From Gammaproteobacteria bacterium (GTDB taxonomy: Bacteria; Gemmatimonadota; Gemmatimonadetes; Longimicrobiales; Gaopeijiaceae): a DNA stretch of 64,000 nucleotides. The DNA is taken from contig VXNP01000149.1 of assembly GCA_009840525.1 (NCBI GenBank), positions 1 through 64,000 of the forward strand, given 5' to 3'. The notes beneath the pieces were generated by a model. That model was not told where the DNA came from. It ran no database searches and saw only the letters and a program-made list of their open reading frames with translations. Positions 1-64,000 of the stretch are shown here, one piece after another; the stretch's first letter is position 1; each line of letters opens with the position of its first letter. Position numbers and translations under genes: made by a program.

Positions 1-447
1 CACCACCTCCCCCCCGGCGGTCGCGTCGAAGCATGCTCCCGCCCGCGGCGGTCCGGGCGCCACCCCCGCGGCCAACCGGGCGTCCGCCCCGAGGGCGCGC
101 AGTCCGGCGGCCAGTCCGGCGTGCACCACCGCGTAGGCCGCGCGCAACCGCCCCGCCGCGGCGATCGGGGCGACCACCGCGTAGGTCAGCTCGGCGTCGT
201 GGAGCACGCCTCGGCCGCCTGTGGGACGGCGCACCACGTCGACGCCCAGCCTCTCCGCGCGCGCGAAGTCATAGACGTCCGCGGCCGGTTCGTGGCGGCC
301 CAGCGAGAGGGTGGGTCGGACCCAGCGGTAGAGGCGCAGCCATCCCTCGTCCGGCTCGACCGTGTCGGCGAGGGCATGGTCCACCGCCATGTTCGCCGCG
401 CCGTCACGGGGCGGATCGAACACGACCGTCCACCGGAGGCGAGCCAT
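1..447 (-). CDS. Lipoate/octanoate-protein ligase family protein, 3' end cut by window edge
   Basis: The visible 149 residues are the N-terminal part of a BPL/LPL-fold ligase, which attaches a lipoyl or octanoyl group to carrier proteins such as GcvH. The N-terminus carries GAANMAVDHAL (about residues 16-26), and the lipoyl-binding signature RRPTGGRGVLHDAEL lies at about residues 73-87. The catalytic lysine would lie beyond the window. I chose the ATG at 447 because the family usually begins just before this N-terminal motif. An in-frame ATG at 525 would add 26 residues, and neither start has a clear ribosome site. It is the last visible gene of an operon that begins with gcvH, which fits a role in lipoylating GcvH. 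Whether it is LplA, LipB-like or LipM cannot be decided from this fragment. Confidence 0.85.
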   Translation of the reverse strand, partial: MARLRWTVVFDPPRDGAANMAVDHALADTVEPDEGWLRLYRWVRPTLSLGRHEPAADVYDFARAERLGVDVVRRPTGGRGVLHDAELTYAVVAPIAAAGRLRAAYAVVHAGLAAGLRALGADARLAAGVAPGPPRAGACFDATAGGEVV

Positions 448-584
448 GCGGCGGACCGTCTCGCGCCACCCCGCCGCGCCGGACAGCCGTCGAGCAGCGT
501 CCTGCCAATGCTCCCCGCCGGACATCCGCCGCCGCGTGCGCAGACCCGTCCCTTCAAGCGGGCCGAAGCGCGCCGCGACCTCCC

Positions 585-1280
585 TCAGCCCGCGCCGAGC
601 TCCAGCACGTCCCCACTCGCCATCACCTCGACCCGCGCGGCATCCCCCACCAGCGCCCGGAACGCCTCCGGGTCCTGCACGATGGGCGGGAAGGTGTTGT
701 AGTGGATCGGCACCACCACCGAAGGCTGGATGAAGTCGACCGCTATGGCCGCGTCCTCGGGGCCCATGGTGAAGTTGTCGCCGATAGGCAGCAGGGCCAC
801 GTCGACCTGGCCACGCAGCAGCTTCATGTCCGTCAGCAGCGCGGTGTCGCCCGCGTGGTAGACGCGGGTGCCGTCGGCATCGATGAGCAGCCCGCCCGGG
901 ACTGTCGTGTACGCCCCGGTGTTGTCTCCGTGCACCTGCCCGCCGTGCAGCGCCGGCGTCATCTTCACGTGCCCGAAGGGGAAGTTGTAGCCGCCGCCGA
1001 TGTGCATCGGATGCGCGTTCTCGACCCCCTGGGTCTGGGCGAAGGCCACGATCTCGAAGGTCGACACCAGCGTGGCCCCGGTTGCGTTCGCCAGAGGGAT
1101 GGCATCCGCGAAGTGATCGAAGTGCCCGTGGGAGCAGAGCACGTAGCCGACATCGCCCAGATCCGCGAGCGACAGGTCGTTGGCGGGGCTCTCCTCGTAC
1201 CAGGGGTCGATGGAGATGCGCGTGCCGTCGTCCAGCTCGAGCAGGAAGGTGGCGTGTCCGTGATACGTCAGGCTGGCCAT
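585..1280 (-). CDS. UPF0173-type metal-dependent hydrolase (metallo-beta-lactamase fold)
   Basis: A 231-residue cytoplasmic protein with the usual length and order of the UPF0173 family. It has an N-terminal YHGHATF, the metal-binding CSHGHFDH (about residues 52-59), YHAGDT near residue 147 and a late PIHYNTFP motif. The family belongs to the metallo-beta-lactamase superfamily and its physiological substrate is not established. The start ATG lies two bases after the gcvP stop, so it is almost certainly co-transcribed and translationally coupled with the glycine-cleavage genes. No signal peptide is visible. The family assignment is secure, the biochemical role is not. Confidence 0.9.
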   Translation of the reverse strand: MASLTYHGHATFLLELDDGTRISIDPWYEESPANDLSLADLGDVGYVLCSHGHFDHFADAIPLANATGATLVSTFEIVAFAQTQGVENAHPMHIGGGYNFPFGHVKMTPALHGGQVHGDNTGAYTTVPGGLLIDADGTRVYHAGDTALLTDMKLLRGQVDVALLPIGDNFTMGPEDAAIAVDFIQPSVVVPIHYNTFPPIVQDPEAFRALVGDAARVEVMASGDVLELGAG

Positions 1281-1282
1281 GG

Positions 1283-4156
1283 TCAAACCTCCGAGTAGCT
1301 CTCCACCGGGGGACAGACGCAAACCAGATTGCGGTCCCCGAATGCGTTGTTGACCCGGCCCACCGAGGGCCAGAATTTCGCCTCCCTCGTCCAGGGAGCC
1401 GGAAACGCGGCCTGCTCCCTGCTGTAGGCGTGATTCCAATCGCTGCTTACCACCACCGCCGCCGTGTGCGGGGCGTTCTTGAGCGCGTTGTCCTTGCGGT
1501 CGGCAAGCCCCAGCTCGATCTGCTGGATTTCCGCCCGGATCGACACCAGCGCGTCGCAGAAGCGGTCCAGCTCCTCCCGCGACTCGCTTTCGGTGGGCTC
1601 GACCATGATCGTGCCGAGCACCGGGAAGGACATGGTGGGCGCGTGGAAGCCGTAGTCCATGAGGCGCTTGGCCACGTCCTCGTCGGTGATCCCGGTCGCC
1701 CGCTTGAGCGGCCGCAGGTCGAGGATGAACTCGTGCGCAACCCGGCCGCGCGCGCCCTTGTAGAGCACCGGAAAGTGCTTCTCCAGCCGGTTCGCCATGT
1801 AGTTGGCGTTCAGGATGGCGACCTCCGTCGCCTTCCTCGTCCCTTCGCGGCCCAGCAGCGCGATGTAGGCCCAGGAGATGAGCAGGATGCTCGCGCTGCC
1901 CCACGGGGCCGCGGAGATGGAGCCGATCGCCTTCTCGCCCCCGGTCCCTACCAGCGGGTGGCCGGGGAGGAAGGGCGCCAGGTGTTCGGCCGCGCAGATG
2001 GGGCCCATTCCGGGCCCGCCTCCGCCGTGCGGGATGGCGAAGGTCTTGTGCAGGTTGATGTGGCACACGTCGGCGCCGTAGTCCCCGGGTCGCGCCAGCC
2101 CCACCTGGGCGTTCAGGTTGGCGCCGTCCAGGTAGACCTGTCCCCCGCGCTCGTGCACGATGTCGCAGGCTTCGCGGATGCGCTCCTCGAAGACCCCGTG
2201 GGTGGACGGATAGGTGACCATGAGCGCGCTCAACCGGTCGGCGTGCCGGTCGGCCTTGGCGCGCAGGTCATCCGTGTCGATGTTGCCGTCCGCGTCGCAC
2301 TTGACCACCACCACTTTCATGCCCGCCATGACGGCGCTGGCCGGGTTGGTGCCGTGCGCGGAGGAGGGGATGAGGCACACGTCGCGCCCGCTGTCGCCGC
2401 GGTCGTGGTGGTACGCGCGGATCACCAGCAGGCCGGCGTACTCGCCCTGGGCTCCCGAGTTGGGCTGCAGGGAGGTGGCGGCGAATCCCGTGATCTCGGC
2501 CAGCCACCGCTCCATGTCCGTGATGATGTGCCGGTACCCCTCAGCCTGCTCCGGCGGCGCGAAGGGATGTATGGCGCCGAACTCCGGCCAGGACACCGCC
2601 GTCATCTGCGCGGTGGCGTTCAGCTTCATGGTGCACGAGCCGAGCGGGATCATGCTCGTGGTCAGTGACAGGTCGCGGCTCTCCAGACGGCGGATGTAGC
2701 GCAGCATCTCCGTCTCGGAGTGATAGCTGTTGAAGACCGGGTGATCGAGGAGCACGGTCTGCCTCGCGAGCTTCGGAGGCAGGGGCGGCACCTCCGTCTC
2801 CCGGGCGAGAGCGGCGGCGTCGAATCCGGGCCCGTCCTCTCCCGCGAAGGCCCCGAAGAGATCGTCCAGATCCTGCGGCCCCACGGTTTCGTCCAGCGCC
2901 ACGCCCACGTGCCCGGCGCTCTCGCGCAGGTTGATCCCGCGGTGCCGCGCCCGCTCCACGATCCGGCGCGCGCTCACGCCCGCGGGTGCGATGGTCAGCG
3001 TGTCGAAGAAGACCTCGTTGACCACCCGATGGCCCAGCCTGCGCACGCCCTCGGCCAGCACGCCGGTCAGGTTGCGCACCCGGGTGGCGATGCGCCGCAG
3101 TCCCTCCGGCCCGTGGTAGACGGCGTACATTCCCGCCATGACGGCCAGCAGCACCTGGGCGGTGCAGATGTTGGAGGTGGCGCGCTCGCGGCGGATGTGC
3201 TGCTCCCGTGTCTGCAGCGCCATGCGCAGCGCGGGGTTGCCGTGGGCGTCGATGGAGACGCCGATGATCCGGCCCGGCATCTGGCGGCGCATGTTGTCGC
3301 GCGCGGCGATGAAGGCGGCGTGCGGTCCGCCGTAGCCGAGCGGGACGCCGAAGCGCTGGCTGTTGCCCACCGCGATGTCGGCGCCCATCTCCCAGGGGGA
3401 GGTGAGCAGGGTGAGCGCGAGCAGGTCGGTGGCCATGACCACCAGTCCCCCGGCCGCGTGTACGGCGTCCGAGAGCGCCCGGTAGTTGCGCACGCTGCCG
3501 TCGGTGCCCGGGTACTGGACCAGCGTGCCGAACACATCGTCGCCGAGTGCCCAGTCGCGCGGGTGCTCGACCACCACCTCGATGCCGAGCGGCTCTGCCC
3601 GGGCGCGCACCACCTCGATGGTCTGCGGGTGGCAGTCGGAGGCGACCAGAAAGCGGTTGCGGCCACGGTCGCGCGTCGACGCCAGGCAGAGCGTCATGGC
3701 CTCGGCGGCTGCGGTGGCCTCGTCCAGCAGCGACGCGTTGGCGACTGCGCAGCCCGTGAGATCCCCTACCATGGTCTGGAAATTCAGCAGTGCCTGCAGC
3801 CGGCCCTGCGCGATTTCCGCCTGATATGGGGTGTACTGCGTATACCAGCCGGGGTTCTCCAGGATGTTGCGGAGAATCACGGGCGGGGTGATGGTGCCCG
3901 CGTAGCCCATCCCCAGGTAGGAGCGGAAGACCTGGTTGCGCGAGGCGATCTCCCGCAGCCGTCCCATCAGTTCGTATTCGGAGATCCCCTCGGGAAGATC
4001 CAGTTCGCACCCCAGGCGAATCGATTCGGGCACGGTGTCCGCGACCAGCCCGTCGAGGGAATCGTAGCCCAGCTCCTCCAGCATCGCGCGCACATCCCGG
4101 GGCCCGGGACCGAGATGTCGTCGGGGGAATCGGTTCTCGTGCGCGATATCGGGCAT
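1283..4156 (-). CDS. gcvP: Glycine dehydrogenase (decarboxylating), P protein of the glycine cleavage system
   Basis: This PLP enzyme decarboxylates glycine and passes the aminomethyl group to lipoyl-GcvH. It is a single-chain form of 957 residues, the typical length when the two halves are fused (no gcvPA/gcvPB split). The PLP lysine is in [20 protein letters not shown] at about residue 704. The N-terminal half starts with FPRRHLGP and contains [20 protein letters not shown], both family signatures. It lies 37 bp downstream of gcvH and directly upstream of the UPF0173 gene on the same strand. No gcvT is seen in this operon. The GcvT-fold protein at 25243-26340 carries a YgfZ signature instead, so the T protein must be elsewhere. 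Confidence 0.98.
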
Positions 4157-4193
4157 TACTCGGGAAATCCGCGAAGCGCGGATGCGGTGGTCC

Positions 4194-4583
4194 TCACCCG
4201 TCGATGTGGGACTCGTAGTCCTCGGGGCTCATCAGGCCCTCGAGCGCGTCGTCGTCCTCCGCGCGCAGCTTGATCATCCAGCCGTCCCCGTAGGGGTCGC
4301 CGTTGACCAGGGCCGGATCGAGGTCGATTGCCTCGTTGATTTCAACGACCTCGCCCGCGATCGGGCAGTAGAGGTCACTGACCGCCTTTACCGCCTCGAT
4401 GACGCCGAACACCTCCATCCGGTCGAAGTGCGTGCCGACCCTGGGCAGTTCCACGTACACGATGTCGCCCAGTTCCCCCTGCGCGTAGTCGGTGATGCCG
4501 ACGACGTAGACGCTCTCCTCGTCGGTCTCCCCCACATACTCGTGCTCCTCGGTGTAGTAGAGATGCTCGGGGATGTCGGACAT
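4194..4583 (-). CDS. gcvH: Glycine cleavage system H protein (lipoyl carrier)
   Basis: A 129-residue lipoyl-domain protein that shuttles the aminomethyl intermediate between P, T and L proteins. The lipoylated lysine is in [15 protein letters not shown], about residue 66. The N-terminus YYTEEHEYV and the C-terminal GDGWMIKL are family hallmarks. I chose the ATG at 4583 because GGAG sits five bases upstream. A GTG five codons earlier (4598) overlaps that ribosome site and is less likely. It is the first gene of the operon, 47 bp downstream of the proposed -10 element, so the leader is short. An adjacent lipoate ligase gene at the other end of the operon would serve it. Confidence 0.97.
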
Positions 4584-4629
4584 GGCTGCTCCGGGCACAG
4601 GCGGGATCGAGGGTGGATTTCGGTTCGGG

Positions 4630-4659
4630 ACTATAGAAAGCGCGTTCCTTCCGAGTCAA
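4630..4659 (-). promoter_or_regulatory. Sigma70-type promoter of the gcvH-gcvP operon
   Basis: On the minus strand TTGACT (4659-4654) is followed after 18 bp by TATAGT (4635-4630), each differing from the E. coli consensus at one position. The expected start of transcription is near 4623, about 40 bp before the gcvH ATG. No glycine-riboswitch-like structure was recognised, and the leader is too short to hold one. Confidence 0.75.
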
Positions 4660-4853
4660 CCCCGATACCCGCGCCCCGGCGAAGAAGCCGGATCGGGCCT
4701 CGGGCTCCGGGCTCCGCGCGGGAACGCCGGACGGCCCCGGGGGGTTGTACGGCGCGCCGCGCGCGCGATGTTCGCGCCGCCACCCGGGGATCGGGAACGC
4801 GGTCCATGGGTCGGTCCATTCTTCGCTTTCCAGCGCAGGAGACGCTCTCTCTC

Positions 4854-6035
4854 ATGCAGGCAGGCTTCCCGGACGGAATGCGCAGCCCGCTGACATCCCT
4901 TGGCGAGGAGGAACGTTTCTTTCAGCAGGCGGTGCGGGACTTCGCGCGGAGCGAGATCGCACCCAGGGTAGCCGCCATGGATGCGAAGGAGGCCATGGAT
5001 CCGGCGCTGATCCGCAAGCTGTTCGAGCTCGGCCTCATGGGCGTGGAGATTCCCGAACGCTTCGGGGGAGCGGGCAGCTCGTTCTTCGCGGCAGTGCTCG
5101 TCGTGGAGGAGCTCTCCGCCGTGGACCCTGCCGTGGCCGTGCTGGTGGACGTGCAGAACACCCTCGTCATCAACGCGCTCCTCCGCTACGGAACCGTGGA
5201 GCAGCAGGCCCGCCACCTGCCGCGCCTGGCCTCCGACACGGTCGGCGCCTACGCGCTCTCGGAGGCGGGGAGCGGATCCGACGCGTTCGCCCTTCGATGC
5301 ACCGCCGTGCGGGCGGGTGACGACTGGATTCTGAACGGCCAGAAGCTCTGGATCACCAACGGAGCCGAAGCCGGGCTCTATATCGTCTTCGCCAACGTCG
5401 ATCCGGATTCGGGCTACCGCGGCATCACCGCCTTTCTTGTGGACAGAAACACCCCGGGTCTCTCCGTTGGCAGGAGGGAGCAGAAGCTGGGGATTCGGGC
5501 GTCGTCGACGACCGAGGTGGTGCTGGACGGTTGCCGGGTTCCCGGCGCGAATCTGCTGGGCGAGGTCGGTCTCGGGTACAGAATCGCGATCGCCACCCTC
5601 AACGAGGGGCGCATCGGCATCGGAGCCCAGATGGTGGGGCTGGCGCAGGGCGCCCTCGACCACACGCTCCGCTACACCCGGCAGCGGGAGCAGTTCGGCC
5701 GCTCCGTCTCCGAGTTTCAGGGGGTTCAGTTTCAGCTCGCGCAGATGGCCACCGACGTGGAAGCGGCGCGCCTGCTGGTGTACAACGCGGCCCGCCTGCG
5801 CGACGGCGGCTTCCCCTACATCCGCCAGGCGGCGATGGCCAAGCTCTTCGCATCGCAGGCGGCCCAGCGGGTGGCGTCGGAGTGCGTGGATCTGCACGGT
5901 GGATACGGCTTCACCAGCGACTACCCGGTCGCGAAGTTCTATCGCGACGCCAAGATCGGAACCATTTACGAAGGGACGACCAACATGCAGCTTCAGACCA
6001 TCGCGAAGCTGCTGCTGCGAGAGGCGGGGGCGTAG
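4854..6035 (+). CDS. Acyl-CoA dehydrogenase (short/branched-chain type)
   Basis: A FAD enzyme that introduces the alpha-beta double bond in acyl-CoA and passes electrons to ETF. The 393 residues show the full three-part fold: an N-terminal helical domain, the middle-domain motif YALSEAGSGSDA (about residues 125-136), WITNGAEAG, and the C-terminal RYTRQREQFGR and DLHGGYGF. The catalytic glutamate is the E of IYEGTTNMQLQ near residue 373, the position used by short-, medium- and branched-chain enzymes. An AGGAGA about 10 bases upstream supports the ATG at 4854. An ATG at 4878 is an alternative. The gene diverges from the gcv operon. Electrons probably reach quinone through the ETF-QO at 33003-34664. 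Confidence 0.95.
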   Translation: MQAGFPDGMRSPLTSLGEEERFFQQAVRDFARSEIAPRVAAMDAKEAMDPALIRKLFELGLMGVEIPERFGGAGSSFFAAVLVVEELSAVDPAVAVLVDVQNTLVINALLRYGTVEQQARHLPRLASDTVGAYALSEAGSGSDAFALRCTAVRAGDDWILNGQKLWITNGAEAGLYIVFANVDPDSGYRGITAFLVDRNTPGLSVGRREQKLGIRASSTTEVVLDGCRVPGANLLGEVGLGYRIAIATLNEGRIGIGAQMVGLAQGALDHTLRYTRQREQFGRSVSEFQGVQFQLAQMATDVEAARLLVYNAARLRDGGFPYIRQAAMAKLFASQAAQRVASECVDLHGGYGFTSDYPVAKFYRDAKIGTIYEGTTNMQLQTIAKLLLREAGA

Positions 6036-6039
6036 CAGT

Positions 6040-6068
6040 GGGCGGATTCGTCCACGGGCTGCTACCTT
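6040..6068 (+). repeat. 29-bp element also found upstream of the gamma-glutamyltransferase-like gene (copy A)
   Basis: Of 29 positions, 26 match the segment at 29195-29223. The core GGGCGGATTC, TCCACGG and CTGCTA is shared. It sits in the gap between the acyl-CoA dehydrogenase gene and tatA, 34 bp before the tatA ATG, and ends in TACCTT, which could serve as a -10 hexamer. No -35 consensus lies at the usual distance. It is probably a promoter or operator element. Confidence 0.5.
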
Positions 6069-6101
6069 CCAGAGGTCGACCCACGACATCGAGGCGAGAA
6101 C

Positions 6102-6335
6102 ATGTTCGGTCCAGACCTGGTCTTTGTGGCGCTGCCCCTGCTGCTGGGATTCAACGAGATCCTTCTGGCGCTGGGCCTCCTGGTCCTCTTCTTCGGCGGC
6201 CGCAAGATTCCCGAGTTCGCCCGCGGAGTGGGCACGGGCATCAAGAACTTCAAGCGCGGTCTGAAGGAGGGCCAGGCGGATGAGCTGCCCCAGCTTCCCG
6301 AGGCGCCCGAGGAAGAGGTAGCTCCCGAGTCCTGA
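6102..6335 (+). CDS. tatA: Twin-arginine translocase subunit TatA/TatE family
   Basis: A 77-residue TatA-type pore component of the Sec-independent export system, which exports folded, often cofactor-bearing, proteins with RR signal peptides. It has one N-terminal membrane helix (about residues 6-30), the conserved FFGGRKIPEFARG hinge and amphipathic helix, then an acidic tail rich in Glu and Pro. Length and layout are normal. No tatC is nearby. A likely client in this window is ActB, which begins with an RRDFLRV motif. It is followed 46 bp downstream by the methyltransferase gene. Confidence 0.93.
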   Translation: MFGPDLVFVALPLLLGFNEILLALGLLVLFFGGRKIPEFARGVGTGIKNFKRGLKEGQADELPQLPEAPEEEVAPES

Positions 6336-6381
6336 CGCCCGCGGATTCTCGCGGATTCCTCCGCGAACGCTGACCCGCCCC

Positions 6382-7221
6382 GTGCAGGGAGATGTGCCCG
6401 CGGAGGCTTCTCCGCTCTCCAACGTGGTGGTCGTGCTGCACGAGCCGCAGAACCTGGTCAACATCGCGGGCACGGTGCGGGCGATGATGAACATGGGGCT
6501 CGACCGGCTGCGCCTGGTTCGTCCCGCGGAGTTCGATGCCTGGCGGATCACCGGGATCGCCCACCGCAGCGACCACCTGGTCGAGCGCGCCGAGATCCAC
6601 GACACCCTGGCCGATGCCCTGGCCGACACCACCTTCGTGCTCGGCACCACGGCGCGCGCCCGCACCGCCCACCGCAACTACGGGCGGCCGCGCGACCTGG
6701 CGGCCCAGGTGGTCGAGCGCGCGTCACGGGGCACCGTGGCGGCGCTCTTCGGGCGCGAGGACCGGGGGCTCTCCAACCAGGCGCTCGACCTGTGCAACCG
6801 GGTGGCCATCGTGCCCACCCTCCCCGAGTACAAGAGCCTCAACCTGGCGCAGGCGGTGCTGATCCTGGCCTACGAGATCTTCCTGGCGGCGCACGACGCG
6901 GCGGAGCTGCCCCGGGGGCGGCGCGCGACCGAACCCGCCACCAGCGCCGAACTGGAAGAGACCTACGCGGTCCTCGAGCGCGGCCTCGACCGCATCGACT
7001 TCTTCACCCGCCGCGCGCCCGAAGGTGTGATGCGCACGCTGCGCACGATCATCGCGCGGGCCGAGCCGGACACCCAGGAAGCGGGAATCCTGCGGGCCGT
7101 CGGGTACGAGATCAGGCGCTACGCCGAGCGCGCGGAAGGGTTGGCGGCCGGGCACGACGGGGCCGAATCCGCCGGCGAAGTAGAGGCGTCCACCGCGGAA
7201 CCGTCGGAGCAGACCGGCTGA
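6382..7221 (+). CDS. TrmH/SpoU-superfamily RNA 2'-O-methyltransferase (TrmJ-like)
   Basis: A SAM-dependent knotted (SPOUT) methyltransferase of 279 residues. Motif 1 is the N-terminal EPQNLVNIAGTVRAMMNMG (about residues 21-39), motif 2 is VAALFGREDRGLSNQ, and motif 3 is PTLPEYKSLNLAQAVLIL. This layout matches TrmJ, which methylates position 32 of tRNAs, but an rRNA substrate cannot be excluded. The C-terminal extension (residues 180-279) is rich in Ala and Glu. The start is a GTG, with no ATG upstream in frame near motif 1. Confidence 0.88.
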   Translation: MQGDVPAEASPLSNVVVVLHEPQNLVNIAGTVRAMMNMGLDRLRLVRPAEFDAWRITGIAHRSDHLVERAEIHDTLADALADTTFVLGTTARARTAHRNYGRPRDLAAQVVERASRGTVAALFGREDRGLSNQALDLCNRVAIVPTLPEYKSLNLAQAVLILAYEIFLAAHDAAELPRGRRATEPATSAELEETYAVLERGLDRIDFFTRRAPEGVMRTLRTIIARAEPDTQEAGILRAVGYEIRRYAERAEGLAAGHDGAESAGEVEASTAEPSEQTG

Positions 7222-7433
7222 CGCGCTTCTCCCGCGAGCCGGGACCGCATCGGTCCCGATCTTCCATTCCTGCCCGGGAGGTGCGGCGCTAGCCTCACTG
7301 GGTCGCCCGTCCGCCCACACCCGGTGCGGGATCACGCCCCCGGGACATCGCCCGGAGTCCGACGCATGAAGACGGACGCTTGACGAAGAGGCCAGCCCGG
7401 GTTCGCCGCCAGCCCCGGGGAACGAGCGGTGGC

Positions 7434-8123
7434 ATGCGCTGCCTTCTCGACGCACGCTACGTACGCGAGTTGGAGTTGAAGTTGCGCCGGATCCAACGGA
7501 GTGCAGCCGCGAATCGACGTCTGGCTCTAACCGACCGGCTGACCGGGCTTCCCAATCGCCGCCATCTGGAACACCATCTGGATCGCGTCCTGGTCCCCGG
7601 TGCCCTGCGTCCCCTCTCGCTGGTTCTCTTCGACGTGGACGACTTCAAGCGCTTCAACGACCGGCATGGCTACCTGGAGGGCGACCGGGTGCTCACCGCG
7701 GTGGCCACCGTGTTTGGGAGGGCCGTGGCGAACGGCTCGAGGCGATCGGGCCGTGCGGGTTCCGCATGTGATTCGCCATTTGCGGCGCGGCTGGGCGGCG
7801 ACGAGTTCGTCGTCATCTTCGCGCATATGAACGCGGGCCGGGTTCGCTCGGCCGCTGACCGCCTGGCCCGGGCGGTCGCGCGGCATCCGTTGCTCTCGCC
7901 GCACGGCGTCACGGTCAGCTTCGGTCTCGCCGCACTGTATCGCTGGCAGGACGCCCTGGCGGCAGCGGACCGGGATCTCCGCCGCCGTCGCGCGGCCGCC
8001 CGACCGCTCCCGGCGGACCTGGGGTTTCGGTACCTTTGGGCGCAAGTGCTCGGCGCGCACGGGTTTCCCCGCCCGCCGCGGAGCACCGACTCCCCGCAGC
8101 GCCCCGTCCGCTCTCCGCCATGA
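7434..8123 (+). CDS. GGDEF-domain protein, probable diguanylate cyclase
   Basis: A short cytoplasmic protein consisting almost only of a GGDEF domain. It has the entry motif LTDRLTGLPNRRHLEHHL, the metal-binding LVLFDVDDFKRFND, and an intact catalytic RLGGDEF, so synthesis of cyclic-di-GMP from GTP is plausible. The position of the inhibitory RxxD site reads CDSP, so product inhibition at that site is probably lost, and about 15 residues are inserted just before it. There is a weak coiled segment but no membrane helix or recognisable sensor domain. I used the ATG at 7434. A TTG at 7380 would add 18 residues. The stop codon overlaps the ATG of the next gene (ATGA). Confidence 0.8.
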   Translation: MRCLLDARYVRELELKLRRIQRSAAANRRLALTDRLTGLPNRRHLEHHLDRVLVPGALRPLSLVLFDVDDFKRFNDRHGYLEGDRVLTAVATVFGRAVANGSRRSGRAGSACDSPFAARLGGDEFVVIFAHMNAGRVRSAADRLARAVARHPLLSPHGVTVSFGLAALYRWQDALAAADRDLRRRRAAARPLPADLGFRYLWAQVLGAHGFPRPPRSTDSPQRPVRSPP

Positions 8124-8914
8124 ACGCAACCCGCCCGACCCCCATCGACCTCGCTGACCTGGCGCGCACGGCCGAAGAGCTTGCGCGGGCCGCCGGACAG
8201 GTCGCCTTGGGGTATTTCGGCGCCCGGATCGAGGTCGAAACCAAGGCCGACGACACTCCCGTCACTATCGCGGACCGGGAAGCCGAGAGTCTCCTGCGCG
8301 CGGAGATCCGGCGGCGCTACCCGGACCACGGCATCGTCGGCGAGGAGCACGGCGAAGTGCTTCCCGGAGCTTCCGTGCGCTGGATTCTCGATCCGATCGA
8401 CGGGACGAAGTCGTTCGTTCACGGGGTGCCGCTATGGGGCGTCCTGGTCGGCATCGAGGTGGAGGATGAGCCCGTCGTGGGGGTTGTCCACCTCCCGGCG
8501 CTCGGGGAGACGGTCACGGCGGCCAAGAGCCTTGGGTGCCGCTGGAACGGCGAGCCATGCTCGGTCTCGGCGGAGAATCGGCTGGACCGGAGCCTGGTGC
8601 TCACCACGGACGAGAGCGTCTTTCACGGCCATGCCGGCGAGGCCGGCTGGAGGGCCCTGACCGCCGCCGCCCGCATCACGCGAAGCTGGGGCGACTGCTA
8701 CGGCCACGTCCTGGTGGCCACCGGCCGCGCTCAGGTCATGGTCGATCCTGTGCTCGCCTCCTGGGACGCCGCGCCCCTGCTGACCATCCTCACCGAGGCG
8801 GGCGGGTGCTTCACGGACGTTTCGGGCGAGCCCACCATCCACGGTGGCTCGGGGGTTTCCAGCAATCCCGCACTCCACCCTCAGGTGCTGAAGTTGCTGG
8901 CCGGGGACCTGTAG
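8120..8914 (+). CDS. Inositol-monophosphatase-family phosphatase, HisN-like histidinol phosphatase candidate
   Basis: A 264-residue Mg-dependent phosphatase. The metal sites are visible: GEEHGE (about residues 74-79), DPIDGTKSFVHGVPLWG (about residues 94-110) and WDAAPLLTILTEAGG (about residues 215-229). The run after DPIDGTKSF resembles HisN-type histidinol-phosphate phosphatases more than classical inositol monophosphatases, because Phe-Val-x-Gly-Val-Pro-x-Trp follows. This distinction is inference, and substrates can overlap in the family. It overlaps the upstream GGDEF gene by 4 bp. The next gene converges from the other strand 36 bp away. Confidence 0.85.
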   Translation: MNATRPTPIDLADLARTAEELARAAGQVALGYFGARIEVETKADDTPVTIADREAESLLRAEIRRRYPDHGIVGEEHGEVLPGASVRWILDPIDGTKSFVHGVPLWGVLVGIEVEDEPVVGVVHLPALGETVTAAKSLGCRWNGEPCSVSAENRLDRSLVLTTDESVFHGHAGEAGWRALTAAARITRSWGDCYGHVLVATGRAQVMVDPVLASWDAAPLLTILTEAGGCFTDVSGEPTIHGGSGVSSNPALHPQVLKLLAGDL

Positions 8915-8950
8915 CCACGGACGGCGGGCCGACTGCCGCTACAAAGTCCT

Positions 8951-10180
8951 CTAGAAGCTCCCTTCGTTCCCGCGCACCCGGTGAAGCGCCAGGATCGTCT
9001 CTCCGAACTCCTCTACCCGAATCGCCACAAAGGTGGAATCGGACACGAACGCAACCGGCATCCCGGGCGCGTCGAACGTGCCCTCGTAGCTTCCGGAAGC
9101 GTCGAAGGCGTCGACGGCGTGGGGAGTGAACCCGTCAAGCGTGCGGGTGACCCAAAGTCGTCCTCCGGGGGCAGCGGTCACGCTCAGGACGGGCGAGATC
9201 CGTTCCTCGTATCCGATTGCGGCTACGATGTCCTCCGCCTCCAGGCCATTCCGGCGCATCAGGTCGCCATACGCCCCGGGACCTTCCTCGATGTTCGTGA
9301 CGGCCATCTCCCGTGTCACCTCAATGGGATCCAGGGGCCGCCTGATACTCAGCTCCAGCGAGCCGCCGACGCTCATGTCGAGACGATAGTACGGCCCGTT
9401 GAGGAAGAAGATGGAGTCTCCCCGGTTCGTCCAGACGTGCATGGGAGCGAACAGCTCTTCGGCCGGAAAGGACCCGCCGCGCATCTCCATCATGGCCATG
9501 TCCGCCGTTGTTTCGTGCAACGTCGTGGTGTTGCCTTCCGCGTGGAGGACCAATTGGCGGCTGGTCGCCATTCCCGCCCCCGTGGCCGTCACGGTCGCGA
9601 GCCAGTCGGTTCCCACCGCGAACTCCGGGCCCTGGAAGTCCAGATCCGGACGCTGCTCCCCCAGGAGCTCCCCTCCGCTCGACCAGCGACTGAGGAGGCG
9701 ACGACCGTTGTCCCACACAACGAGCGGTCCCGAGGGATCCATGGACACCGCCCAGGGATTGCGAAACTCCCCGGGCCCCTCCCCCGACCGTCCCAGGGTG
9801 CCCGCGTACCTTCCTGAGGAGTCGAACACGACGACCCGGTCATTGGGTCGATCCGCGACGTAGATCCGCCCGGTCGCCTCATCGGCCGTGACACCCCAGG
9901 GCACCACCGTGAGCGCGCTGTCGGGAGGTATGAGATCGGCCATCGGCGTGACTTCGACATCCAGCGGCCGGTCGGGCTCCGGATTCTCGACGACGGTCAC
10001 GTCGGCGGAGTCGTAGACGACGGATGTGCCGACGTCACGCTCCCCGGTTGCGCACGAGGCCGTGGCCACCACCGCCAGCGCGACCGCAATCTTCGCTCCT
10101 GCGGCCGAGCGGAAGCGGCTATGCGGCCTGAGAAGAAGGGTGCGCCAACGACCATCGGGACCAAACGAAATGCACTTCAT
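8951..10180 (-). CDS. 6-bladed beta-propeller lipoprotein
   Basis: A 409-residue predicted lipoprotein. After a basic N-region the hydrophobic stretch KIAVALAVVATASC ends in a lipobox cysteine at about residue 43. The rest is built of NHL/TolB-like strands with GEGPGEFRNPWAVSMD near residues 131-146, the motif that marks this propeller family in Gemmatimonadota and Bacteroidota. Specific ligand or function is unknown. It lies 30 bp downstream of actF on the same strand and could be read through from the act operon. A related protein is encoded at 31695-32948. Confidence 0.82.
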   Translation of the reverse strand: MKCISFGPDGRWRTLLLRPHSRFRSAAGAKIAVALAVVATASCATGERDVGTSVVYDSADVTVVENPEPDRPLDVEVTPMADLIPPDSALTVVPWGVTADEATGRIYVADRPNDRVVVFDSSGRYAGTLGRSGEGPGEFRNPWAVSMDPSGPLVVWDNGRRLLSRWSSGGELLGEQRPDLDFQGPEFAVGTDWLATVTATGAGMATSRQLVLHAEGNTTTLHETTADMAMMEMRGGSFPAEELFAPMHVWTNRGDSIFFLNGPYYRLDMSVGGSLELSIRRPLDPIEVTREMAVTNIEEGPGAYGDLMRRNGLEAEDIVAAIGYEERISPVLSVTAAPGGRLWVTRTLDGFTPHAVDAFDASGSYEGTFDAPGMPVAFVSDSTFVAIRVEEFGETILALHRVRGNEGSF

Positions 10181-10210
10181 CGCCTCGAAACACCTCCGGA
10201 GGCGGACCGG

Positions 10211-11509
10211 CTAACGGACGCCCGCTTCCTCCCGGGTCACCTCCAGATCCACCATCTCCAACTGCTCCGGCGGCTGCCAGACCTGCACCACCGGAAACGT
10301 GCTCAGGAACCAGCGAAGGCTCCAGAGCAGCGGCCCCAGGAAGACCAGCGTCACCAGTCCCTCCCAGAGCCCGATGGTCGGCCCCTCGAGCCGCAGCGAA
10401 GGCGCGATCAGCAGGTGGTGCTCCAGCCAGAGCCCCGCCAGGATGACGCATATGAAGCTGCCGAGGATGCCCGGGTTCATCTTGGGCCGGCGCCCGATGA
10501 GTCCCGCGAAGGGGATCACGAAGCACATCAGCACCAGCGCGAGCGCGAACGGTCCCCAGGTCTCGTTGGTCCGGTGTACGACCCACGCTTGTTCCCACGG
10601 CAGCTTGCCGTACCAGATGACGATGTACTGGGCGAAGAAGATGTAGGTCCAGAACACGCAGAAGGCGAAGGTCAGCTTGCCCAGGTCGTGCATCTGCTGG
10701 AGGCCCATCAGCCGATTCAGATCCGCATGGCGGCGCTTCAACAGCACGACGATCAGGGCGGTGGAGGCGATGCCTCCCCAGAAGCCGCCCATGAAATACC
10801 AGGCTCCGAAGATGGTGGAGAACCAGTGGGGCTCGAGCGACATGGCGAAGTCGTAGACCACCATGCTCATCACGGCGGCGTAGACCAGGATGAAGGCGGG
10901 GGCCACGCGGCCCATACGGCGGGCGCTGGCGGTTTCCTCGGCTTCCTGCCCCATCCAGTCCGACGTAAGGCTTGAACGCCAACGCTCCCGGCCCGCATCG
11001 CCGCCGCGCTCGACCAGCCCCATGTCCGGACGCACGGCCTGATACGCCAGGTACAGGCTCAGCCCGATCAGCAGCAGCAGCCCGGCCACGTTGCGCGCGA
11101 CCAGGAAGGGGATGTTCAGGTACGCGGCCTTCGCCTGCACGATGGGATCCGACTCCATCGCCTCGATCCAGGGGAAATACGATTCCCTGAGGCCCAGCAT
11201 GGGAAGGAAGAGGATGAACGCGATCGGCAGGTAGGCGGCGAAGGCGAGGCTCACGCGGCGCACCGACCAGTTCCATTTGGCCTTCACGATGGTGGTCACC
11301 GCGCACAGGAGCATCGCGCCCTCGGCAATGGCGAAGAAGAAGAGCCAGTTGGCCGAGTAGGCCTGCTCGGCGCGCGCGGGATCGGCGGCGCGGAGCACGA
11401 AGAGCGAGATCACGCCGACGAGGAAGAGGGCCCCGCAGAACATCGAGAAGCCCCGGGAGCGCTCCAGATGGCGAACCGGGATGTCGGCCGGGACGTGGAT
11501 GTGGGCCAT
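10211..11509 (-). CDS. actF: Alternative complex III subunit ActF (quinol:cytochrome c oxidoreductase membrane subunit)
   Basis: A 432-residue integral membrane subunit of alternative complex III, the quinol-oxidising complex that replaces bc1. Around ten hydrophobic helices are visible, starting with FSMFCGALFLVGVISLFVL, with ActF-type runs such as GAWYFMGGFWGGIAS and YIFFAQYIVIWYGKLPWE. The final helices end in a soluble tail WQPPEQLEMVDLEVTREE. ActF is distantly related to NrfD/PsrC-like subunits. It is the last act gene, with only 4 bp between it and actE. The family-specific gene order A-B-C-D-E-F makes the assignment firm. Confidence 0.95.
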   Translation of the reverse strand: MAHIHVPADIPVRHLERSRGFSMFCGALFLVGVISLFVLRAADPARAEQAYSANWLFFFAIAEGAMLLCAVTTIVKAKWNWSVRRVSLAFAAYLPIAFILFLPMLGLRESYFPWIEAMESDPIVQAKAAYLNIPFLVARNVAGLLLLIGLSLYLAYQAVRPDMGLVERGGDAGRERWRSSLTSDWMGQEAEETASARRMGRVAPAFILVYAAVMSMVVYDFAMSLEPHWFSTIFGAWYFMGGFWGGIASTALIVVLLKRRHADLNRLMGLQQMHDLGKLTFAFCVFWTYIFFAQYIVIWYGKLPWEQAWVVHRTNETWGPFALALVLMCFVIPFAGLIGRRPKMNPGILGSFICVILAGLWLEHHLLIAPSLRLEGPTIGLWEGLVTLVFLGPLLWSLRWFLSTFPVVQVWQPPEQLEMVDLEVTREEAGVR

Positions 11510-11513
11510 GCCG

Positions 11514-12149
11514 CTACTCCCCCGGGGGCGCGTTGCCCGCCTGCGCCTGCAGCTGGCGAATGTGATTGACGATGTGCCAGCGGTCGTAGTGCGGAATCTG
11601 GTGTCCGTAGGCGGGCATCAGTCCCCGCCCGACGCGAATGACGCCGTACATGTAGCCATCGGGACGGATCGCGGTGGCCGCGCTCGACAGGTTGAACAGG
11701 GGGACCATGGGATGCAGCGGGGCGAGGGCGGCGTTCGCGCCCACCCCGTCCGCGCTGTGGCACGGAACGCAGAAGCGATTGTAGAGCCGCTCGCCGCGCG
11801 CCAGCGACTCGGCGGTGGCTTCGACCGGGTTGACCATCTCCATGACCACAGGAGCTTCGCCCGCCACCTCTGCCATCGTGAAGAACGGCGGCATCTCGGC
11901 CGACGGGTCCGGCTGCCCGAGGGAGATCTGGTCCGGGCCGGCGGAGAAGTTGCCGGCCGAGAAAGGCACCGAGCCCTCCGGCGGCAGCAGCGTGTTCTCG
12001 TAGGGGTCGAACGAGCGCTGGTCGCGCATGCTGCGCCCGAAGATCTGCACCATGAGGTCGTCGAAGGGCGAGCACGCGCTCACGAGCCCGGCCAGCAGCG
12101 CGGCCGCGACGAAGCGGACGGGGGTGCGCAAACGAGGTCGGTCAGCCAT
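11514..12149 (-). CDS. actE: Alternative complex III subunit ActE, mono-heme cytochrome c lipoprotein
   Basis: A 211-residue exported cytochrome c of alternative complex III. The signal peptide ends in a lipobox, LLAGLVSAC (cysteine about residue 26). One heme site is seen, CVPCHSADG (about residues 137-145), and a late methionine in GLMPAYG is a plausible sixth ligand. Loop text such as MRDQRSFDPYE and NPVEATAESLARGERLYNRF is typical of ActE. It overlaps actD by 8 bp and is 4 bp from actF. Its job is to take electrons from ActA/ActB-side hemes and pass them to a soluble carrier or directly to an oxidase. Confidence 0.94.
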   Translation of the reverse strand: MADRPRLRTPVRFVAAALLAGLVSACSPFDDLMVQIFGRSMRDQRSFDPYENTLLPPEGSVPFSAGNFSAGPDQISLGQPDPSAEMPPFFTMAEVAGEAPVVMEMVNPVEATAESLARGERLYNRFCVPCHSADGVGANAALAPLHPMVPLFNLSSAATAIRPDGYMYGVIRVGRGLMPAYGHQIPHYDRWHIVNHIRQLQAQAGNAPPGE

Positions 12150-12662
12150 GAGACGGGGCGGGTTCTTCCGTGAGTTCGGCCGGACCGCTGCCGCTGAGGA
12201 TCCGGCGGGCTTCCTCGATGCGGTCGGCGGGCGCGCTCACGTGGATTCCGAAGCGTCCGCCGCTGAAGCCGGGATCGTAGACCACGGGCGGGCGCAGCCG
12301 GGGGAGCTTCGCGTTGATGAAGACGCCGATGACCGTGGCCAGCGCGCCGAACAGCACCGCCAGCTCGAACGCGATGATGAAGTACGCCGGGATCGACACG
12401 ATGGGCTTGCCGCCCGTCACCAGCGGCCAGTCCATCGACGTCCACGTGGTGAACGCAAACCCGGTCGCGGCACCGGTCAGCCCTCCCACCAGCGCGAACA
12501 CGCGCACGGGACTCTGATCGTACCCCAGCGCTTCCTCCAGATGATGCTCGGGAAGCGGGGAATAGGCGGTGATCTTGCTGAATCCCGACTTGCGCAGCGC
12601 CTTGACGGCGTCCACCGCTCCGTCGAGGTAGTCGAAGGAGGCCAGCAGGCCGGCTTGCGCGC

Positions 12663-12666
<4 letters not shown>
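12142..12666 (-). CDS. actD: Alternative complex III subunit ActD (DUF3341 family)
   Basis: A 174-residue DUF3341 protein. The N-terminal soluble ferredoxin-like domain begins GLLASFDYLDGAVDAVKAL, followed by two membrane helices (VFALVGGLTGAATGFAF and IAFELAVLFGALATVIGVF) and a C-terminal soluble segment with GRFGIHVSA. It binds no cofactor in known complexes and acts in assembly and stability. The ATG at 12666 overlaps the actC stop by 4 bp, consistent with translational coupling. Confidence 0.94.
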
Positions 12667-14039
<1,373 letters not shown>

Positions 14040-14091
14040 CCTTCTCCTGGGCGCGTGTTCGCCGGCCAGCGGGCCGGAGGGCGCCCTGCTT

Positions 14092-17100
<3,009 letters not shown>

Positions 17101-17188
17101 GTGTTCTCGCTTCTCACTCGTTTCCCGCTTGTCGTCATGGGCTTCGCGTTCTCGCTTCCGGCGGTGGCTGCTCATGACTCCCGCCCGT

Positions 17189-17761
17189 TCAGTAGTGACA
17201 GACCGCGCAGTCGCGCGAGACGTCCCGCTCCACGTGGCACTGCACGCACCATCCCATGGAGAGCGGCTGGTTCACCGCCTCGATGACGGCCATTTCCTGC
17301 ACCGGGCCGTGGCACTCCTGACACTGGACCAGGGGTTCGCCGGACTCGTCGGGCGCGACGTGGCGCATGTGCGGGAAGCGCACGTGGTCAGAGACCTTGT
17401 AGATGCGGACCCACGGAATCGCTTCCTGGCGCTGGGCATAGTCGCGCACCTTGGCCACTTCCTCCGGATTGTTGCGGCCCTGGACCACCAGGTGGCAACC
17501 CTGGCAGGTGGCAACCGGGGGGATGCCCGCGTCGACCGAACGCTCCGCGGAAAAGTGGCAATACTGACAGTCCATGCCGAACTCGCCGGCGTGAATGTCG
17601 TGAGGGAATGCGATGGGCTGCGCCCGCGGATCCGGTTCCACAGCCGCCGTCTCGGCGGCGGCATCGGGGCTCTCCTGGGGGGTATCGCCCTCTTGAACGA
17701 AGGCGAGTGCGCCGAGCGTCGCGACGATTCCGGCCAGAGCGGCAGTCCGCTGTCCCTTCAT
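17189..17761 (-). CDS. actA: Alternative complex III subunit ActA, pentaheme cytochrome c
   Basis: A 190-residue multiheme cytochrome and the first gene of the act operon. Five CxxCH sites are visible: CQYCH, CQGCH, CQECH, CVQCH and CAVCH, the last at the C-terminus. The N-terminus is a single hydrophobic helix (TAALAGIVATLGALAFV) that anchors or exports the protein. The segment IPWVRIYKVSDHVRFPHMRH is a class III cytochrome-like ActA signature. I used the ATG at 17761, just before the hydrophobic helix. A longer frame reaching 17953 would add low-quality sequence and would run over the predicted promoter. Confidence 0.95.
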   Translation of the reverse strand: MKGQRTAALAGIVATLGALAFVQEGDTPQESPDAAAETAAVEPDPRAQPIAFPHDIHAGEFGMDCQYCHFSAERSVDAGIPPVATCQGCHLVVQGRNNPEEVAKVRDYAQRQEAIPWVRIYKVSDHVRFPHMRHVAPDESGEPLVQCQECHGPVQEMAVIEAVNQPLSMGWCVQCHVERDVSRDCAVCHY

Positions 17762-18116
17762 GAAGCGCGCGGTTCCTTGGCGTGTGGAGGTTCGAAGGAA
17801 TGGTTCGCGCCGTTCGCATCCGGCGGCGACGGAGACACGCGGCCCATGTGGTTCGGGCCGCAAGTTAGGGGCACCGGTGGCGAGCGTCAACGGAACGGGT
17901 CGGAGTGGATCGGTTGGAACCCGGAGACCCCAGTTCGCGAAAAGAACAGTCACGGAACGGATGCACGAACCCCCGGCCGAGGAGGATGCTGCAGGATGAC
18001 CGTGTCACCATGGCGGAGCACACGACCAGGCAGGTGCGGGAGAGCGCCAGCAGTACCCGAGTTGCGCGGATCGCGGCGCTGGATTTCCAAGGCTGCGGAT
18101 GATAACGTAAGCCACC
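17762..18116. other. Divergent intergenic region between actA and a small hypothetical gene
   Basis: About 355 bp without a convincing gene. It contains the act promoter (17862-17890). The stretch from 17900 to 18100 shows an open frame with no family signal and mixed codon third positions, so I regard it as noncoding. An AT-rich GATGATAAC at 18096-18106 lies just before the plus-strand ATG at 18117 and may be part of that gene's promoter. Confidence 0.6.
17862..17890 (-). promoter_or_regulatory. Sigma70-type promoter of the actABCDEF operon
   Basis: On the minus strand TTGACG (17890-17885) is separated by 17 bp from TAACTT (17867-17862). Spacing is ideal and the -35 matches five of six consensus positions. 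The start of transcription would be near 17855, giving a leader of about 95 bases before the actA ATG. Confidence 0.7.
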
Positions 18117-18410
18117 ATGATCGACCCTGCGGTACCCTCCGACCTGAGGCCCATGCCGGGCCAGCACCTCGCCACCATCACGTACCAGAATCGAATCTGG
18201 GACGTCTATCTGGAATTCGAGACCAAGCGCTCCGCGAGCGGGGAGCCGTGCCGGGCGAAGCTCGTCTATTCTCCGGCCGATGGCGAGTCCGGCGACGCCG
18301 CGCAGACCGCCGCCATTTTTGTCGAGGAATCGTACGAGCTCGCGGTGGAAAAGGCGCAGAGCTTCAGGCGCCATCAACTGGAAGCGCTGCTCCGGTCCAT
18401 TCTTCCCTGA
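18117..18410 (+). CDS. Small hypothetical protein
   Basis: A 97-residue soluble protein without a signal peptide. I do not recognise a family. Central text reads ITYQNRIWDVYLEFETK, then a region rich in small residues, and the C-terminus is a charged helix ending RRHQLEALLRSIL. Codon third positions are GC-rich like those of neighbouring genes. It ends six bases before the proposed start of the GWxTD gene and is probably co-transcribed with it. Confidence 0.65.
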   Translation: MIDPAVPSDLRPMPGQHLATITYQNRIWDVYLEFETKRSASGEPCRAKLVYSPADGESGDAAQTAAIFVEESYELAVEKAQSFRRHQLEALLRSILP

Positions 18411-18415
18411 CAGCT

Positions 18416-20722
18416 TTGAGCCGGTCGCTTCGGGGGCCCCGCGGAATCCTGGCGTGGCTGACGTGGGTGGTGGTAGTGCCCGTACCCGCCTCTGCTTCCG
18501 CGAATCCCGTCCTGCCCGCGGCACCTGCGCTTCAGGAGGCGTCTGCACAGGCAACTCCGGTACCGCTCGCCGTGGCCCGGGCCACGAGCCTGCTCGAAGC
18601 CGGCGACACGACCGCCGCGCTCGGGCTGCTGCGCACCGCTCGCGAGGAAGACGACCGCGATCCCCACATCGCCTTCGCCCTGGGCACGCTGCTGGCCCGC
18701 ACCGCGCCCCTGGGAGAGACCGACTTCAGGCAGCGGATGGAGGCGGAAGCGCTGCTGGAGGAGGCGTACGAGGGACTCCACGAGGACGCAGGCGTGCTTC
18801 TGGAGATGGCGCTGCTCAAGCGGCGCCAGTTCATGCGCGTGGACTCTCGCAGGATTCTGGAGCGCACGGTCGCGTCCGAAGACGGCCGCGTCGTGGAACC
18901 ACGGGTCCTGGCCCAGTCGCACTTTGTGCTGGCGCGCATCCTCACCGAGGAAATGGAGGACTTCGAGCATCTGGTCTTCCTGCCCGCCGGATGGCGGCGG
19001 GACGGGTCGCCGGGGACGGACGAGTATGCGGGATCGACGCGCTGTCCCGCCGGGGTCCAGGCCTTCTGCCTCAACTACACGGAACCAGGCACCTTCAACG
19101 GTCAGCTGGCCCGCGCGGGGCGCGCCAGCGACCGGGACGTGGACTACCCGCCGCGCATCGAAGCCCACTACCGGGCTGCTCTGTCGTACGTGCCGGACCA
19201 CCCGCAGGCCGCCCGCGGACTGCTCGCGCTGCTCCATCGCCAGGGCCGTTTGGAGGACATGGCGACCGAGGCACAGCGCCTCGCCGAGGTGAACCCCGAC
19301 GACCCCTACGCGCACATCTTCCTCGGGCTGGCGTTCTACGAGTCGCTGGACTGGACCGCCGCCCGCAGTGCCTTCGACACCGGCCTCGCCCTCATGCCTC
19401 CGGCCGAGCGAGCCCCCTACGACAACGTTTCCTACCTCCTGAACGAGGAGGACGCGGCCGAGTATCAGCGGCTCGAGCCGGGCAACGCACGGGAATACGA
19501 GCGCATCCTGTGGGCCAAGTCCGATCCGCTCTTCCTGATTCCGGAAAACGAGCGGGCGATGGAGCACATCGCGCGCGTCACCCACGCGGAGTTGGCCTTC
19601 GGAGATCCCGAGCGGCGTCTGCCGGGCTGGAGCAGCGACCGGGGCCAGGTTCTCATACGCTACGGCCTCCCCGCGAACATCTGGATGCTGCGGCAGGACG
19701 GGGGCGGCACCGGGCTCGGAGGCGCGGCTCAGCGAGCCGGTGCCAGCACCACCGGGCGGTGGATCTTCTGGAACTACCGGCTGGAGGTGCCCAGCTTCGT
19801 GTTCCACCGGGAGCTGGGGTACAGCCGGGTCGGCTTCGACTTCGACGCCAACACGGGACAGTACCTGCGCCAGGTCAGCGAGACCGAGGCCACCACCACC
19901 TTCGAGAGCCGTGCCGTCAACCGCTGGACGGAGATCCCAGCGCAGATCGCCCGCTTCCGGGGTGCCGCTCCCGGGCAGGTGGAGGTGCTGGCCTTCCTGC
20001 GCGCCGATCCGGACTCCTTCGATCTGTTCGAGGGCGACTCCGTGCGCGTCGGCATGTTCCTGTTCAACCGGAGCTACGAGGACTCGGCCAGCGTGGCGCA
20101 CGCGGTGAAGGCCGAAGACACGGGCAACGTTCTGTTCACCTTCGAGTTGCCTCGCGGAACCTTCGAATACTCGCTCGAGGGGCTGGCGGCGGAATCCCGC
20201 GTGGCCGCGCGCAACCGGGGGACGATCACCGCCATTCCGGCACGGCGCGTGGGCCTGTCCACCTCCGACCTGGTCCTCGCCGGCGGGGTGATTCCGCGTG
20301 TCGAGCAGCCCGGCGGATGGCGCGACTTCGCCATCGGCGCCTCGCGCGACCTGGTGTTCGAAGCGGACGACGACATCCATGTCTACATGGAGATCTACGG
20401 GCTGACCACCGACTTCACGGGCTCGTCGGAGTACACCGTGGAGGTGACGCTGCAGGATGCTGAGCGGCGTAGCGTGGGCGCGCGCCTCCTGCGCTCGCTG
20501 GGCAACCTGATAGGCGGCGCGGAAGGCGACCTGGCCGTCCGCTTCGTGCGCAACGTCGAGCCCGTCGACGGAGTCGTGCCCGAGTACTTCTCCGTCTCGG
20601 CCGATGAAGCCGGTGAGGGGGCGCACCGCCTCATCATCGCCATCACCGACCGGACCACCGGCGCCTCCGTGAGCGTGGAGCGCGAGCTCACCATCCGCAG
20701 GCCGGACGACGACCCCCGATAA
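18416..20722 (+). CDS. Exported TPR protein with a GWxTD domain
   Basis: A protein of about 768 residues. From a TTG at 18416 it has a clear signal peptide, with a hydrophobic run ILAWLTWVVVVPVPASASA. TPR-like helices follow (for example DPHIAFALGTLLARTAPLG and DDPYAHIFLGLAFYESLDW). The GWxTD domain comes next: a WAKSDPLFLIPENER segment, then GWSSDRGQVLIRYGLPANIW, where the eponymous motif reads GWSSD. The C-terminal half is beta-rich. GWxTD proteins are common in Gemmatimonadota and Acidobacteriota and their role is not established. No better start codon precedes the signal peptide, because the upstream frame runs into the previous gene. Confidence 0.8.
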   Translation: MSRSLRGPRGILAWLTWVVVVPVPASASANPVLPAAPALQEASAQATPVPLAVARATSLLEAGDTTAALGLLRTAREEDDRDPHIAFALGTLLARTAPLGETDFRQRMEAEALLEEAYEGLHEDAGVLLEMALLKRRQFMRVDSRRILERTVASEDGRVVEPRVLAQSHFVLARILTEEMEDFEHLVFLPAGWRRDGSPGTDEYAGSTRCPAGVQAFCLNYTEPGTFNGQLARAGRASDRDVDYPPRIEAHYRAALSYVPDHPQAARGLLALLHRQGRLEDMATEAQRLAEVNPDDPYAHIFLGLAFYESLDWTAARSAFDTGLALMPPAERAPYDNVSYLLNEEDAAEYQRLEPGNAREYERILWAKSDPLFLIPENERAMEHIARVTHAELAFGDPERRLPGWSSDRGQVLIRYGLPANIWMLRQDGGGTGLGGAAQRAGASTTGRWIFWNYRLEVPSFVFHRELGYSRVGFDFDANTGQYLRQVSETEATTTFESRAVNRWTEIPAQIARFRGAAPGQVEVLAFLRADPDSFDLFEGDSVRVGMFLFNRSYEDSASVAHAVKAEDTGNVLFTFELPRGTFEYSLEGLAAESRVAARNRGTITAIPARRVGLSTSDLVLAGGVIPRVEQPGGWRDFAIGASRDLVFEADDDIHVYMEIYGLTTDFTGSSEYTVEVTLQDAERRSVGARLLRSLGNLIGGAEGDLAVRFVRNVEPVDGVVPEYFSVSADEAGEGAHRLIIAITDRTTGASVSVERELTIRRPDDDPR

Positions 20723-20925
20723 GGCGCCCCTTCAGGGTTGCCGCACCCATCTCCCGGCTTCAGGCAGGGGGGCCCTGTGCAAAGGTCTTGCGTTCTCTCT
20801 AAATTGGAAGATGGGCTTGCGCCAACGTTCCGGCCCGGGACGGCCGCCCTTCGGGCCCTGCTCCGCCAGGCCACACCCGGGAAACCACTTCCGGTCTTGA
20901 TTCGATTCCAACCACAGGGAAAGCC

Positions 20926-21114
20926 ATGGCCATCTATCGCTCGCTGTATTACGGCGACGTTGTCGTGGGAGTTGGGGGCAGGATCACCATCCCCCAGGAG
21001 ATGCGCGACGAACTCGGCATCGTGGAGGGGGACATGCTGCGGGTGAGGGTGGAGGCTTCGAACGGGTCGCGTCAGCTGGTTGTCTGGCGCTCGGAGGACC
21101 AGCCGGAAGATTAG
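20926..21114 (+). CDS. AbrB/MazE/SpoVT-type DNA-binding protein
   Basis: A 62-residue swapped-hairpin transcription-factor fold. The core VGVGGRITIPQEMRDELGIVEGDMLRV is split here as VGGRITIPQEMRDELGI (about residues 16-32) plus EGDMLRVRV, typical of the family. There is no toxin gene beside it, so an antitoxin role is not supported and a stand-alone regulator is more likely. The ATG is preceded by AGGGAAAGCC. The gene converges on the luxC-like gene, and the two tails overlap by 4 bp. The upstream 200 bp hold an AT-rich TCTCTAAATTGG that may be its promoter. Confidence 0.82.
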   Translation: MAIYRSLYYGDVVVGVGGRITIPQEMRDELGIVEGDMLRVRVEASNGSRQLVVWRSEDQPED

Positions 21115-22598
21115 CCCGGGGCGCGGGGCTCCTGCTCCACTTCCCAGTCCACCCAGCGGACGAGTGCCCGCAGGGGATCGCCGCCGTCGTGGTGCCACCA
21201 GGCGGGCGGCCATCCCATCCGCCGCAGCGGGGCCACCCGGGTAACGCCCGCCGCTCCGAGCTGTTCGACCAGCGAGGCGGCGCGCGCTCCGGCCCCGCAC
21301 AGCCCGGCAGTCTGCAGAAACGGGCGCAGTCCCGCGAGCAGCCCCGCGACCCGCTCCAGGTCGGGGACGGGCTTTACCCAGGCGAAACGGCCCAGGCAGG
21401 ACGGCGAGAAGGCCGGGTCGGGGTCGTAGGCCACCGTCCACTCCGCGCCTGCCGGACGGAAGACGCGCGCACCCTCGCCGGCCGCCTGCTTCAGCTCCCA
21501 GGTGCCGCGTAGCTGCTGCATCCGGGATGCGACCTCCGGAGGAGTGGGCCCGGCGGGGAGATCCTGCTCGAGCGCGGCCATGGCGGCGGCCAGGCGGGCG
21601 GCCCACTCGGCGGGGGTGAGCGCGCCACCTTCCTCCACCCAGAAGAGGTGGGGGGAGACGCAGCCCCGCTGGTCGAATGTGGCTACGGTGCGCGCGGCGT
21701 CCAGCGCGGCTCGGTCCGCCCGCCCCGTGGCGAGCGCGTCCCGGCCGACCAGGGCGACCCCGACCCGGTGGGAGTACGCCACCAGGGGAGTGGTGGCGGG
21801 GAGACGGGCACGCACGGCCGCCACAGTGTCGGCGCCGCCGTACACCACCACCAGGCCGGCGCGGGAGAGCACTTCCGCCTCCATCGTGTCGGCGCCGCCC
21901 GGCCAGTAGAGCACGGCCAGGCTGGCCGCCAGCCCCGGGTCGCAGTCGGCCAGGGCGCGGGCGTAGAGCACAGGCAGCACGGCGTCGTGGAGGCCGGGCT
22001 TGAGGAGCACGGGCGAGCGCGCCAGGAGCGCCCGCGCTACCCCTCCGACCGACACGCCGGCCACGTTGCCCGCGCCCACCTGCACGATCAGGCGGTGGCC
22101 GAACGCCCGCACCCGCGACCCGCCGGGCCCCGGCCGGAAGCCGTCCAGCACCGCCGTGTCGGGGAACTGGGAGCGCACCAGCCGCGCCAGGCGGTCGGCG
22201 GTCCAGTCGCGCGCCATCCCGTCCAGGACCTCCCGGGCCATGGCGGTGGAGAGCCCGGCGGCGGCGGGCAGCACGTCGAGCGCCTCCTTGCGGATCGGGT
22301 CGGCGGGGTCCAGAAAGCGCGCCCCGGCGCGGCCCAGCGACGCCACCAGCGAGTCGGTGCGGCGCTCGTGCAGGCGGGCGCCCGCTTCGACCAGGTGGTC
22401 GCACAGGCGGCGTGCGAACGCGGGGTCGGGGGTGGGGAAGCGGAGCCGCAGGTGGTCGCTCACGGAGGCGGTGGAGAAGGCGGTCGGCGCCGTGCCCGGG
22501 TGCTCCGCTCCGCGCGCGTGCGGCGGGGGTTTCGTTGCCGCGGGAGATGCCCGCCCCGGCACCCCGGGAGGCAGCCACCAGGCCGGGAACGTCCTCAT
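21111..22598 (-). CDS. LuxC-like acyl-CoA/acyl-protein reductase (aldehyde-forming)
   Basis: A 495-residue member of the LuxC branch of the aldehyde dehydrogenase superfamily, which reduces a fatty acyl thioester with NADPH to fatty aldehyde. Visible elements are a GAGNVAGVSVGG-type nucleotide segment, RSPVLLKPG, and FDQRGCVSPHLFW, where the Cys (about residue 309) is the likely acyl-accepting nucleophile. The first 30 residues are low complexity. The ATG at 22598 overlaps the stop of the LuxE-like gene by 4 bp. No luciferase luxAB genes are present, so the pair should serve lipid or wax metabolism or acyl-group recycling rather than light emission. Confidence 0.8.
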   Translation of the reverse strand: MRTFPAWWLPPGVPGRASPAATKPPPHARGAEHPGTAPTAFSTASVSDHLRLRFPTPDPAFARRLCDHLVEAGARLHERRTDSLVASLGRAGARFLDPADPIRKEALDVLPAAAGLSTAMAREVLDGMARDWTADRLARLVRSQFPDTAVLDGFRPGPGGSRVRAFGHRLIVQVGAGNVAGVSVGGVARALLARSPVLLKPGLHDAVLPVLYARALADCDPGLAASLAVLYWPGGADTMEAEVLSRAGLVVVYGGADTVAAVRARLPATTPLVAYSHRVGVALVGRDALATGRADRAALDAARTVATFDQRGCVSPHLFWVEEGGALTPAEWAARLAAAMAALEQDLPAGPTPPEVASRMQQLRGTWELKQAAGEGARVFRPAGAEWTVAYDPDPAFSPSCLGRFAWVKPVPDLERVAGLLAGLRPFLQTAGLCGAGARAASLVEQLGAAGVTRVAPLRRMGWPPAWWHHDGGDPLRALVRWVDWEVEQEPRAPG

Positions 22599-23701
22599 AG
22601 TGTCGGGCCGCTGCGGGCGGTCATCAGCTCGTCCATCGCCAGCGAGCAGCCGCGCGGCTCCGCGCCGGGGTTCCGTCCCAGTACGCGGAAGCCGTGTCCT
22701 TCCACCTCCGGGGGCTCCACGCCCAGGTCTTCGGTGAGCACGCAGCACACGGAGCCCAGGTTGGCGAGGTCGAAGTGGCACAACAGCCCTTCGCGGCCGG
22801 GAGGAAGCGGCTCAAGCGTCGCCGGGTCCAGAACGCGCGTGCGCACCCACGGCGGGGGACGGTGCAGACGCGCTCCTCCCGCGAGCACGGGCTCGTAGAA
22901 CTGCGAGAGCAGCTCGGTCATTCCGTACTCGTTCACGATCCGGCGCGGCGGAATGCCGAGCCGTCCGTTGATGGCCGCGTAGAGCTCCTCCCTCGGAACG
23001 GTGCGGCTACGCCCCTTGAAGCCTCCGGTCTCCATCACCCGTGAGCCGTCCGGCAGCCGAAAGCGGGTGCCCCGGGCGGTCAGGGCGTCCAGCAGGTGGA
23101 CGAACGCGAAGGCGGTCCCGACCACCAGTACCGGATCTCCAGCGCCCTCTGCGTCGCCAAGGGCAGACCGAAGCCCGCGCTCTTCCAGCCTGCCGTCCTT
23201 GTCCACGAAATAGCGCGTCTCGGCCGCCAGTTCGGCTTCCACGACGCCGATCATGTGGCTGAGCGAAGAATCCGGAACCTCCAGCGGAGACGGGATGAGC
23301 GAGATCATGGGCAGGCGCGCACCATCGGGAAGCAGGTGCGCCTTGAAGTTGGGGCGCAGAGAAGCGTGGTAGAGCGACAGGTCGGGGACGCGGTGTTCCC
23401 CGCGCGCCGCTGCGCCGCCCGTGGTGCCGCTGGTCCGGAAGACGGCCTGAGCGGGCCCCCGGGAGACGAGGCCTCGGTCGCGGAAGGCGCGCGTGGGCAC
23501 CGGCGGCAGCGCGTGCCACGAGGACCATGAGCCCCGCTGAACTCCGCGCGCCGCGCAGAAGCGCGCGAACACCGGATTGCGTTCCCACTGTTGCTCCGAG
23601 ATCCGGCGCGCGAGATCGTCGAAGTCCGCGTCGGACAGGGGCGTGCCGACCCCCGCTCCCATGACGCCGATCAGGTCGTCACGGAGCCGGGTGCCGTTCA
23701 T
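22595..23701 (-). CDS. LuxE-like acyl-protein synthetase/thioesterase family protein
   Basis: A 368-residue LuxE-family adenylating enzyme that activates a carboxylate and passes it to a partner reductase. The adenylate-binding loop AVFRTSGTTGG lies near residues 86-96, a later PLPPGREGLLCHFDLANLG resembles the ANL-fold hinge region, and NEYGMTELLSQFY is the expected central motif. It overlaps the upstream coiled-coil gene by 4 bp and the downstream LuxC-like gene by 4 bp, so all three are translationally coupled. The substrate is unknown. Confidence 0.85.
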   Translation of the reverse strand: MNGTRLRDDLIGVMGAGVGTPLSDADFDDLARRISEQQWERNPVFARFCAARGVQRGSWSSWHALPPVPTRAFRDRGLVSRGPAQAVFRTSGTTGGAAARGEHRVPDLSLYHASLRPNFKAHLLPDGARLPMISLIPSPLEVPDSSLSHMIGVVEAELAAETRYFVDKDGRLEERGLRSALGDAEGAGDPVLVVGTAFAFVHLLDALTARGTRFRLPDGSRVMETGGFKGRSRTVPREELYAAINGRLGIPPRRIVNEYGMTELLSQFYEPVLAGGARLHRPPPWVRTRVLDPATLEPLPPGREGLLCHFDLANLGSVCCVLTEDLGVEPPEVEGHGFRVLGRNPGAEPRGCSLAMDELMTARSGPTL

Positions 23702-23970
23702 CCATCCCGCGCGGAGGCACGTCGAACCCGCCCCGGCTCCAGGCCTCCCGCCACGAGGATCTTGTGTTGCAGCCGTCGTGACTCCTCGTCCACGAACTCC
23801 ACCACCTGGTCGAGCCGCCCCCGGGCCTCCTCGTAGGCGCGCCCCGGAAAGTCATCGGCCTCGGCTCTGGCGAGCGCCCCTTCCAGCGCATCGATTTCCC
23901 GGTGCGCCTTTTCCAGCGCCCGCCGCAGTCGATTCGCGGCCCTGCGGGCCTCCGCTTCGGCCTGTGCCAT
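23698..23970 (-). CDS. Small coiled-coil protein of the LuxE-LuxC operon
   Basis: A 90-residue protein, almost entirely helical and strongly charged (AEAEARRAANRLRRALEKAH and further heptads), predicted to form a coiled coil over about residues 3-70. No known domain was recognised. I chose the ATG at 23970, where the helical frame begins. Codons upstream look non-coding. It is the first gene of the three-gene operon and ends in an ATGA overlap with the LuxE-like gene. A structural or scaffolding role for the acyl-transfer pair is only a guess. Confidence 0.65.
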   Translation of the reverse strand: MAQAEAEARRAANRLRRALEKAHREIDALEGALARAEADDFPGRAYEEARGRLDQVVEFVDEESRRLQHKILVAGGLEPGRVRRASARDG

Positions 23971-24164
23971 CTTCGACGCTCCCTGAGAGGATGTGGAAGG
24001 TGCTCCAACGGTACGCTCCAGCCGCAGCGGCGTTCCCGCGCACAACCCGACGCCCGCCTCTGGAGTTATATCTTCAGAGCCTGGATGTTTCCCGGGTCAG
24101 CGCCGCGAAAACCGACGATGTGAAGAAGATGTCCGGACTCGAAACGCTCTCCGCCGGAGGCGGG

Positions 24165-25166
24165 ATGGCCACCGAAGGCAAGCCCGTCGACCTGGCGATC
24201 GTGGGTGCGGGACCCTGCGGCCTGGCGGCGGCGAGCGCGGCCAGGGTGGGAGGGGTGTCGGCCACCGTCTTCGACCGCGGGTTCATCACCGACTCGCTCA
24301 TCCACTATCCGCCCTACATGACCTTCTTCTCCACGGCGGAGAAGCTCGAGATCGAGGATGTGCCCTTCATTCTGGCTTCCGGCAAGCCGACGCGCCGGGA
24401 TGCCCTCGTCTACTACCGCCGCGTCGTGCGGCATTTCGCGCTGGATGTGCGCCAGCACGAGGAGGTGACGGCGATCGAAGGCCAGAGGGGAGATTTCGTG
24501 GTGCGCACGCGCCGCCGTGACGGCACCGGCGCCGGACACCGCGCCCGGGCCGTGGTGATCGCCACCGGCGGCTTCCACGAGCCAAACTACCTGGACGTTC
24601 CCGGAGAGGACCTGTCCAAGGTGCACCACTACTACAGGGAGCCCGATCCCTACTACGACCAGGACGTTCTCGTGGTGGGAGGGCGCAACTCCGCGGTGGA
24701 GGCCGCGCTGGAGCTCTTCCGGGCCCATGCGCGGGTCACGCTGGTCCACATCTTCGACGGCATCGACGACGGCGTGAAGCCGTGGGTGGTTCCCGACATA
24801 ACCAACCGGATCAAGTTCGGCGAGATCGCCACCCACTTCACGACGCGGGTTGCGGAGATCCGGCAACGCAGCGTTGTCCTCGAGCATCTGGAGACGGGCG
24901 CGATCACCAAACTCGCCAACGACTGGGTCTTCGCCATGACCGGCTGGCGGGCGTCACCGGTGCTGCTGGAAAGCGTGGGCGTCAGAATCGATGAGCAGAC
25001 CGGCATTCCCAGCCACGACCGCGCGACCATGGAGACCAACACCCCCGGCATCTACATCGCCGGCGTGCTCGCCGCGGGCCACGACGCCAACAAGATCTTC
25101 ATCGAGAACGGGCGCTTCCACGGCGGCCTGATCGTGGACCACTTCAAGGCCTCCCGGGACGGCTGA
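24165..25166 (+). CDS. YpdA-family FAD/NAD(P)-binding reductase (putative bacillithiol-disulfide reductase)
   Basis: A 333-residue two-nucleotide-binding flavoprotein. The FAD site is VDLAIVGAGPCGLAAASAAR (about residues 8-27), the NADPH site is DVLVVGGRNSAVEAAL (about residues 167-182), and the C-terminal TNTPGIYIAGVLAAGHDANK binds FAD. YHYPPYMTFFST-like text (IHYPPYMTFFST) and the absence of a CxxC redox motif distinguish YpdA from thioredoxin reductase. In Firmicutes this family reduces bacillithiol disulfide. Whether this organism makes bacillithiol cannot be judged here. The ATG at 24165 has a strong GGAGG five bases upstream. Earlier in-frame ATG codons lack one. Confidence 0.88.
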   Translation: MATEGKPVDLAIVGAGPCGLAAASAARVGGVSATVFDRGFITDSLIHYPPYMTFFSTAEKLEIEDVPFILASGKPTRRDALVYYRRVVRHFALDVRQHEEVTAIEGQRGDFVVRTRRRDGTGAGHRARAVVIATGGFHEPNYLDVPGEDLSKVHHYYREPDPYYDQDVLVVGGRNSAVEAALELFRAHARVTLVHIFDGIDDGVKPWVVPDITNRIKFGEIATHFTTRVAEIRQRSVVLEHLETGAITKLANDWVFAMTGWRASPVLLESVGVRIDEQTGIPSHDRATMETNTPGIYIAGVLAAGHDANKIFIENGRFHGGLIVDHFKASRDG

Positions 25167-25174
25167 CCGCAGTA

Positions 25175-25192
25175 CGCGGAGGGGGCTCCGCG
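25175..25192. terminator. GC-rich hairpin between convergent genes
   Basis: CGCGGAG (25175-25181) pairs perfectly with CTCCGCG (25186-25192) around a GGGG loop, eight bases after the ypdA-like stop. There is no T-run, so it may mark a transcript end or processing point rather than an intrinsic terminator. Confidence 0.4.
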
Positions 25193-25242
25193 GGGTCTGA
25201 TGGACACCCTCGAGGCCGTGCGACCGGCGTCCGCGCCGGATC

Positions 25243-26340
25243 TCAGTTCAGGTCGCCCCGCTGAAGCTCCCAACCGCCGTCGCCGAGCGCCCGCACCGCC
25301 ACAGCCACGCCGTCCGGGCTCTCCAGCCGAAGATCGGCGGGCGGGACGACCTCCCGGCGCACGAATCCCAGCGCGATGGTCTGCCCGAAGGCGGGCGACA
25401 TGGCCGCGCTGGTGACGTGCCCGACCGGTTTGGCCTTCGTGCCCGAGTACAGAGACATCCCGGGCGCCGGGGCGGGCGCATCGCCGAGCAGGAGGCCACG
25501 CAGATGCCGGTTGACGTGGCCGCGGTCGCGGATGCGCACGATCACTTCCTGTCCCGTATAGCAGCCCTTGCGGTGGTCGATGGCCCGCGCGTCGATGCCC
25601 GCCTCCGTGGGGATGGTTCGGTCGTCCATGTCGAGGCCGAACTCGGGCCGGCCCGCCTCGATGCGCAGCGTCTCGAAGACGCCCATGCCGGTCGGCGCCG
25701 CGCCCAGGCGAACCAGCTCGGCGCCCAGCCGTGAGAGCGCGGCCCGGTCACCCAGAATGTCGAAGGCGGGCAGCCGCACCTCGCTGAGGCGCGCGACCAG
25801 GAGGCCGCCCGGCGGCGGACCGGTGAGGAGGCAGCCGTCCGCGTCCAGCGCCGCGAGCTCGCCGCGGGCGATCCCGAGGGCGGCCTCCACCATGCCGGCT
25901 GCGTCCGGGCCGGCGACGGTGAGGGTGCCGGTCGTCTCGGTGACGTCGTCGACGAAGGCGAACCGGGGCGGCAGGAACTTGCGCAGATGGGCCACGAGAG
26001 GCGCGTGTCCGGCGGCCGGCACGTGCAGCCAGAGACCGTGGCGGTCCTCGCGCGTACCCCTCCAGGCGACCACCATGTCGGTGACCATGCGCCCCTTGGG
26101 GATGAGCACGGCGCTGTAGGCCGTGCGTCCCGCGAGCAGTCCGGCGGCATTCGGCCCGGGGGGTGGAGGGACGCTGTTGGTGAGCACGCCGGCCAGCATG
26201 CGCACCGGTGCCCGGCCCGAGACCGCCAGCCGGCTGCGGTGCGAACGGTCGAGGACGGCCGCGGAGCCCACGGCGGCCTGGTACTCCAGGTCGGGCCGGC
26301 CGAAGTGACGGGCCGTCTGCCGCCCGTGGTGCCGCCCCAT
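25243..26340 (-). CDS. ygfZ: YgfZ/GcvT-domain folate-binding protein
   Basis: A 365-residue protein with the aminomethyltransferase fold of GcvT but with the YgfZ signature [13 protein letters not shown] (about residues 236-248). YgfZ supports assembly or repair of certain iron-sulfur enzymes, using tetrahydrofolate. The organism's many Fe-S enzymes (ActB, MutY, ETF-QO, Mrp and radical SAM proteins in this window) would be natural clients. It is 35 bp downstream of lon on the same strand. It should not be mistaken for gcvT of the glycine cleavage system. Confidence 0.9.
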
Positions 26341-26375
26341 TACCGCGCCGGGCGCAACCTCAAGGGTCGCCTCGG

Positions 26376-28919
26376 TCAGTGCGTCGCGACCTCGGGCGCG
26401 GAGGACGAGCCGTCGGGGGCGAGCAGCGCCATCGGGTCGGCGGCCTCGACCGGGTCTTCCCCGGCGCCCGGCCGGCCCGCGAACGCCACCCGCGTGACGT
26501 CGTCGAGACCGTCGACCAGGTGCAGCACCAAGTCGGCGCGCACCTCGTCGGAAAGGTCTTCCAGGTCGGCGTGGTTTTCTGCGGGAAGCACGATCTCGTG
26601 GATGCCGGCGCGCACGGCGCCCAGGATCTTCTCCTTCAGGCCGCCGATGGGGAGCACCCTGCCCGTCAGCGTCAGCTCGCCGGTCATCGCCACGTCGCGT
26701 CTCACCGGGCGCCCCGAAAGCGCCGAGATGAGCGCGGTCGCCATCGTGATCCCCGCGGAGGGGCCGTCCTTAGGTACCGCGCCCGCGGGCACGTGGATGT
26801 GCACTTCCTTGTCCAGCACATCCTCGACGGACATCCCGAGACTCTGGTGATGGCTGCGGGCATAGGTCAGCGCCGCCCGTCCCGATTCCTTCATCACGTC
26901 GCCCAGTTGCCCGGTGAGCACCAGCTTGCCGTTCCCCGGCATGACGCTCGCCTCCACGAACATGATGTCCCCGCCGGTGGGCGTGTAGAACATGCCGGTG
27001 GCCACGCCCACCCGGTCCTCCTCCGCCATCACCTCGGGGTGCACCCGCGGGCGGCCCAGCAACTCGCGCACGACGGCCTGGTCCACGACGACCTGTTCGC
27101 AGCCGCCGCCGGCGATCCTGCGCGCGACCTTGCGCGCCAGCTTTCCGATCTCGCGCTCCAGCTGGCGCACCCCGGCTTCGCGCGTGTGTTCGCTGATCAC
27201 GTTCAGGATCGCCTCGTCGCCCAGCTCCATCTCATCATCGCGCAGCCCGTTTTCCTCCAGCTGTCTGGGCAGCAGGTAGCGCTTGGCGATCTCCAGCTTT
27301 TCCTGCTCGGTGTATCCGCTGAAGTCGACCCGCTCCATGCGGTCGAGCAGCGGGGGCGGAATGCGGTCCCAGTAGTTCGCGGTGGCGACGAACAGCACCT
27401 CCGACAGGTCGAAGGGAATGCCCAGGTAGTGGTCGGTGAAGGTCCAGTTCTGGGCCCGGTCCAGCACCTCGAGCAAAGCTGCGCTGGGATCCCCCTGGAA
27501 CGAGACGCCCAGCTTGTCGACTTCGTCGAGGAGGAACACGGGATTCTTCGATTTCACCTGGCGCATCCCCTGAATGATGCGTCCCGGCATGGCGCCCACG
27601 TAGGTCCGCCGATGGCCCCGGATATCCGCTTCGTCGCGCGCGCCGCCCAGCGAGATGCGCACATACTTGCGGCCGATCGCCCGGGCGATGGACTGCGCGA
27701 TGCTGGTCTTGCCGACACCCGGCGGGCCCACGAAGAGCAGAATGGGTCCCTGGCCGCTCGAGGGCGGCGATGCACTGGCCGGCTCGTCATCCGCCGGGGA
27801 TCCGTTCCGGGCGGCCCCAGCCTGGGCCTGCTGCCGGGCGTCCTCCTCTTCCGCGTCCTCGTCTTCCGCTTCTTCGGCGTCCGGCGCCCGCTCCGCCTGA
27901 AGCTTGCGCACGGCGAGGAATTCGAGGATGCGGTCCTTGACGTCCTCCAGCCCGTAGTGGTCTTCGGCGAGCACGTCCGCAGCCGTTTCCAGGTCGATCT
28001 TGTCCTCGGTGCGATCGTCCCAGGGCAGTTCCGTGATCCATTCGAGGTAGGTGCGGATGACCTGGTATTCGGCCGACTGGGGGTTGGTCCGTCCCAGGCG
28101 CTTGAGCTCCCGCTGAACTTCGGCGCGGGCGTCATCGTTGAGCCGGAGCGCTTCGATCCGCTCGCGCAGATCGTCGAGTTCGGCCTTCTCGTCCTCGTCG
28201 CCCAGCTCGCGCCGAATCTGCTTCATCTGCTCGCGAAGGAGCATCTCGCGCTGGCGCTCCCCCAGCTCCTCCTGCACCCGGGCCTGGATCTCCTCCTGAG
28301 CGCTGAGCCGCACCAGTTCACGCTCCACCGCCACGAGCGCCTGGCGCATGCGGTCCTCGTCGTCGAGCACCTCCAGCAGCCGCTGCTTCTCGGCGGTCTG
28401 CAGGTCCAGGTAGAACGCGACCAGGTCCGCGAACGCACCTGGTTCGTCCACCCCCTGGATGAGCTGGTTCAGCGACTCGGCAGGGACGCCGCGCCGGGTG
28501 CCGAGTCCGGCCGCCCGGTCGCGCAGTTCGCGGTCCAGCGCCTGGAAGGCCGGATCCTGTTCGCTGCGTGGCGGGATTCTCTCGAGGTCCAGGACCATGG
28601 CGGCGAGCATGGCCTTGCCGCGCTTCTCGTAGGAGAGGACCTGCGCCCGCCTGTCCCCCTGCACCAGGAGCTGGATTCCGGCCCGGACGCGGTGGGTCTG
28701 AATGACGCGCACCACCGTGCCGACCTCGTACAGCCCCTCGGGGGTCGGCTTGTCCACGTTCTCCCGCTGGGCCACCGCGAGGAGCTTGCGATCTCCTTCA
28801 AGGGCAGCCTGGACGGCCTCAATGGTACCGGGTCGGCCTGCCGAGATGGGCACCGCCACCCCCGGGTACACGACCGTGTCACGCAGCGGGAGGACGGGTA
28901 GCCTGTATCGTTCACCCAC
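26376..28919 (-). CDS. lon: ATP-dependent protease Lon
   Basis: An 847-residue Lon protease. The N-terminal substrate domain begins [20 protein letters not shown]. The AAA module has Walker [10 protein letters not shown] (about residue 404) and Walker [10 protein letters not shown]. The protease domain has the catalytic Ser in [10 protein letters not shown] (about residue 721) and Lys in [14 protein letters not shown]. The start is a GTG with AAGGAG eight bases upstream. Unusually, a stretch of about 45 residues rich in Glu, Asp, Ala, Ser and Pro (about residues 343-388) is inserted just before the Walker A strand, where most Lon proteins have a short linker. No CIRCE element was found upstream. 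Confidence 0.96.
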
Positions 28920-29304
28920 GGATCCGACTCCTTGTCTTTAGCTCTGGCGAGACGGGTTGGTCTGCCCGGCGAAGTCGGCCGTACCTGCGGCCGCTGCGCG
29001 GTTGGCCTGTCAAAAAGGCAGATACCCCGGCTTCCAGGCGGTTCGCTCGCCTTCCATGTCAGACGAAATGCATGGTGTCGGGCCCACATGCACGAATCGG
29101 GCCTGACATAATGGCCGACCTCGCGTGCCGGGACTGCCATTCTGGCAGACCGGGTTCCGCACGCGGGGAGGCTGGCAGGCCGCTCTCGGTGCACGGGCGG
29201 ATTCATCCACGGACTGCTAGCTTGGCGCGGCACGCGCGTTTGCGCCAGCCGAACCGAGCCCCGGGAGGGACGATGCGTCTACGCTCAAACCGGAATGGGC
29301 GGCC
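28920..29304. other. Divergent intergenic region between lon and the gamma-glutamyltransferase-like gene
   Basis: About 385 bp without a supported gene. It holds a perfect 6-bp hairpin CTGCCA-TTC-TGGCAG (29134-29148) and the conserved 29-bp element (29195-29223). A TTGACA on the minus strand near 29010 has no good -10 partner at the usual distance. I see no clear CIRCE or other heat-shock operator for lon. Confidence 0.6.
29195..29223 (+). repeat. 29-bp element also found upstream of tatA (copy B)
   Basis: Differs from the copy at 6040-6068 at only three of 29 positions. It ends in TAGCTT, aligned with TACCTT in the other copy, and lies 81 bp upstream of the GTG at 29305. Both copies lie upstream of a plus-strand gene in otherwise unrelated intergenic sequence, which favours a promoter or operator over a chance match. 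Confidence 0.5.
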
Positions 29305-30879
29305 GTGACCGGACGATCCACCGTCTACGCGCCGAGGAGCGCCGCCGCCACCAGCCAGCCGCTCGCCAGTTGGGCGGCGCTCTCGGTGATGGATCGGGGC
29401 GGGAACGCGGTCGACGCGGCCGTCGCCGCCGCGGCCATGCTGAACGTGGTCGAGCCGCACATGACCGGGATGGGCGGCGACATGTTCGCGCTGCTGTGGT
29501 CGGCGGACGAGGGTCGGCTGCTGGGGCTCGACTCGAGCGGGCGGTCGGGGTCGGGCATGTCGCGCGAGGCGCTCTTGGCTGCGGGGCTGGAGGACGTGCC
29601 GGCGAGCGGACCGGGATCGGTGACGGTGCCGGGCGCGGTCGCGGGGTGGGCTGCCCTGCTCGACCGGTTCGGCGCGATGACTTTCGCGGAAGCGCTCGCG
29701 CCGGCCATCCGGGTGGCCGAGGAGGGCTTTCCGGTCACGCCCATCATCGCGGGTCAGTGGGCCGCCGCGGCCGGGAAGCTGCGCGCCGACCCGGGGGCGG
29801 CCGCCACCTATCTGGTCGGGGGACGGCGCGTCCCGCGCGCGGGTGAGTGGTTCCGGTCGCCGGAGCTGGCCGCGAGCTTCCGCGTGGTCGCGGGCGGGGG
29901 CGCGGAGGCGTTCTACACCGGTGAACTGGGCGCCCGGCTGGTGGACGGGCTGGAGGGACTGGGCGGCTTCCTGACGCACGACGACCTCGCCCGCCACGAG
30001 ACGCGCTGGGTGACGCCGCTTTCCGCCGATTTCGCGGGGCACACGTTGTGGGAGCTTCCGCCAGCCGGGCAGGGGATCGCCGCGCTCGAGATGCTCCGCA
30101 TCCTCGAAGGGCTCGATCTCCGCATCATGGGTCACAACAGCCCGGCGTATCTGCATCACCTCATCGAGGCCAAGAAGCTGGCCTTCGCCGACCTCGCGGG
30201 CCATGTGGGCGATCCGGAGCATATGCGGATCCCGCCTCGGGCATTGCTCGCCGACGACCATGTGAACTCCCGCCGGGTGCTGCTGAACCCGCGGGAGGCC
30301 GCCGACCGGGTGGACCCGGGCACCGTCGTCCCGGAGAGCGAAACCATATACCTGTGCACGGCGGACGAGCATGGCAACATGGTGTCGTTCATCAACAGCC
30401 TCTACGAGGGCTTCGGCTCCGGCGTGGTGATCCCCGGGACCGGATTTGCCCTTCAGAACCGGGGTGCCTGCTTCACGTTCGAGGAAGGGCATCCCAACCA
30501 GGTCGCGCCCCGCAAGAAGCCGTTGCACACCATCATCCCGGCGTTCGTCACCCACGGCGGAGAACCGTGGCTGGCCTTCGGCGTAATGGGCGGCTCCATG
30601 CAACCCCAGGGACACGTCCAGGTGCTGCTCAACCTCCTGGTCTTCGGCATGGATCTGCAGGCCGCCATCGAGGCCCCCCGGTTTCGCCACACGGCCGGAC
30701 GGGATGTGGCGGTCGAGGGGATGGGCCGCACAACGGAGGTCGCGCTTGCCCTCATGGGGCATCACGTGCTCGATCCGTCGCTCACGTCCTTCGGCGGAGG
30801 ACAGGCGGTGATGCGTCTGGAGCGGGGTTGGGCGGCAGGGTCGGACCCGCGCAAGGACGGGATGGCGGTCGGGCGCTGA
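29305..30879 (+). CDS. Gamma-glutamyltransferase-family hydrolase
   Basis: A 524-residue Ntn-hydrolase of the gamma-glutamyltransferase family, cytoplasmic by appearance because no signal peptide is seen. The N-terminal SQPLASWAALSVMDRGGNAV and NVVEPHMTGMGGDMF are diagnostic. The autocleavage point should precede the Thr of ESETIYLCTADEHGN (about residue 345), followed by VSFINSLYEGFGSGVV and the C-terminal QPQGHVQVLLN. The cleavage segment differs from classical GGT (T-T-H-x-S), so it may be an amidohydrolase-type relative acting on acyl-amides rather than glutathione. The start is GTG. The stop overlaps the next ATG by one base. Confidence 0.87.
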   Translation: MTGRSTVYAPRSAAATSQPLASWAALSVMDRGGNAVDAAVAAAAMLNVVEPHMTGMGGDMFALLWSADEGRLLGLDSSGRSGSGMSREALLAAGLEDVPASGPGSVTVPGAVAGWAALLDRFGAMTFAEALAPAIRVAEEGFPVTPIIAGQWAAAAGKLRADPGAAATYLVGGRRVPRAGEWFRSPELAASFRVVAGGGAEAFYTGELGARLVDGLEGLGGFLTHDDLARHETRWVTPLSADFAGHTLWELPPAGQGIAALEMLRILEGLDLRIMGHNSPAYLHHLIEAKKLAFADLAGHVGDPEHMRIPPRALLADDHVNSRRVLLNPREAADRVDPGTVVPESETIYLCTADEHGNMVSFINSLYEGFGSGVVIPGTGFALQNRGACFTFEEGHPNQVAPRKKPLHTIIPAFVTHGGEPWLAFGVMGGSMQPQGHVQVLLNLLVFGMDLQAAIEAPRFRHTAGRDVAVEGMGRTTEVALALMGHHVLDPSLTSFGGGQAVMRLERGWAAGSDPRKDGMAVGR

Positions 30880-31679
30880 TGGGCCGGTTTGAACGCCTTC
30901 CGCCCTCCGGCGTGACGCCTCGTCCCGCCGCGACCGTCGTGCTGCTGCGCGAGCGCGCCCCGGGCTTCCAGCTCCTGCTGATGCGGCGCAACCGCTCCGC
31001 GGGATTCGTGCCGGGCGCCTACGTCTTTCCCGGGGGGCGGGTGGATGCGCAGGATGCCGACCGCTTGCTCGTCTCGCGCCTCGAGCGGCTGACACCGGAA
31101 GCAGCGGCTGTCCGGCTCGCTCTTCCGGACGGGGATCCGCCCGCCATCGCTTACTACCTGGCCGCCGCGCGCGAAGCCTTCGAGGAGGCGGCGGTGCTGG
31201 TCGCCCGGCTTGGGGCACGCTTTCTACCGGGCACGGCGGCGGGCCGCGCGCGCCTGATCCGCCTGCGCGAGCACCTGCTGGCCGGCACTCTGGGATTCGC
31301 CGAGGTGCTGGACGACCTGGGGGTGGGCATCGACGGGGCGGCTCTCGAGTACATCGCCCACTGGATCACCCCCGAGGCCGAGACCCGGCGCTACGACACC
31401 CGCTTCTTCGCAGCGCTGGCGCCCGCGGGGTCGCGCTCGGCTCCCGATCCGCGCGAGATGACCGATTCGCTCTGGCTGTCCCCCGGCCAGGCCCTCGACC
31501 GGCACCGCGCAGGGCGGCTTCCGATGATCTTCCCGACGATCCGCACGCTGGAGGAGTTGAGCGCGTTCTCGACGGCGGACGCGGTGCTGGCGCACTACCG
31601 GACGCGCGACATCCCCGTCGTCATGCCCTCTCTGGTGCGGACCGAGGCCGGAGTGAGGGTGAGTATTCTGGACGAGTAG
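30879..31679 (+). CDS. Nudix hydrolase
   Basis: A 266-residue Nudix-fold protein. The N-terminal VVLLRERAPGFQLLLMRRN and YVFPGGRVD open the domain, and the metal-binding helix is AAAREAFEEAAVLV (about residues 95-108), separated from GGRVD by an insertion of some 45 residues. This long-insertion layout resembles NUDT19-type and other larger Nudix enzymes acting on CoA esters or nucleotide derivatives. The actual substrate is unknown. Translation is coupled to the preceding gene through TGATG. It converges with the second propeller gene. Confidence 0.85.
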   Translation: MGRFERLPPSGVTPRPAATVVLLRERAPGFQLLLMRRNRSAGFVPGAYVFPGGRVDAQDADRLLVSRLERLTPEAAAVRLALPDGDPPAIAYYLAAAREAFEEAAVLVARLGARFLPGTAAGRARLIRLREHLLAGTLGFAEVLDDLGVGIDGAALEYIAHWITPEAETRRYDTRFFAALAPAGSRSAPDPREMTDSLWLSPGQALDRHRAGRLPMIFPTIRTLEELSAFSTADAVLAHYRTRDIPVVMPSLVRTEAGVRVSILDE

Positions 31680-31694
31680 ACGACTGCCGCGCGA

Positions 31695-32948
31695 TCAGCG
31701 TGCGTCCATCGCAAGGCGATGTACGCTGACGTACTCCACCCCCAGCTCATCCCGGTATATCCCGGCCACAAGCCCGTCGCGAATGCTGGTCACGGTCATG
31801 CCGCCCGGGGTTGCAACCACGCCCAGCCAGGTGCCGGCGGGGTCGAATACGTCCCACGACGGTGGCTCGCGCGTCAGCAGATCGGCCATGAATCGCCGTG
31901 CCCACAGGTTGCCGTCCCGGTCCGCAAGCAGCCGGTCGAATGCGGGCTCATGCGCCGGGACGTCCATCTCGTCACGCCATTGCCGCCACACAGCCTCGGG
32001 TTCCGGACCGATCTCAACGAAGCTCTCGATCACCCGCCCCACATCCGGTTCCGTCACCGGCACGCGTTCGCGCGCGATCCGGTACCGGGCCTCAAGGGCA
32101 CTGCCGGCACCGTGTACCGCAACCTCCGGTGCCGGACCACTGGCCACGGCGAGGCGGTCGCCCACGATGGCCCGCAGCGGCCGCGCGCCGAAGGGCACCG
32201 GCAGCTGATACTGGCCTGTCCAGACCCACCCCATGCCGGGAACCATCGCCAGCCGGACATCCTCGTCGAGCACCGGATCGTAGCGTCCCAGACGGATGGT
32301 GTCGGTCCATGCGGCTCCTTCCGGCAGCGACACCGACCGGGGGTATGCGACCAGCCAGGCGCCATCATCGAAGAGGCCTTCGGCGATGAACGTCGATCCG
32401 TCCGGCGCGTTCCGGCGCTCGGCAAGCATCACTTCACCGTTCTCGACAACCGACAGCCGCAGCAGCGCCCGGTCCCAGATCAGGAACGCCCCGTCGTCCC
32501 GCCGCCCCAGATACCCCGGCATGCGGAATTCTCCCGGCCCCTCGCCCTGTCCGCCGGTGCTCCACAGGTGGCGGCCCGCCGCATCGTAGCGGCGCACCTC
32601 GGCGGATCCGCCGTCCACGACGATGACCTCGCCGCCGGCGAGCAGCGCGACATCGAGGAGCCGGAAGAAGCTGAAGGAGGGGTCGTCCCCGGCGTCGCCA
32701 AGCCGGAACACGGGCTCGGGATTCACGCGCCACTCCGTCCCGGGGGGCCATGCCGCGGCCCGGCTCTCCACGATCCGGACACCGGCGCTGTCGACCTCGA
32801 TGACGGCGTCCGGTTCCCGTTCCGCGCATGCCGTCGCGGCACCGAGCGCGAGCGCCGGCAGGAGCACGCGGGCTGAGCACACGAGGCGGGGAAACGGAGC
32901 CTTCCGGACCTGGAACGCCTTGATTCGGGCAGCGGTTACCGAGCGCAT
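31695..32948 (-). CDS. 6-bladed beta-propeller lipoprotein (second copy type)
   Basis: A 417-residue protein resembling the one at 8951-10180 in layout. The ATG at 32948 has a strong GAGGAGG four to five bases upstream and opens a signal peptide ending in a lipobox, LALGAATAC. The propeller family motif GQGEGPGEFRMPGYLG lies at about residues 130-145, with repeated VD-rich strands around it. Function unknown. It is downstream of the ETF-QO gene on the same strand with a 54-bp gap. Confidence 0.82.
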   Translation of the reverse strand: MRSVTAARIKAFQVRKAPFPRLVCSARVLLPALALGAATACAEREPDAVIEVDSAGVRIVESRAAAWPPGTEWRVNPEPVFRLGDAGDDPSFSFFRLLDVALLAGGEVIVVDGGSAEVRRYDAAGRHLWSTGGQGEGPGEFRMPGYLGRRDDGAFLIWDRALLRLSVVENGEVMLAERRNAPDGSTFIAEGLFDDGAWLVAYPRSVSLPEGAAWTDTIRLGRYDPVLDEDVRLAMVPGMGWVWTGQYQLPVPFGARPLRAIVGDRLAVASGPAPEVAVHGAGSALEARYRIARERVPVTEPDVGRVIESFVEIGPEPEAVWRQWRDEMDVPAHEPAFDRLLADRDGNLWARRFMADLLTREPPSWDVFDPAGTWLGVVATPGGMTVTSIRDGLVAGIYRDELGVEYVSVHRLAMDAR

Positions 32949-33002
32949 ACATCCTCCTCGCGGAAACGCCATCCGGCTTCCGCCCAGCACAACCTGTACG
33001 AC

Positions 33003-34664
33003 CTACATTCGGCGATACGCCGGCCCGCTGCCCCCTTCCCTCGGCGTCCAGCGCGGCCCGAGCACGTCGGTTGCCTTGCAATCCACGCAGTTGGGGGCGT
33101 TGATCACCAGGTCGCCGTCTTCGCCCTCCTCGTACACCCCGGCCGGGCACATGCGGGCGTAGAATGCGGCTCCCTCCGGGGGGACCGCGTCGCCCGCAAG
33201 CACATGGCTCGGGATGTCGTCGCGGGTCTGGTTCCCCGACTTGTACACCGCGTCGACCTTGGAGAAGGTGAGTTCGCCATCGGGCTTGAAGGCCGGGGCC
33301 GAGCCCCTGCGACGCTCCTCCTCGACGTCTTCCGCTACCGGGATGCGGGCCCCGGGAAAGGCGCCGCCCGTCGCCGTCATGAGTCCCGCCCGGATCCCGC
33401 CCGCCCAGAAGCCCTTCTTGAAGGCCAGGCGAAGGTTGCGGGTGCGGCGCAGATCCTTCATCACGTATGAGTCGTCCAGGGCGCGGCTGAATCCCGCCAG
33501 GCCGTCGCCCTCGCCCTTGAGTTCGGCGAAGATGGCGCGGGCCGCATGGATGCCCGACTGCATCGCGTAGTGAATGCCCTTGAGGGAGGGAACGTCCACA
33601 AGACCCGCCGCGTCGCCGCAGACCACCACGCCCTCCCCGTGGCGACGCTCCGGAATCGAGTAGTAGCCCCCTTCGGGGATGGTTTTGGCGCCCCATTCCA
33701 GCATCTCGCCGCCCTCGAGCGTCGGGCGAAAGAGCGGATGCAGCTTCATTTGCTGGAGCAGCTCGTGCACATCGAGCGAGGCATCGCGGTAGTCCAGCCC
33801 CACGACCAGCCCGAGCGCGACCAGGTCGTCGGCGAGCGGATACATGAAGCTGCCCCCGAAGGCGTCGCGCGGGAGCGGCCATCCGAGGGTGTGCACGACG
33901 CGGTCCAGGGGCTGGCGGGTGCGCCAGAGCTCCTTCACCCCGAGAGCGTAGATCTGGGGGTTGGGCGAACCGATGCCCTCGCGCTCCAGCCAGGCCTGGG
34001 TGAGCGGGCCGCGGGTACCTTCGGCGAGCACCGTGACCGTGGCCGAGATGTCCATGGGCGGCTGGTATCCCGCGCCTGGCGCCCCCTTCCGGTCGAGGCC
34101 GGCCGGCGTCGTGCGCACACCCGCGACGCGCGTTCCCTCAACGAGAAGCGAGTCGACGGGAAAGCCCGGGAAGACGTTCACGCCCAATTCCTCCGCGCGC
34201 TCGCCCAGCCACCGCACCATCTCGCAGATCGAGCCCACGAAGTTGCCGTGATTCCTCATCGTGGGCGGTGTCGGCAGCCGGATCGCGCGCGCGCCCGTAA
34301 GCAGGTAAACGGCTTCGCGTGAAACCGGGCGAGCGAACGGGAAGTCGCCGTCGGAGAGTTCGGGGAAGAGTTCCCGGAAGGCGCGCGGGTTGACCACGGC
34401 GCCGGACAGGCAGTGCTCGCCCAACTCTCCGGCCTTCTCGAGCACGCCGATCTCGAGTTCGCCCAGATCGCCCCCCTCCTCGCCGTCCGCCCGAGCCAGC
34501 TTCGCGAGCTGTATCGCGCCGGCGAGCCCGGCCGGGCCTCCGCCCACGAACACCACGTCGAGGGGGATCGCCTCGGCGTCCGGAGGTTCCTCCACGATGA
34601 AGCGATCGACGGGGAGCGCAGGCTGCCAGGCAGCCGGTCGCACGGACACCGGGGGTTGTGGCAT
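33003..34664 (-). CDS. Electron transfer flavoprotein-ubiquinone oxidoreductase family protein
   Basis: A 553-residue flavoprotein that passes electrons from ETF to quinone. The FAD motif is PLDVVFVGGGPAGLAGAIQL, then LEKAGELGEHCLSGAV and GSFMYPLADDLVALGLVVG follow. The C-terminus holds the ferredoxin-like part MCPAGVYE with NCVDCKATDVLGPRWTP. In the family this part carries four cysteines as C...C-x2-C-x2-C. Here the last one is Thr (CKATD where CKTCD is usual), so the cluster may be 3Fe-4S or altered. An AGGAG six bases upstream supports the ATG at 34664. No etfA or etfB is nearby. Confidence 0.92.
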   Translation of the reverse strand: MPQPPVSVRPAAWQPALPVDRFIVEEPPDAEAIPLDVVFVGGGPAGLAGAIQLAKLARADGEEGGDLGELEIGVLEKAGELGEHCLSGAVVNPRAFRELFPELSDGDFPFARPVSREAVYLLTGARAIRLPTPPTMRNHGNFVGSICEMVRWLGERAEELGVNVFPGFPVDSLLVEGTRVAGVRTTPAGLDRKGAPGAGYQPPMDISATVTVLAEGTRGPLTQAWLEREGIGSPNPQIYALGVKELWRTRQPLDRVVHTLGWPLPRDAFGGSFMYPLADDLVALGLVVGLDYRDASLDVHELLQQMKLHPLFRPTLEGGEMLEWGAKTIPEGGYYSIPERRHGEGVVVCGDAAGLVDVPSLKGIHYAMQSGIHAARAIFAELKGEGDGLAGFSRALDDSYVMKDLRRTRNLRLAFKKGFWAGGIRAGLMTATGGAFPGARIPVAEDVEEERRRGSAPAFKPDGELTFSKVDAVYKSGNQTRDDIPSHVLAGDAVPPEGAAFYARMCPAGVYEEGEDGDLVINAPNCVDCKATDVLGPRWTPREGGSGPAYRRM

Positions 34665-34885
34665 AAGGACTCCTGAGCGGGCTGCCGGTCTCCGTGCGGG
34701 CGGGGGGCGCCATCGATCGGGCCGGCGCCCGGCCCGCAGGATCCGGGCCCGGAGAGCGGGGTAGTCTGTCGAGGCCAGAGCGCCGCCCGACCCCGGGCAG
34801 CCGGCCTCCCGAAGTGCTACATCCTAGCCAATCCCGCGCCGGTCGTCACGGCGTCGATCCGACCCCCCGCTCCCCCACGACAGAC

Positions 34886-36355
34886 ATGACCCATCGCCGA
34901 CCCGCCACGGTTCGGGAGTTGCGCGAATCGGGCTATCGCCCCCGCAGCGTGAAGGACGAGATGAGGGCCAACCTGGTCCGCAAGCTCGGCAACAAGGAGG
35001 AGCTGTTCCCGGGCATCCTCGGCTACGACGACAGCGTGGTTCCCCAGATCGTGAACGGAATACTCGCGCGGCACGACTTCATCCTGCTCGGGCTCCGGGG
35101 CCAGGCCAAGAGCCGCATCCTGCGTCAACTGATGGAGTTCTTGGACGAGGAGATCCCGATTCTCGCCGGCAGCGAGATCAACGACGAGCCCTTCCAGCCG
35201 GTGTCGCGCTACGGCCGGCTGCTGATCGAGGAGCACGGCGAGGACGCGCCGGTGGCGTGGGTGCCGCGCGAGAGCCGGTACGTGGAGAAGCTCGCGACCC
35301 CGGACGTGAGCATCGCGGACATGATCGGGGACGTGGATCCCATCAAGGCCGCCCGCGGGGGACACATCCTGGCCGACGAGCTGACGGTCCACTACGGGCT
35401 TCTGCCCCGGGCCAACCGCGGCATCTTCGCCATCAACGAGCTTCCGGATCTGGCCGGAAAGATCCAGGTGGGGCTCTTCAACATCCTCCAGGAGGGGGAT
35501 GTGCAGATCAAGGGATATCCCATCCGCCTTCAGCTCGACGTCATGCTGGCCTTCACCGCCAACCCGGAGGACTACACCGCGCGGGGCAAGATCATCACGC
35601 CGCTCAAGGACCGCATCGGGACCGAAGTGCGCACCCACTACCCGGCAACGCTCGCTGTTGGACGCGCGATCACGGCACAGGAGTCGTGGGTCGAGCGGGG
35701 GGATCTTCCGGTGGAGGTTCCCGACTTCATCGCCGAGGTCGTGGAGTCGATCGCGTTTCTGGCCCGGGTCGACAAGCGCGTGGACCAGCGCTCGGGTGTG
35801 AGCCAGCGCATGCCCATCTCGGTGCTGGAGATCGCCGTGGCCAGCGCGGAACGCCGCGCGCTCCGCCTGAAGGAGAAGACCGTCGTGCCGCGCGTGAGCG
35901 ACATCTACGCGGCCCGGCCCGCGATCACCGGCAAGATGGAGCTGGAATACGAGGGCGAGCTGCACGGACCCGACCGCATCGCCCGCGAGCTGATCGCACG
36001 GGCGGTGGGGCAGGTCTTCGAGACCTGTGCGGGCGGCGCCGACGTGGAACCGATCGTCGAATACTTCGAAGAGGGGGGCGCGCTGCAGGTCTCCAACGAC
36101 GCCGGGGCGAAGGCGTGCGTCAAGGGATTCGAGAACGTGCCCGGCCTGCTGGAACTGCTCTCGAATGTCGGGCTCGCGACAAAGGGTGCCGGCGAGGGTC
36201 ACACGGCATCCGCCTGCGAACTCGTGCTGGAGGCGCTGGTCGACGGCAAGCGCATCAGCCGCACCGATGGGGGAGGGTATGGGCGAGCGCGCCACGACAC
36301 TCCCGCGCCGGGGCAGGGATTCAAGGAATCGGGGCCGTTCCCGGCCCAGAGCTGA
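34886..36355 (+). CDS. MoxR/magnesium-chelatase-like AAA+ ATPase
   Basis: A 489-residue AAA+ protein of the ChlI/MoxR type. The P-loop is GLRGQAKSRIL (about residues 66-76), where Ala replaces the Gly before Lys. The Walker B strand is GHILADELTV, and the sensor region is MLAFTANPEDYTARGKIITPLKDR. Such ATPases work with a VWA-domain partner to remodel target proteins or insert metals. The likely partner is encoded at 38198-39484 on the same strand, although two genes lie between them. The start ATG lacks a strong ribosome site. Confidence 0.88.
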   Translation: MTHRRPATVRELRESGYRPRSVKDEMRANLVRKLGNKEELFPGILGYDDSVVPQIVNGILARHDFILLGLRGQAKSRILRQLMEFLDEEIPILAGSEINDEPFQPVSRYGRLLIEEHGEDAPVAWVPRESRYVEKLATPDVSIADMIGDVDPIKAARGGHILADELTVHYGLLPRANRGIFAINELPDLAGKIQVGLFNILQEGDVQIKGYPIRLQLDVMLAFTANPEDYTARGKIITPLKDRIGTEVRTHYPATLAVGRAITAQESWVERGDLPVEVPDFIAEVVESIAFLARVDKRVDQRSGVSQRMPISVLEIAVASAERRALRLKEKTVVPRVSDIYAARPAITGKMELEYEGELHGPDRIARELIARAVGQVFETCAGGADVEPIVEYFEEGGALQVSNDAGAKACVKGFENVPGLLELLSNVGLATKGAGEGHTASACELVLEALVDGKRISRTDGGGYGRARHDTPAPGQGFKESGPFPAQS

Positions 36356-36374
36356 GTCGAACAGGAGAAGAACC

Positions 36375-36971
36375 ATGCGTTGTGCCAATCGTGTTTCCTT
36401 CAACGCGAAGGCCCCGGTCATCAGTCGCCTGGGTCGGATGCTTCTCGCCCGCGGCGTGCTGACGCTCGCCGCCGTGGCGGTGCTGGCGATGCCCGCGCGC
36501 GCTCAAGGGATTTCGGGATTCGGCGGAGAGTTGCGGGGCCAGTTCGAGGCGTCGGCGGAGAAGCTGGTGGCGCTTGCCGAGGCGATGCCGGCGGAGTCGT
36601 ACTCGTGGCAGCCCATGGAGGGGGTCTACACAGTGGCTGCCGCGTACATGCACGTCGCCCGCTACAACTACATGTATCCGGACATGTATCTCGGGGTCGA
36701 AGCGCCCGCGAGGGTGGACTACGCTTCGCTCGAGGAGCGGGTGACCACCAAGGAGCAGGCCGTGCGCATCCTCGCGGCCTCGATGGACCATGTGCGCGGG
36801 ATTCTGGACGGGATGTCCGATGCGGACCTGGCGAAGCCCGCCGAGCTGTACGGGCGCGAAGTGGAGAGCTGGGCGGTGTTGCTGCAGCTGCTGACCCACA
36901 TGAACGAGCACCTGGGGCAGGCGATCGCCTATGCCCGCATGAACCGGGTCGTGCCGCCCTGGTCGCGTTGA
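36375..36971 (+). CDS. Exported DinB-like four-helix protein
   Basis: A 198-residue DinB/DfsB-superfamily protein with an N-terminal signal peptide (LTLAAVAVLAMPARAQ). The four-helix bundle carries the potential metal-binding histidines in AYMHVARYNYM and THMNEHLGQAIAYARMN. DinB-superfamily proteins bind metal and some are thiol-dependent transferases. The exported form is frequent in Gemmatimonadota and its function is unknown. AGGAGAAG seven bases upstream supports the ATG. It is 19 bp after the ATPase gene and may be co-transcribed. Confidence 0.82.
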   Translation: MRCANRVSFNAKAPVISRLGRMLLARGVLTLAAVAVLAMPARAQGISGFGGELRGQFEASAEKLVALAEAMPAESYSWQPMEGVYTVAAAYMHVARYNYMYPDMYLGVEAPARVDYASLEERVTTKEQAVRILAASMDHVRGILDGMSDADLAKPAELYGREVESWAVLLQLLTHMNEHLGQAIAYARMNRVVPPWSR

Positions 36972-37023
36972 CCGTCGCGACCCCGGTGTAGCCGTCGCGC
37001 CGACGTCCGGGGCGGTGTGCTCG

Positions 37024-38109
37024 TCAGAAGCCTGCTGCCCGGGCGATGCGCTGCTGGGCGACCGGAAGGGGCAGGTCGGCCAGCTCTGACGAGGTGACCC
37101 AGCGGCCCGCCGCCTCCCCCCACTCCGCGGCCACCTCGACCCGCTGCGGCCGGTACACCGCCGTGAAGTGCGAGAACCGGTGGGTGACCGGGGGCAGCTC
37201 CACGACCGTCCCCACCACGGGCTCCGCGACCTGCATCGACCGTGCCGCAGGGGCCCGCCCGCCGCCCTCGCCCCCGCCAGCGGCGGGCTCGGCGACCCTC
37301 ATCGGTCGTGCCCCCGTGTCAGTGCCATCCTCCACCTCCACCGCCGGAAACTCCCACATCCCACCCAGCAGCCCCTCGCGCGGGCGCCGCACCACCAGCG
37401 TCCTGCCCCGCGGCGAGACCGCGACCTGCACGTCCCAGGTCCGGGTGGGCACGGGCCCTCGCCTTCGCCGTCGCGGCCGCTCCGCCACCGTGCCGGCCGC
37501 GCGCGCCCGGCAGGCCGCCGCCAGCGGGCATGCGCCACACTTCGGCGACCGGGGCGTGCACACCGTGGCCCCCAGCTCCATCATCGCCTCGTTGAAGTCG
37601 CCGGGGCGGGCCGTGTCCATCAGCTCGGCCGCGAGGCCGCGCACCTGCGAGAGAGAGGGATCGGCGAGGTCGAACAGCCGCGCCACCACCCGGCGCACGT
37701 TGCCGTCCACGGCCGGCACCGCCTCCCCGAAGGCGATGCTGGCCACCGCGGCGGCGGTGTACGGCCCGATCCCCGGCAGGGCCATCAGGCGATCGGCCGA
37801 CGGCGGGAATTCACCGCCATGGCCATCGCGCACCTGCCGCGCGCACCGGTGTGCGTTGCGGGCGCGGGCGTAGTACCCCAGCCCCCGCCACAGCCGCAGC
37901 ACCTCTTCCAGGTCGGCGTCGGCGAGCGTGCCGACATCCGGGAACCGCTCCATCCAGCGCCGGTAGTAGGGGGCCACGAAGGCGGCTCGCGTCTGCTGCA
38001 GCATGACCTCCGAGATCCACACCGCGTAGGGGTCGCCGGCCCCTCGCCAGGGCAGGTCCCGCTTGTGCGCGTCGAACCAGGCGAGCAGTCTTTCGTGGAT
38101 GGCTTCCAT
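37024..38109 (-). CDS. mutY: A/G-specific adenine DNA glycosylase MutY
   Basis: A 361-residue base-excision repair glycosylase that removes adenine opposite 8-oxoguanine. The N-terminal WRGAGDPYAVWISEVMLQQT is typical, with the catalytic Glu in SEVMLQQT. The helix-hairpin-helix LPGIGPYTAAAVASIAFG and catalytic Asp in AVDGNVRRV (about residue 143) follow. The 4Fe-4S loop is CTPRSPKCGACPLAAAC. The C-terminal Nudix-like domain ends in VTHRFSHFTAVYRPQRVEV. About 40 extra residues sit inside that domain with a tandem repeat (ARPMRVAEP and ARSMQVAEP). Confidence 0.94.
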   Translation of the reverse strand: MEAIHERLLAWFDAHKRDLPWRGAGDPYAVWISEVMLQQTRAAFVAPYYRRWMERFPDVGTLADADLEEVLRLWRGLGYYARARNAHRCARQVRDGHGGEFPPSADRLMALPGIGPYTAAAVASIAFGEAVPAVDGNVRRVVARLFDLADPSLSQVRGLAAELMDTARPGDFNEAMMELGATVCTPRSPKCGACPLAAACRARAAGTVAERPRRRRRGPVPTRTWDVQVAVSPRGRTLVVRRPREGLLGGMWEFPAVEVEDGTDTGARPMRVAEPAAGGGEGGGRAPAARSMQVAEPVVGTVVELPPVTHRFSHFTAVYRPQRVEVAAEWGEAAGRWVTSSELADLPLPVAQQRIARAAGF

Positions 38110-38197
38110 TCTCCTGTGGATGTCCGGCCGCGCCGGCGGTCGTTAGCGATGATCGGCGACGGGCGCGAGCGGACGCTCACGCCGGGAGGGCAGGGCA

Positions 38198-39484
38198 ATG
38201 CGCTTCACGACTTACACAAAGTACCGGCCCGGCCTGCTCGACGCCCTGAACCTCGAGGCCCTGCTCGAGCACCTCACCGACTTCCTGATGGACGGCGGCT
38301 TCGCCGGCGGCCCGCACTTTCATCCCTACTGGGGATGGTCCGGGACCGAGGACACGAGTTCCTACGATGCCTTGCAGAGAGCCATCCTCGACGCCCTCAT
38401 CGAGAGCGGGCAGTTCACCCCGGAGATGCTCGAGGAGCTCCGCGGCGAGGGCGAGGGCGACGAGGAGGTCCAGCGCCGGATCGCGCAGCTCATCGACGAC
38501 ATCGTTCAGAAGCTCGTGGAGGAAGGCTACCTGACCCTGGAAGGCGGCAAGGCCATGCCGCCCACGGAGGAAATGACTGGTCAGGGGCATATCGACGAGG
38601 CCAGGGACGCGGCCCGCAGCGTGAACTTCGGACTTACGCGCAAGGGCATGGATTTTCTGGGATATCGCGCTCTGCGCAATCTGCTCTCGGCCAGCGGGAC
38701 CTCCAGCTTTGGTTCCCACGAGACCCCGCAGCTTGCCACCGGCGTCGAGGCCGACGCGGCGAGCCGCCCCTACGAGTACGGAGACGTGCTGAACCTGGAC
38801 ATTCCCGCCACCCTCCGGAGCGCGATTGAGCGTGAGGGGTTGTCGATTCCCATCAAGCTCGACTACCAGGACCTCATGGTGCACCAGACGGAGTACCGGT
38901 CCTCCTGCGCGACGGTACTGATGCTCGACGTGTCGCACTCGATGATCCTCTACGGCGAGGACCGCTTCGGTCCCGCCAAGCGGGTCGCCCTGGCGCTGAC
39001 CCACCTCATCCACACGCAGTTTCCGGGCGACGTGCTCAAGGTGGTGACCTTCGGCGACCGGGCAACGGAGATCCCGCTGTCGCAGCTTGCGCGCGCCCAG
39101 GTGGGGCCGTTCCACACCAACACCGCGGAAGGCCTCCTGATCGCGCGCCGCCTGCTCAAGGCGCAGAAGAAGGACATGATGCAGATCATCATGATCACCG
39201 ACGGCAAGCCCTCCGCGGCGACCCTGCCCAACGGGCGCATCTACAAGAACTCGGGCGCCCCCGACGGCCTGATTCTGCGGCGGACGTTCCGCGAGGTGGC
39301 CGCGTGCCGGAACGCGGGCATCCACATCAATACCTTCATGCTGGCCCGCGACCCCTACCTTGTGCGCTTCGTGCGCGAAGTGGCCGAGATCTCGCGCGGA
39401 AAGGCCTACTTCACGAGTTCGCTCACCCTGGGGCAGTACATCATGATGGACTTCCTCAGGCGCAAGCAGCAGCGGATCGCCTGA
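38198..39484 (+). CDS. VWA-domain protein, likely partner of the MoxR-like ATPase
   Basis: A 428-residue soluble protein. The C-terminal half is a von Willebrand A domain with the MIDAS motif MLDVSHSM (DxSxS type, about residues 245-252), a later TNTAEGLL and ITDGKPS. The N-terminal half is helical and acidic. This domain order is typical of the substrate-handling partner of MoxR/ChlI ATPases, and the ATPase encoded at 34886-36355 is the obvious candidate. GGGAGG upstream of the ATG supports the start. It diverges from mutY. Confidence 0.85.
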   Translation: MRFTTYTKYRPGLLDALNLEALLEHLTDFLMDGGFAGGPHFHPYWGWSGTEDTSSYDALQRAILDALIESGQFTPEMLEELRGEGEGDEEVQRRIAQLIDDIVQKLVEEGYLTLEGGKAMPPTEEMTGQGHIDEARDAARSVNFGLTRKGMDFLGYRALRNLLSASGTSSFGSHETPQLATGVEADAASRPYEYGDVLNLDIPATLRSAIEREGLSIPIKLDYQDLMVHQTEYRSSCATVLMLDVSHSMILYGEDRFGPAKRVALALTHLIHTQFPGDVLKVVTFGDRATEIPLSQLARAQVGPFHTNTAEGLLIARRLLKAQKKDMMQIIMITDGKPSAATLPNGRIYKNSGAPDGLILRRTFREVAACRNAGIHINTFMLARDPYLVRFVREVAEISRGKAYFTSSLTLGQYIMMDFLRRKQQRIA

Positions 39485-39504
39485 GAAGGAGCTGGAAGCC
39501 CGGC

Positions 39505-39543
39505 GTTCGAATGTCGAACTAACTGGACTTAGTCCGTTTAGTT
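39505..39543. terminator. Two adjacent inverted repeats between convergent genes, probable bidirectional terminator
   Basis: GTTCGA-ATG-TCGAAC (39505-39519) is a perfect 6-bp dyad. It is followed at once by AACTAACTGGAC-TTA-GTCCGTTTAGTT (39517-39543), in which 10 of 12 positions pair. The second arm is AT-rich and T-rich at its end. The position between the VWA gene and the opposing hypothetical gene suits a bidirectional terminator. Confidence 0.55.
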
Positions 39544-39545
39544 TA

Positions 39546-39932
39546 TCACGAGCCCCGGCTGCGTCCCAGCCCGGCCGCCGGCCTCGGCACCAGCGCCGCG
39601 AGCACTTCGGCCAGTTCCCGCGTCCCGGCGGCGGCTGTCTCGCGATCCCGCCCCCCCTGCGCAAGTGCCGCGCCCGCGCAGGCCTCCAGGCCTTCGACCG
39701 TCGACCAGTCCACGCCCAGAGCTCCCGCGAGGGTGGTGAGTAATTCGTCGGCATAGTTCAGGCGCGTTGCCCGGCGGCCCGCGTTCAGGTCCTCCCACGA
39801 CGACTGGCGCCTGCTCCGCGTCGGGTCGCGTGCCTTCTCGCGCTCGTAGATGCCCCGTGCCAGTCGTTCCCGCAGCGCGCGGCGCAGTTCCCGCCTCCGG
39901 TCGTTCGCGCCTGTCGGTGGGTCGGGTGTCAT
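39546..39932 (-). CDS. Small hypothetical protein downstream of the HmuY-like gene
   Basis: A 128-residue soluble protein with no recognised family. It is basic in the first 50 residues (RRELRRALRERLARGIYERE) and helical and small-residue-rich afterwards. The ATG at 39932 overlaps the stop of the HmuY-like gene as ATGA, which supports it as a real, coupled gene. No signal peptide or membrane helix is visible. Confidence 0.6.
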   Translation of the reverse strand: MTPDPPTGANDRRRELRRALRERLARGIYEREKARDPTRSRRQSSWEDLNAGRRATRLNYADELLTTLAGALGVDWSTVEGLEACAGAALAQGGRDRETAAAGTRELAEVLAALVPRPAAGLGRSRGS

Positions 39933-40594
39933 CGTTCGCCGCTTGCGCGGGATGGGTCCCCGGTGTCCGGCTCGCGATTCACGGCCTCGCCGGCCTCCGC
40001 AGGCGTCTCCACCGAGCGGCCGCCCGCCCCCTGGTAGACGTAGCGGAAGGTCAGGCATCCGGGCTGGGCGCCCGGGCAGTAGTATCCGCGCAACTGCAGC
40101 TTGGCATAACGGCCGTCGGCCGTCCGGACCGCATAGACGGCGGGGTGCGGCGTCAGGAGATGGCTCGTCCACCCGTAGGCATACCAGCGCTCGATGGCGG
40201 CGTTGACCGAGTCGCGCCGCACCGCGGTCTCCACGTAAGGTGCGTCGGGCAGCTCCGAAACCGCGTCGAGGTCGGTCTCCTCCAGGCGGATGATCCCGCC
40301 TTCCCCGGAAAAGCCTGGGCCGCCGTTGGCGATGATGTGGAAGCGCCGAAACGCCAGATCCCACTCAGCAGGTCCCGGGTTCACCACCACCGAGCCGCGC
40401 GAGAAGTCGAAGAATTGCCACGCGCCGGTGGAAGTGGCATCCACGGTGTAGTCGATGGGACCGACGAGCGTCTCACCGGCCTCGGAGGGGTCCGGGGGCG
40501 TCGGGACGTAGGCCTCGACCATGGGCCGGCCGAAGGACATGGTCACCAGCACAACGGCCAGGACCACGATGATGCCGATCAGCGCGGCCGGCAC
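39929..40594 (-). CDS. HmuY-like exported protein, possible heme binding
   Basis: A 221-residue protein. A GTG at 40594 opens a hydrophobic N-terminal helix (ALIGIIVVLAVVLVTM), a signal anchor. The mature part reads AEWDLAFRRFHIIANGG and YAKLQLRGYY with GCLTFRYVYQG, the strand pattern of the HmuY family, whose founding member binds heme at the cell surface. Whether this one binds heme is inference. It starts 20 bp after the hemB stop and belongs to the hemA-hemB transcription unit, which fits a heme link. Confidence 0.75.
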   Translation of the reverse strand: MPAALIGIIVVLAVVLVTMSFGRPMVEAYVPTPPDPSEAGETLVGPIDYTVDATSTGAWQFFDFSRGSVVVNPGPAEWDLAFRRFHIIANGGPGFSGEGGIIRLEETDLDAVSELPDAPYVETAVRRDSVNAAIERWYAYGWTSHLLTPHPAVYAVRTADGRYAKLQLRGYYCPGAQPGCLTFRYVYQGAGGRSVETPAEAGEAVNREPDTGDPSRASGER

Positions 40595-40614
40595 CCGGTT
40601 CTCGGGACTGATCC

Positions 40615-41598
40615 TCAGGCGTCTTCGCGCAGCCAGCGTGCGGCCTCCACGGCGTAGTAGGTGACGATGATGTCCGCGCCCGCCCGCTTGATCGCGCCCA
40701 GGCTCTCCAGCGCCACCGCCTTCTCGTCGATCCAGCCGCGTTCGCCCGCGGCGCGCATCATGCTGAACTCGCCGGACACCTGGTAGGCCGCGGTGGGCGC
40801 GCGGAAGGTGTCCCTGACCCGCCGGATCACGTCGAGGCAGGGGCCCGCCGGCTTCACCATCACGATGTCCGCGCCCTCCTCCAGGTCGGCCTGCACCTCG
40901 CGCAGCGCCTCGTCGCTGTTGGCGGGATCCATCTGGTGGGTGCGGCGGTCGCCGTGCGAAGGCGCCGAGTGGGCCGCGTCGCGGAAGGGGCCGTAGAAGG
41001 CCGAGGCGTACTTGGCCGCGTACGACACGATGGGGGTCGAGCCGTGGCCCGCCTCGTCCAGGGCCGCGCGGATCACGCCCACGCGCCCGTCCAGCATGTC
41101 GCTCGGAGCCACCGCGTCCGCTCCGGCGCGGGCGTGGGAGACGGCCGTCCGGGCGAGCAGGGGCAGGGTGGCTTCTTCGTCGATGGCGCCATCCGGCGAC
41201 AGGATGGCGCAGTGGCCGTGGTCGGTGTACTGGCAGAGGCACACGTCGGTCCACACCAGCAGATCGGGGTAGCGCGTCTTGAGTTCACGGACCGCCCGCG
41301 GTATCAGGCCGCTCTCCGCATAGGCTTCGGAGCCCAGCGCGTCCTTCTGGTCGGGAACCCCGAAGAGCAGCACGGCGCCCACGCCCGCGTCCACGGCCGC
41401 CCCTGCTTCCTCCACGAGCAGCCCCGGGGAGAAGCGGTGGATGCCGGGCATGCTGGGCACGGGCTGGCGCCGTCCTTCGCCCGGCACCACGAAGAGCGGA
41501 TACACGAGATCGTCTACCCGGAGCGCGCTCTCGCGTACCAGGCGGCGCCAGGCCGGCGACTGCCGGAGGCGGCGGAGGCGGTGCTGCGGATAGGCCAT
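40615..41598 (-). CDS. hemB: Delta-aminolevulinic acid dehydratase (porphobilinogen synthase)
   Basis: A 327-residue HemB that condenses two aminolevulinate molecules to porphobilinogen. The active-site lysines are in SYAAKYASAFYGPFRDA and VMVKPAGPCLDVIR. The metal-binding part reads TDVCLCQYTDHGHC, with cysteines for the Zn site, so a Zn-type enzyme is likely. It lies 46 bp downstream of hemA, and the HmuY-like gene follows on the same strand. Confidence 0.97.
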   Translation of the reverse strand: MAYPQHRLRRLRQSPAWRRLVRESALRVDDLVYPLFVVPGEGRRQPVPSMPGIHRFSPGLLVEEAGAAVDAGVGAVLLFGVPDQKDALGSEAYAESGLIPRAVRELKTRYPDLLVWTDVCLCQYTDHGHCAILSPDGAIDEEATLPLLARTAVSHARAGADAVAPSDMLDGRVGVIRAALDEAGHGSTPIVSYAAKYASAFYGPFRDAAHSAPSHGDRRTHQMDPANSDEALREVQADLEEGADIVMVKPAGPCLDVIRRVRDTFRAPTAAYQVSGEFSMMRAAGERGWIDEKAVALESLGAIKRAGADIIVTYYAVEAARWLREDA

Positions 41599-41644
41599 GC
41601 GTCGGGATGCCGCCGTTCTGCGGGAGGGCCGACCGTCGCGGCGT

Positions 41645-42964
41645 TCAGCCGGCGCCGTTGCGCGCGTGCTCGCCGTTGGACTCCACAGGCTCGTCCGGCC
41701 TGAGCTGGAAGATCTCCTTGACCGCCGCCAGACTGGAAACCCCCTCGGAGGTCTCCAGGTCGAGCTCGCGCAGGTGGCAGGTGGGCTGGTGCAGAAGCCG
41801 GGCCACCAGCGAGCGGGTGTAGCGCTCCAGGCGGTCGCGGTTCGATTCGTCGAACCCGGGCAGGTGCCGGCGCACTTCCTCGTCCGCGATCCTGTAGAAG
41901 CTCTCGCGCAGCGACCGGAGCACCGGAACCACCTGCAGCGTGTCGAACCAGTCGACGAAGTTCTGGAGCTCCTCCTCGACGATGCGCTCGACGTGGGGAA
42001 TCTGCTTGCTGCGGCGAATCAGGTTCTCCTGCACGATGTCGCCCAGGCTGTCCAGGTCGCGCAGGAAGACGTTGGGAATGCGGCCGGCGCTGGATTCGAC
42101 ATCCCTGGGGTTGGCGATGTCGATGATCACCAGCGGCCTCCGGCCGCGCTCGCGCATGATGGCGCAGAGGGTCGCGGCGGTGATGACCGGATTCGGGGCG
42201 GAGGTCGCCGTCACCACGACGCTGGCCCGCTTCAGCGCGGCGTGGAGTTCGTCGAAGGGCTGCGCGGTCCCGCCGAATTCGTCCGCGACCGCCTGCGCGC
42301 GTGCGGCGGAACGGTTGACGATGGTCAGGCTGCGGGGTTGTTTCGCGGCGAAGTTGCGCGCGGCCTGAGCGCCGGTGCGTCCCGCGCCCACCACCAGCAC
42401 GGCCTGGTCGGACAGGTCGGAGAGGATGTTGGTGGCCAGCCGCACCGCGGCGAACGCCACCGACGCCGATCCCTTGCCGATATCGGTTTCTGCGCGCGCC
42501 CGCTTTCCCGTGCGCACGGCGGACTGGAACAGGCGGGTCAGATACGGCCCGCAGGCCCCCTCCTCCGCGGCCAGCGCGTAAGCCTGGCGCACCTGGCCCA
42601 GCACCTGCGGCTCTCCGATCATGAGCGAATCGAGCCCGGCGGCCACGCGGAGGAGGTGATGCACTCCTTCGCGCCCGCTGAGGGAGAACGTGTGACGCGA
42701 GGTGGATACGGCGTCGTTGTCCTTCACGTCGCGCAGCCTGTGACGCATCAGTTCGATGGCCCGGGCCGGCTCGCGTGTCCAGGCGAAGATCTCGGTGCGC
42801 GTGCAGGTGGACAGGACCACGCTCTCGCGAATCACGCGGTCGCCGTCCGCGCCGTCGACGAGCGTTCCGAGCAGCTCGCGCGTCTCCTCGTCGGAAAGCG
42901 CCAACTGATCCCGGGCCGCAGCCGGGGCGACCCTGTGGTTGGTCCCGAATACCAGGAGTTCCAC
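41645..42964 (-). CDS. hemA: Glutamyl-tRNA reductase
   Basis: A 439-residue GluTR that starts C5-pathway tetrapyrrole synthesis. The N-terminal LLVFGTNHRVAP and VVLSTCTRTEIF contain the catalytic cysteine (about residue 50), and GEPQVLGQVRQAY and the NADPH motif VLVVGAGRTGAQAARNF follow. I used the GTG at 42964 because GGGAG lies just upstream and the usual N-terminus begins there. A longer frame to 43081 would cross the promoter. It is the first gene of the hemA-hemB-HmuY-like unit. Confidence 0.96.
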   Translation of the reverse strand: MELLVFGTNHRVAPAAARDQLALSDEETRELLGTLVDGADGDRVIRESVVLSTCTRTEIFAWTREPARAIELMRHRLRDVKDNDAVSTSRHTFSLSGREGVHHLLRVAAGLDSLMIGEPQVLGQVRQAYALAAEEGACGPYLTRLFQSAVRTGKRARAETDIGKGSASVAFAAVRLATNILSDLSDQAVLVVGAGRTGAQAARNFAAKQPRSLTIVNRSAARAQAVADEFGGTAQPFDELHAALKRASVVVTATSAPNPVITAATLCAIMRERGRRPLVIIDIANPRDVESSAGRIPNVFLRDLDSLGDIVQENLIRRSKQIPHVERIVEEELQNFVDWFDTLQVVPVLRSLRESFYRIADEEVRRHLPGFDESNRDRLERYTRSLVARLLHQPTCHLRELDLETSEGVSSLAAVKEIFQLRPDEPVESNGEHARNGAG

Positions 42965-43049
42965 TGTCTCCCTGGGGTTGAAGCGTCGTGCCGGGCCGAT
43001 CCGTCCCGGGCGGGTTCCGAGCCTGCCGTGGCAACGGGCGGGCAGAAGA

Positions 43050-43081
43050 TGATAATAGTTATCGGTACGGCACGCCTTCAA
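43050..43081 (-). promoter_or_regulatory. hemA promoter overlapped by a Fur-like dyad
   Basis: On the minus strand TTGAAG (43081-43076) is followed after 18 bp by TATTAT (43057-43052). Overlapping the -10 is TGATAATAGTTATCG (43050-43064): GATAA and TTATC form a perfect dyad, and the sequence matches 12 of 14 informative positions of the 7-1-7 Fur half-sites TGATAAT-N-ATTATCA. The site lies between divergent hemA and the ferredoxin gene, so it could control both. Regulation by Fur is inference. No fur gene is in the window. Confidence 0.6.
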
Positions 43082-43164
43082 CCTTGCCCGGTTTCGCGGC
43101 CCTGGAGATGTTCAGCCGTCCCGGCCGACACCGGCGAGGACTCTACTTCAGCGACGGGATCCCC

Positions 43165-43410
43165 GTGAGCGACATTGACGAGCGACGGACAGGAGATCTT
43201 CTGATCCGGATCGACCGAGACCTCTGCGTGGGCTTCGGCGACTGCATCGAGGCCGCGGATGCCGCGTTCGAGCTGGATGACGAGGGGATTGCGGCCTTCC
43301 GGGAGGGCATCGACAAAGTGGACCGCGAGACGCTGCTGGCCGCGTGCGACGAGTGCCCCGTGGACGCGATTTCCGTACTCGATACCGACGGAACGCAGCT
43401 CGTGCCCTGA
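43165..43410 (+). CDS. Small 3Fe-4S/4Fe-4S-type ferredoxin
   Basis: An 81-residue ferredoxin of the type used with P450s and other oxidoreductases. Cysteines are at about residues 21, 27, 61 and 64, in DLCVGFGDC and ACDECPVDAI. The C-x5-C then C-P layout, with Phe-Gly between, suits a 3Fe-4S cluster. A GTG at 43165 with GGGA five bases upstream gives the usual length. An ATG at 43108 would add 19 residues. It is the first gene of the plus-strand arm and is 22 bp from mrp. Confidence 0.82.
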   Translation: MSDIDERRTGDLLIRIDRDLCVGFGDCIEAADAAFELDDEGIAAFREGIDKVDRETLLAACDECPVDAISVLDTDGTQLVP

Positions 43411-43432
43411 CCGACTCGGCAGTCCCGGTACC

Positions 43433-44341
43433 ATGAGAAAGATCCGCACCTACCACGAAGTGGAGTCGCTGACGGGCGACCTTCTCGTCGATCAGATCCG
43501 GGGCCAGCGCCGCCGGCTCGACCGCCGGCTGGCCGGGATTCGCAACCTGGTCGCCGTCGGAAGCGGCAAGGGCGGAGTGGGCAAGAGCCTCGTGACGGCC
43601 AACCTGGCTGCCGCCCTGGCGGCGGAAGGCCGCACGGTCGGCGCGCTGGACGCAGACCTGAACGGCCCGTCGCTGGCCCGCATGCTGGGCGCGTCCGGGG
43701 AAGTGCTGGTGGACGGCGCGGAGGGTGTGGTTCCGGCGCCGGCTGCGGGCGGTGTCCGGGTGATGTCGATGGAGTTGCTGCAGAACGAGGCCGACGCTCC
43801 GCTGCGCTGGCGCGCGCCCTCCGGCGACGGCTTCCTGTGGCAGAGTTCGATCGAGACCGGGGCGGTGCGCGAGTTCCTGTCGGATGTGGCCTGGGGTGAC
43901 CTCGACTTCCTTCTGATGGACCTGCCGCCGGGAACCGACAAGATGGAGCGCGTCTTCCAGCTTCTGCCGGGGCTCGAGACGCTGCTTCTGGTGACGACTC
44001 CGTCCGAGATGTCCCGCCGGGTGGTGGCCCGGGCGGCGCGTCTGGCGCGCGAGCAGGGAATCCCGACCGTGGGGCTGGTGGCGAACATGACCGAGTACGT
44101 CTGTCCGTGCTGCGGTCACTCGGATCCGCTCTTTCCCGGAGACGGCGTCGCCCGTCTGGCCGCATCTACCGGTCTGGAGACCTGGGGCCGGATTCCCTTC
44201 GATCCTCGTCTGGGCGAAGCGTCCGACCGCGGGATTCCCTCCGTGGTCGCCAGCGAAGATTCGCCGAGCGCGCGCGCCTTCCGGGTGCTGGCGCGGAGGC
44301 TCGCCGAACCCGGAGAGGCCGGGGAGGAGCAGGCCCGATGA
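43433..44341 (+). CDS. Mrp/NBP35-family iron-sulfur carrier ATPase
   Basis: A 302-residue P-loop NTPase that carries or transfers Fe-S clusters. The deviant Walker A is GSGKGGVGKSLVTANLA (about residues 41-57), the following LDADLNGPS and DLPPGTDK are typical, and the C-terminal CPCCG (about residues 223-227) provides cluster ligands. The common N-terminal MIP18/DUF59 domain is absent, replaced by a 35-residue helical lead. It overlaps the next gene as ATGA. In this setting it could serve the ferredoxin and the radical SAM protein. Confidence 0.93.
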   Translation: MRKIRTYHEVESLTGDLLVDQIRGQRRRLDRRLAGIRNLVAVGSGKGGVGKSLVTANLAAALAAEGRTVGALDADLNGPSLARMLGASGEVLVDGAEGVVPAPAAGGVRVMSMELLQNEADAPLRWRAPSGDGFLWQSSIETGAVREFLSDVAWGDLDFLLMDLPPGTDKMERVFQLLPGLETLLLVTTPSEMSRRVVARAARLAREQGIPTVGLVANMTEYVCPCCGHSDPLFPGDGVARLAASTGLETWGRIPFDPRLGEASDRGIPSVVASEDSPSARAFRVLARRLAEPGEAGEEQAR

Positions 44342-44790
44342 AGTTCCTCTGCATCCAGTGCGATCACATCATGGCCTTCGCGGAGCGCCAGTTGCCCGGA
44401 GACGGCACCCTGGCGGCGGTGTTCGAGTGTTCCGCTTGCGGCCGCGAGATCGCCATGCTCACCAACCCCATGGAGACGCAGTTGGTGAGCAGCATGGGCA
44501 TCGAGATCGGGGGCCGGACGGTGCCCGAACAGCCGATGGAACTGGTGCGCGGCAACCTGGAAGGAGGACGCGACGACGCCTTCGTGGAGGAGGAGCCCCC
44601 CGCTCCCGCCCGTCCCGTCCGGGTCGAGTGGACCCCGGCGGCGGTGGATCGGCTCGGCCGGGTGCCGTCCTTCGTGCGGGGCATGGTGAAGCGCATCTAT
44701 ACGGACTACGCCCGCGAACGGGGCATCGAGCGCATGACGCCCGCGGTCATGGACACGGCGCGCTCGGACCTGGGGCTGGAGGGAATGTGA
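44338..44790 (+). CDS. Zinc-ribbon protein with C-terminal PCP_red-like domain
   Basis: A 150-residue protein in two parts. The N-terminus is a zinc ribbon (CIQCDHIMAF and CSACGRE, about residues 5-37). From residue 96 it has VEWTPAAVDRLGRVPSFVRG followed by AREGR-like helices and MTPAVMDTA, the PCP_red motif known from the C-terminus of the light-independent protochlorophyllide reductase B subunit. The same motif occurs in the universal stress protein and the radical SAM protein downstream. It overlaps mrp (ATGA) and the following membrane gene (GTGA), so it is firmly in the operon. Confidence 0.8.
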   Translation: MKFLCIQCDHIMAFAERQLPGDGTLAAVFECSACGREIAMLTNPMETQLVSSMGIEIGGRTVPEQPMELVRGNLEGGRDDAFVEEEPPAPARPVRVEWTPAAVDRLGRVPSFVRGMVKRIYTDYARERGIERMTPAVMDTARSDLGLEGM

Positions 44791-45233
44791 CCGATTCGAG
44801 CCGGGACCTCGCTCAGGGGCGAGCGGCCGGGCAGGAGCAGAGCCAGGGCCCCGATGCACGAAGCGGGGATGCGCGCGCCCGCAAGTTCCGGCAGGCCGCC
44901 TTCTGGTATCTGCACGTCGGGCTGCTCTACGAGGCGGCCGTCGTCGCCATGTGGCGCAACGGGCTGGTCAACCCGATCCGGGGCCCCATCGTGCTCTGGC
45001 TGCTGCTCGGCGCCGCGATCGTGGCGCTCGTCTTCTGGGGGCTCTGGTTCCGGCGCAGCGTGTGGCTGGCCCGGGGGATCTGGGCGCTGCACGCCCTGCG
45101 TCTCCCGAGCATGATCGAGGGAGCGTTCATGCCCGGACCCGACGCCGCGCTGCCCGCAGCGTTCTACCTCACTGCCATCGTCGTCATCGTCATCAATCTG
45201 TGGATGCTGGCCCGCGCCGGATGGGATCTCTGA
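44787..45233 (+). CDS. Small four-helix membrane protein of the mrp operon
   Basis: A 148-residue protein with a charged, disordered N-terminus of about 35 residues and four predicted membrane helices (around AAFWYLHVGLLYEAAVVAMW, IVLWLLLGAAIVALVFWGLW, LARGIWALHAL and FYLTAIVVIVINLWMLA). No family was recognised. The start is GTG, overlapping the previous stop (GTGA). A membrane anchor or heme/quinone-related role is possible but nothing in the sequence fixes it. Confidence 0.75.
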   Translation: MTDSSRDLAQGRAAGQEQSQGPDARSGDARARKFRQAAFWYLHVGLLYEAAVVAMWRNGLVNPIRGPIVLWLLLGAAIVALVFWGLWFRRSVWLARGIWALHALRLPSMIEGAFMPGPDAALPAAFYLTAIVVIVINLWMLARAGWDL

Positions 45234-45581
45234 CGCGGCAGCGGGGCGATTCCCCGGGGTGGATTCTTGCGCTTCATGCGCCGTTGCCGGACCCCTCCGC
45301 AGCGTTTGACATCGACAAGCGATCTCCGGTATTATTTGCCCGGCTCCGCGGGGGCCGACACATGAAATCTGATGAGCGGGCCCGGGTGCCCGCTTATGTT
45401 ATGTTCGCCGACCTTTTCGGCGACCGCCTTCGGGACTTGGCCCTGCCTGACTTGCCCAACCAAGTGGACCGCTTCCAGCCCGCTGGGCCCCCTCGGATGG
45501 GCCTCCTGCACCCGCCGCTCCAGCGTCGCATGGCTGAACCACAAGCGCCTCGTCCCTCGATAACCTTGAATCGAGACAGCC
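45234..45581 (+). other. Leader region of the universal stress protein gene
   Basis: About 348 bp between the small membrane protein gene and the universal stress protein gene. It contains the promoter at 45306-45335, then an untranslated or partly translated leader of about 240 bases. Two hairpins are clear, GCGGGC-CCGGGT-GCCCGC (45377-45394) and TCGCCGA-CCTTT-TCGGCGA (45405-45423). An open frame from 45362 to 45592 (76 codons) fills the leader and overlaps the next ATG by 11 bases. Its codon third positions are mixed and it may be a leader peptide or chance. Confidence 0.5.
45306..45335 (+). promoter_or_regulatory. Near-consensus sigma70 promoter for the universal stress protein operon
   Basis: TTGACA (45306-45311, perfect) is followed after 18 bp by TATTAT (45330-45335). 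This is the strongest promoter sequence in the window and implies high basal transcription of the universal stress protein, radical SAM and cytochrome genes, with a start near 45342. Confidence 0.75.
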
Positions 45582-47702
45582 ATGTACCGTGAGATCTTCG
45601 TGCCGGTGGACAACTCGCCTTGGTCGGACTGGGCGGTAGATCGCGCCATCGAGTTCGCTTCGCATTCCGACGGAAGGATCACCGGAAACCACGTCTACGC
45701 CGCGCGTCTGCACGACATCCGCTTCCGCCAGCTGGAGACCGGGCTTCCCGCTCAGTTCCAGACGGAAAAGGAGATCAAGCGCCAGCGCAAGATCCACGAC
45801 AAGCTGATCGAGAAGGGGCTGCAGCTCATCTCCGACTCCTTCCTCGACCAGGTAGACAAGCGGTGCGGGGCCGCCGGCGTGCCTCTCACGCGCCAGCTTC
45901 TCGAGGGCATCAACTACGAAGAACTGGTGAGCGAGGTGAACTCGGGAGAGGGCCATCTGCCGAGCCTCATCGGCTTCGATCCCAACATCGCCTCCAGCTA
46001 CGACGGGGGCGACAAGGTGCGCAGCGACGTGCGCCTGGGCGAAGACGGCCGCATCGTCGCAGAGGACGAGGAGCACGACGAGAAACTGGCCGGATCGAGC
46101 GGCCGCGCCTACGACCTGATGGTGATCGGGGCGCACGGGATCGGCTATCAGCCCTACTCGCAGCTCGGCGGCGTGGTGGCGCGCGTGCTGCAGAAGGTGG
46201 AGAAGGACACCCTCGTGGTGCGCAACGAGCGGCCGCTCGCCGGGGGCAGCTTCATGGTGTGCGTGGACGGGTCCGCGTACAGCTACAAGGCCATGCGCCT
46301 CGCTCTGGAGATGGCGTCTGAGTACGGGGCGAAGCTCTACGTGGGCTCATCCTTCGATGTCGAATACCATCATGCGGTCTTCGGCAACATCAAGGACGTG
46401 CTCTCGGTGCAGGCCTCGAAGATCTTCAAGTTCGAAGAGCAGGAGGAGCTTCACAACAACATCATCGACAAGGGCCTGCTGAAGCTCGCCCAGGCGAACG
46501 TGAAGCGGGCGCGCATCATGGCGGAGGAGTACCCGGAGGTCGAAGTCGAGGCCCAGGTGCTCATCGGCAAGCCCTTCCAGGTCATCCTGCAGTGGGCCGA
46601 GGAAGTCGACCCCAGCCTGCTCATCCTCGCGCGCCACGGGGCGCACCGCATCGAGGGCACGGACCTGGGGTCGCAGGCGCACAACCTGCTCAGGCAGTCG
46701 AACGCGAACATCCTCCTCATCGGCACCACCGACGTGCGTCCCGAGGAGATTCCGTGGATCGAGGAAGACGGCGAGATGGGGCTCGAGTGGGCTCCGGAGG
46801 CGGAGGTCCGGATCCTGCGGGTCCCGCCCTTCGCGCTCGGCATCGCCCGCAAGGCGGTGGAGGAATACGTGCTGGAGAACTGGAGCCCGGGCGAGGATCC
46901 GTCCCGGCCCTCCGCCAACGGATCCGGCGGCGCCAATGGAGCGCGGGCGAACGGTGCCCCGGACGCGCGGGCCAACGGGTCCAACGGCGCCGAGCCCCCG
47001 GTGCTGGAGCCCGGGCGCGACACCGGCGCCACCCTGCCCATGGTGACCAGCAAGTGGCTGGACGAGGCGATCGCAAAGCTGCTGCCCACCCACATGCAGC
47101 TCATCATGGGGATCGGCACGGCCGAGGAGCTCGCCCTGGCCGAAGTGAAGGCGGCGGAGGCCATGAAGCGCACGGTGGTAGAGGGCAGCGACGCCGATGC
47201 GGTGTCCGCCAACCCGACCATCGAGGTGACGTGCCCCTACACCGGGCATGTCCATGAGCGAACGCGCACGGCCGCCGACCCGGTGGTGTGGACCGAGGAG
47301 GCCTTCGACCGGCTGGGTGCAGTGCCTCTCATCGCCCGTCCCCTGGCCCGCAACACCGTGGAGCGCTTCGCCCGCGACCACGACTTCTGGCGCATCACCA
47401 CGCGGGTCATGGACGAGAACAAGCAGGCCATGATGGAGGCCGACACCTTCGACACCGACACCATGCTGGTCATGTTCCGGGAGCTGCAGACCAAGCAGCT
47501 GAAGGCGGCCGCCGAGGGGGTCGACGGGCTGACGCCCGAGATGCGCAAGTTCATCGAGGAAGCCAAAGCGTCCGGGGTGACTCGTTGCCCGATCCGGGAC
47601 GTGGCCGAGCAGGCGGACGACTGCCCCGTCGACTTCAAGACCGTCAGCCCCGCCGACGCGAAGGCGGCCGTCGAGCAGTTCATGCGGCGAGACGAGGCTT
47701 GA
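45582..47702 (+). CDS. Tandem universal-stress-protein with two PCP_red-like segments
   Basis: A 706-residue soluble protein. Two UspA-like nucleotide-binding domains occupy about residues 1-225 and 225-390, with the binding-loop patterns IGAHGIGYQPYSQLGG and RHGAHRIEGTDLGS. Then LEWAPEAEVRILRVPPFALG (W at about 403) and VVWTEEAFDRLGAVPLIARP (W at about 570) match the PCP_red motif. A linker of about residues 440-480 is rich in Asn, Gly, Ala and Ser and looks disordered. The C-terminus contains CPIRDVAEQADDCPVDF. The combination is unusual. It is followed by the radical SAM gene with a one-base overlap. Confidence 0.85.
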   Translation: MYREIFVPVDNSPWSDWAVDRAIEFASHSDGRITGNHVYAARLHDIRFRQLETGLPAQFQTEKEIKRQRKIHDKLIEKGLQLISDSFLDQVDKRCGAAGVPLTRQLLEGINYEELVSEVNSGEGHLPSLIGFDPNIASSYDGGDKVRSDVRLGEDGRIVAEDEEHDEKLAGSSGRAYDLMVIGAHGIGYQPYSQLGGVVARVLQKVEKDTLVVRNERPLAGGSFMVCVDGSAYSYKAMRLALEMASEYGAKLYVGSSFDVEYHHAVFGNIKDVLSVQASKIFKFEEQEELHNNIIDKGLLKLAQANVKRARIMAEEYPEVEVEAQVLIGKPFQVILQWAEEVDPSLLILARHGAHRIEGTDLGSQAHNLLRQSNANILLIGTTDVRPEEIPWIEEDGEMGLEWAPEAEVRILRVPPFALGIARKAVEEYVLENWSPGEDPSRPSANGSGGANGARANGAPDARANGSNGAEPPVLEPGRDTGATLPMVTSKWLDEAIAKLLPTHMQLIMGIGTAEELALAEVKAAEAMKRTVVEGSDADAVSANPTIEVTCPYTGHVHERTRTAADPVVWTEEAFDRLGAVPLIARPLARNTVERFARDHDFWRITTRVMDENKQAMMEADTFDTDTMLVMFRELQTKQLKAAAEGVDGLTPEMRKFIEEAKASGVTRCPIRDVAEQADDCPVDFKTVSPADAKAAVEQFMRRDEA

Positions 47703-49150
47703 TGGCCGGTCTCCGCGCGCCCGTTCTGCCCACGGTCGGGCGGGACGGCTTCTCCGAGCCCTCCGCCACTCCCTCCCTGCGCTGGGTCGCGGAGGGCGTA
47801 TCGGCGGATTCGGGGGCGGCGCCGGGTCTCCCGCACATCATCGCGTGGAATCTCACCCGGCGCTGCAACCTGGAGTGCGCGCACTGCTACATCTCCGCCG
47901 GAGCGTGGCACCTGGCCGACACGGAGTTGTCCACCGCGGAGTGTCATCGCGTGCTCGACCAGGTTCTGGAGGTCAACCCGAACCCGGTGCTCATTCTCTC
48001 GGGTGGGGAGCCCCTCCTGCGCGACGACCTGGAAGAGATCGCCGCCCGGGCGAGCGCCGGCGGGGCCACCGTGGTGGTGGGCACCAACGGCACCCGCCTC
48101 ACCGACCACCGCATCGAGTCGCTCATGGAGGCGGGGGTGAAGGGGGTCGCGGTCAGCGTGGACTCGCTGGTCGACACCTACCACGACCGCTTCCGCCACG
48201 GGTCGGGGGCGCTCTCCGACACCCTGGCCGCGGTGGACCGGCTCGCCGCCCACCGCCTGGACTTCATCGTCCAGACCAGCGTGACCCGGGGCAACCGGGC
48301 GGAGGTCGCCTCGATCGCCGCCTGGGCGGAGAGCCGGGGCGCGGTCTCGTTCAACCTGTACTTCCTGGTTCCGACCGGGCGCGGGGAGCGCATGCAGGGC
48401 CTCTCTCCGGAAGAGAACGAGACGGTGCTGGCCGAACTGGTGGAACTCGAGCGCAAGTACCGGGGCCGCATGATGGTGCGTTCCAAGTGCCAGCCGCAGA
48501 TCATGCGCCACGTGATCGAGGGCGGGGAGGAGTCGCCGCTGCTCAACTACGGCACCCGCTGCCCGTGCGGCGTCCACTACTGCCGCATCACCCCGGAGGG
48601 CAAGGTCACGCCCTGTCCCTACACCCCGGTGGTGGCGGGCGACCTCACCACCACCCCCTTCCGCCAGGTGTGGGAGTCGTCTCCCGTCTTCACCCGGCTG
48701 CGGGGTGGGGAGCTGGGAGGGCGGTGCGGGCGCTGCGAGTACCGTTCGGTGTGCGGGGGCTGCCGCGCGCGCGCCCACGCCCTGACTGGCGACCTGCTCG
48801 GCCCCGACGACTCCTGTGCCTACGATCCGGCCGGTGACCGGGCGGTCATCGAGCCGCGGCGAGCGGTCGTGTACGGCGACGACACCTCCCCGGGGCTTCC
48901 CTGGACCGAAGAGGCGCGCGCACGCCTGTCCGTGGTGCCCAGTTTCGTGCGCGGGGTGGTGTCCGAGCGCGTTGAGTCGTTCGCGCGCAAGCGCGGGTAC
49001 ACGAGTGTGACCGCCGACGTCATGGCAGAGGTGCGCCGCGGCATGCCGGTTGATTTCTCCAGGCGGCTGCCTTTCTTCCTACGCAAACAGATGTCCGCGG
49101 CCGCATCGCGCGACGGGACTCCGGAGGAGGACGATGTTCCCCGGAGTTGA
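47702..49150 (+). CDS. Radical SAM/SPASM protein with C-terminal PCP_red-like domain
   Basis: A 482-residue radical SAM enzyme. The cluster loop is CNLECAHC (about residues 55-62), with LILSGGEPLLR. The SPASM part has C-G-V-H-Y-C, CPYTP, CGRCEYRSVCGGCRARAHA and a last Cys. The segment CGGCRARA is characteristic of the heme d1 and siroheme-pathway enzymes NirJ, AhbC and AhbD, so a role in tetrapyrrole side-chain chemistry is a reasonable inference. From about residue 399 it carries LPWTEEARARLSVVPSFVRG, the PCP_red motif. It is not followed by nir genes. It overlaps the CydA-like gene by 17 bp if the ATG at 49134 is used. Confidence 0.85.
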   Translation: MAGLRAPVLPTVGRDGFSEPSATPSLRWVAEGVSADSGAAPGLPHIIAWNLTRRCNLECAHCYISAGAWHLADTELSTAECHRVLDQVLEVNPNPVLILSGGEPLLRDDLEEIAARASAGGATVVVGTNGTRLTDHRIESLMEAGVKGVAVSVDSLVDTYHDRFRHGSGALSDTLAAVDRLAAHRLDFIVQTSVTRGNRAEVASIAAWAESRGAVSFNLYFLVPTGRGERMQGLSPEENETVLAELVELERKYRGRMMVRSKCQPQIMRHVIEGGEESPLLNYGTRCPCGVHYCRITPEGKVTPCPYTPVVAGDLTTTPFRQVWESSPVFTRLRGGELGGRCGRCEYRSVCGGCRARAHALTGDLLGPDDSCAYDPAGDRAVIEPRRAVVYGDDTSPGLPWTEEARARLSVVPSFVRGVVSERVESFARKRGYTSVTADVMAEVRRGMPVDFSRRLPFFLRKQMSAAASRDGTPEEDDVPRS

Positions 49151-50975
49151 CAAGACCTCGGAGAGAAACGTGCCGAAACCTGGTATGACGTGGCGCTCCG
49201 GCGCCGGACCCATCCTTCTGCTGGGTGCGCTGGCCCTCCTGGTGATGGCGGAGCCCGCATTCGCCCAGGTGCCCGCCGGGCGCGATTACGGCGACTTCCC
49301 GGTCATCGGCGGGCGGGCGGCCGTGTGGATCGCGGCCCAGGTGCACCTGCTCTTCGCAGCCTTCGTGCTGGGCGTGCCCATGTTCGCCGTGGTCACCGAG
49401 GCCATCGGCATGTTCGGCGGCGACGAGCGCTACGACAAGCTGTCCAAGGAGTTCACCCGGCTTCTGCTGGTCGCGTACTCGGCCACCGCCATCTGGGGCG
49501 GCATCCTGCTCTTCCTGCTGGTCACCATCTACCCGACCCTGTTCAGCTACCTCGCGCAGATCTTCAACCTGTCGATGTGGATCTACGTGGGGCTCTTCTT
49601 CTTCGAGTCCTTCACGCTGTACCTGTACTACTATGGCTGGGACCGCTGGAAGAAGGGGCGCGCCAAGTGGTTCCACTGGGGGCTGGGGATCGCCCTGAAC
49701 GTGTGGGGCACGATCGTCATGTTTATCGCCAACGGCTGGCTGACCTACATGATGAGCCCGCCGGCCGACGTCACCGTCGACACCGCTCCGCAGATGATCC
49801 AGTTGTGGACGGCGCTCACCAACGCGACCTGGATGCCGATCAACATCCACCGGCTGATCGCCAACGTCGTGTTCGGCGGGGCGGTGGTCGGCGCCTACGC
49901 GGCGTACCGCTTCCTGGCCGCAAAGAGCGACGAGGAGCGGGCGCACTACGACTGGATGGGCTACGTGGGCAACATGATCGCCATCGGCGCGCTCATCGTT
50001 CTGCCCTTCGCGGGCTACTGGCTGGGCCGCGAGATCTACGAGTTCAACCAGCAGATGGGCATCACCATGATGGGCGGCTTCATGAGCTGGCTGTGGATCA
50101 TCCAGGCCTTCCTGATCGGGATACTGTTCCTCGCCGGCAACTATTACCTGTGGGTGGGGATGGGCCGAATACCCGGGGCGGAGCGCTTCATGCCCTACAC
50201 GAAGTACATGCTCGCCGTGCTCATCGTGGGCGTGATCGTATGGGCGACGCCCAACACCATGATCGCCAGCCGCGAGGAGTTCGCGGCGATGGGCGGCACG
50301 CACCACCCCTTCCTGAGCGTCCTCGGGCTGATGAGCGGCAAGAACACGGCGGTCAACTTCATGATCCTGACCACCTTCCTGTCGTTCCTGCTCTACCGGC
50401 GCGCAAACAAGGAACCGGTGGTGCCGTGGGCGCGCACCGGCACGATCGTGCAGGGCGCGATTTTCATCATTGCTTCGGCGGTCGTGCTGTTCTACGGGAT
50501 CTACGGCTACAGGGTGCCGACCATCGTGCGCATCGGCTTCTCGGTCTACCAGGTGCTCACGGTGCTCGCGTGCATCATCGGCGTGATCACCATCGACCTG
50601 CTGATGCTGCGCGGTGCCACCTCGAGAGGCACGATCCGGTGGGGCCGGATGCCGGCGCGCTCGCAGTACGCGCTCTTCATCCTGGCGGTGACCTTCACCT
50701 GGCTGATGGGCCTCATGGGCTTCGCGCGCAGCGGCATCCGCCAGCACTGGCACGTCTTCGAGGTCATTCGCGACACCAGCCCCTGGGCGGCGACCCCGGC
50801 GCTGGGCTATTCGTCCGTGGTCATCTCGGCCTGCGTGCTCATCTTCTTCGGGCTGGTGGCCTTCATCTTCTGGCTGGGCTCGCTGGCCGAGAAACCCGTG
50901 ATATCGTCAGCGGGCCGGACCTCGGCCGCGGGCGGGATCCAGAGCGACCTTCAGCCGGCACCCAGCGAGGGATAG
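49134..50975 (+). CDS. Cytochrome bd-like subunit I (CydA family), no CydB partner
   Basis: A 613-residue membrane protein of the CydA family with about a dozen helices. The motif QVHLLFAAFVLGVP corresponds to the heme-ligand helix of CydA (His19 in E. coli), YVGLFFFESFTLYL keeps the conserved Glu of the heme b595/d site, MFIANGWLTYMMSPP matches the ANGWM region, and IHRLIANVVFGG corresponds to His186. The usual GRQPW quinol-loop motif reads RDTSPW. A signal-peptide-like N-terminus ends AEPAFAQ. I used the ATG at 49134, where GGAGGAGG precedes it. A GTG at 49170 is possible. The genes that follow encode c-type cytochromes and no cydB. Confidence 0.85.
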   Translation: MFPGVDKTSERNVPKPGMTWRSGAGPILLLGALALLVMAEPAFAQVPAGRDYGDFPVIGGRAAVWIAAQVHLLFAAFVLGVPMFAVVTEAIGMFGGDERYDKLSKEFTRLLLVAYSATAIWGGILLFLLVTIYPTLFSYLAQIFNLSMWIYVGLFFFESFTLYLYYYGWDRWKKGRAKWFHWGLGIALNVWGTIVMFIANGWLTYMMSPPADVTVDTAPQMIQLWTALTNATWMPINIHRLIANVVFGGAVVGAYAAYRFLAAKSDEERAHYDWMGYVGNMIAIGALIVLPFAGYWLGREIYEFNQQMGITMMGGFMSWLWIIQAFLIGILFLAGNYYLWVGMGRIPGAERFMPYTKYMLAVLIVGVIVWATPNTMIASREEFAAMGGTHHPFLSVLGLMSGKNTAVNFMILTTFLSFLLYRRANKEPVVPWARTGTIVQGAIFIIASAVVLFYGIYGYRVPTIVRIGFSVYQVLTVLACIIGVITIDLLMLRGATSRGTIRWGRMPARSQYALFILAVTFTWLMGLMGFARSGIRQHWHVFEVIRDTSPWAATPALGYSSVVISACVLIFFGLVAFIFWLGSLAEKPVISSAGRTSAAGGIQSDLQPAPSEG

Positions 50976-50984
50976 GGGAGGCAG

Positions 50985-51785
50985 ATGCTAAAGACCAACC
51001 TGAGTATCCTGGCCGTTGTGATCGGCTGCCTGGCCGTGTTCACCTGGGTCGCCAACGCCATCCCGCAGCTCCAGTCGGATGTGCCCGAGGACCTGGTGTT
51101 GTCGGACGACGTCACCCCCGCGGAGCTGATCGCGGCGGGCGAGGAGCTGTACAACGGCGGCGGTGGTTGCACGGCCTGCCACGGCCTGGGCGAGCGCGCC
51201 CCGAACCTGCTCACCGATCATGCGGGGACCGGGCTCATCGGCGAGCGCTGCGCGAACCGCGTGCCGGGCGAGGACTGCAAGCAGTACCTGCATACGTCCA
51301 TGGTAGACCCCAACGCGTACCTGGTGGAGGGGTTTGCGCCGATCATGCTGGACGCGAGCCGCACCCTCTCCTCCGTGCAGATCTGGGCGATTGTGGCCTA
51401 TCTGCAATCCCTGGGAGGGGAGGTCACGGTTACGGGAGCGGATTTTGCGGACGATGGCGGCGCGGCACCCGCCGGCGGGGTCGTGGCGAGCGCGCCCGCC
51501 GCCCCGGTGCTGGGTCCGACCGGGCCCCTCGACCCGGAAGAGCTTCTGACCCGGTACACCTGCGCCACCTGCCACGCGATCAGCGGGCCCTCGCCGCTGG
51601 GGCCGTCCTACGAGGGCATGGGATCTCGCCTGACCGCCGATGAAATCCGGACCTCCATCCTCGATCCCACCGCGTCGGCGGCCGAGAATTTCGAGGCGAT
51701 GCTCGGGATCATGCCCCCGATCTTCGGCAACATCCCGGCGGCCGAACTCGAGGCGATCGTGCAGTTCATCGCATCGCAGAGATAG
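50985..51785 (+). CDS. Membrane-anchored diheme cytochrome c
   Basis: A 266-residue cytochrome with an N-terminal helix (LSILAVVIGCLAVFTWVA) that anchors it. Two class I heme sites are seen, GCTACHGLG (about residue 60) and TCATCHAIS (about residue 190), separated by a Gly/Ala/Pro-rich linker of about 35 residues. Each domain ends with a MetPro-type ligand segment (GFAPIMLDAS and GIMPPIFG). It is 9 bp downstream of the CydA-like gene and probably carries electrons to or from it. Confidence 0.88.
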   Translation: MLKTNLSILAVVIGCLAVFTWVANAIPQLQSDVPEDLVLSDDVTPAELIAAGEELYNGGGGCTACHGLGERAPNLLTDHAGTGLIGERCANRVPGEDCKQYLHTSMVDPNAYLVEGFAPIMLDASRTLSSVQIWAIVAYLQSLGGEVTVTGADFADDGGAAPAGGVVASAPAAPVLGPTGPLDPEELLTRYTCATCHAISGPSPLGPSYEGMGSRLTADEIRTSILDPTASAAENFEAMLGIMPPIFGNIPAAELEAIVQFIASQR

Positions 51786-51812
51786 GAGACGCGCCTTGAG
51801 GGAGAAGAATCG

Positions 51813-52616
51813 ATGAACACCAAGCCCTGGAAGCATCCGCTGGGCCAGGCGGCCATCGTCGTGGTGCTGGCGTACGTCCTCTTCGAATGGGGCATCTGGC
51901 TCCTGCCGCCCCTCTTCGGTGTCGCCAGCGCGCCGGTGCCCGCCACCGTGGTCCTGCAGTACATGGGGACCGTGGTCGTGGGCGTGCTGATCTGGGTCAG
52001 CGACTCCGAGGAGCGCTGGAAGCAGTTCAAGGCCCCCATCCACCGGGTCATGGTCGATCCGCGCCAGAAGGTCCTGCGCACGGCGCTCATGGTCACCATT
52101 CCCCTTCTGGTCGCCTTCATGACCTTCGACCGGGTGCGGCCCACGGTCTCGGCCCCGGCCGCGCTGCGTTCGGTGCATCCGGCGCCCCCAGGACAGATCG
52201 ACTTCCGCGGCGAGACCATGGTCCTCAACGGGCTCGAGAACCCGCTCCGGCACGAGGGCGACCTGGAGGAGCACTACGAGGAGGGCAAGAGGATCTACGT
52301 TCAGAACTGCATGCCGTGCCACGGCGATGCGCTGGACGGGCAGGGGCACTTCGCGAGCGCCTTCAACCCCGCGCCCCTCAGCTTCCAGGACCCGGGCACC
52401 ATCGTACAGCTCACCGAGAGCTTCGTCTTCTGGCGCATCGCCAAGGGCGGTCCCGGACTGCCGCGCGAGGCCACGCCCTGGGACTCGGCGATGCCCGCCT
52501 GGGAGGACCTGCTTACCGCCGAAGAGATCTGGCAGGTGACCATCTACCTCTACGAACAGACCGGCTGGGAGCCGCGCACCTGGGAGGAAGAGGGCGCCGA
52601 AGGGGAGGAGCACTGA
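51813..52616 (+). CDS. Cytochrome c with N-terminal membrane helices
   Basis: A 267-residue protein with two or three N-terminal membrane helices (QAAIVVVLAYVLFEWGIWLL and VVLQYMGTVVVGVLIWVS, then VLRTALMVTIPLLVAFMTF) followed by a soluble cytochrome c domain. The heme site is NCMPCHGDALDGQGHFA (about residues 169-185) and the likely sixth ligand is the Met in DSAMPAWED. The layout resembles subunits that fasten a cytochrome to a membrane complex. It overlaps the next gene by one base (TGATG). Confidence 0.85.
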   Translation: MNTKPWKHPLGQAAIVVVLAYVLFEWGIWLLPPLFGVASAPVPATVVLQYMGTVVVGVLIWVSDSEERWKQFKAPIHRVMVDPRQKVLRTALMVTIPLLVAFMTFDRVRPTVSAPAALRSVHPAPPGQIDFRGETMVLNGLENPLRHEGDLEEHYEEGKRIYVQNCMPCHGDALDGQGHFASAFNPAPLSFQDPGTIVQLTESFVFWRIAKGGPGLPREATPWDSAMPAWEDLLTAEEIWQVTIYLYEQTGWEPRTWEEEGAEGEEH

Positions 52617-54220
52617 TGCGGGCGCGAGCGAGCAGTCCACGGGCTGCGATGATACCCGGTTTCGTATTCGCCGCGGCGATGACGTGCGCGCTTTCGGCCC
52701 CTCTCGCCGCCCAGGAAGAGAACGCGCTCGGGCGCGACGTCTACGACCGCTGGTGCGCCTCCTGCCACGGCTACGAAGGCCTCGGTGACGGCTACGCGGC
52801 GACCTACATGCTGCCGCGCCCGCGCGACTTCACCCAGGCGCTCTACCAGATCCGCACCACCGCCAGCGGGCAGCTTCCCACCGACGACGACATCATGCGC
52901 GTCATCAACGAGGGCATGCCGGGCACGACCATGCCCGGATGGGAGGAAGAGCTCAGCCTCGAAGAGCGACTCGCGCTCGTCGACTACCTCAAGAGCTTCT
53001 CCCGGTTCTTCGCCGCCGGCGAGGCTCCCGCGCCGCTGACCTTCAGCAGCCCGACGCGCGCCACCGAAGAAGCCCTCGCCGACGGTCGCGAGGTATACGA
53101 GCTCATCGAGTGCAATCGCTGCCACGGCATCGACGGGAGGGGCGACGGCACCTCCTCGCCGACGCTCGTCGACGACGCGGGGATGCCCACCTACTCGGCG
53201 GACCTGACCGAGAACTGGTACTTCAACGGCGGCGGCACGGTGGAGGACATCTACCAGCGGCTGCGCACCGGCCTGGACGGGACGCCGATGCCGTCGTTCA
53301 CCGACCTGATCGACGCCGGGGTCATCACCGACGAACAGCTGTGGAACCTCGCGCACTACGTTCGCAGCTTCGCGCCCGAAGACCCGCCGGGCATCACCGA
53401 GGTGATCCGGGCCGGTCTGGTGGAGGATGCGCCGCTGCCGGATGGCGTCGACGACCCGCTGTGGGAGTCGGCCGAGGCGTTCTACATCCCGATGGGCGGG
53501 CAGATCATCGAGAGCCCGCGCTGGTTCGTGCCGCAGGTGGCGGGGCTGTGGGTGCGCGCCCTGCACGATGGCGGTGAGCTCGCGGTGCACGTCTCCTGGA
53601 GCGACCACTCCGAGAGTCCCGACACCGCGTGGGCGGCCTTCCAGGCCCAGGTCCTGTCGGCGCTGGGACCCGCCGAGGGCGACATGGAGCCGGGTCCCAG
53701 ACCCGACGGCCTGTACCTCCAGTTCCCCATGGAGATCCCGGAGGGGATGGACAAGCCCTATTTCCTCATGGGAGATCCGCTGGAGCCCGTGTACCTGTGG
53801 CACTGGGAGAGCACGGCGGACGGCGCGCAGGAGGCGGACGCGCGCGGGCTCGGCACCATGGCGCCTCAGGGCAACGCCAGCCAGTCGCTCGTGTCGGAGG
53901 CGGCGTTTTCGGAGGGGCGCTGGGCTGTTATGTTCCGCCGCACTCTTGAGAACGAGGATCCGGGCGATCTGCAGTTCCGTATCGGCGAGCCGGTGCCGGT
54001 CGGCTTCGCCGCGTGGGACGGCGACAACGGAGAGTCGAGATCCCGGGGTTCGATCAGTTCATGGCACTACATTTTCCTGCAGGAACCGACGCCAGCCACC
54101 GTGGTGGTCGCGCCGCTGATTGCGACGCTGCTGACCGCCGGGCTGGGCGTGCTGGTTGTGGCCCGGGCCCAGAGGCGCGAGCGGGAGGGCGCCGAGGGCC
54201 CGGATGAAGGCGACGCGTAG
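52616..54220 (+). CDS. Diheme cytochrome c fused to an ethylbenzene-dehydrogenase-type heme b domain
   Basis: A 534-residue exported protein. After a signal peptide (AMTCALSAPLAAQ) come two cytochrome c domains with CASCHGYEGLGDG (about residue 43) and CNRCHGIDGRGDG (about residue 167). Residues from about 275 to 490 match the heme b-binding EB_dh family (gamma subunit of ethylbenzene dehydrogenase and relatives). A C-terminal helix (TVVVAPLIATLLTAGLGVLVV) anchors it. Such fusions mediate electron transfer between periplasmic or quinol donors and cytochromes. It joins three heme groups in one chain. Confidence 0.85.
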   Translation: MRARASSPRAAMIPGFVFAAAMTCALSAPLAAQEENALGRDVYDRWCASCHGYEGLGDGYAATYMLPRPRDFTQALYQIRTTASGQLPTDDDIMRVINEGMPGTTMPGWEEELSLEERLALVDYLKSFSRFFAAGEAPAPLTFSSPTRATEEALADGREVYELIECNRCHGIDGRGDGTSSPTLVDDAGMPTYSADLTENWYFNGGGTVEDIYQRLRTGLDGTPMPSFTDLIDAGVITDEQLWNLAHYVRSFAPEDPPGITEVIRAGLVEDAPLPDGVDDPLWESAEAFYIPMGGQIIESPRWFVPQVAGLWVRALHDGGELAVHVSWSDHSESPDTAWAAFQAQVLSALGPAEGDMEPGPRPDGLYLQFPMEIPEGMDKPYFLMGDPLEPVYLWHWESTADGAQEADARGLGTMAPQGNASQSLVSEAAFSEGRWAVMFRRTLENEDPGDLQFRIGEPVPVGFAAWDGDNGESRSRGSISSWHYIFLQEPTPATVVVAPLIATLLTAGLGVLVVARAQRREREGAEGPDEGDA

Positions 54221-54253
54221 ACATCGAAGTTCAATAGCACCACGGAGGAAGGA

Positions 54254-55132
54254 ATGAGAGACCTGTTCGGATGCGGCCGGGCCATGGTGATGGCGACGGC
54301 TGCGGTGTTCGCGATCGGTTGCGGCGGCGGTGGTGGCGGCGAGGCCGGCGGCGGCATGGAAGAAGAGGCCGCTGGCGAGGAGATGGCATCTCCCGTCGAC
54401 ATGGCGACCGCGGGCGGCATCAACGCGATGGTGATGTTCGAGGGCATGGCGCCCGAGATGGACGCGATCGACATGGCGTCCGAGCCGGATTGCGCGGCCC
54501 GGTACACCGATACCCCGATGGCCGAGGAGGTCGTGGTGGGCGACGGCGGCGGCCTGGCCAATGTCTTCGTCTACGTCAGGGAAGGCCTCGACGCCGGCAT
54601 GAGCTTCCCCACCCCGGGCGGCGCGGTGGTCATGGACCAGGTCGGTTGCCGCTACGTGCCCCGTGTAGTGGGCGTGCAGGCGGGCCAGGACCTCACCTTC
54701 CGCAACTCGGACGGCCTGCCCCACAACATCAACGCCTCGCCCAGCGAAAACCGCGGCTTCAACGTCAGCCAGCCGGTGAACATGGACACCAACCGCAGCT
54801 TCCCGCTGGCGGAGGTGATGGTCCCGGTGCGCTGCGACGTGCACGGCTGGATGAGCGCCTACGTGGGCGTGTTGGACCATCCCTTCCACGGGGTCACGGA
54901 CATGGAGGGAGGCGCCGACCTGGGCATGCTCCCGCCCGGTGAGTACGTGGTCGAGGCGTGGCACGAGCGCTACGGCACGCAGACCGCCAACGTCACCGTC
55001 ACCACCGGCGAGACCGCGATGGTGAGCTTCTCCTTCTCGGAAGCCATGGCCGCCAACGCCGTGGTGCCGATGGGCGAGCCGATCGATCCGCACGGCCACG
55101 CAGCCCACGCTCTCGCTTCCGAGACCCATTAG
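54254..55132 (+). CDS. Plastocyanin-like blue-copper lipoprotein
   Basis: A 292-residue lipoprotein. The signal peptide ends in a lipobox, VFAIGC, followed by a Gly/Glu/Ala-rich linker. A cupredoxin domain follows, with predicted copper ligands His in LPHNIN (about residue 157), then Cys and His in RCDVHGWM (about residues 196-203) and Met. The C-terminal part has an Ig/carboxypeptidase-regulatory-like fold (LPPGEYVVEAWHERYG). It is placed directly before the aa3 oxidase genes and may deliver electrons to CuA of CoxB. Confidence 0.82.
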   Translation: MRDLFGCGRAMVMATAAVFAIGCGGGGGGEAGGGMEEEAAGEEMASPVDMATAGGINAMVMFEGMAPEMDAIDMASEPDCAARYTDTPMAEEVVVGDGGGLANVFVYVREGLDAGMSFPTPGGAVVMDQVGCRYVPRVVGVQAGQDLTFRNSDGLPHNINASPSENRGFNVSQPVNMDTNRSFPLAEVMVPVRCDVHGWMSAYVGVLDHPFHGVTDMEGGADLGMLPPGEYVVEAWHERYGTQTANVTVTTGETAMVSFSFSEAMAANAVVPMGEPIDPHGHAAHALASETH

Positions 55133-55153
55133 ACACAAGCTGCCGAGGACGGG

Positions 55154-55205
55154 CCGGCGCCTCCCCGCAGGGGCGCCGGTCCGGCACGCGGCCGGGTACC
55201 CGGCC
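55154..55205 (+). other. Two GC-rich perfect dyads before coxB
   Basis: CCGGCGCC (55154-55161) pairs with GGCGCCGG (55172-55179), and GGCCGGGTACCCGGCC (55190-55205) is a perfect 16-bp palindrome. Both lie in the 114-bp gap between the cupredoxin gene and coxB. They could be attenuating or processing structures separating the expression of the upstream cytochrome genes from the oxidase genes. There is no T-run. Confidence 0.5.
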
Positions 55206-55246
55206 CGGCCTGCATCACCCCCGGCAGCGAGCAGGAGAACACCAAC

Positions 55247-55948
55247 ATGAGCTGGTTGCTCCCCGAGAGTTTTTCCACCTTTGGGCCGGACGTCGACTTT
55301 CTGTACTACGTGATCCTGTGGGTCACGGGCGTCGTCTTCGTGATCACTGAGGCGCTCCTGGTCTATTTCGTCATCCGCTACCGGCGGCGCGAGGGGCAGA
55401 AGGCCACCTACATCCACGGGTCGACGAAGGCGGAGATCATCTGGACGACCCTTCCCTTCATCGCCGTCCTCGCACTGGCCTTCATCAGCATTCCCTCGTG
55501 GAACATGATGAAGAACCCGGACAGCGTGCCCGCCGACGCCCTCGACTACATCGTCAACGCGAAGCAGTTCGAATGGGAGATCACCTACGCCGGCACCGAC
55601 GGGGTCACCGGCACCGCCGACGACATCTCGACGATCAACATCATGCATGTCCCGGTGAACCAGGCCGTCAACATCACCCTCCGGTCCGAGGACGTGCTGC
55701 ACTCGTTCTTCCTGCCGGAGATGCGGGTGAAGCAGGACGCCGTTCCCGGAATGGACATCACCGTCTGGTTCGAGGCGACCGCCGCGGGCGCCTATCCCAT
55801 CGGATGCGCCGAACTCTGCGGTAATCTGCATACGACCATGGGCGGGACCCTCAACGTGTACGAGGCGGCCGAGTTCGATGCGTGGGTCGCCTCCCAGAGC
55901 GCGGACGCCGACGACGCCGACGACGCCGACGATCAGGAGGACCAGTAG
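55247..55948 (+). CDS. coxB: Cytochrome c oxidase subunit II (CuA)
   Basis: A 233-residue subunit II. Two membrane helices are visible (YYVILWVTGVVFVITEALL and IIWTTLPFIAVLALAFISI). The CuA site reads CAELCGNLHTTM (C, C, H and M at about residues 187-198) with the earlier ligand His in VLHSFFLPEMRVKQD. No fused cytochrome c domain is present, so electrons come from a separate cytochrome or the cupredoxin. The C-terminus is an Ala-Asp repeat (ADADDADDADD). The next gene starts at the following base. Confidence 0.95.
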   Translation: MSWLLPESFSTFGPDVDFLYYVILWVTGVVFVITEALLVYFVIRYRRREGQKATYIHGSTKAEIIWTTLPFIAVLALAFISIPSWNMMKNPDSVPADALDYIVNAKQFEWEITYAGTDGVTGTADDISTINIMHVPVNQAVNITLRSEDVLHSFFLPEMRVKQDAVPGMDITVWFEATAAGAYPIGCAELCGNLHTTMGGTLNVYEAAEFDAWVASQSADADDADDADDQEDQ

Positions 55949-57709
55949 ATGGACGCGCACGCGCACGCCCACGAGATGCCGTGGATTCGGCGTTACGTCT
56001 TCTCGACCGACCACAAGATCATCGCCATCCAGTTCCTCCTGATGAGCCTGTTCTTCCTGGTCGTAGGGGGGTTGCTGGCAGCGATGATCCGGTGGCAGCT
56101 GGGGTTCCCGAGCGAGCCCATGCCCGGTGGCATGCTGCTGCCCGACGAGATGATGGCCCCCACGCCCGCCGGCGCCATCATGCTGCCCGAGTTCTACAAC
56201 TCGCTGGTCACCATGCACGGCACCATCATGATCTTCTTCGCGATCATGCCGCTGCTGGTGGGGGTCTTCGGCAACCTGCTGATCCCGCTCCAGATCGGCG
56301 CCGACGACATGGCCTTCCCGCGCCTCAACATGGCGTCGTTCTGGATGGCCTTCCCGGCCGGGCTGCTGATGCTGGTGAGCTTCGCGGTGGAAGGGGGGGC
56401 GGCCGGCGCCGGATGGACGTCGTATGCCCCGCTCAGCGCGAGCGGTGAGTACACCGGCGTCTACCTGGGGCAGCAGCTATGGCTGATCAGCCTCACCATC
56501 CTGGGCTTCGCGTCGCTCGCGGGCGCCGTCAACTACATCACGACCATCATCAACATGCGCGCACCCGGGATGACCTGGTTCCGCATGCCGCTGGCCACCT
56601 GGGCGCTCTTCATCACCGCGATCCTGATCCTGCTGGCGATTCCGATCCTGGCGGGCGCGCTGATCATGCTGCTCTTCGACCAGACCATCGGAACCGGGTT
56701 CTTCCTGCCGGCCAGCGACGGCGAGCCGCTGCTCTGGCAGCACCTGTTCTGGTTCTTCGGGCACCCGGAGGTCTACATCCTCATCCTGCCCGCCATGGGC
56801 ATCACCTCGGACGTGCTGGCCAACGGCGCGCGCAAGCCCGTCTTCGGCTACCACGCCATGGTGCTGGCGATCGTCTCCATCGCCTTCCTGTCATGGATCG
56901 TGTGGGGTCACCACATGTTCCAGAGCGGGATGAACCCGATGCTCGGCACCACCTTCATGATCACGACCATGGTGATCGCGGTACCGTCGGCCATCAAGGT
57001 GTTCAACTGGCTGGGGACCATCTACAAGGGGAACATCCACTTGCACACCCCCATGCTGCACGCCCTGGGCTTCGTGTCGATGTTCATCATCGGCGGGCTC
57101 TCCGGCGTGTTCATGGCCTCGACCCCGGTCGACGTATACATCCACGACACCTACTTCATCGTGGCGCACATCCACTACGTGCTCTTCGGCGGCAGCCTGT
57201 TTGCGATCTTCGCCGGCGTCACCTTCTGGTATCCGAAGATGTTCGGCCGCCTCATGAACGAGAAATGGGGCAGGATCCACTTCTGGCTCACGCTGATCCT
57301 CTACAACCTGGTGTTCTGGCCCATGCACTCGATCGGGATCCAGGGACACATGCGGCGCATCTACGACCCCACGCAGTACGAGTTCCTGCAGCCCCTGCAG
57401 CCCATCAACCAGTTCATCACGGTGTGCGTCTTCGCGCTGGTGGCGGTTCAGGCGATCTATGCCCTCAACTTCATCATCAGCATCTGGAAGGGGAAAAAGG
57501 CCGGGAACAACCCGTGGCACGCCAACTCGCTGGAGTGGACGGTGCCATCGCCGCCGCCGCACGGGAACTTCGAGCTGGTGCCCATCGTCTACCGCGGGCC
57601 CTACGAGTACTCCGCGCCCGATGTGGAAGAGGACTACTGGCTGCAGGACACGCCGCCGCCGAGCGAGACCGCCGCGCCCGCTCTCGAACCCCAGCCGGTC
57701 GCGGACTAG
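55949..57709 (+). CDS. coxA: Cytochrome c oxidase subunit I, A-family heme-copper oxidase
   Basis: A 586-residue catalytic subunit with twelve helices. Ligands seen: low-spin heme His in TMHGTIM (about residue 88), CuB His and cross-linked Tyr in GHPEVYILI (about residues 271-276), CuB His pair in GHHMF (about residue 320), and high-spin and low-spin His in AHIHYVLFGG (about residues 406-409). The Glu in GHPEV is the D-pathway residue of A1-type enzymes. The N-terminus is His-rich (AHAHAHE). It starts at the base after the coxB stop. Confidence 0.97.
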   Translation: MDAHAHAHEMPWIRRYVFSTDHKIIAIQFLLMSLFFLVVGGLLAAMIRWQLGFPSEPMPGGMLLPDEMMAPTPAGAIMLPEFYNSLVTMHGTIMIFFAIMPLLVGVFGNLLIPLQIGADDMAFPRLNMASFWMAFPAGLLMLVSFAVEGGAAGAGWTSYAPLSASGEYTGVYLGQQLWLISLTILGFASLAGAVNYITTIINMRAPGMTWFRMPLATWALFITAILILLAIPILAGALIMLLFDQTIGTGFFLPASDGEPLLWQHLFWFFGHPEVYILILPAMGITSDVLANGARKPVFGYHAMVLAIVSIAFLSWIVWGHHMFQSGMNPMLGTTFMITTMVIAVPSAIKVFNWLGTIYKGNIHLHTPMLHALGFVSMFIIGGLSGVFMASTPVDVYIHDTYFIVAHIHYVLFGGSLFAIFAGVTFWYPKMFGRLMNEKWGRIHFWLTLILYNLVFWPMHSIGIQGHMRRIYDPTQYEFLQPLQPINQFITVCVFALVAVQAIYALNFIISIWKGKKAGNNPWHANSLEWTVPSPPPHGNFELVPIVYRGPYEYSAPDVEEDYWLQDTPPPSETAAPALEPQPVAD

Positions 57710-57734
57710 ACCCGATTCAGGAGATAACTGACGC

Positions 57735-58370
57735 ATGAGCCAACCAGCCGCATCGACAGCCGACCGGCATCCCATGCCCGGGATGATGGTCTACAACGTA
57801 AAGCTGGGAATGTGGATCTTCCTGCTGTCGGAAGTGATGTTCTTCACGGCCCTGATCGGGTCCTACATCATCCTGCGATTCGCCCACCCGGATCATTTCG
57901 CCGAGCCCGGGGCGGTGCTGAACGTGCCGCTCACGGCCTTCAACACCTTCGTTCTGATCTGCTCGAGCGTGTCGATGGTCAAGGCGTACGCCGCGATCAC
58001 GCAGGGTGACCAGAAGGGGCTGAAGTTCTGGCTCCTGGTGACGATTCTCCTCGGCACCTTCTTCGTCGGGGTCCAGGTGTACGAGTACATCATCCTGGCC
58101 CAGGAGGGATTCGTTCCCATGGCGGAGCTGTACGGCGTGGCCCACGAGATCGAGGGGGCCGCCCTGTACGGAGCCACCTTCTACACGATGACGGGATTCC
58201 ACGGAACGCACGTCACCATCGGGATCCTGTGCATGTGGTTCGTCCTGTACCGGGCGTGGCAGGGCAAGTACTCTGCGGACAACTACGGGGGGGTGGAGAT
58301 CATGGGTCTCTACTGGCACTTCGTAGACCTGGTGTGGATCATTCTGTTCACGATCGTATACCTCATCTGA
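57735..58370 (+). CDS. coxC: Cytochrome c oxidase subunit III
   Basis: A 211-residue subunit III with five to seven helices. LGMWIFLLSEVMFFTALIGSY near the start, FHGTHVTIGILCMWF in the second half (His and Glu positions conserved in the family) and YWHFVDLVWIILF at the end are diagnostic. Length is typical of the shorter bacterial form. It lies between coxA (25 bp) and coxD (43 bp). Confidence 0.96.
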   Translation: MSQPAASTADRHPMPGMMVYNVKLGMWIFLLSEVMFFTALIGSYIILRFAHPDHFAEPGAVLNVPLTAFNTFVLICSSVSMVKAYAAITQGDQKGLKFWLLVTILLGTFFVGVQVYEYIILAQEGFVPMAELYGVAHEIEGAALYGATFYTMTGFHGTHVTIGILCMWFVLYRAWQGKYSADNYGGVEIMGLYWHFVDLVWIILFTIVYLI

Positions 58371-58413
58371 TCATTGAGCGGCGGCGGCCGCCTGGAACCA
58401 AGGAGACATCGGG

Positions 58414-58680
58414 ATGGCAGGCAACGGCGAAGAGCCCAGATACTTCCTGATCTGGTTCATACTGTTCGTTCTGACGATGGCCGAGGTGGGGTACGCGTTC
58501 CTCGCCCTTCCGCAGTGGCTGCTGGCCACGGGGCTGATCCTCATGGCGCTCTGGAAGGCCCTGCTGGTGGCGATCTACTACATGCACCTGAAGTGGGAGC
58601 CCAAGCGGCTCTGGATTCTGGCCGCCAGCCCATTGCCGCTGGCGGTGATTCTGGTGATCGCCGTGCTGACGGAGTTCTGA
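58414..58680 (+). CDS. coxD: Cytochrome c oxidase subunit IV, small membrane type
   Basis: An 88-residue protein with three predicted membrane helices, matching the prokaryotic subunit IV family (FILFVLTMAEVGYAFLAL and LVAIYYMHLKWEPKRLW). The YYMHLKWE segment is a family marker. It is the last gene before the intrinsic terminator and completes the oxidase operon. Confidence 0.92.
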   Translation: MAGNGEEPRYFLIWFILFVLTMAEVGYAFLALPQWLLATGLILMALWKALLVAIYYMHLKWEPKRLWILAASPLPLAVILVIAVLTEF

Positions 58681-58745
58681 TCGGCTGACGGCGGGGCAGG
58701 CGGCTGGCCGAGCCCGCCGCTTCGCCTCTTTTGCGACGTTCCAAG

Positions 58746-58785
58746 AAGCCCTGACCGTGCCCGATGCGGCGCGGTCAGGGCTTTC
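58746..58785 (+). terminator. Intrinsic terminator of the cytochrome oxidase operon
   Basis: A perfect 12-bp stem AAGCCCTGACCG (58746-58757) with CGGTCAGGGCTT (58772-58783), a 14-base loop, and a short T-run. It ends the transcription unit 65 bp after the coxD stop. Confidence 0.8.
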
Positions 58786-58846
58786 TGGTGGATGAGCGGC
58801 CCTGGCTGCTCTTGCGGCACCGGGGCTCCCGGGCCCAACGTCACGG

Positions 58847-58861
58847 ATAGCCATGGGCTAT
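58847..58861. promoter_or_regulatory. Perfect dyad upstream of the duplicated membrane protein gene
   Basis: ATAGCC-ATG-GGCTAT is a perfect 6-bp inverted repeat, 54 bp before the ATG at 58915. It is a candidate operator for a dimeric regulator or part of a promoter. No known consensus was matched. Confidence 0.35.
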
Positions 58862-58914
58862 GTCGCGCGTTCGGGGACGCCGGTTCCCTCCGGCCCAACT
58901 GAAGGAGGCGGTCC

Positions 58915-59871
58915 ATGTTCGTGAAGCGATTCTTCTATCCGGGAGCCCTGTCGGGCATGCTCGGCGCCGTTGCGATGGCGCTGTGGTTTCTGGCCATCGA
59001 CGCGTCGCAGGGCCAGCCCTTCCGCACACCGGCGTTCCTGGAAGCCGCCCTCCTGGGCCGTGACACGATTGTCGTGACTCCGGGCAACATCGTGCTGTAC
59101 TCCGTGATTCACCTGGCGCTCTTCGCCCTGGCCGGGGTGGCGGTAGCCTGGCTGCTGGGCAGGATCAGGGCGGTGCCCGGCGTGCTGGCGGGGCTGATCG
59201 TCGGGTTCGTGCTGTATGAGTTGGTGTTCTTTGCCAGCGTTGCGGTTACCGGAGTGGACATCGTCGAGAGCCTGGGCTGGCTGGAGTATCTGACCGGCAA
59301 TCTGATCGCGGGGGTGACGCTGGTCGGCTACCTGCACATGATGGGGGCGGCGCCGGAGGTCAGTTGGTGGTCGATCATGCGCCGCCAGCACATCCTGACG
59401 GAGGGGATCGTCGCGGGCCTGATCGGCGCGGCCGTCGTGGCGGTGTGGTTCCTGATCTTCGACGCGGTTTCGGGCCAGCCGTTCTTCACGCCCAGCGCCC
59501 TGGGCTCGGCCCTGTTCCTCGGGGTCACGGACCTCGACGCCGTCTCGATCCACATGGGGGCGGTGGTGGGTTATTCCGCCGTGCACCTGGGCGCGTTCGC
59601 AGTGATGGGCGTGGTCGCGTCGGCCGTCCTTACGCAGGCGGAGGAAGTGCCGCCGCTTCTGCTCGGGGCCGTGCTCCTGTTCGTCGCCTTCGAGGCCGCC
59701 TTCATGGGCTTCATCGCGCTCGGGGCGGAGTTCCTGCTGGGTCCCCTGGCCTGGACGTCGATCGCGTTCGCGAACGTGCTGGCGGCAGGCGGGATGGGGT
59801 ACTACCTGTGGCGCAAGCACCCGAAGCTGCGCGCCGCCTTCGCCGCGAACCCGATGGACAGGACGGCCTGA
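58915..59871 (+). CDS. Internally duplicated membrane protein
   Basis: A 318-residue membrane protein made of two related halves of about 150 residues. Half 1 begins GALSGMLGAVAMALWFLAID and QGQPFRTPAFLEAALLG, and half 2 begins GIVAGLIGAAVVAVWFLIFD and SGQPFFTPSALGSALFLG. Each half has three to four helices. The family is not recognised. The ATG has a strong AAGGAGG seven bases upstream. It stands alone after the oxidase terminator and converges with the deacylase gene. Confidence 0.82.
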   Translation: MFVKRFFYPGALSGMLGAVAMALWFLAIDASQGQPFRTPAFLEAALLGRDTIVVTPGNIVLYSVIHLALFALAGVAVAWLLGRIRAVPGVLAGLIVGFVLYELVFFASVAVTGVDIVESLGWLEYLTGNLIAGVTLVGYLHMMGAAPEVSWWSIMRRQHILTEGIVAGLIGAAVVAVWFLIFDAVSGQPFFTPSALGSALFLGVTDLDAVSIHMGAVVGYSAVHLGAFAVMGVVASAVLTQAEEVPPLLLGAVLLFVAFEAAFMGFIALGAEFLLGPLAWTSIAFANVLAAGGMGYYLWRKHPKLRAAFAANPMDRTA

Positions 59872-59878
59872 AGGGGGT

Positions 59879-61633
59879 TTACCGTCCGCGCACCTCGTCG
59901 CGCCGCAGCACCCGGCCGGGGAGGGCCCCTGTCAGTTCGCCTCCGTCGACCACCGCCTCGCCGTTCACGAACACGTACTCGATGCCCTCGTTTCGGCCGC
60001 CCGGGTCAAGGATCGTGGCGTGGTCCTGCACCCCCGGATAGTCGAAGGCGACCAGGTCGGCCTTCTGTCCCGGACGGATATACCCGCGGTCGGGGAGCCC
60101 GATGATCTGCGCGGGCAGGCCGGTCGAGGAGCGCACGAAGAACGGCAGCGTGATGGTGCCCTTGTCGCGGACGTAGGTGGCGATCTTGTGCGGATACGTC
60201 CCGTAGTAGCGGGGATGCTGGCCGGGAGCCGGGTTGGGGACGATGCCTCCGTCGGTGCCGGTCGCGGTAAAGTCCTGGCGCATGTAACGCTCGACGTCCT
60301 CCGGGCTTCCCGCCAGGGGACGGAAGCGGACGCCCGAGCGAAGCGTTGGCTCGCTGTCGAGCGCGAACCGGATGAGCTGCTCCACCGGCGTCCGCCCGTT
60401 GGCCTTGGCCACCTCCGCGAGGGTGCGCCCGACGAGTGACTCGTCCTGGGGCGAGATGACGATAACGTGCCGGTCGGCCCCGCCCTGGAGGTCGAGCATG
60501 TACTCGATGTCCGCGACCATCTCGCGGTGCAGTTGGGGGTCATCCAGATAGCGGCGAAGGTTGTCCTTGTAGTTCGCGAAGAGCTCGCTGTGGATGACCC
60601 GCCACTTCGGGTCGTCCAGCCCGCCGGCGCGGCTCTCGCCCAGCGGCGCATAGTACCACGCCGGAATCACCTCCGCTGAACCACCGCCGAAGGTCTCGTA
60701 GGGGTACTGGTCGAGGTAGACCTGGATGCCCTCGTCGCGGGCACGATTGATCGCGGCCACGTCGGTCGCCGACTGGCCCCAGGTGGTCGGACCTTTCGCC
60801 TTGATGTGGGTGCCCACCACGCGGATGCCGGTTTCGCGCCCGATGCGAATGGTCTCGCCCATGCCGTCGGTGGCCGTGAGCCTCCAGCCCCGCGGCCAGG
60901 TCGGAGGCGGCGTGTACTCGCCCACGATGCTCGGGGTGAGCCACAGCGGAAGCGGGGACTGGCTGCGCTGGTGGGAGTAGTAGAAGCCGTCGTAGTCGGC
61001 GACGACGTGCGCCAGGGCGATGATCTCCTCGGTCGTGGAGAAGCGCCCGGGCCGGTACTCGGGTCCGGCGCCCAGCCCCCAGGCTCCGGCTTCCATCCCC
61101 TGGCGGACCTCGGCGACCATCACCGCGATCTCCTCCGGAGTCGCGTGGCGCTCGTAGTCGTCGCCCATCGCGACGGTGCGAACCGTGGCGTGGCCGACCA
61201 TCGGAACCACGTTCAGCGCCGTGCCCCCGTTCTCGTACCCCGCGATCTCGGCTTCCAGGGGCCAAACGGGATTTCGTCCGTCCGGCCCGAACACGACGGT
61301 CGTGATCCCCTGGGCAACGAGGTTCGATGCCCTGCGGATCTCGATGCCGCCGCTGAACAGGCTGCGGTCGGCATGCGAGTGCATGTCGATGAAGCCGGGC
61401 GTGACGTGGAGCCCGGTGGCGTCGATCTCGCGGGTCGCGCTCGCACCGGCCAGATCGCCCACCGCGACGATCTCGCCTCCGGCAACGCCCACATCCGCGA
61501 CGAACGCGGGATTGCCGGTCCCGTCCAGCACCCGTCCCCCTCGAATCAGCAGGTCGAAGGACTGGGCGGCGGTCGGGCAGGGGTGGGCGACGATCGCGAG
61601 CAGGATGGCGAGCGGAAAAGTGAAGCCGCGCAT
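59879..61633 (-). CDS. N-acyl-D-amino-acid deacylase family amidohydrolase
   Basis: A 584-residue exported amidohydrolase. The signal peptide (FPLAILLAIVAHPCPTAAQ) follows the ATG at 61633, which is preceded by GGGGAGG. The N-terminal FDLLIRGGRVLDGTGNPAF, the metal-site VTPGFIDMHSHADRS (about residues 76-90) and the late TDGGIVPNP and KADLVAFD are typical of D-aminoacylase-like enzymes. It removes acyl groups from D-amino acids or related compounds. The exact substrate is unknown. Metal ligands DxHxH are in HSHAD. Confidence 0.92.
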   Translation of the reverse strand: MRGFTFPLAILLAIVAHPCPTAAQSFDLLIRGGRVLDGTGNPAFVADVGVAGGEIVAVGDLAGASATREIDATGLHVTPGFIDMHSHADRSLFSGGIEIRRASNLVAQGITTVVFGPDGRNPVWPLEAEIAGYENGGTALNVVPMVGHATVRTVAMGDDYERHATPEEIAVMVAEVRQGMEAGAWGLGAGPEYRPGRFSTTEEIIALAHVVADYDGFYYSHQRSQSPLPLWLTPSIVGEYTPPPTWPRGWRLTATDGMGETIRIGRETGIRVVGTHIKAKGPTTWGQSATDVAAINRARDEGIQVYLDQYPYETFGGGSAEVIPAWYYAPLGESRAGGLDDPKWRVIHSELFANYKDNLRRYLDDPQLHREMVADIEYMLDLQGGADRHVIVISPQDESLVGRTLAEVAKANGRTPVEQLIRFALDSEPTLRSGVRFRPLAGSPEDVERYMRQDFTATGTDGGIVPNPAPGQHPRYYGTYPHKIATYVRDKGTITLPFFVRSSTGLPAQIIGLPDRGYIRPGQKADLVAFDYPGVQDHATILDPGGRNEGIEYVFVNGEAVVDGGELTGALPGRVLRRDEVRGR

Positions 61634-61774
61634 GGGTCGTTCCTCCCCTGGATTCCCTGAGTTGCCGGACAACAACGGCCTGACCGGCTTCCCTGAAGAG
61701 TACGACGGCCGCGGGACCTCCGCGAGACGCAAGATCCCGCGGACGCGGTCCCCTGGGCGGATCAGGTGACGGCG

Positions 61775-61978
61775 TTACCGCCTCTTGCCCGCGAGAAAGT
61801 CGGCCAGCCGCGACAGGTAGTAGGCGAGCAGGATGCCCAGCGTCAGGAAGACGATCCCGAGCAGGAGATCGCCGAGGGAGGACGAGCGGGAGTACTGGAC
61901 GAACTCGTAGCCCGAGAAGGCCAGGCAGAAGGTGATGCCCGAGTAGATGAGAAAGCGGTGGAAACCGATCAGGGACAT
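61775..61978 (-). CDS. Small two-helix membrane protein
   Basis: A 67-residue protein with two predicted membrane helices (FLIYSGITFCLAFSGYEFV and LLLGIVFLTLGILLAYYLSR) and a basic end AGKRR. Family unknown. It lies 64 bp downstream of the Trm112-like gene on the same strand, and the ATG is at 61978. Confidence 0.7.
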   Translation of the reverse strand: MSLIGFHRFLIYSGITFCLAFSGYEFVQYSRSSSLGDLLLGIVFLTLGILLAYYLSRLADFLAGKRR

Positions 61979-62042
61979 GAGATGGTCCGGGTTCTCCAGG
62001 CGCGATGGCTGCAGTTCGACCGATGCGTCAGAGGTCGATGCG

Positions 62043-62297
62043 TCAGAGGTTGTCGACGGCGATGGCCTCGTCGATGAGCATGATGGGGATGCCGTCGCGT
62101 ATGGGGTACAGGACCGCGCCGTCCTCCCGGACCAGGCCCGCCGTGACCGGATCGGTAAGGAGGTCGCCGCGCCGGTTGCGGACCGCGCCCCCTGCGACGG
62201 ACCGGTTGAGCGCCCTCAACAGATCGTCGCCGGCCATGCGCAAGGGGGTGCGCGTTTCGGGGCAGACGAGGATGTCGAGGAGCTCCGGGTCGAGCAT
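62043..62297 (-). CDS. Trm112-family small protein
   Basis: An 84-residue Trm112-like protein beginning LDPELLDILVCPETRTPL and ending YPIRDGIPIMLIDEAI, the usual family layout. One of the paired cysteine positions of zinc-binding members (CPxC) is replaced, since only the first Cys remains. Trm112 proteins activate methyltransferases or act in lipid A kinase-linked pathways in bacteria. The partner is unknown. Confidence 0.88.
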   Translation of the reverse strand: MLDPELLDILVCPETRTPLRMAGDDLLRALNRSVAGGAVRNRRGDLLTDPVTAGLVREDGAVLYPIRDGIPIMLIDEAIAVDNL

Positions 62298-62471
62298 GCG
62301 TTTCCTGGGTTCCGGCGCGGTCTAGGGAAGATCGGGACCCTTCCTCGGAGACACCCGTAAGTTATCATTGCAGGCGAATCGATGGAAACGTCCGTCCATC
62401 GTCGCCCCCCGGAGGGCGAAACGCCCGCCCGCGCCGGATACGACGATCCTCCCACCCTCGGCAGGCAATCG

Positions 62472-63014
62472 ATGTTCTTACCCGCCCGTGTTCCAGATTG
62501 CAACCGGCGCAGGAGCCGGCCGTCGCGTCCCGGCCACCTGCCTCTCCTCTTCCTCCTCCTGGCGCTGCCGCTCCTGGGCTGTCGCTCGAACGGCTCCGAG
62601 GGCGATGCGCAGTCGGGGCCCGAGGCGTCCGAGACCGTCGTGCCGGCGGGACCCGGCCGCGATCTTGCCTGGGTGATCTTCGGCACGGATACGGTGGTCG
62701 CCGAGATCGCGCGCACGCCGGATCAACGCAGCCAGGGCCTCAAGGACCGCGACTATCTCGCGCCAGGCGCCGGGATGATCTTCCTGTTCGAGGACGAAGA
62801 GGTCCGATCCTTCTGGATGCAGGACACCTTTATCCCGCTGGACATCGCCTACCTGGACGCGAATGCCCGCATCATCGACATCCAGCAGATGGAGCCCCAG
62901 ACCACCAGTCTGCACACGTCCTCCGGCCCGGCCATGTTCGCGCTGGAGGTGCCGCAGGGCTGGTTCGCGGAGATGGAGATCGCAGTCGGGGCCCGCGCGC
63001 AGATCGTGTTCTAG
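62472..63014 (+). CDS. DUF192-domain lipoprotein
   Basis: A 180-residue exported protein. A basic N-terminus and hydrophobic stretch end in the lipobox LALPLLGC. The DUF192 domain carries EIARTPDQRSQGLKDRDYL, MIFLFEDEEVRSFWMQDTFI and DIQQMEPQT. Function unknown. The ATG at 62472 is chosen because an earlier ATG at 62382 would place about 55 residues before the lipobox. An AT-rich AAGTTATCATTG at 62359-62370 precedes it and may be the promoter region. Confidence 0.85.
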   Translation: MFLPARVPDCNRRRSRPSRPGHLPLLFLLLALPLLGCRSNGSEGDAQSGPEASETVVPAGPGRDLAWVIFGTDTVVAEIARTPDQRSQGLKDRDYLAPGAGMIFLFEDEEVRSFWMQDTFIPLDIAYLDANARIIDIQQMEPQTTSLHTSSGPAMFALEVPQGWFAEMEIAVGARAQIVF

Positions 63015-63035
63015 CGTGGCGCGCGTTCGCGTCCG

Positions 63036-64000
63036 TCAGTCTCGCGCGATGATGGCCTCGTACACGAGCGGTCTCAGAAGGCGATCCAGCGGTGCCGCGC
63101 CGTAGGGCTGAAGCTGCGTCCACGCCATTGCGACGATCTCCTCGCGGGGATCCACCCAGAAGTACGTGTTGGCAATGCCCGACCACCAGTAGCTTCCCGC
63201 GTTTGCTCCGACCGAGACGGCGAAGCCGAGACCGAACCCCTGGTCGTCCAGGCCCAGGATGGGAATCATCTCGTCAGGCAGGTGGTTGGCGGTCATGAGG
63301 CGGATCGTCTCGGGCCGCAGGAGTCTTACGCCGTCGAGTTCGCCCTCGCCCAGCAGCATTCGGCAGAAGCGGAGGTAGTCGCCGGCCGTCGAAACCAGGC
63401 CGCCGCCGCCGGAGAGCCAGATCGGGGGACGGGTGAAGGGGCCTTCGCCGGGAGTCCCCGCCGGGCTGAGGCCGTCGCCGCTGCGGAGGTACATCGCAGC
63501 GAAGCGATCGAGCTTGGCGGCCGGAACGCGAAACCCTGTGTCGTCCATGCCCAGCGGCTCGAAAATGCGCTCGCGGAAGAAGTTGCTCAGCGACTGGCCC
63601 GATACCACCTCCACGACGCGGCCGAGCACGTCCGTGGACACGCTGTAGTTCCAGCGCGCGCCGGGATCGTCGATCAGGGGCAGCGACGCGATGGTGGCGA
63701 TCCGCTCTTCCAGGTCGCCGCCGGCGCCTTCGGGGAGGGCGTTCAGCTCGCGGTTGTACATCGAGTCGACGGGGCTGTCGCCGAAGAATCCGTAGGTGAG
63801 CCCCGACGTGTGCAGGAGCAGATCGCGGACGAGGATGGGTCGGCTGGGCGGCCGGGTTCCTCCGTTCTCGTAGACCTGGACGCCGGCGAAGTCCGGGAGG
63901 ACGCTCCCGAGTTCGTCGTCCAGCGCCAGAAGCTCGTCCTCGACGAGGATCAAGGCCGCGACGCTCGTGACGGGCTTGGTCATGGAATAGATGCGGAAGA
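63036..64000 (-). CDS. Beta-lactamase-family serine hydrolase, 5' end cut by window edge
   Basis: The visible 320 residues belong to the class C beta-lactamase/esterase family. The first residues RIYSMTKPVTS contain the SxxK active site (S-M-T-K), right at the window edge, so the N-terminus and start lie beyond 64000. The second motif is WNYSVSTDVLG (Y-x-x), and the late WWSGIANTYFWVDP replaces the HxG-type motif. It may be an esterase or a D-aminopeptidase-like enzyme rather than an antibiotic hydrolase. It converges with the DUF192 gene. Confidence 0.9.
   Translation of the reverse strand, partial: FRIYSMTKPVTSVAALILVEDELLALDDELGSVLPDFAGVQVYENGGTRPPSRPILVRDLLLHTSGLTYGFFGDSPVDSMYNRELNALPEGAGGDLEERIATIASLPLIDDPGARWNYSVSTDVLGRVVEVVSGQSLSNFFRERIFEPLGMDDTGFRVPAAKLDRFAAMYLRSGDGLSPAGTPGEGPFTRPPIWLSGGGGLVSTAGDYLRFCRMLLGEGELDGVRLLRPETIRLMTANHLPDEMIPILGLDDQGFGLGFAVSVGANAGSYWWSGIANTYFWVDPREEIVAMAWTQLQPYGAAPLDRLLRPLVYEAIIARD

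Follow-up and report, generated by a model that had tools for sequence, protein, structure and literature searches.

Why a domain of chlorophyll synthesis should recur in three otherwise unrelated neighbouring proteins is the question raised by a gene block in the window, the 64,000-nucleotide stretch of DNA analysed here. The domain, PCP_red, is the C-terminal piece of the light-independent protochlorophyllide reductase B subunit. A preliminary description had noticed four copies of a PCP_red-like motif in this block, one in a zinc-ribbon protein (ZnR-PCP), two in a tandem universal stress protein (USP-PCP), and one in a radical SAM/SPASM protein (rSAM-PCP). It had read them as a shared docking or tetrapyrrole-binding module of one coherent, undescribed maturation system. 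The genes and domain copies are listed in Table 1.

Table 1. Genes and PCP_red copies of the block and its downstream neighbours, with positions in the window
Feature	Position	Strand	Evidence and remarks
Mrp/NUBPL-type P-loop ATPase, Fe-S carrier family	43433..44341	+	PF10609 229 bits; start codon tentative
ZnR-PCP: zinc ribbon and C-terminal PCP_red	44338..44790	+	PF08369 48.8 bits; orthologue alignment
PCP_red copy 1 of 4 (ZnR)	44629..44763	+	51.1 bits, whole-genome search
Small membrane protein	44787..45233	+	no Pfam match; start tentative
USP-PCP: tandem universal stress protein and two PCP_red	45582..47702	+	PF00582 98.7 bits, PF08369 51.0 bits
PCP_red copy 2 of 4 (USP, first copy)	46788..47103	+	23 bits; end estimated from alignment; interrupted by a variable linker, Pfam match confined to 46788-46877
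PCP_red copy 3 of 4 (USP, second copy)	47289..47423	+	39.1 bits, whole-genome search
rSAM-PCP: AhbD/NirJ-like radical SAM/SPASM protein and C-terminal PCP_red	47702..49150	+	PF04055, PF13186, PF08369
PCP_red copy 4 of 4 (rSAM)	48902..49036	+	59.5 bits, whole-genome search
CydA-like bd-superfamily membrane protein, presumed client	49161..50975	+	PF01654 79.6 bits; start tentative
Cytochrome c protein, two CxxCH sites	50985..51785	+	PF13442/PF00034; translation
Membrane-anchored cytochrome c	51813..52616	+	PF13442
Diheme cytochrome c fused to ethylbenzene-dehydrogenase-type heme b domain	52613..54220	+	PF13442, PF09459; TIGR03477 86 bits
Cupredoxin-like / carboxypeptidase-regulatory-like protein	54254..55132	+	profile match
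cox2, cox1, cox3, cox4 heme-copper oxidase genes	55247..58680	+	profile matches; after the block in sampled loci

Four PCP_red copies in three neighbouring proteins

Pfam-A hmmscan matched PF08369 (PCP_red, family cut-off 32.5 bits) in all three proteins: at residues 98-142 of ZnR-PCP, across two stretches of USP-PCP (the better at 570-614), and at residues 403-447 of rSAM-PCP (57.4 bits, counted in the 47696 frame). A search of the whole 4.0 Mb genome returned only the four places given in Table 1. It yielded no further convincing copy, the next best match scoring 12.9 bits, and no PCP_red of the BchB type.

The ZnR copy, the second USP copy and the rSAM copy exceeded the cut-off. The first USP copy alone stayed below it, matching model positions 1-30, because a long variable insert occupies the loop preceding the last helix. 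In orthologues with a short insert, where this copy reaches about 40 bits, both USP copies passed the cut-off (43.9 and 40.0 bits in G228, 43.3 and 39.5 bits in G055). The motif residues W403, V414-P415, W570 and V581-P582 were invariant in 20 USP-PCP orthologues, which are 67-77% identical. The preliminary description would have been undermined if the profile had recognized the zinc-ribbon or SPASM copy only, or if orthologues had lacked the motif in the universal stress protein; neither turned out to be the case.

The copies also recognized each other. An HMM built from the rSAM copy scored ZnR-PCP at 54 bits, the second USP copy at 29 bits, and the first at 17-20 bits, and an HMM built from BchB scored the ZnR, rSAM and USP copies at 30, 24 and 16 bits, respectively. 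The best score of any single-protein HMM on 1000 shuffled proteins was 7.5 bits. Together with the Pfam E-values, these comparisons rule out chance similarity. Recent duplication of one domain is unlikely as well, since each copy is strongly conserved among orthologues and the copies clearly differ from one another. Structure models predicted, with moderate confidence, three helices each for the rSAM copy (405-449) and the second USP copy (572-620), as befits a small all-helical domain.

The remaining PCP_red carriers that we identified in the phylum Gemmatimonadota were BchB-like proteins and BchZ. BchB and BchZ are enzymes of tetrapyrrole reduction. Among the 249 genomes surveyed (see below), most of those with exactly two copies had a strong BchB-like match and a weak second one. 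In G172 the weak match is BchZ, over the BchZ curated cut-off (L104:2556-4001), and a BchZ with an equally weak match was also present in the single-copy genome G118 (L103:4046-5491). In both, the BchZ C-terminus gave a sub-threshold PCP_red match of 23-27 bits; Pfam thus probably under-calls a domain that BchZ shares with BchB.

A conserved operon and its distribution

The Mrp and ZnR genes overlap (ATGA at 44338), and so do the USP and rSAM genes (TGATG at 47700). Read from the sequence, these overlaps suggest that the genes belong to a single translationally coupled operon. Among 20 loci picked across families of the phylum, the Mrp ATPase was the first gene of the conserved operon, and the order Mrp, ZnR, USP, rSAM, CydA-like, cytochromes c, cox was kept in all 18 loci that were intact upstream. 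The gene order, which the preliminary description had singled out for checking, is therefore conserved, and a strain-specific arrangement is ruled out by the sampled loci. The gene for the small membrane protein was present in some of these loci only, at times upstream of Mrp. In the window, hemB and hemA adjoin the operon on the opposite strand (40615-43081); they were not found near it in the 20 sampled loci and were dismissed as members of the system.

Among 39 relatives, PCP_red searches of long frames found four copies in 17, none in 21, and two in G019. We then used a sample of 249 Gemmatimonadota genomes, each at least 90% complete, and scored the trio of PCP_red proteins as present when a genome held at least 3 copies. 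The trio was found in 65 genomes, 56 of which had exactly four copies, and a protein search found the CydA-like protein in 64. Both were present in 62 genomes and neither in 182; the CydA-like protein stood alone in 2 and the trio in 3 (Fisher p=3e-52, a value that ignores kinship within one phylum and is thus confounded by common descent). Three of the five exceptions fit assembly gaps, with contig breaks inside the operon in G228 and G236 and, in G069, two copies that lie on different contigs.

The trio occurred without a detected CydA-like gene in G051 and G180, in a divergent form (37-54% identity) that retains Mrp, ZnR-PCP and rSAM-PCP. In the USP protein of G051 (L099:8126-9643), a USP domain, three PCP_red domains and a zinc ribbon are joined in one chain; the intervening zinc ribbon weakly matches HypA. 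No CydA-like protein was detected in G051, where the contig breaks off within the radical SAM gene and canonical CydAB is encoded elsewhere. The cassette genes of G180 are split over contigs; we found no CydA of either kind in that genome and no CydA gene after its radical SAM gene.

Additional CydA-like genes were seen in G251 and G236. G251 has two of them and PCP_red in eight copies, apparently amounting to two entire operons. The second CydA-like protein of G236 (51% identical; L097, contig C92) has no PCP_red gene in the surrounding 14 kb and is flanked by two sets of similar cytochrome genes; it may be part of a related complex for which the cassette is dispensable. A degenerate DNA pattern for the ZnR motif, which accepted only GTA/GTT for valine in two places and hence could reach just part of the possible loci, was found at four loci, all from Gemmatimonadota. 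A plasmid search gave no match for the CydA-like protein and only USP-domain matches for USP-PCP; among the matches listed for rSAM-PCP, the radical SAM matches ended before PCP_red.

The co-occurrence and the gene order support the idea of a single coherent system to which the trio belongs, as do the four copies in 56 of the 65 trio genomes, the order kept in every untruncated locus, and the G051 fusion.

Family assignment of the cassette proteins

The zinc ribbon of ZnR-PCP has four cysteines (C5, C8, C31 and C34) that are invariant in the orthologue alignment. USP-PCP is a universal stress protein by its PF00582 score and by a Foldseek match to the tandem USP Rv2623; its single-chain model is weak outside the USP core (mean pLDDT 62), and it has conserved cysteines at the C-terminus.

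For rSAM-PCP, the best NCBIfam models were AhbD heme b synthase (271 bits) and NirJ2 (269 bits). The curated equivalog cut-offs were not reached, either for AhbD (271 versus 500 bits) or for NirJ (180 versus 515 bits). The protein also scored 243 bits with TIGR04053, a model whose name gives no substrate. The CxxxCxxC motif and the SPASM cysteines are present. All 15 orthologues aligned retain the radical SAM cysteines, so rSAM-PCP is probably an active enzyme. Its orthologues share a conserved MPVDFSKRxPFF tail.

The chemistry of AhbD and NirJ has been reviewed; AhbD converts coproheme to heme b (PMC7242693). This genome has no genes of the AhbAB/NirDLGH type (PF17805, siroheme decarboxylase). 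Of 11 cassette genomes tested, 10 lack them as well, and all 11 have HemQ. HemQ-family genes occurred in 62 of the 64 genomes with the CydA-like protein versus 57 of the 185 others, in a comparison that ignores kinship. This pattern suggests that cassette genomes probably make heme b by way of HemQ, so that the substrate of AhbD, coproheme, would be available. General heme synthesis is independent of the cassette, since 184 of the 249 genomes lack it. A link of the trio to tetrapyrroles gains support from the best scores of rSAM-PCP, which fall on AhbD and NirJ2, and from the BchB-like and BchZ identity of the other carriers.

The CydA-like complex as a likely client

The protein encoded directly downstream of rSAM-PCP belongs to the bd superfamily, both by its PF01654 match and by the heme-ligand positions of its N-terminal half. 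In alignments, H62 falls in the His19/21 region of CydA, H230 in the His186 region and E149 in the E99 region; these are the sites of the heme d and heme b558 histidines and of E99. The alignments to solved CydA chains stop before or at the quinol-binding loop region. No match to CydB (PF02322), the partner in canonical CydAB, was found in this genome. Canonical CydA was found in 83 of the 249 genomes, and only 13 of these had the trio (at least 3 PCP_red copies), which rules out the trio as a factor for canonical bd oxidases or for bd oxidases in general.

The likely client is the adjacent CydA-like/cytochrome c complex, whose distribution matches that of the trio almost perfectly. The heme b domain encoded at the end of the cytochrome genes (TIGR03477) is of the type II DMSO reductase gamma-subunit type; we noticed no such reductase nearby.

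Cytochrome b (PF00033) is absent from this genome and was rarer in genomes with the CydA-like protein (20/64) than in the others (113/185). A published survey likewise reported the bc1 complex as uncommon in Gemmatimonadota (PMC9426454). NrfD-type (alternative complex III-like) proteins were present in all 249 genomes. The CydA-like complex therefore need not replace complex III, and the idea that it is the sole quinol:cytochrome c oxidoreductase is weakened.

Proposed role of the cassette and alternative explanations

We give about even chances to the following reading: Mrp, ZnR-PCP, USP-PCP and rSAM-PCP are a cytoplasmic cassette devoted to the biogenesis of the downstream CydA-like/cytochrome c complex, with PCP_red as a shared putative tetrapyrrole-handling or docking module and rSAM-PCP modifying or delivering the heme of that complex. 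The domains, the operon, its gene order and the co-occurrence are observed; what the enzyme acts on, which reaction it catalyses, how the proteins assemble and how delivery proceeds are inferred as follows. Mrp would supply Fe-S clusters, with rSAM-PCP as their most likely recipient. The PCP_red domains would gather the three proteins around one ligand, most likely heme or an Fe-porphyrin, either by binding the ligand or by docking to each other. The AhbD/NirJ-like rSAM-PCP would modify this tetrapyrrole, coproheme or heme b being the likely substrate. USP-PCP, a putative scaffold with its two PCP_red domains, would hold the tetrapyrrole together with ZnR-PCP and deliver it into the CydA-like subunit.

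The main rival remains a pure docking role, which we consider possible but somewhat unlikely. PCP_red would then be a protein-protein docking tag only, with USP-PCP as the scaffold that assembles ZnR-PCP and rSAM-PCP. The target of the radical SAM enzyme would be a protein component of the complex, perhaps a cytochrome or some residue in the CydA-like subunit, and not a tetrapyrrole. Many SPASM enzymes are indeed peptide or protein maturases, and SkfB, SuiB, anSME and PqqE are among the best Foldseek matches of rSAM-PCP. Several PCP_red domains on separate proteins would suit a common interface, and the G051 fusion would suit a scaffold. However, the rSAM sequence is nearest to AhbD and NirJ2 and not to the peptide maturases, and the other carriers of the domain in the phylum, BchB-like proteins and BchZ, act on tetrapyrroles.

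It is less probable that the three proteins are oxygen- or stress-regulated chaperones that insert unmodified heme b into the CydA-like protein, with rSAM-PCP as a chaperone or a back-up coproheme decarboxylase. AhbD, the best model for rSAM-PCP, is itself a coproheme-to-heme b enzyme, and HemQ nearly always accompanies the CydA-like protein, so coproheme should be present. Against this improbable version speak the invariant radical SAM cysteines, which point to an active enzyme, the probable supply of heme b by HemQ, and the mostly missing trio in genomes with canonical bd or caa3 oxidases. Still harder to credit is that the trio serves another purpose, be it the cox genes or a response to stress or redox state, and adjoins the CydA-like complex by inherited linkage only. 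The divergent trio members that G051 and G180 retain without a detected CydA-like gene would agree with such a history. The near-perfect co-occurrence and adjacency across several families of the phylum do not, and heme-copper oxidases are far commoner than the trio, caa3 occurring in 74% of Gemmatimonadota genomes (PMC9426454).

The biogenesis reading can be taken further: the cassette would provide a bd-like oxygen reductase with a new modified heme, made when rSAM-PCP alters the side chains of either coproheme or heme b. Photosynthetic and respiratory cofactor pathways would then have PCP_red in common as a general domain for presenting tetrapyrroles. We regard this extended form as unlikely.

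The preliminary interpretation is thus supported in part, in assigning the trio to one system and in its putative tetrapyrrole link; the adjacent CydA-like/cytochrome c client was missing from it. We found no description of the cassette in the open-access literature searched, in agreement with the earlier view of an undescribed system. The cassette is conserved, apparently undescribed, and most likely devoted to biogenesis of the CydA-like respiratory complex. If this is true, the BchB C-terminal domain has a role outside photosynthesis, a photosynthetic cofactor domain is tied to aerobic respiration, and a previously noted but unexplained fusion to stress proteins finds a context. The cassette would also be the first system proposed to assemble those uncharacterised bd-like oxygen reductases that have no canonical CydB. 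Which heme such enzymes carry, and what makes it, would become a testable question.

Comparison with known systems

The light-independent reductases (DPOR/COR) share with ZnR-PCP, USP-PCP and rSAM-PCP the C-terminal domain of their subunits BchB and BchZ, and a tetrapyrrole context. DPOR subunit B differs by its PF00148 nitrogenase-type domain, which Pfam-A hmmscan did not match in any of the three proteins, and the ATPase of DPOR is BchL, whereas the operon described here has Mrp/NUBPL. Asr4154 of Nostoc (PDB 2l09), a small PCP_red protein outside BchB, weakly matches the domain of ZnR-PCP; unlike ZnR-PCP, its 62-residue chain is too short for a zinc ribbon.

The radical SAM/SPASM part of rSAM-PCP scores highest against AhbD and NirJ2. 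The protein is set apart from the AhbD/NirJ enzymes by its C-terminal PCP_red, its MPVDFSKRxPFF tail, scores below all curated cut-offs, and a genome without NirDLGH/AhbAB homologues.

The domain pairing of USP-PCP recurs in some archaeal universal stress proteins with a BchB-like C-terminal domain, termed unusual (PMC12159084); the passage concerned discusses no radical SAM, zinc-ribbon or bd-like partner.

Two papers (PMC10839748, PMC12342949) describe bd-like oxidases of Nitrospinota and Nitrospirota that are thought to use cytochrome c and that still await experimental confirmation. The passages on these OR-N / CydAA' oxidases mention no PCP_red or radical SAM cassette. With the complex described here they have in common the CydA fold, equivalents of the heme d/b558 histidines, neighbouring c-type cytochromes, and the lack of a canonical CydB. 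The parts of the cassette come from known families; their combination and the proposed client are new.

Follow-up and report, generated by a model that had tools for sequence, protein, structure and literature searches.

The locus considered here raises the question of what a CydA-like membrane protein may do when it is followed by three cytochrome c genes and not by cydB. The window, a Gemmatimonadota stretch of 64,000 nucleotides, contains a four-gene core at 49134-54220 in which all ORFs are intact and on the + strand, with CxxCH counts of 0, 2, 1, and 2 in order, and this core lies within a larger cluster of about 43433-58680 (Table 1). The ORFs and CxxCH counts, together with Pfam matches to Cytochrome_CBB3/Cytochrom_C in the core cytochromes and to two cytochrome c domains plus EB_dh in the fourth protein, agree with the four genes proposed in the first-pass annotation; its limits hold for the core genes but are too narrow for the cluster. 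The diheme cytochrome c matches 7zs0 (E=2e-19), which we take to be Kustd1711. The host genome is 4.0 Mb and 98% complete, and the closest CydA-like relative among the matches listed belongs to a BD2-11 clade bacterium (96% identity).

Table 1. Features of the cluster and of the ACIII operon, in window coordinates
Feature	Position	Strand	Basis or remark
ACIII operon: multiheme ActA, ActB, NrfD-type ActC, ActD, ActE, ActF-like	10211-17953	-	
NrfD-type ActC	12663-14039	-	
ActB	14092-17175	-	
hemB (ALAD) and hemA (glutamyl-tRNA reductase)	40615-43081	-	divergent; tetrapyrrole synthesis genes bordering the accessory genes
Small 4Fe-4S ferredoxin	about 43100-43410	+	directly 5' of the Mrp/NUBPL gene
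Mrp/NUBPL-type ParA P-loop NTPase, probable accessory	43433-44341	+	PF10609 1.6e-67; 75% of loci with long flanks
Zinc-finger-like protein (CxxC pairs) with PCP_red, probable accessory	44338-44790	+	PF08369 7e-13; 81% of loci with long flanks
Universal stress protein (two Usp) with PCP_red, probable accessory	45582-47702	+	PF00582 5.5e-28, PF08369 1.5e-13; 81% of loci with long flanks
Radical SAM/SPASM protein, AhbD/NirJ2-like, C-terminal PCP_red	47702-49150	+	PF08369 1.5e-15
CydA-superfamily bd-like membrane subunit	49134-50975	+	PF01654 (Cyt_bd_oxida_I) 2.4e-22; no CxxCH
Diheme cytochrome c, one N-terminal TM	50985-51785	+	2 CxxCH; 7zs0_A E=2e-19
Monoheme cytochrome c, N-terminal membrane anchor (2-3 TM)	51813-52616	+	1 CxxCH; PF13442 4.5e-9
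Alternative-NxrC-like protein: two c hemes, EB_dh-fold domain, C-terminal TM	52616-54220	+	EB_dh 3e-16
Cupredoxin/plastocyanin-like, carboxypeptidase-regulatory-like secreted protein	54254-55132	+	weak PF00127, PF13620; conserved position
coxB	55247-55948	+	locus gene order
coxA	55949-57709	+	COX1 matches in genome; locus gene order
coxC	57735-58370	+	locus gene order
coxD	58414-58680	+	COX4_pro
Membrane protein of two repeated halves, after coxD	58915-59871	+	no Pfam match; about 30% of loci with long flanks

The AlphaFold2 model of the CydA-like subunit (pLDDT 78) has about 13 long helices, compared with the nine of canonical CydA, and aligns with 5doq_A and 6rx4_A as a full-length CydA fold (Z 28.7, 343-346 residues, rmsd 3.7-4.1); the next-best structural family is the NrfD-type ActC (Z 18.7). 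Residues were mapped from hhalign and MAFFT alignments rather than by residue-level superposition. The statement that the ligand histidines and the glutamate of the b595/d site are kept stands for the equivalents of H19 and H186 (window H71 and H239) and of E107 (window E158), all invariant in 44 aligned family sequences, but it fails for E99, a position that is never acidic and mostly aliphatic, and for E445, which is replaced by S, A, or N, in 44/44 rows each. The quinol-loop motif GRQPW had been read as RDTSPW; hhalign pairs R448-Q-P-W of E. coli with R536-Q-H-W of the window protein, so the counterpart is IRQHW, and RDTSPW lies just past it. Across the 44 rows the counterparts of R448 and W451 never vary and that of Q449 hardly does, while P450 is mostly His and another, invariant His directly follows the motif. 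For M393, the heme b558 ligand, the candidate is window M410, which is Met in 38/44 and Leu in 6/44 rows, in a region where the alignment is uncertain. All tested residues are retained in the 13/13 canonical CydA rows. Invariant histidines also occur at H181, H391, and H540 of the CydA-like subunit and might form a new active site. In the CydA phylogeny, which had been set beforehand as a test, the family is not ordinary CydA: it is split from 13 canonical sequences with 100/100 support and by a very long branch. Phyla largely cohere inside the family tree, and the window sequence falls among Gemmatimonadota.

The EB_dh-domain protein matches 6h5l_B (1.3e-55) and 7b04_C. The axial ligands of heme b in NXR-C are Met155 and Lys305 (PMC8387239), and the alignment places window Met385 and Gly478 at these positions; compared with the heme-b subunits EbdC and NXR-C, the window protein thus keeps the methionine and has glycine in place of the lysine. 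The Met ligand is kept in 36/58 family rows and the Lys ligand in 0/58, so a heme b in the EB_dh domain is not supported. Of the earlier description of the downstream genes, the diheme c, monoheme c, and diheme-c/EB_dh proteins therefore remain, and the "heme-b fusion" lacks support.

Relatives of the CydA-like gene were sought in a genome scan that confirmed at least 557, and the best 80 of these, taken as loci, derive by record title from Gemmatimonadota, Methylomirabilota/NC10, Rokubacteria, Chloroflexi, Myxococcota, SAR324, Acidobacteria, Calditrichota, and Bacteroidota. ORFs with heme motifs lie 3' of the CydA-like gene in all 62 loci with enough downstream sequence, which come from at least eight phyla, and nearly all of them show CxxCH counts of 2, 1, and 2 with constant spacing; a few assemblies give a split or out-of-frame CxxCH count. 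By tblastn the cytochrome trio is likewise present in 62/62, a test that the common cytochrome fold weakens on its own. Pairwise distances of the four core proteins co-vary (Mantel r 0.88-0.95; best of 999 shuffles 0.26), and although r is inflated by relatedness, the four proteins diverge together, as expected of one complex. The downstream cytochromes are thus conserved with the CydA-like gene, so the refuting condition named in the first-pass annotation, a lack of such conservation, does not hold; the gene order of the whole cluster is conserved within the taxonomic order. In NC10 loci (L101:12461 and L108:10548) a single ORF with three CxxCH combines the monoheme and diheme/EB_dh proteins. 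There is also a second CydA-like paralogue clade of about 50% identity (L031:6387-8222 in genome G016; L117:4323-6161; L112, - strand), whose loci in SAR324 and Myxococcota contain cupredoxins and their own cytochromes; it is possibly of the A' partner kind.

Three of the genes 5' of the core carry PCP_red domains, which in the host genome are confined to the cluster. At least three PCP_red matches occur in 73/76 Gemmatimonadota genomes with the CydA-like gene and in 3/221 without it (297 genomes), a near one-to-one pattern whose p value of 1e-61 is overstated because of shared ancestry. The radical SAM protein scores 271 bits against TIGR04545 and 269 bits against TIGR04055, the AhbD/NirJ2 models, both below the cut-off of 500. 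Since the genome also has a ferrochelatase, the radical SAM-PCP_red protein is probably not needed for ordinary heme b, and it may reasonably be hypothesized to act in the modification or delivery of a tetrapyrrole. A more specific version, in which the PCP_red set together with the ferredoxin and Mrp/NUBPL proteins would make or insert a special and perhaps modified tetrapyrrole, giving the CydA-like subunit a previously unknown heme type, seems rather doubtful to us. The accessory genes are mostly absent within 10 kb of the Rokubacteria and Chloroflexi loci, and may be encoded elsewhere or be dispensable there. Our literature search found no paper tying PCP_red genes to bd-like clusters.

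On the other side of the core, coxB, coxA, and coxC are present in 83% of the loci with long flanks, and a heme-copper oxidase family match occurs in 76/76 Gemmatimonadota genomes with the CydA-like gene, so the CydA-like module is not the sole candidate O2 reductase in these organisms. Nor is it the sole complex III, a role ruled out by the ACIII operon in the same window; bc1 cytochrome b (PF00033) has no match in the host genome. A second NrfD and a molybdopterin-type protein are encoded on another contig of this genome (C86). Canonical CydA and the CydA-like gene occur together in 12/76 Gemmatimonadota genomes (p = 0.11), which gives no clear signal of mutual exclusion.

Our tentative explanation, whose chance we place slightly below even, is that the four core proteins assemble into one membrane complex, linked to cytochrome c and of the bd-like/alternative-NxrC type, that operates without nitrite oxidoreductase (NXR). 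High-potential periplasmic carriers (the cupredoxin, the neighboring aa3 oxidase, and the pool of cytochrome c that ACIII serves) would exchange electrons with the c hemes of the cytochrome subunits, five in all, and these c hemes would in turn pass them to b-type hemes for which H71 and H239 in the CydA-like subunit are the putative ligands. These b-type hemes may then exchange electrons with a membrane partner, such as a quinone at a non-canonical site, the placement of the hemes and the direction of flow both being predictions. Exchange with a membrane partner is favored over O2 reduction because E99 and E445 are lost, and a quinone is more likely to be this partner than O2; retention of the same gene order in the anaerobe Kuenenia (kustd1709-1712) also supports a role other than O2 reduction. 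We identified no quinone site in the CydA-like subunit, in which the quinol residues of CydA are missing. Two further observations count against this explanation: the genome already has ACIII as a quinol:cytochrome c oxidoreductase, and adjacency to coxBACD would fit a second oxidase as well.

An alternative is a putative cytochrome c-oxidizing O2 reductase of the OR-N kind, with electrons passing from periplasmic cytochromes to O2 at the CydA-like hemes. OR-N bd-like families, as outlined in PMC10839748 and PMC12342949, are proposed cytochrome c-linked O2 reductases without a quinol site or CydB, their function being putative, and both the invariance of the H19, E107, H186, R448, and W451 equivalents and the cox genes of the hosts are consistent with a similar activity here. 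However, E99 and E445 are absent from every family row, the same-order cluster is maintained in anaerobic anammox bacteria, every Gemmatimonadota carrier genome already has a heme-copper oxidase match, and the host genome offers no CydA' partner. The module probably lacks competence as a bd-type oxygen reductase, and the OR-N-like activity, although it deserves serious consideration, is unlikely. If H71 instead holds a heme at an open site, which is plausible, the complex could be a putative reductase of another small molecule (NO or peroxide), or an enzyme with a protective role, drawing electrons from cytochrome c; the universal stress protein and the heme-type radical SAM enzyme among the accessory genes would suit such a function, but we found neither a catalytic signature nor a regulatory link to NO or peroxide, and consider it quite improbable.

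The two remaining explanations fare worse. Because the same four genes sit in the nxr clusters of Nitrospira and anammox bacteria (PMC6606698, PMC3578206, PMC6423088), the complex might serve as membrane anchor and electron acceptor of a nitrite oxidoreductase, as proposed for those organisms. The model for the catalytic subunit of type II DMSO reductases (TIGR03479) is above cut-off in 0/59 genomes, that is, in neither the host nor 58 relatives, which leaves this role here a very slim chance. An ordinary cytochrome bd quinol oxidase with a distant cydB would explain the PF01654 match and the CydA fold, but the quinol and heme residues are lost, and such an enzyme is ruled out by the 100/100 split and by the absence of PF02322 (CydB) from the 98% complete genome, so that its probability is close to nil. 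No cydB follows the CydA-like gene either, as had been observed at the outset.

The module is real, highly conserved, and respiratory, and is already known in kind. The form described here, free of NXR and linked to cox genes, and its tie to PCP_red appear not to have been described in the literature consulted. The role of the bd-like/alternative-NxrC set has so far been argued from nitrite oxidizers and anammox bacteria, where it is tied to NXR; its occurrence in many phyla, and in the window next to a heme-copper oxidase but with no NXR, suggests that at its core it serves general respiration and not nitrite oxidation. Through their near one-to-one association with it, the PCP_red and radical SAM genes also provide a testable lead to the cofactor of the bd-like complex.

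Compared with the canonical oxidases bd-I and bd-II of E. coli and Geobacillus, the CydA-like subunit shares the CydA fold and the residues H19, E107, H186, R448, and W451, but it lacks CydB, GRQPW, E99, and E445, and has about four extra helices and three cytochrome c partners. The suggested likeness to cytochrome-linked relatives of bd fits the missing GRQPW and CydB, the constant cytochrome trio, and the 100/100 split. As the OR-N families are described, they likewise comprise CydA homologues without a quinol site, CydB, or heme c in CydA; OR-N1 and OR-N2 are thought to pair as CydAA', whereas the host genome has one CydA homologue only, and its single PF01654 match rules out such a pair there.

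The first-pass annotation thought the gene set, with its EB_dh domain, to look unusual; it is not, since it is constant in the 62 loci and was already on record for Nitrospira, Nitrospina, and anammox bacteria. A bd-like oxidase, an alternative NxrC, and two c-type cytochromes occur in Nitrospina and Kuenenia (PMC3578206), and an ACIII-like role was proposed earlier for the module of nitrite-oxidizing bacteria (PMC3578206); the set has been connected with nitrite oxidation or with reverse electron flow (PMC6606698, PMC3578206, PMC6423088). In Kuenenia stuttgartiensis, kustd1706-1713 encode uspA, diheme, monoheme, diheme, and cydA in mirrored order (PMC6423088), and the hemes of Kustd1711 lie at about +350 mV (PMC11791136). 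The cydA-like, diheme c, monoheme c, and diheme c genes of kustd1709-1712 are in the same order as in the window, but the Kuenenia cluster includes nxrABC, lists no cox genes, and belongs to an anaerobe. The Nitrospira cluster combines bd-like_3/bd-like_4, alt_NxrC_2, and two cytochromes c (PMC6606698). By published description the Nitrospira and Nitrospina clusters contain the same gene set. Nitrospira is absent among the best 80 of the at least 557 loci. In contrast to the duplicated, NXR-associated Nitrospira cluster, the module in the window is a single copy without NXR, adjoins coxBACD, and carries the PCP_red radical SAM and universal stress protein genes.
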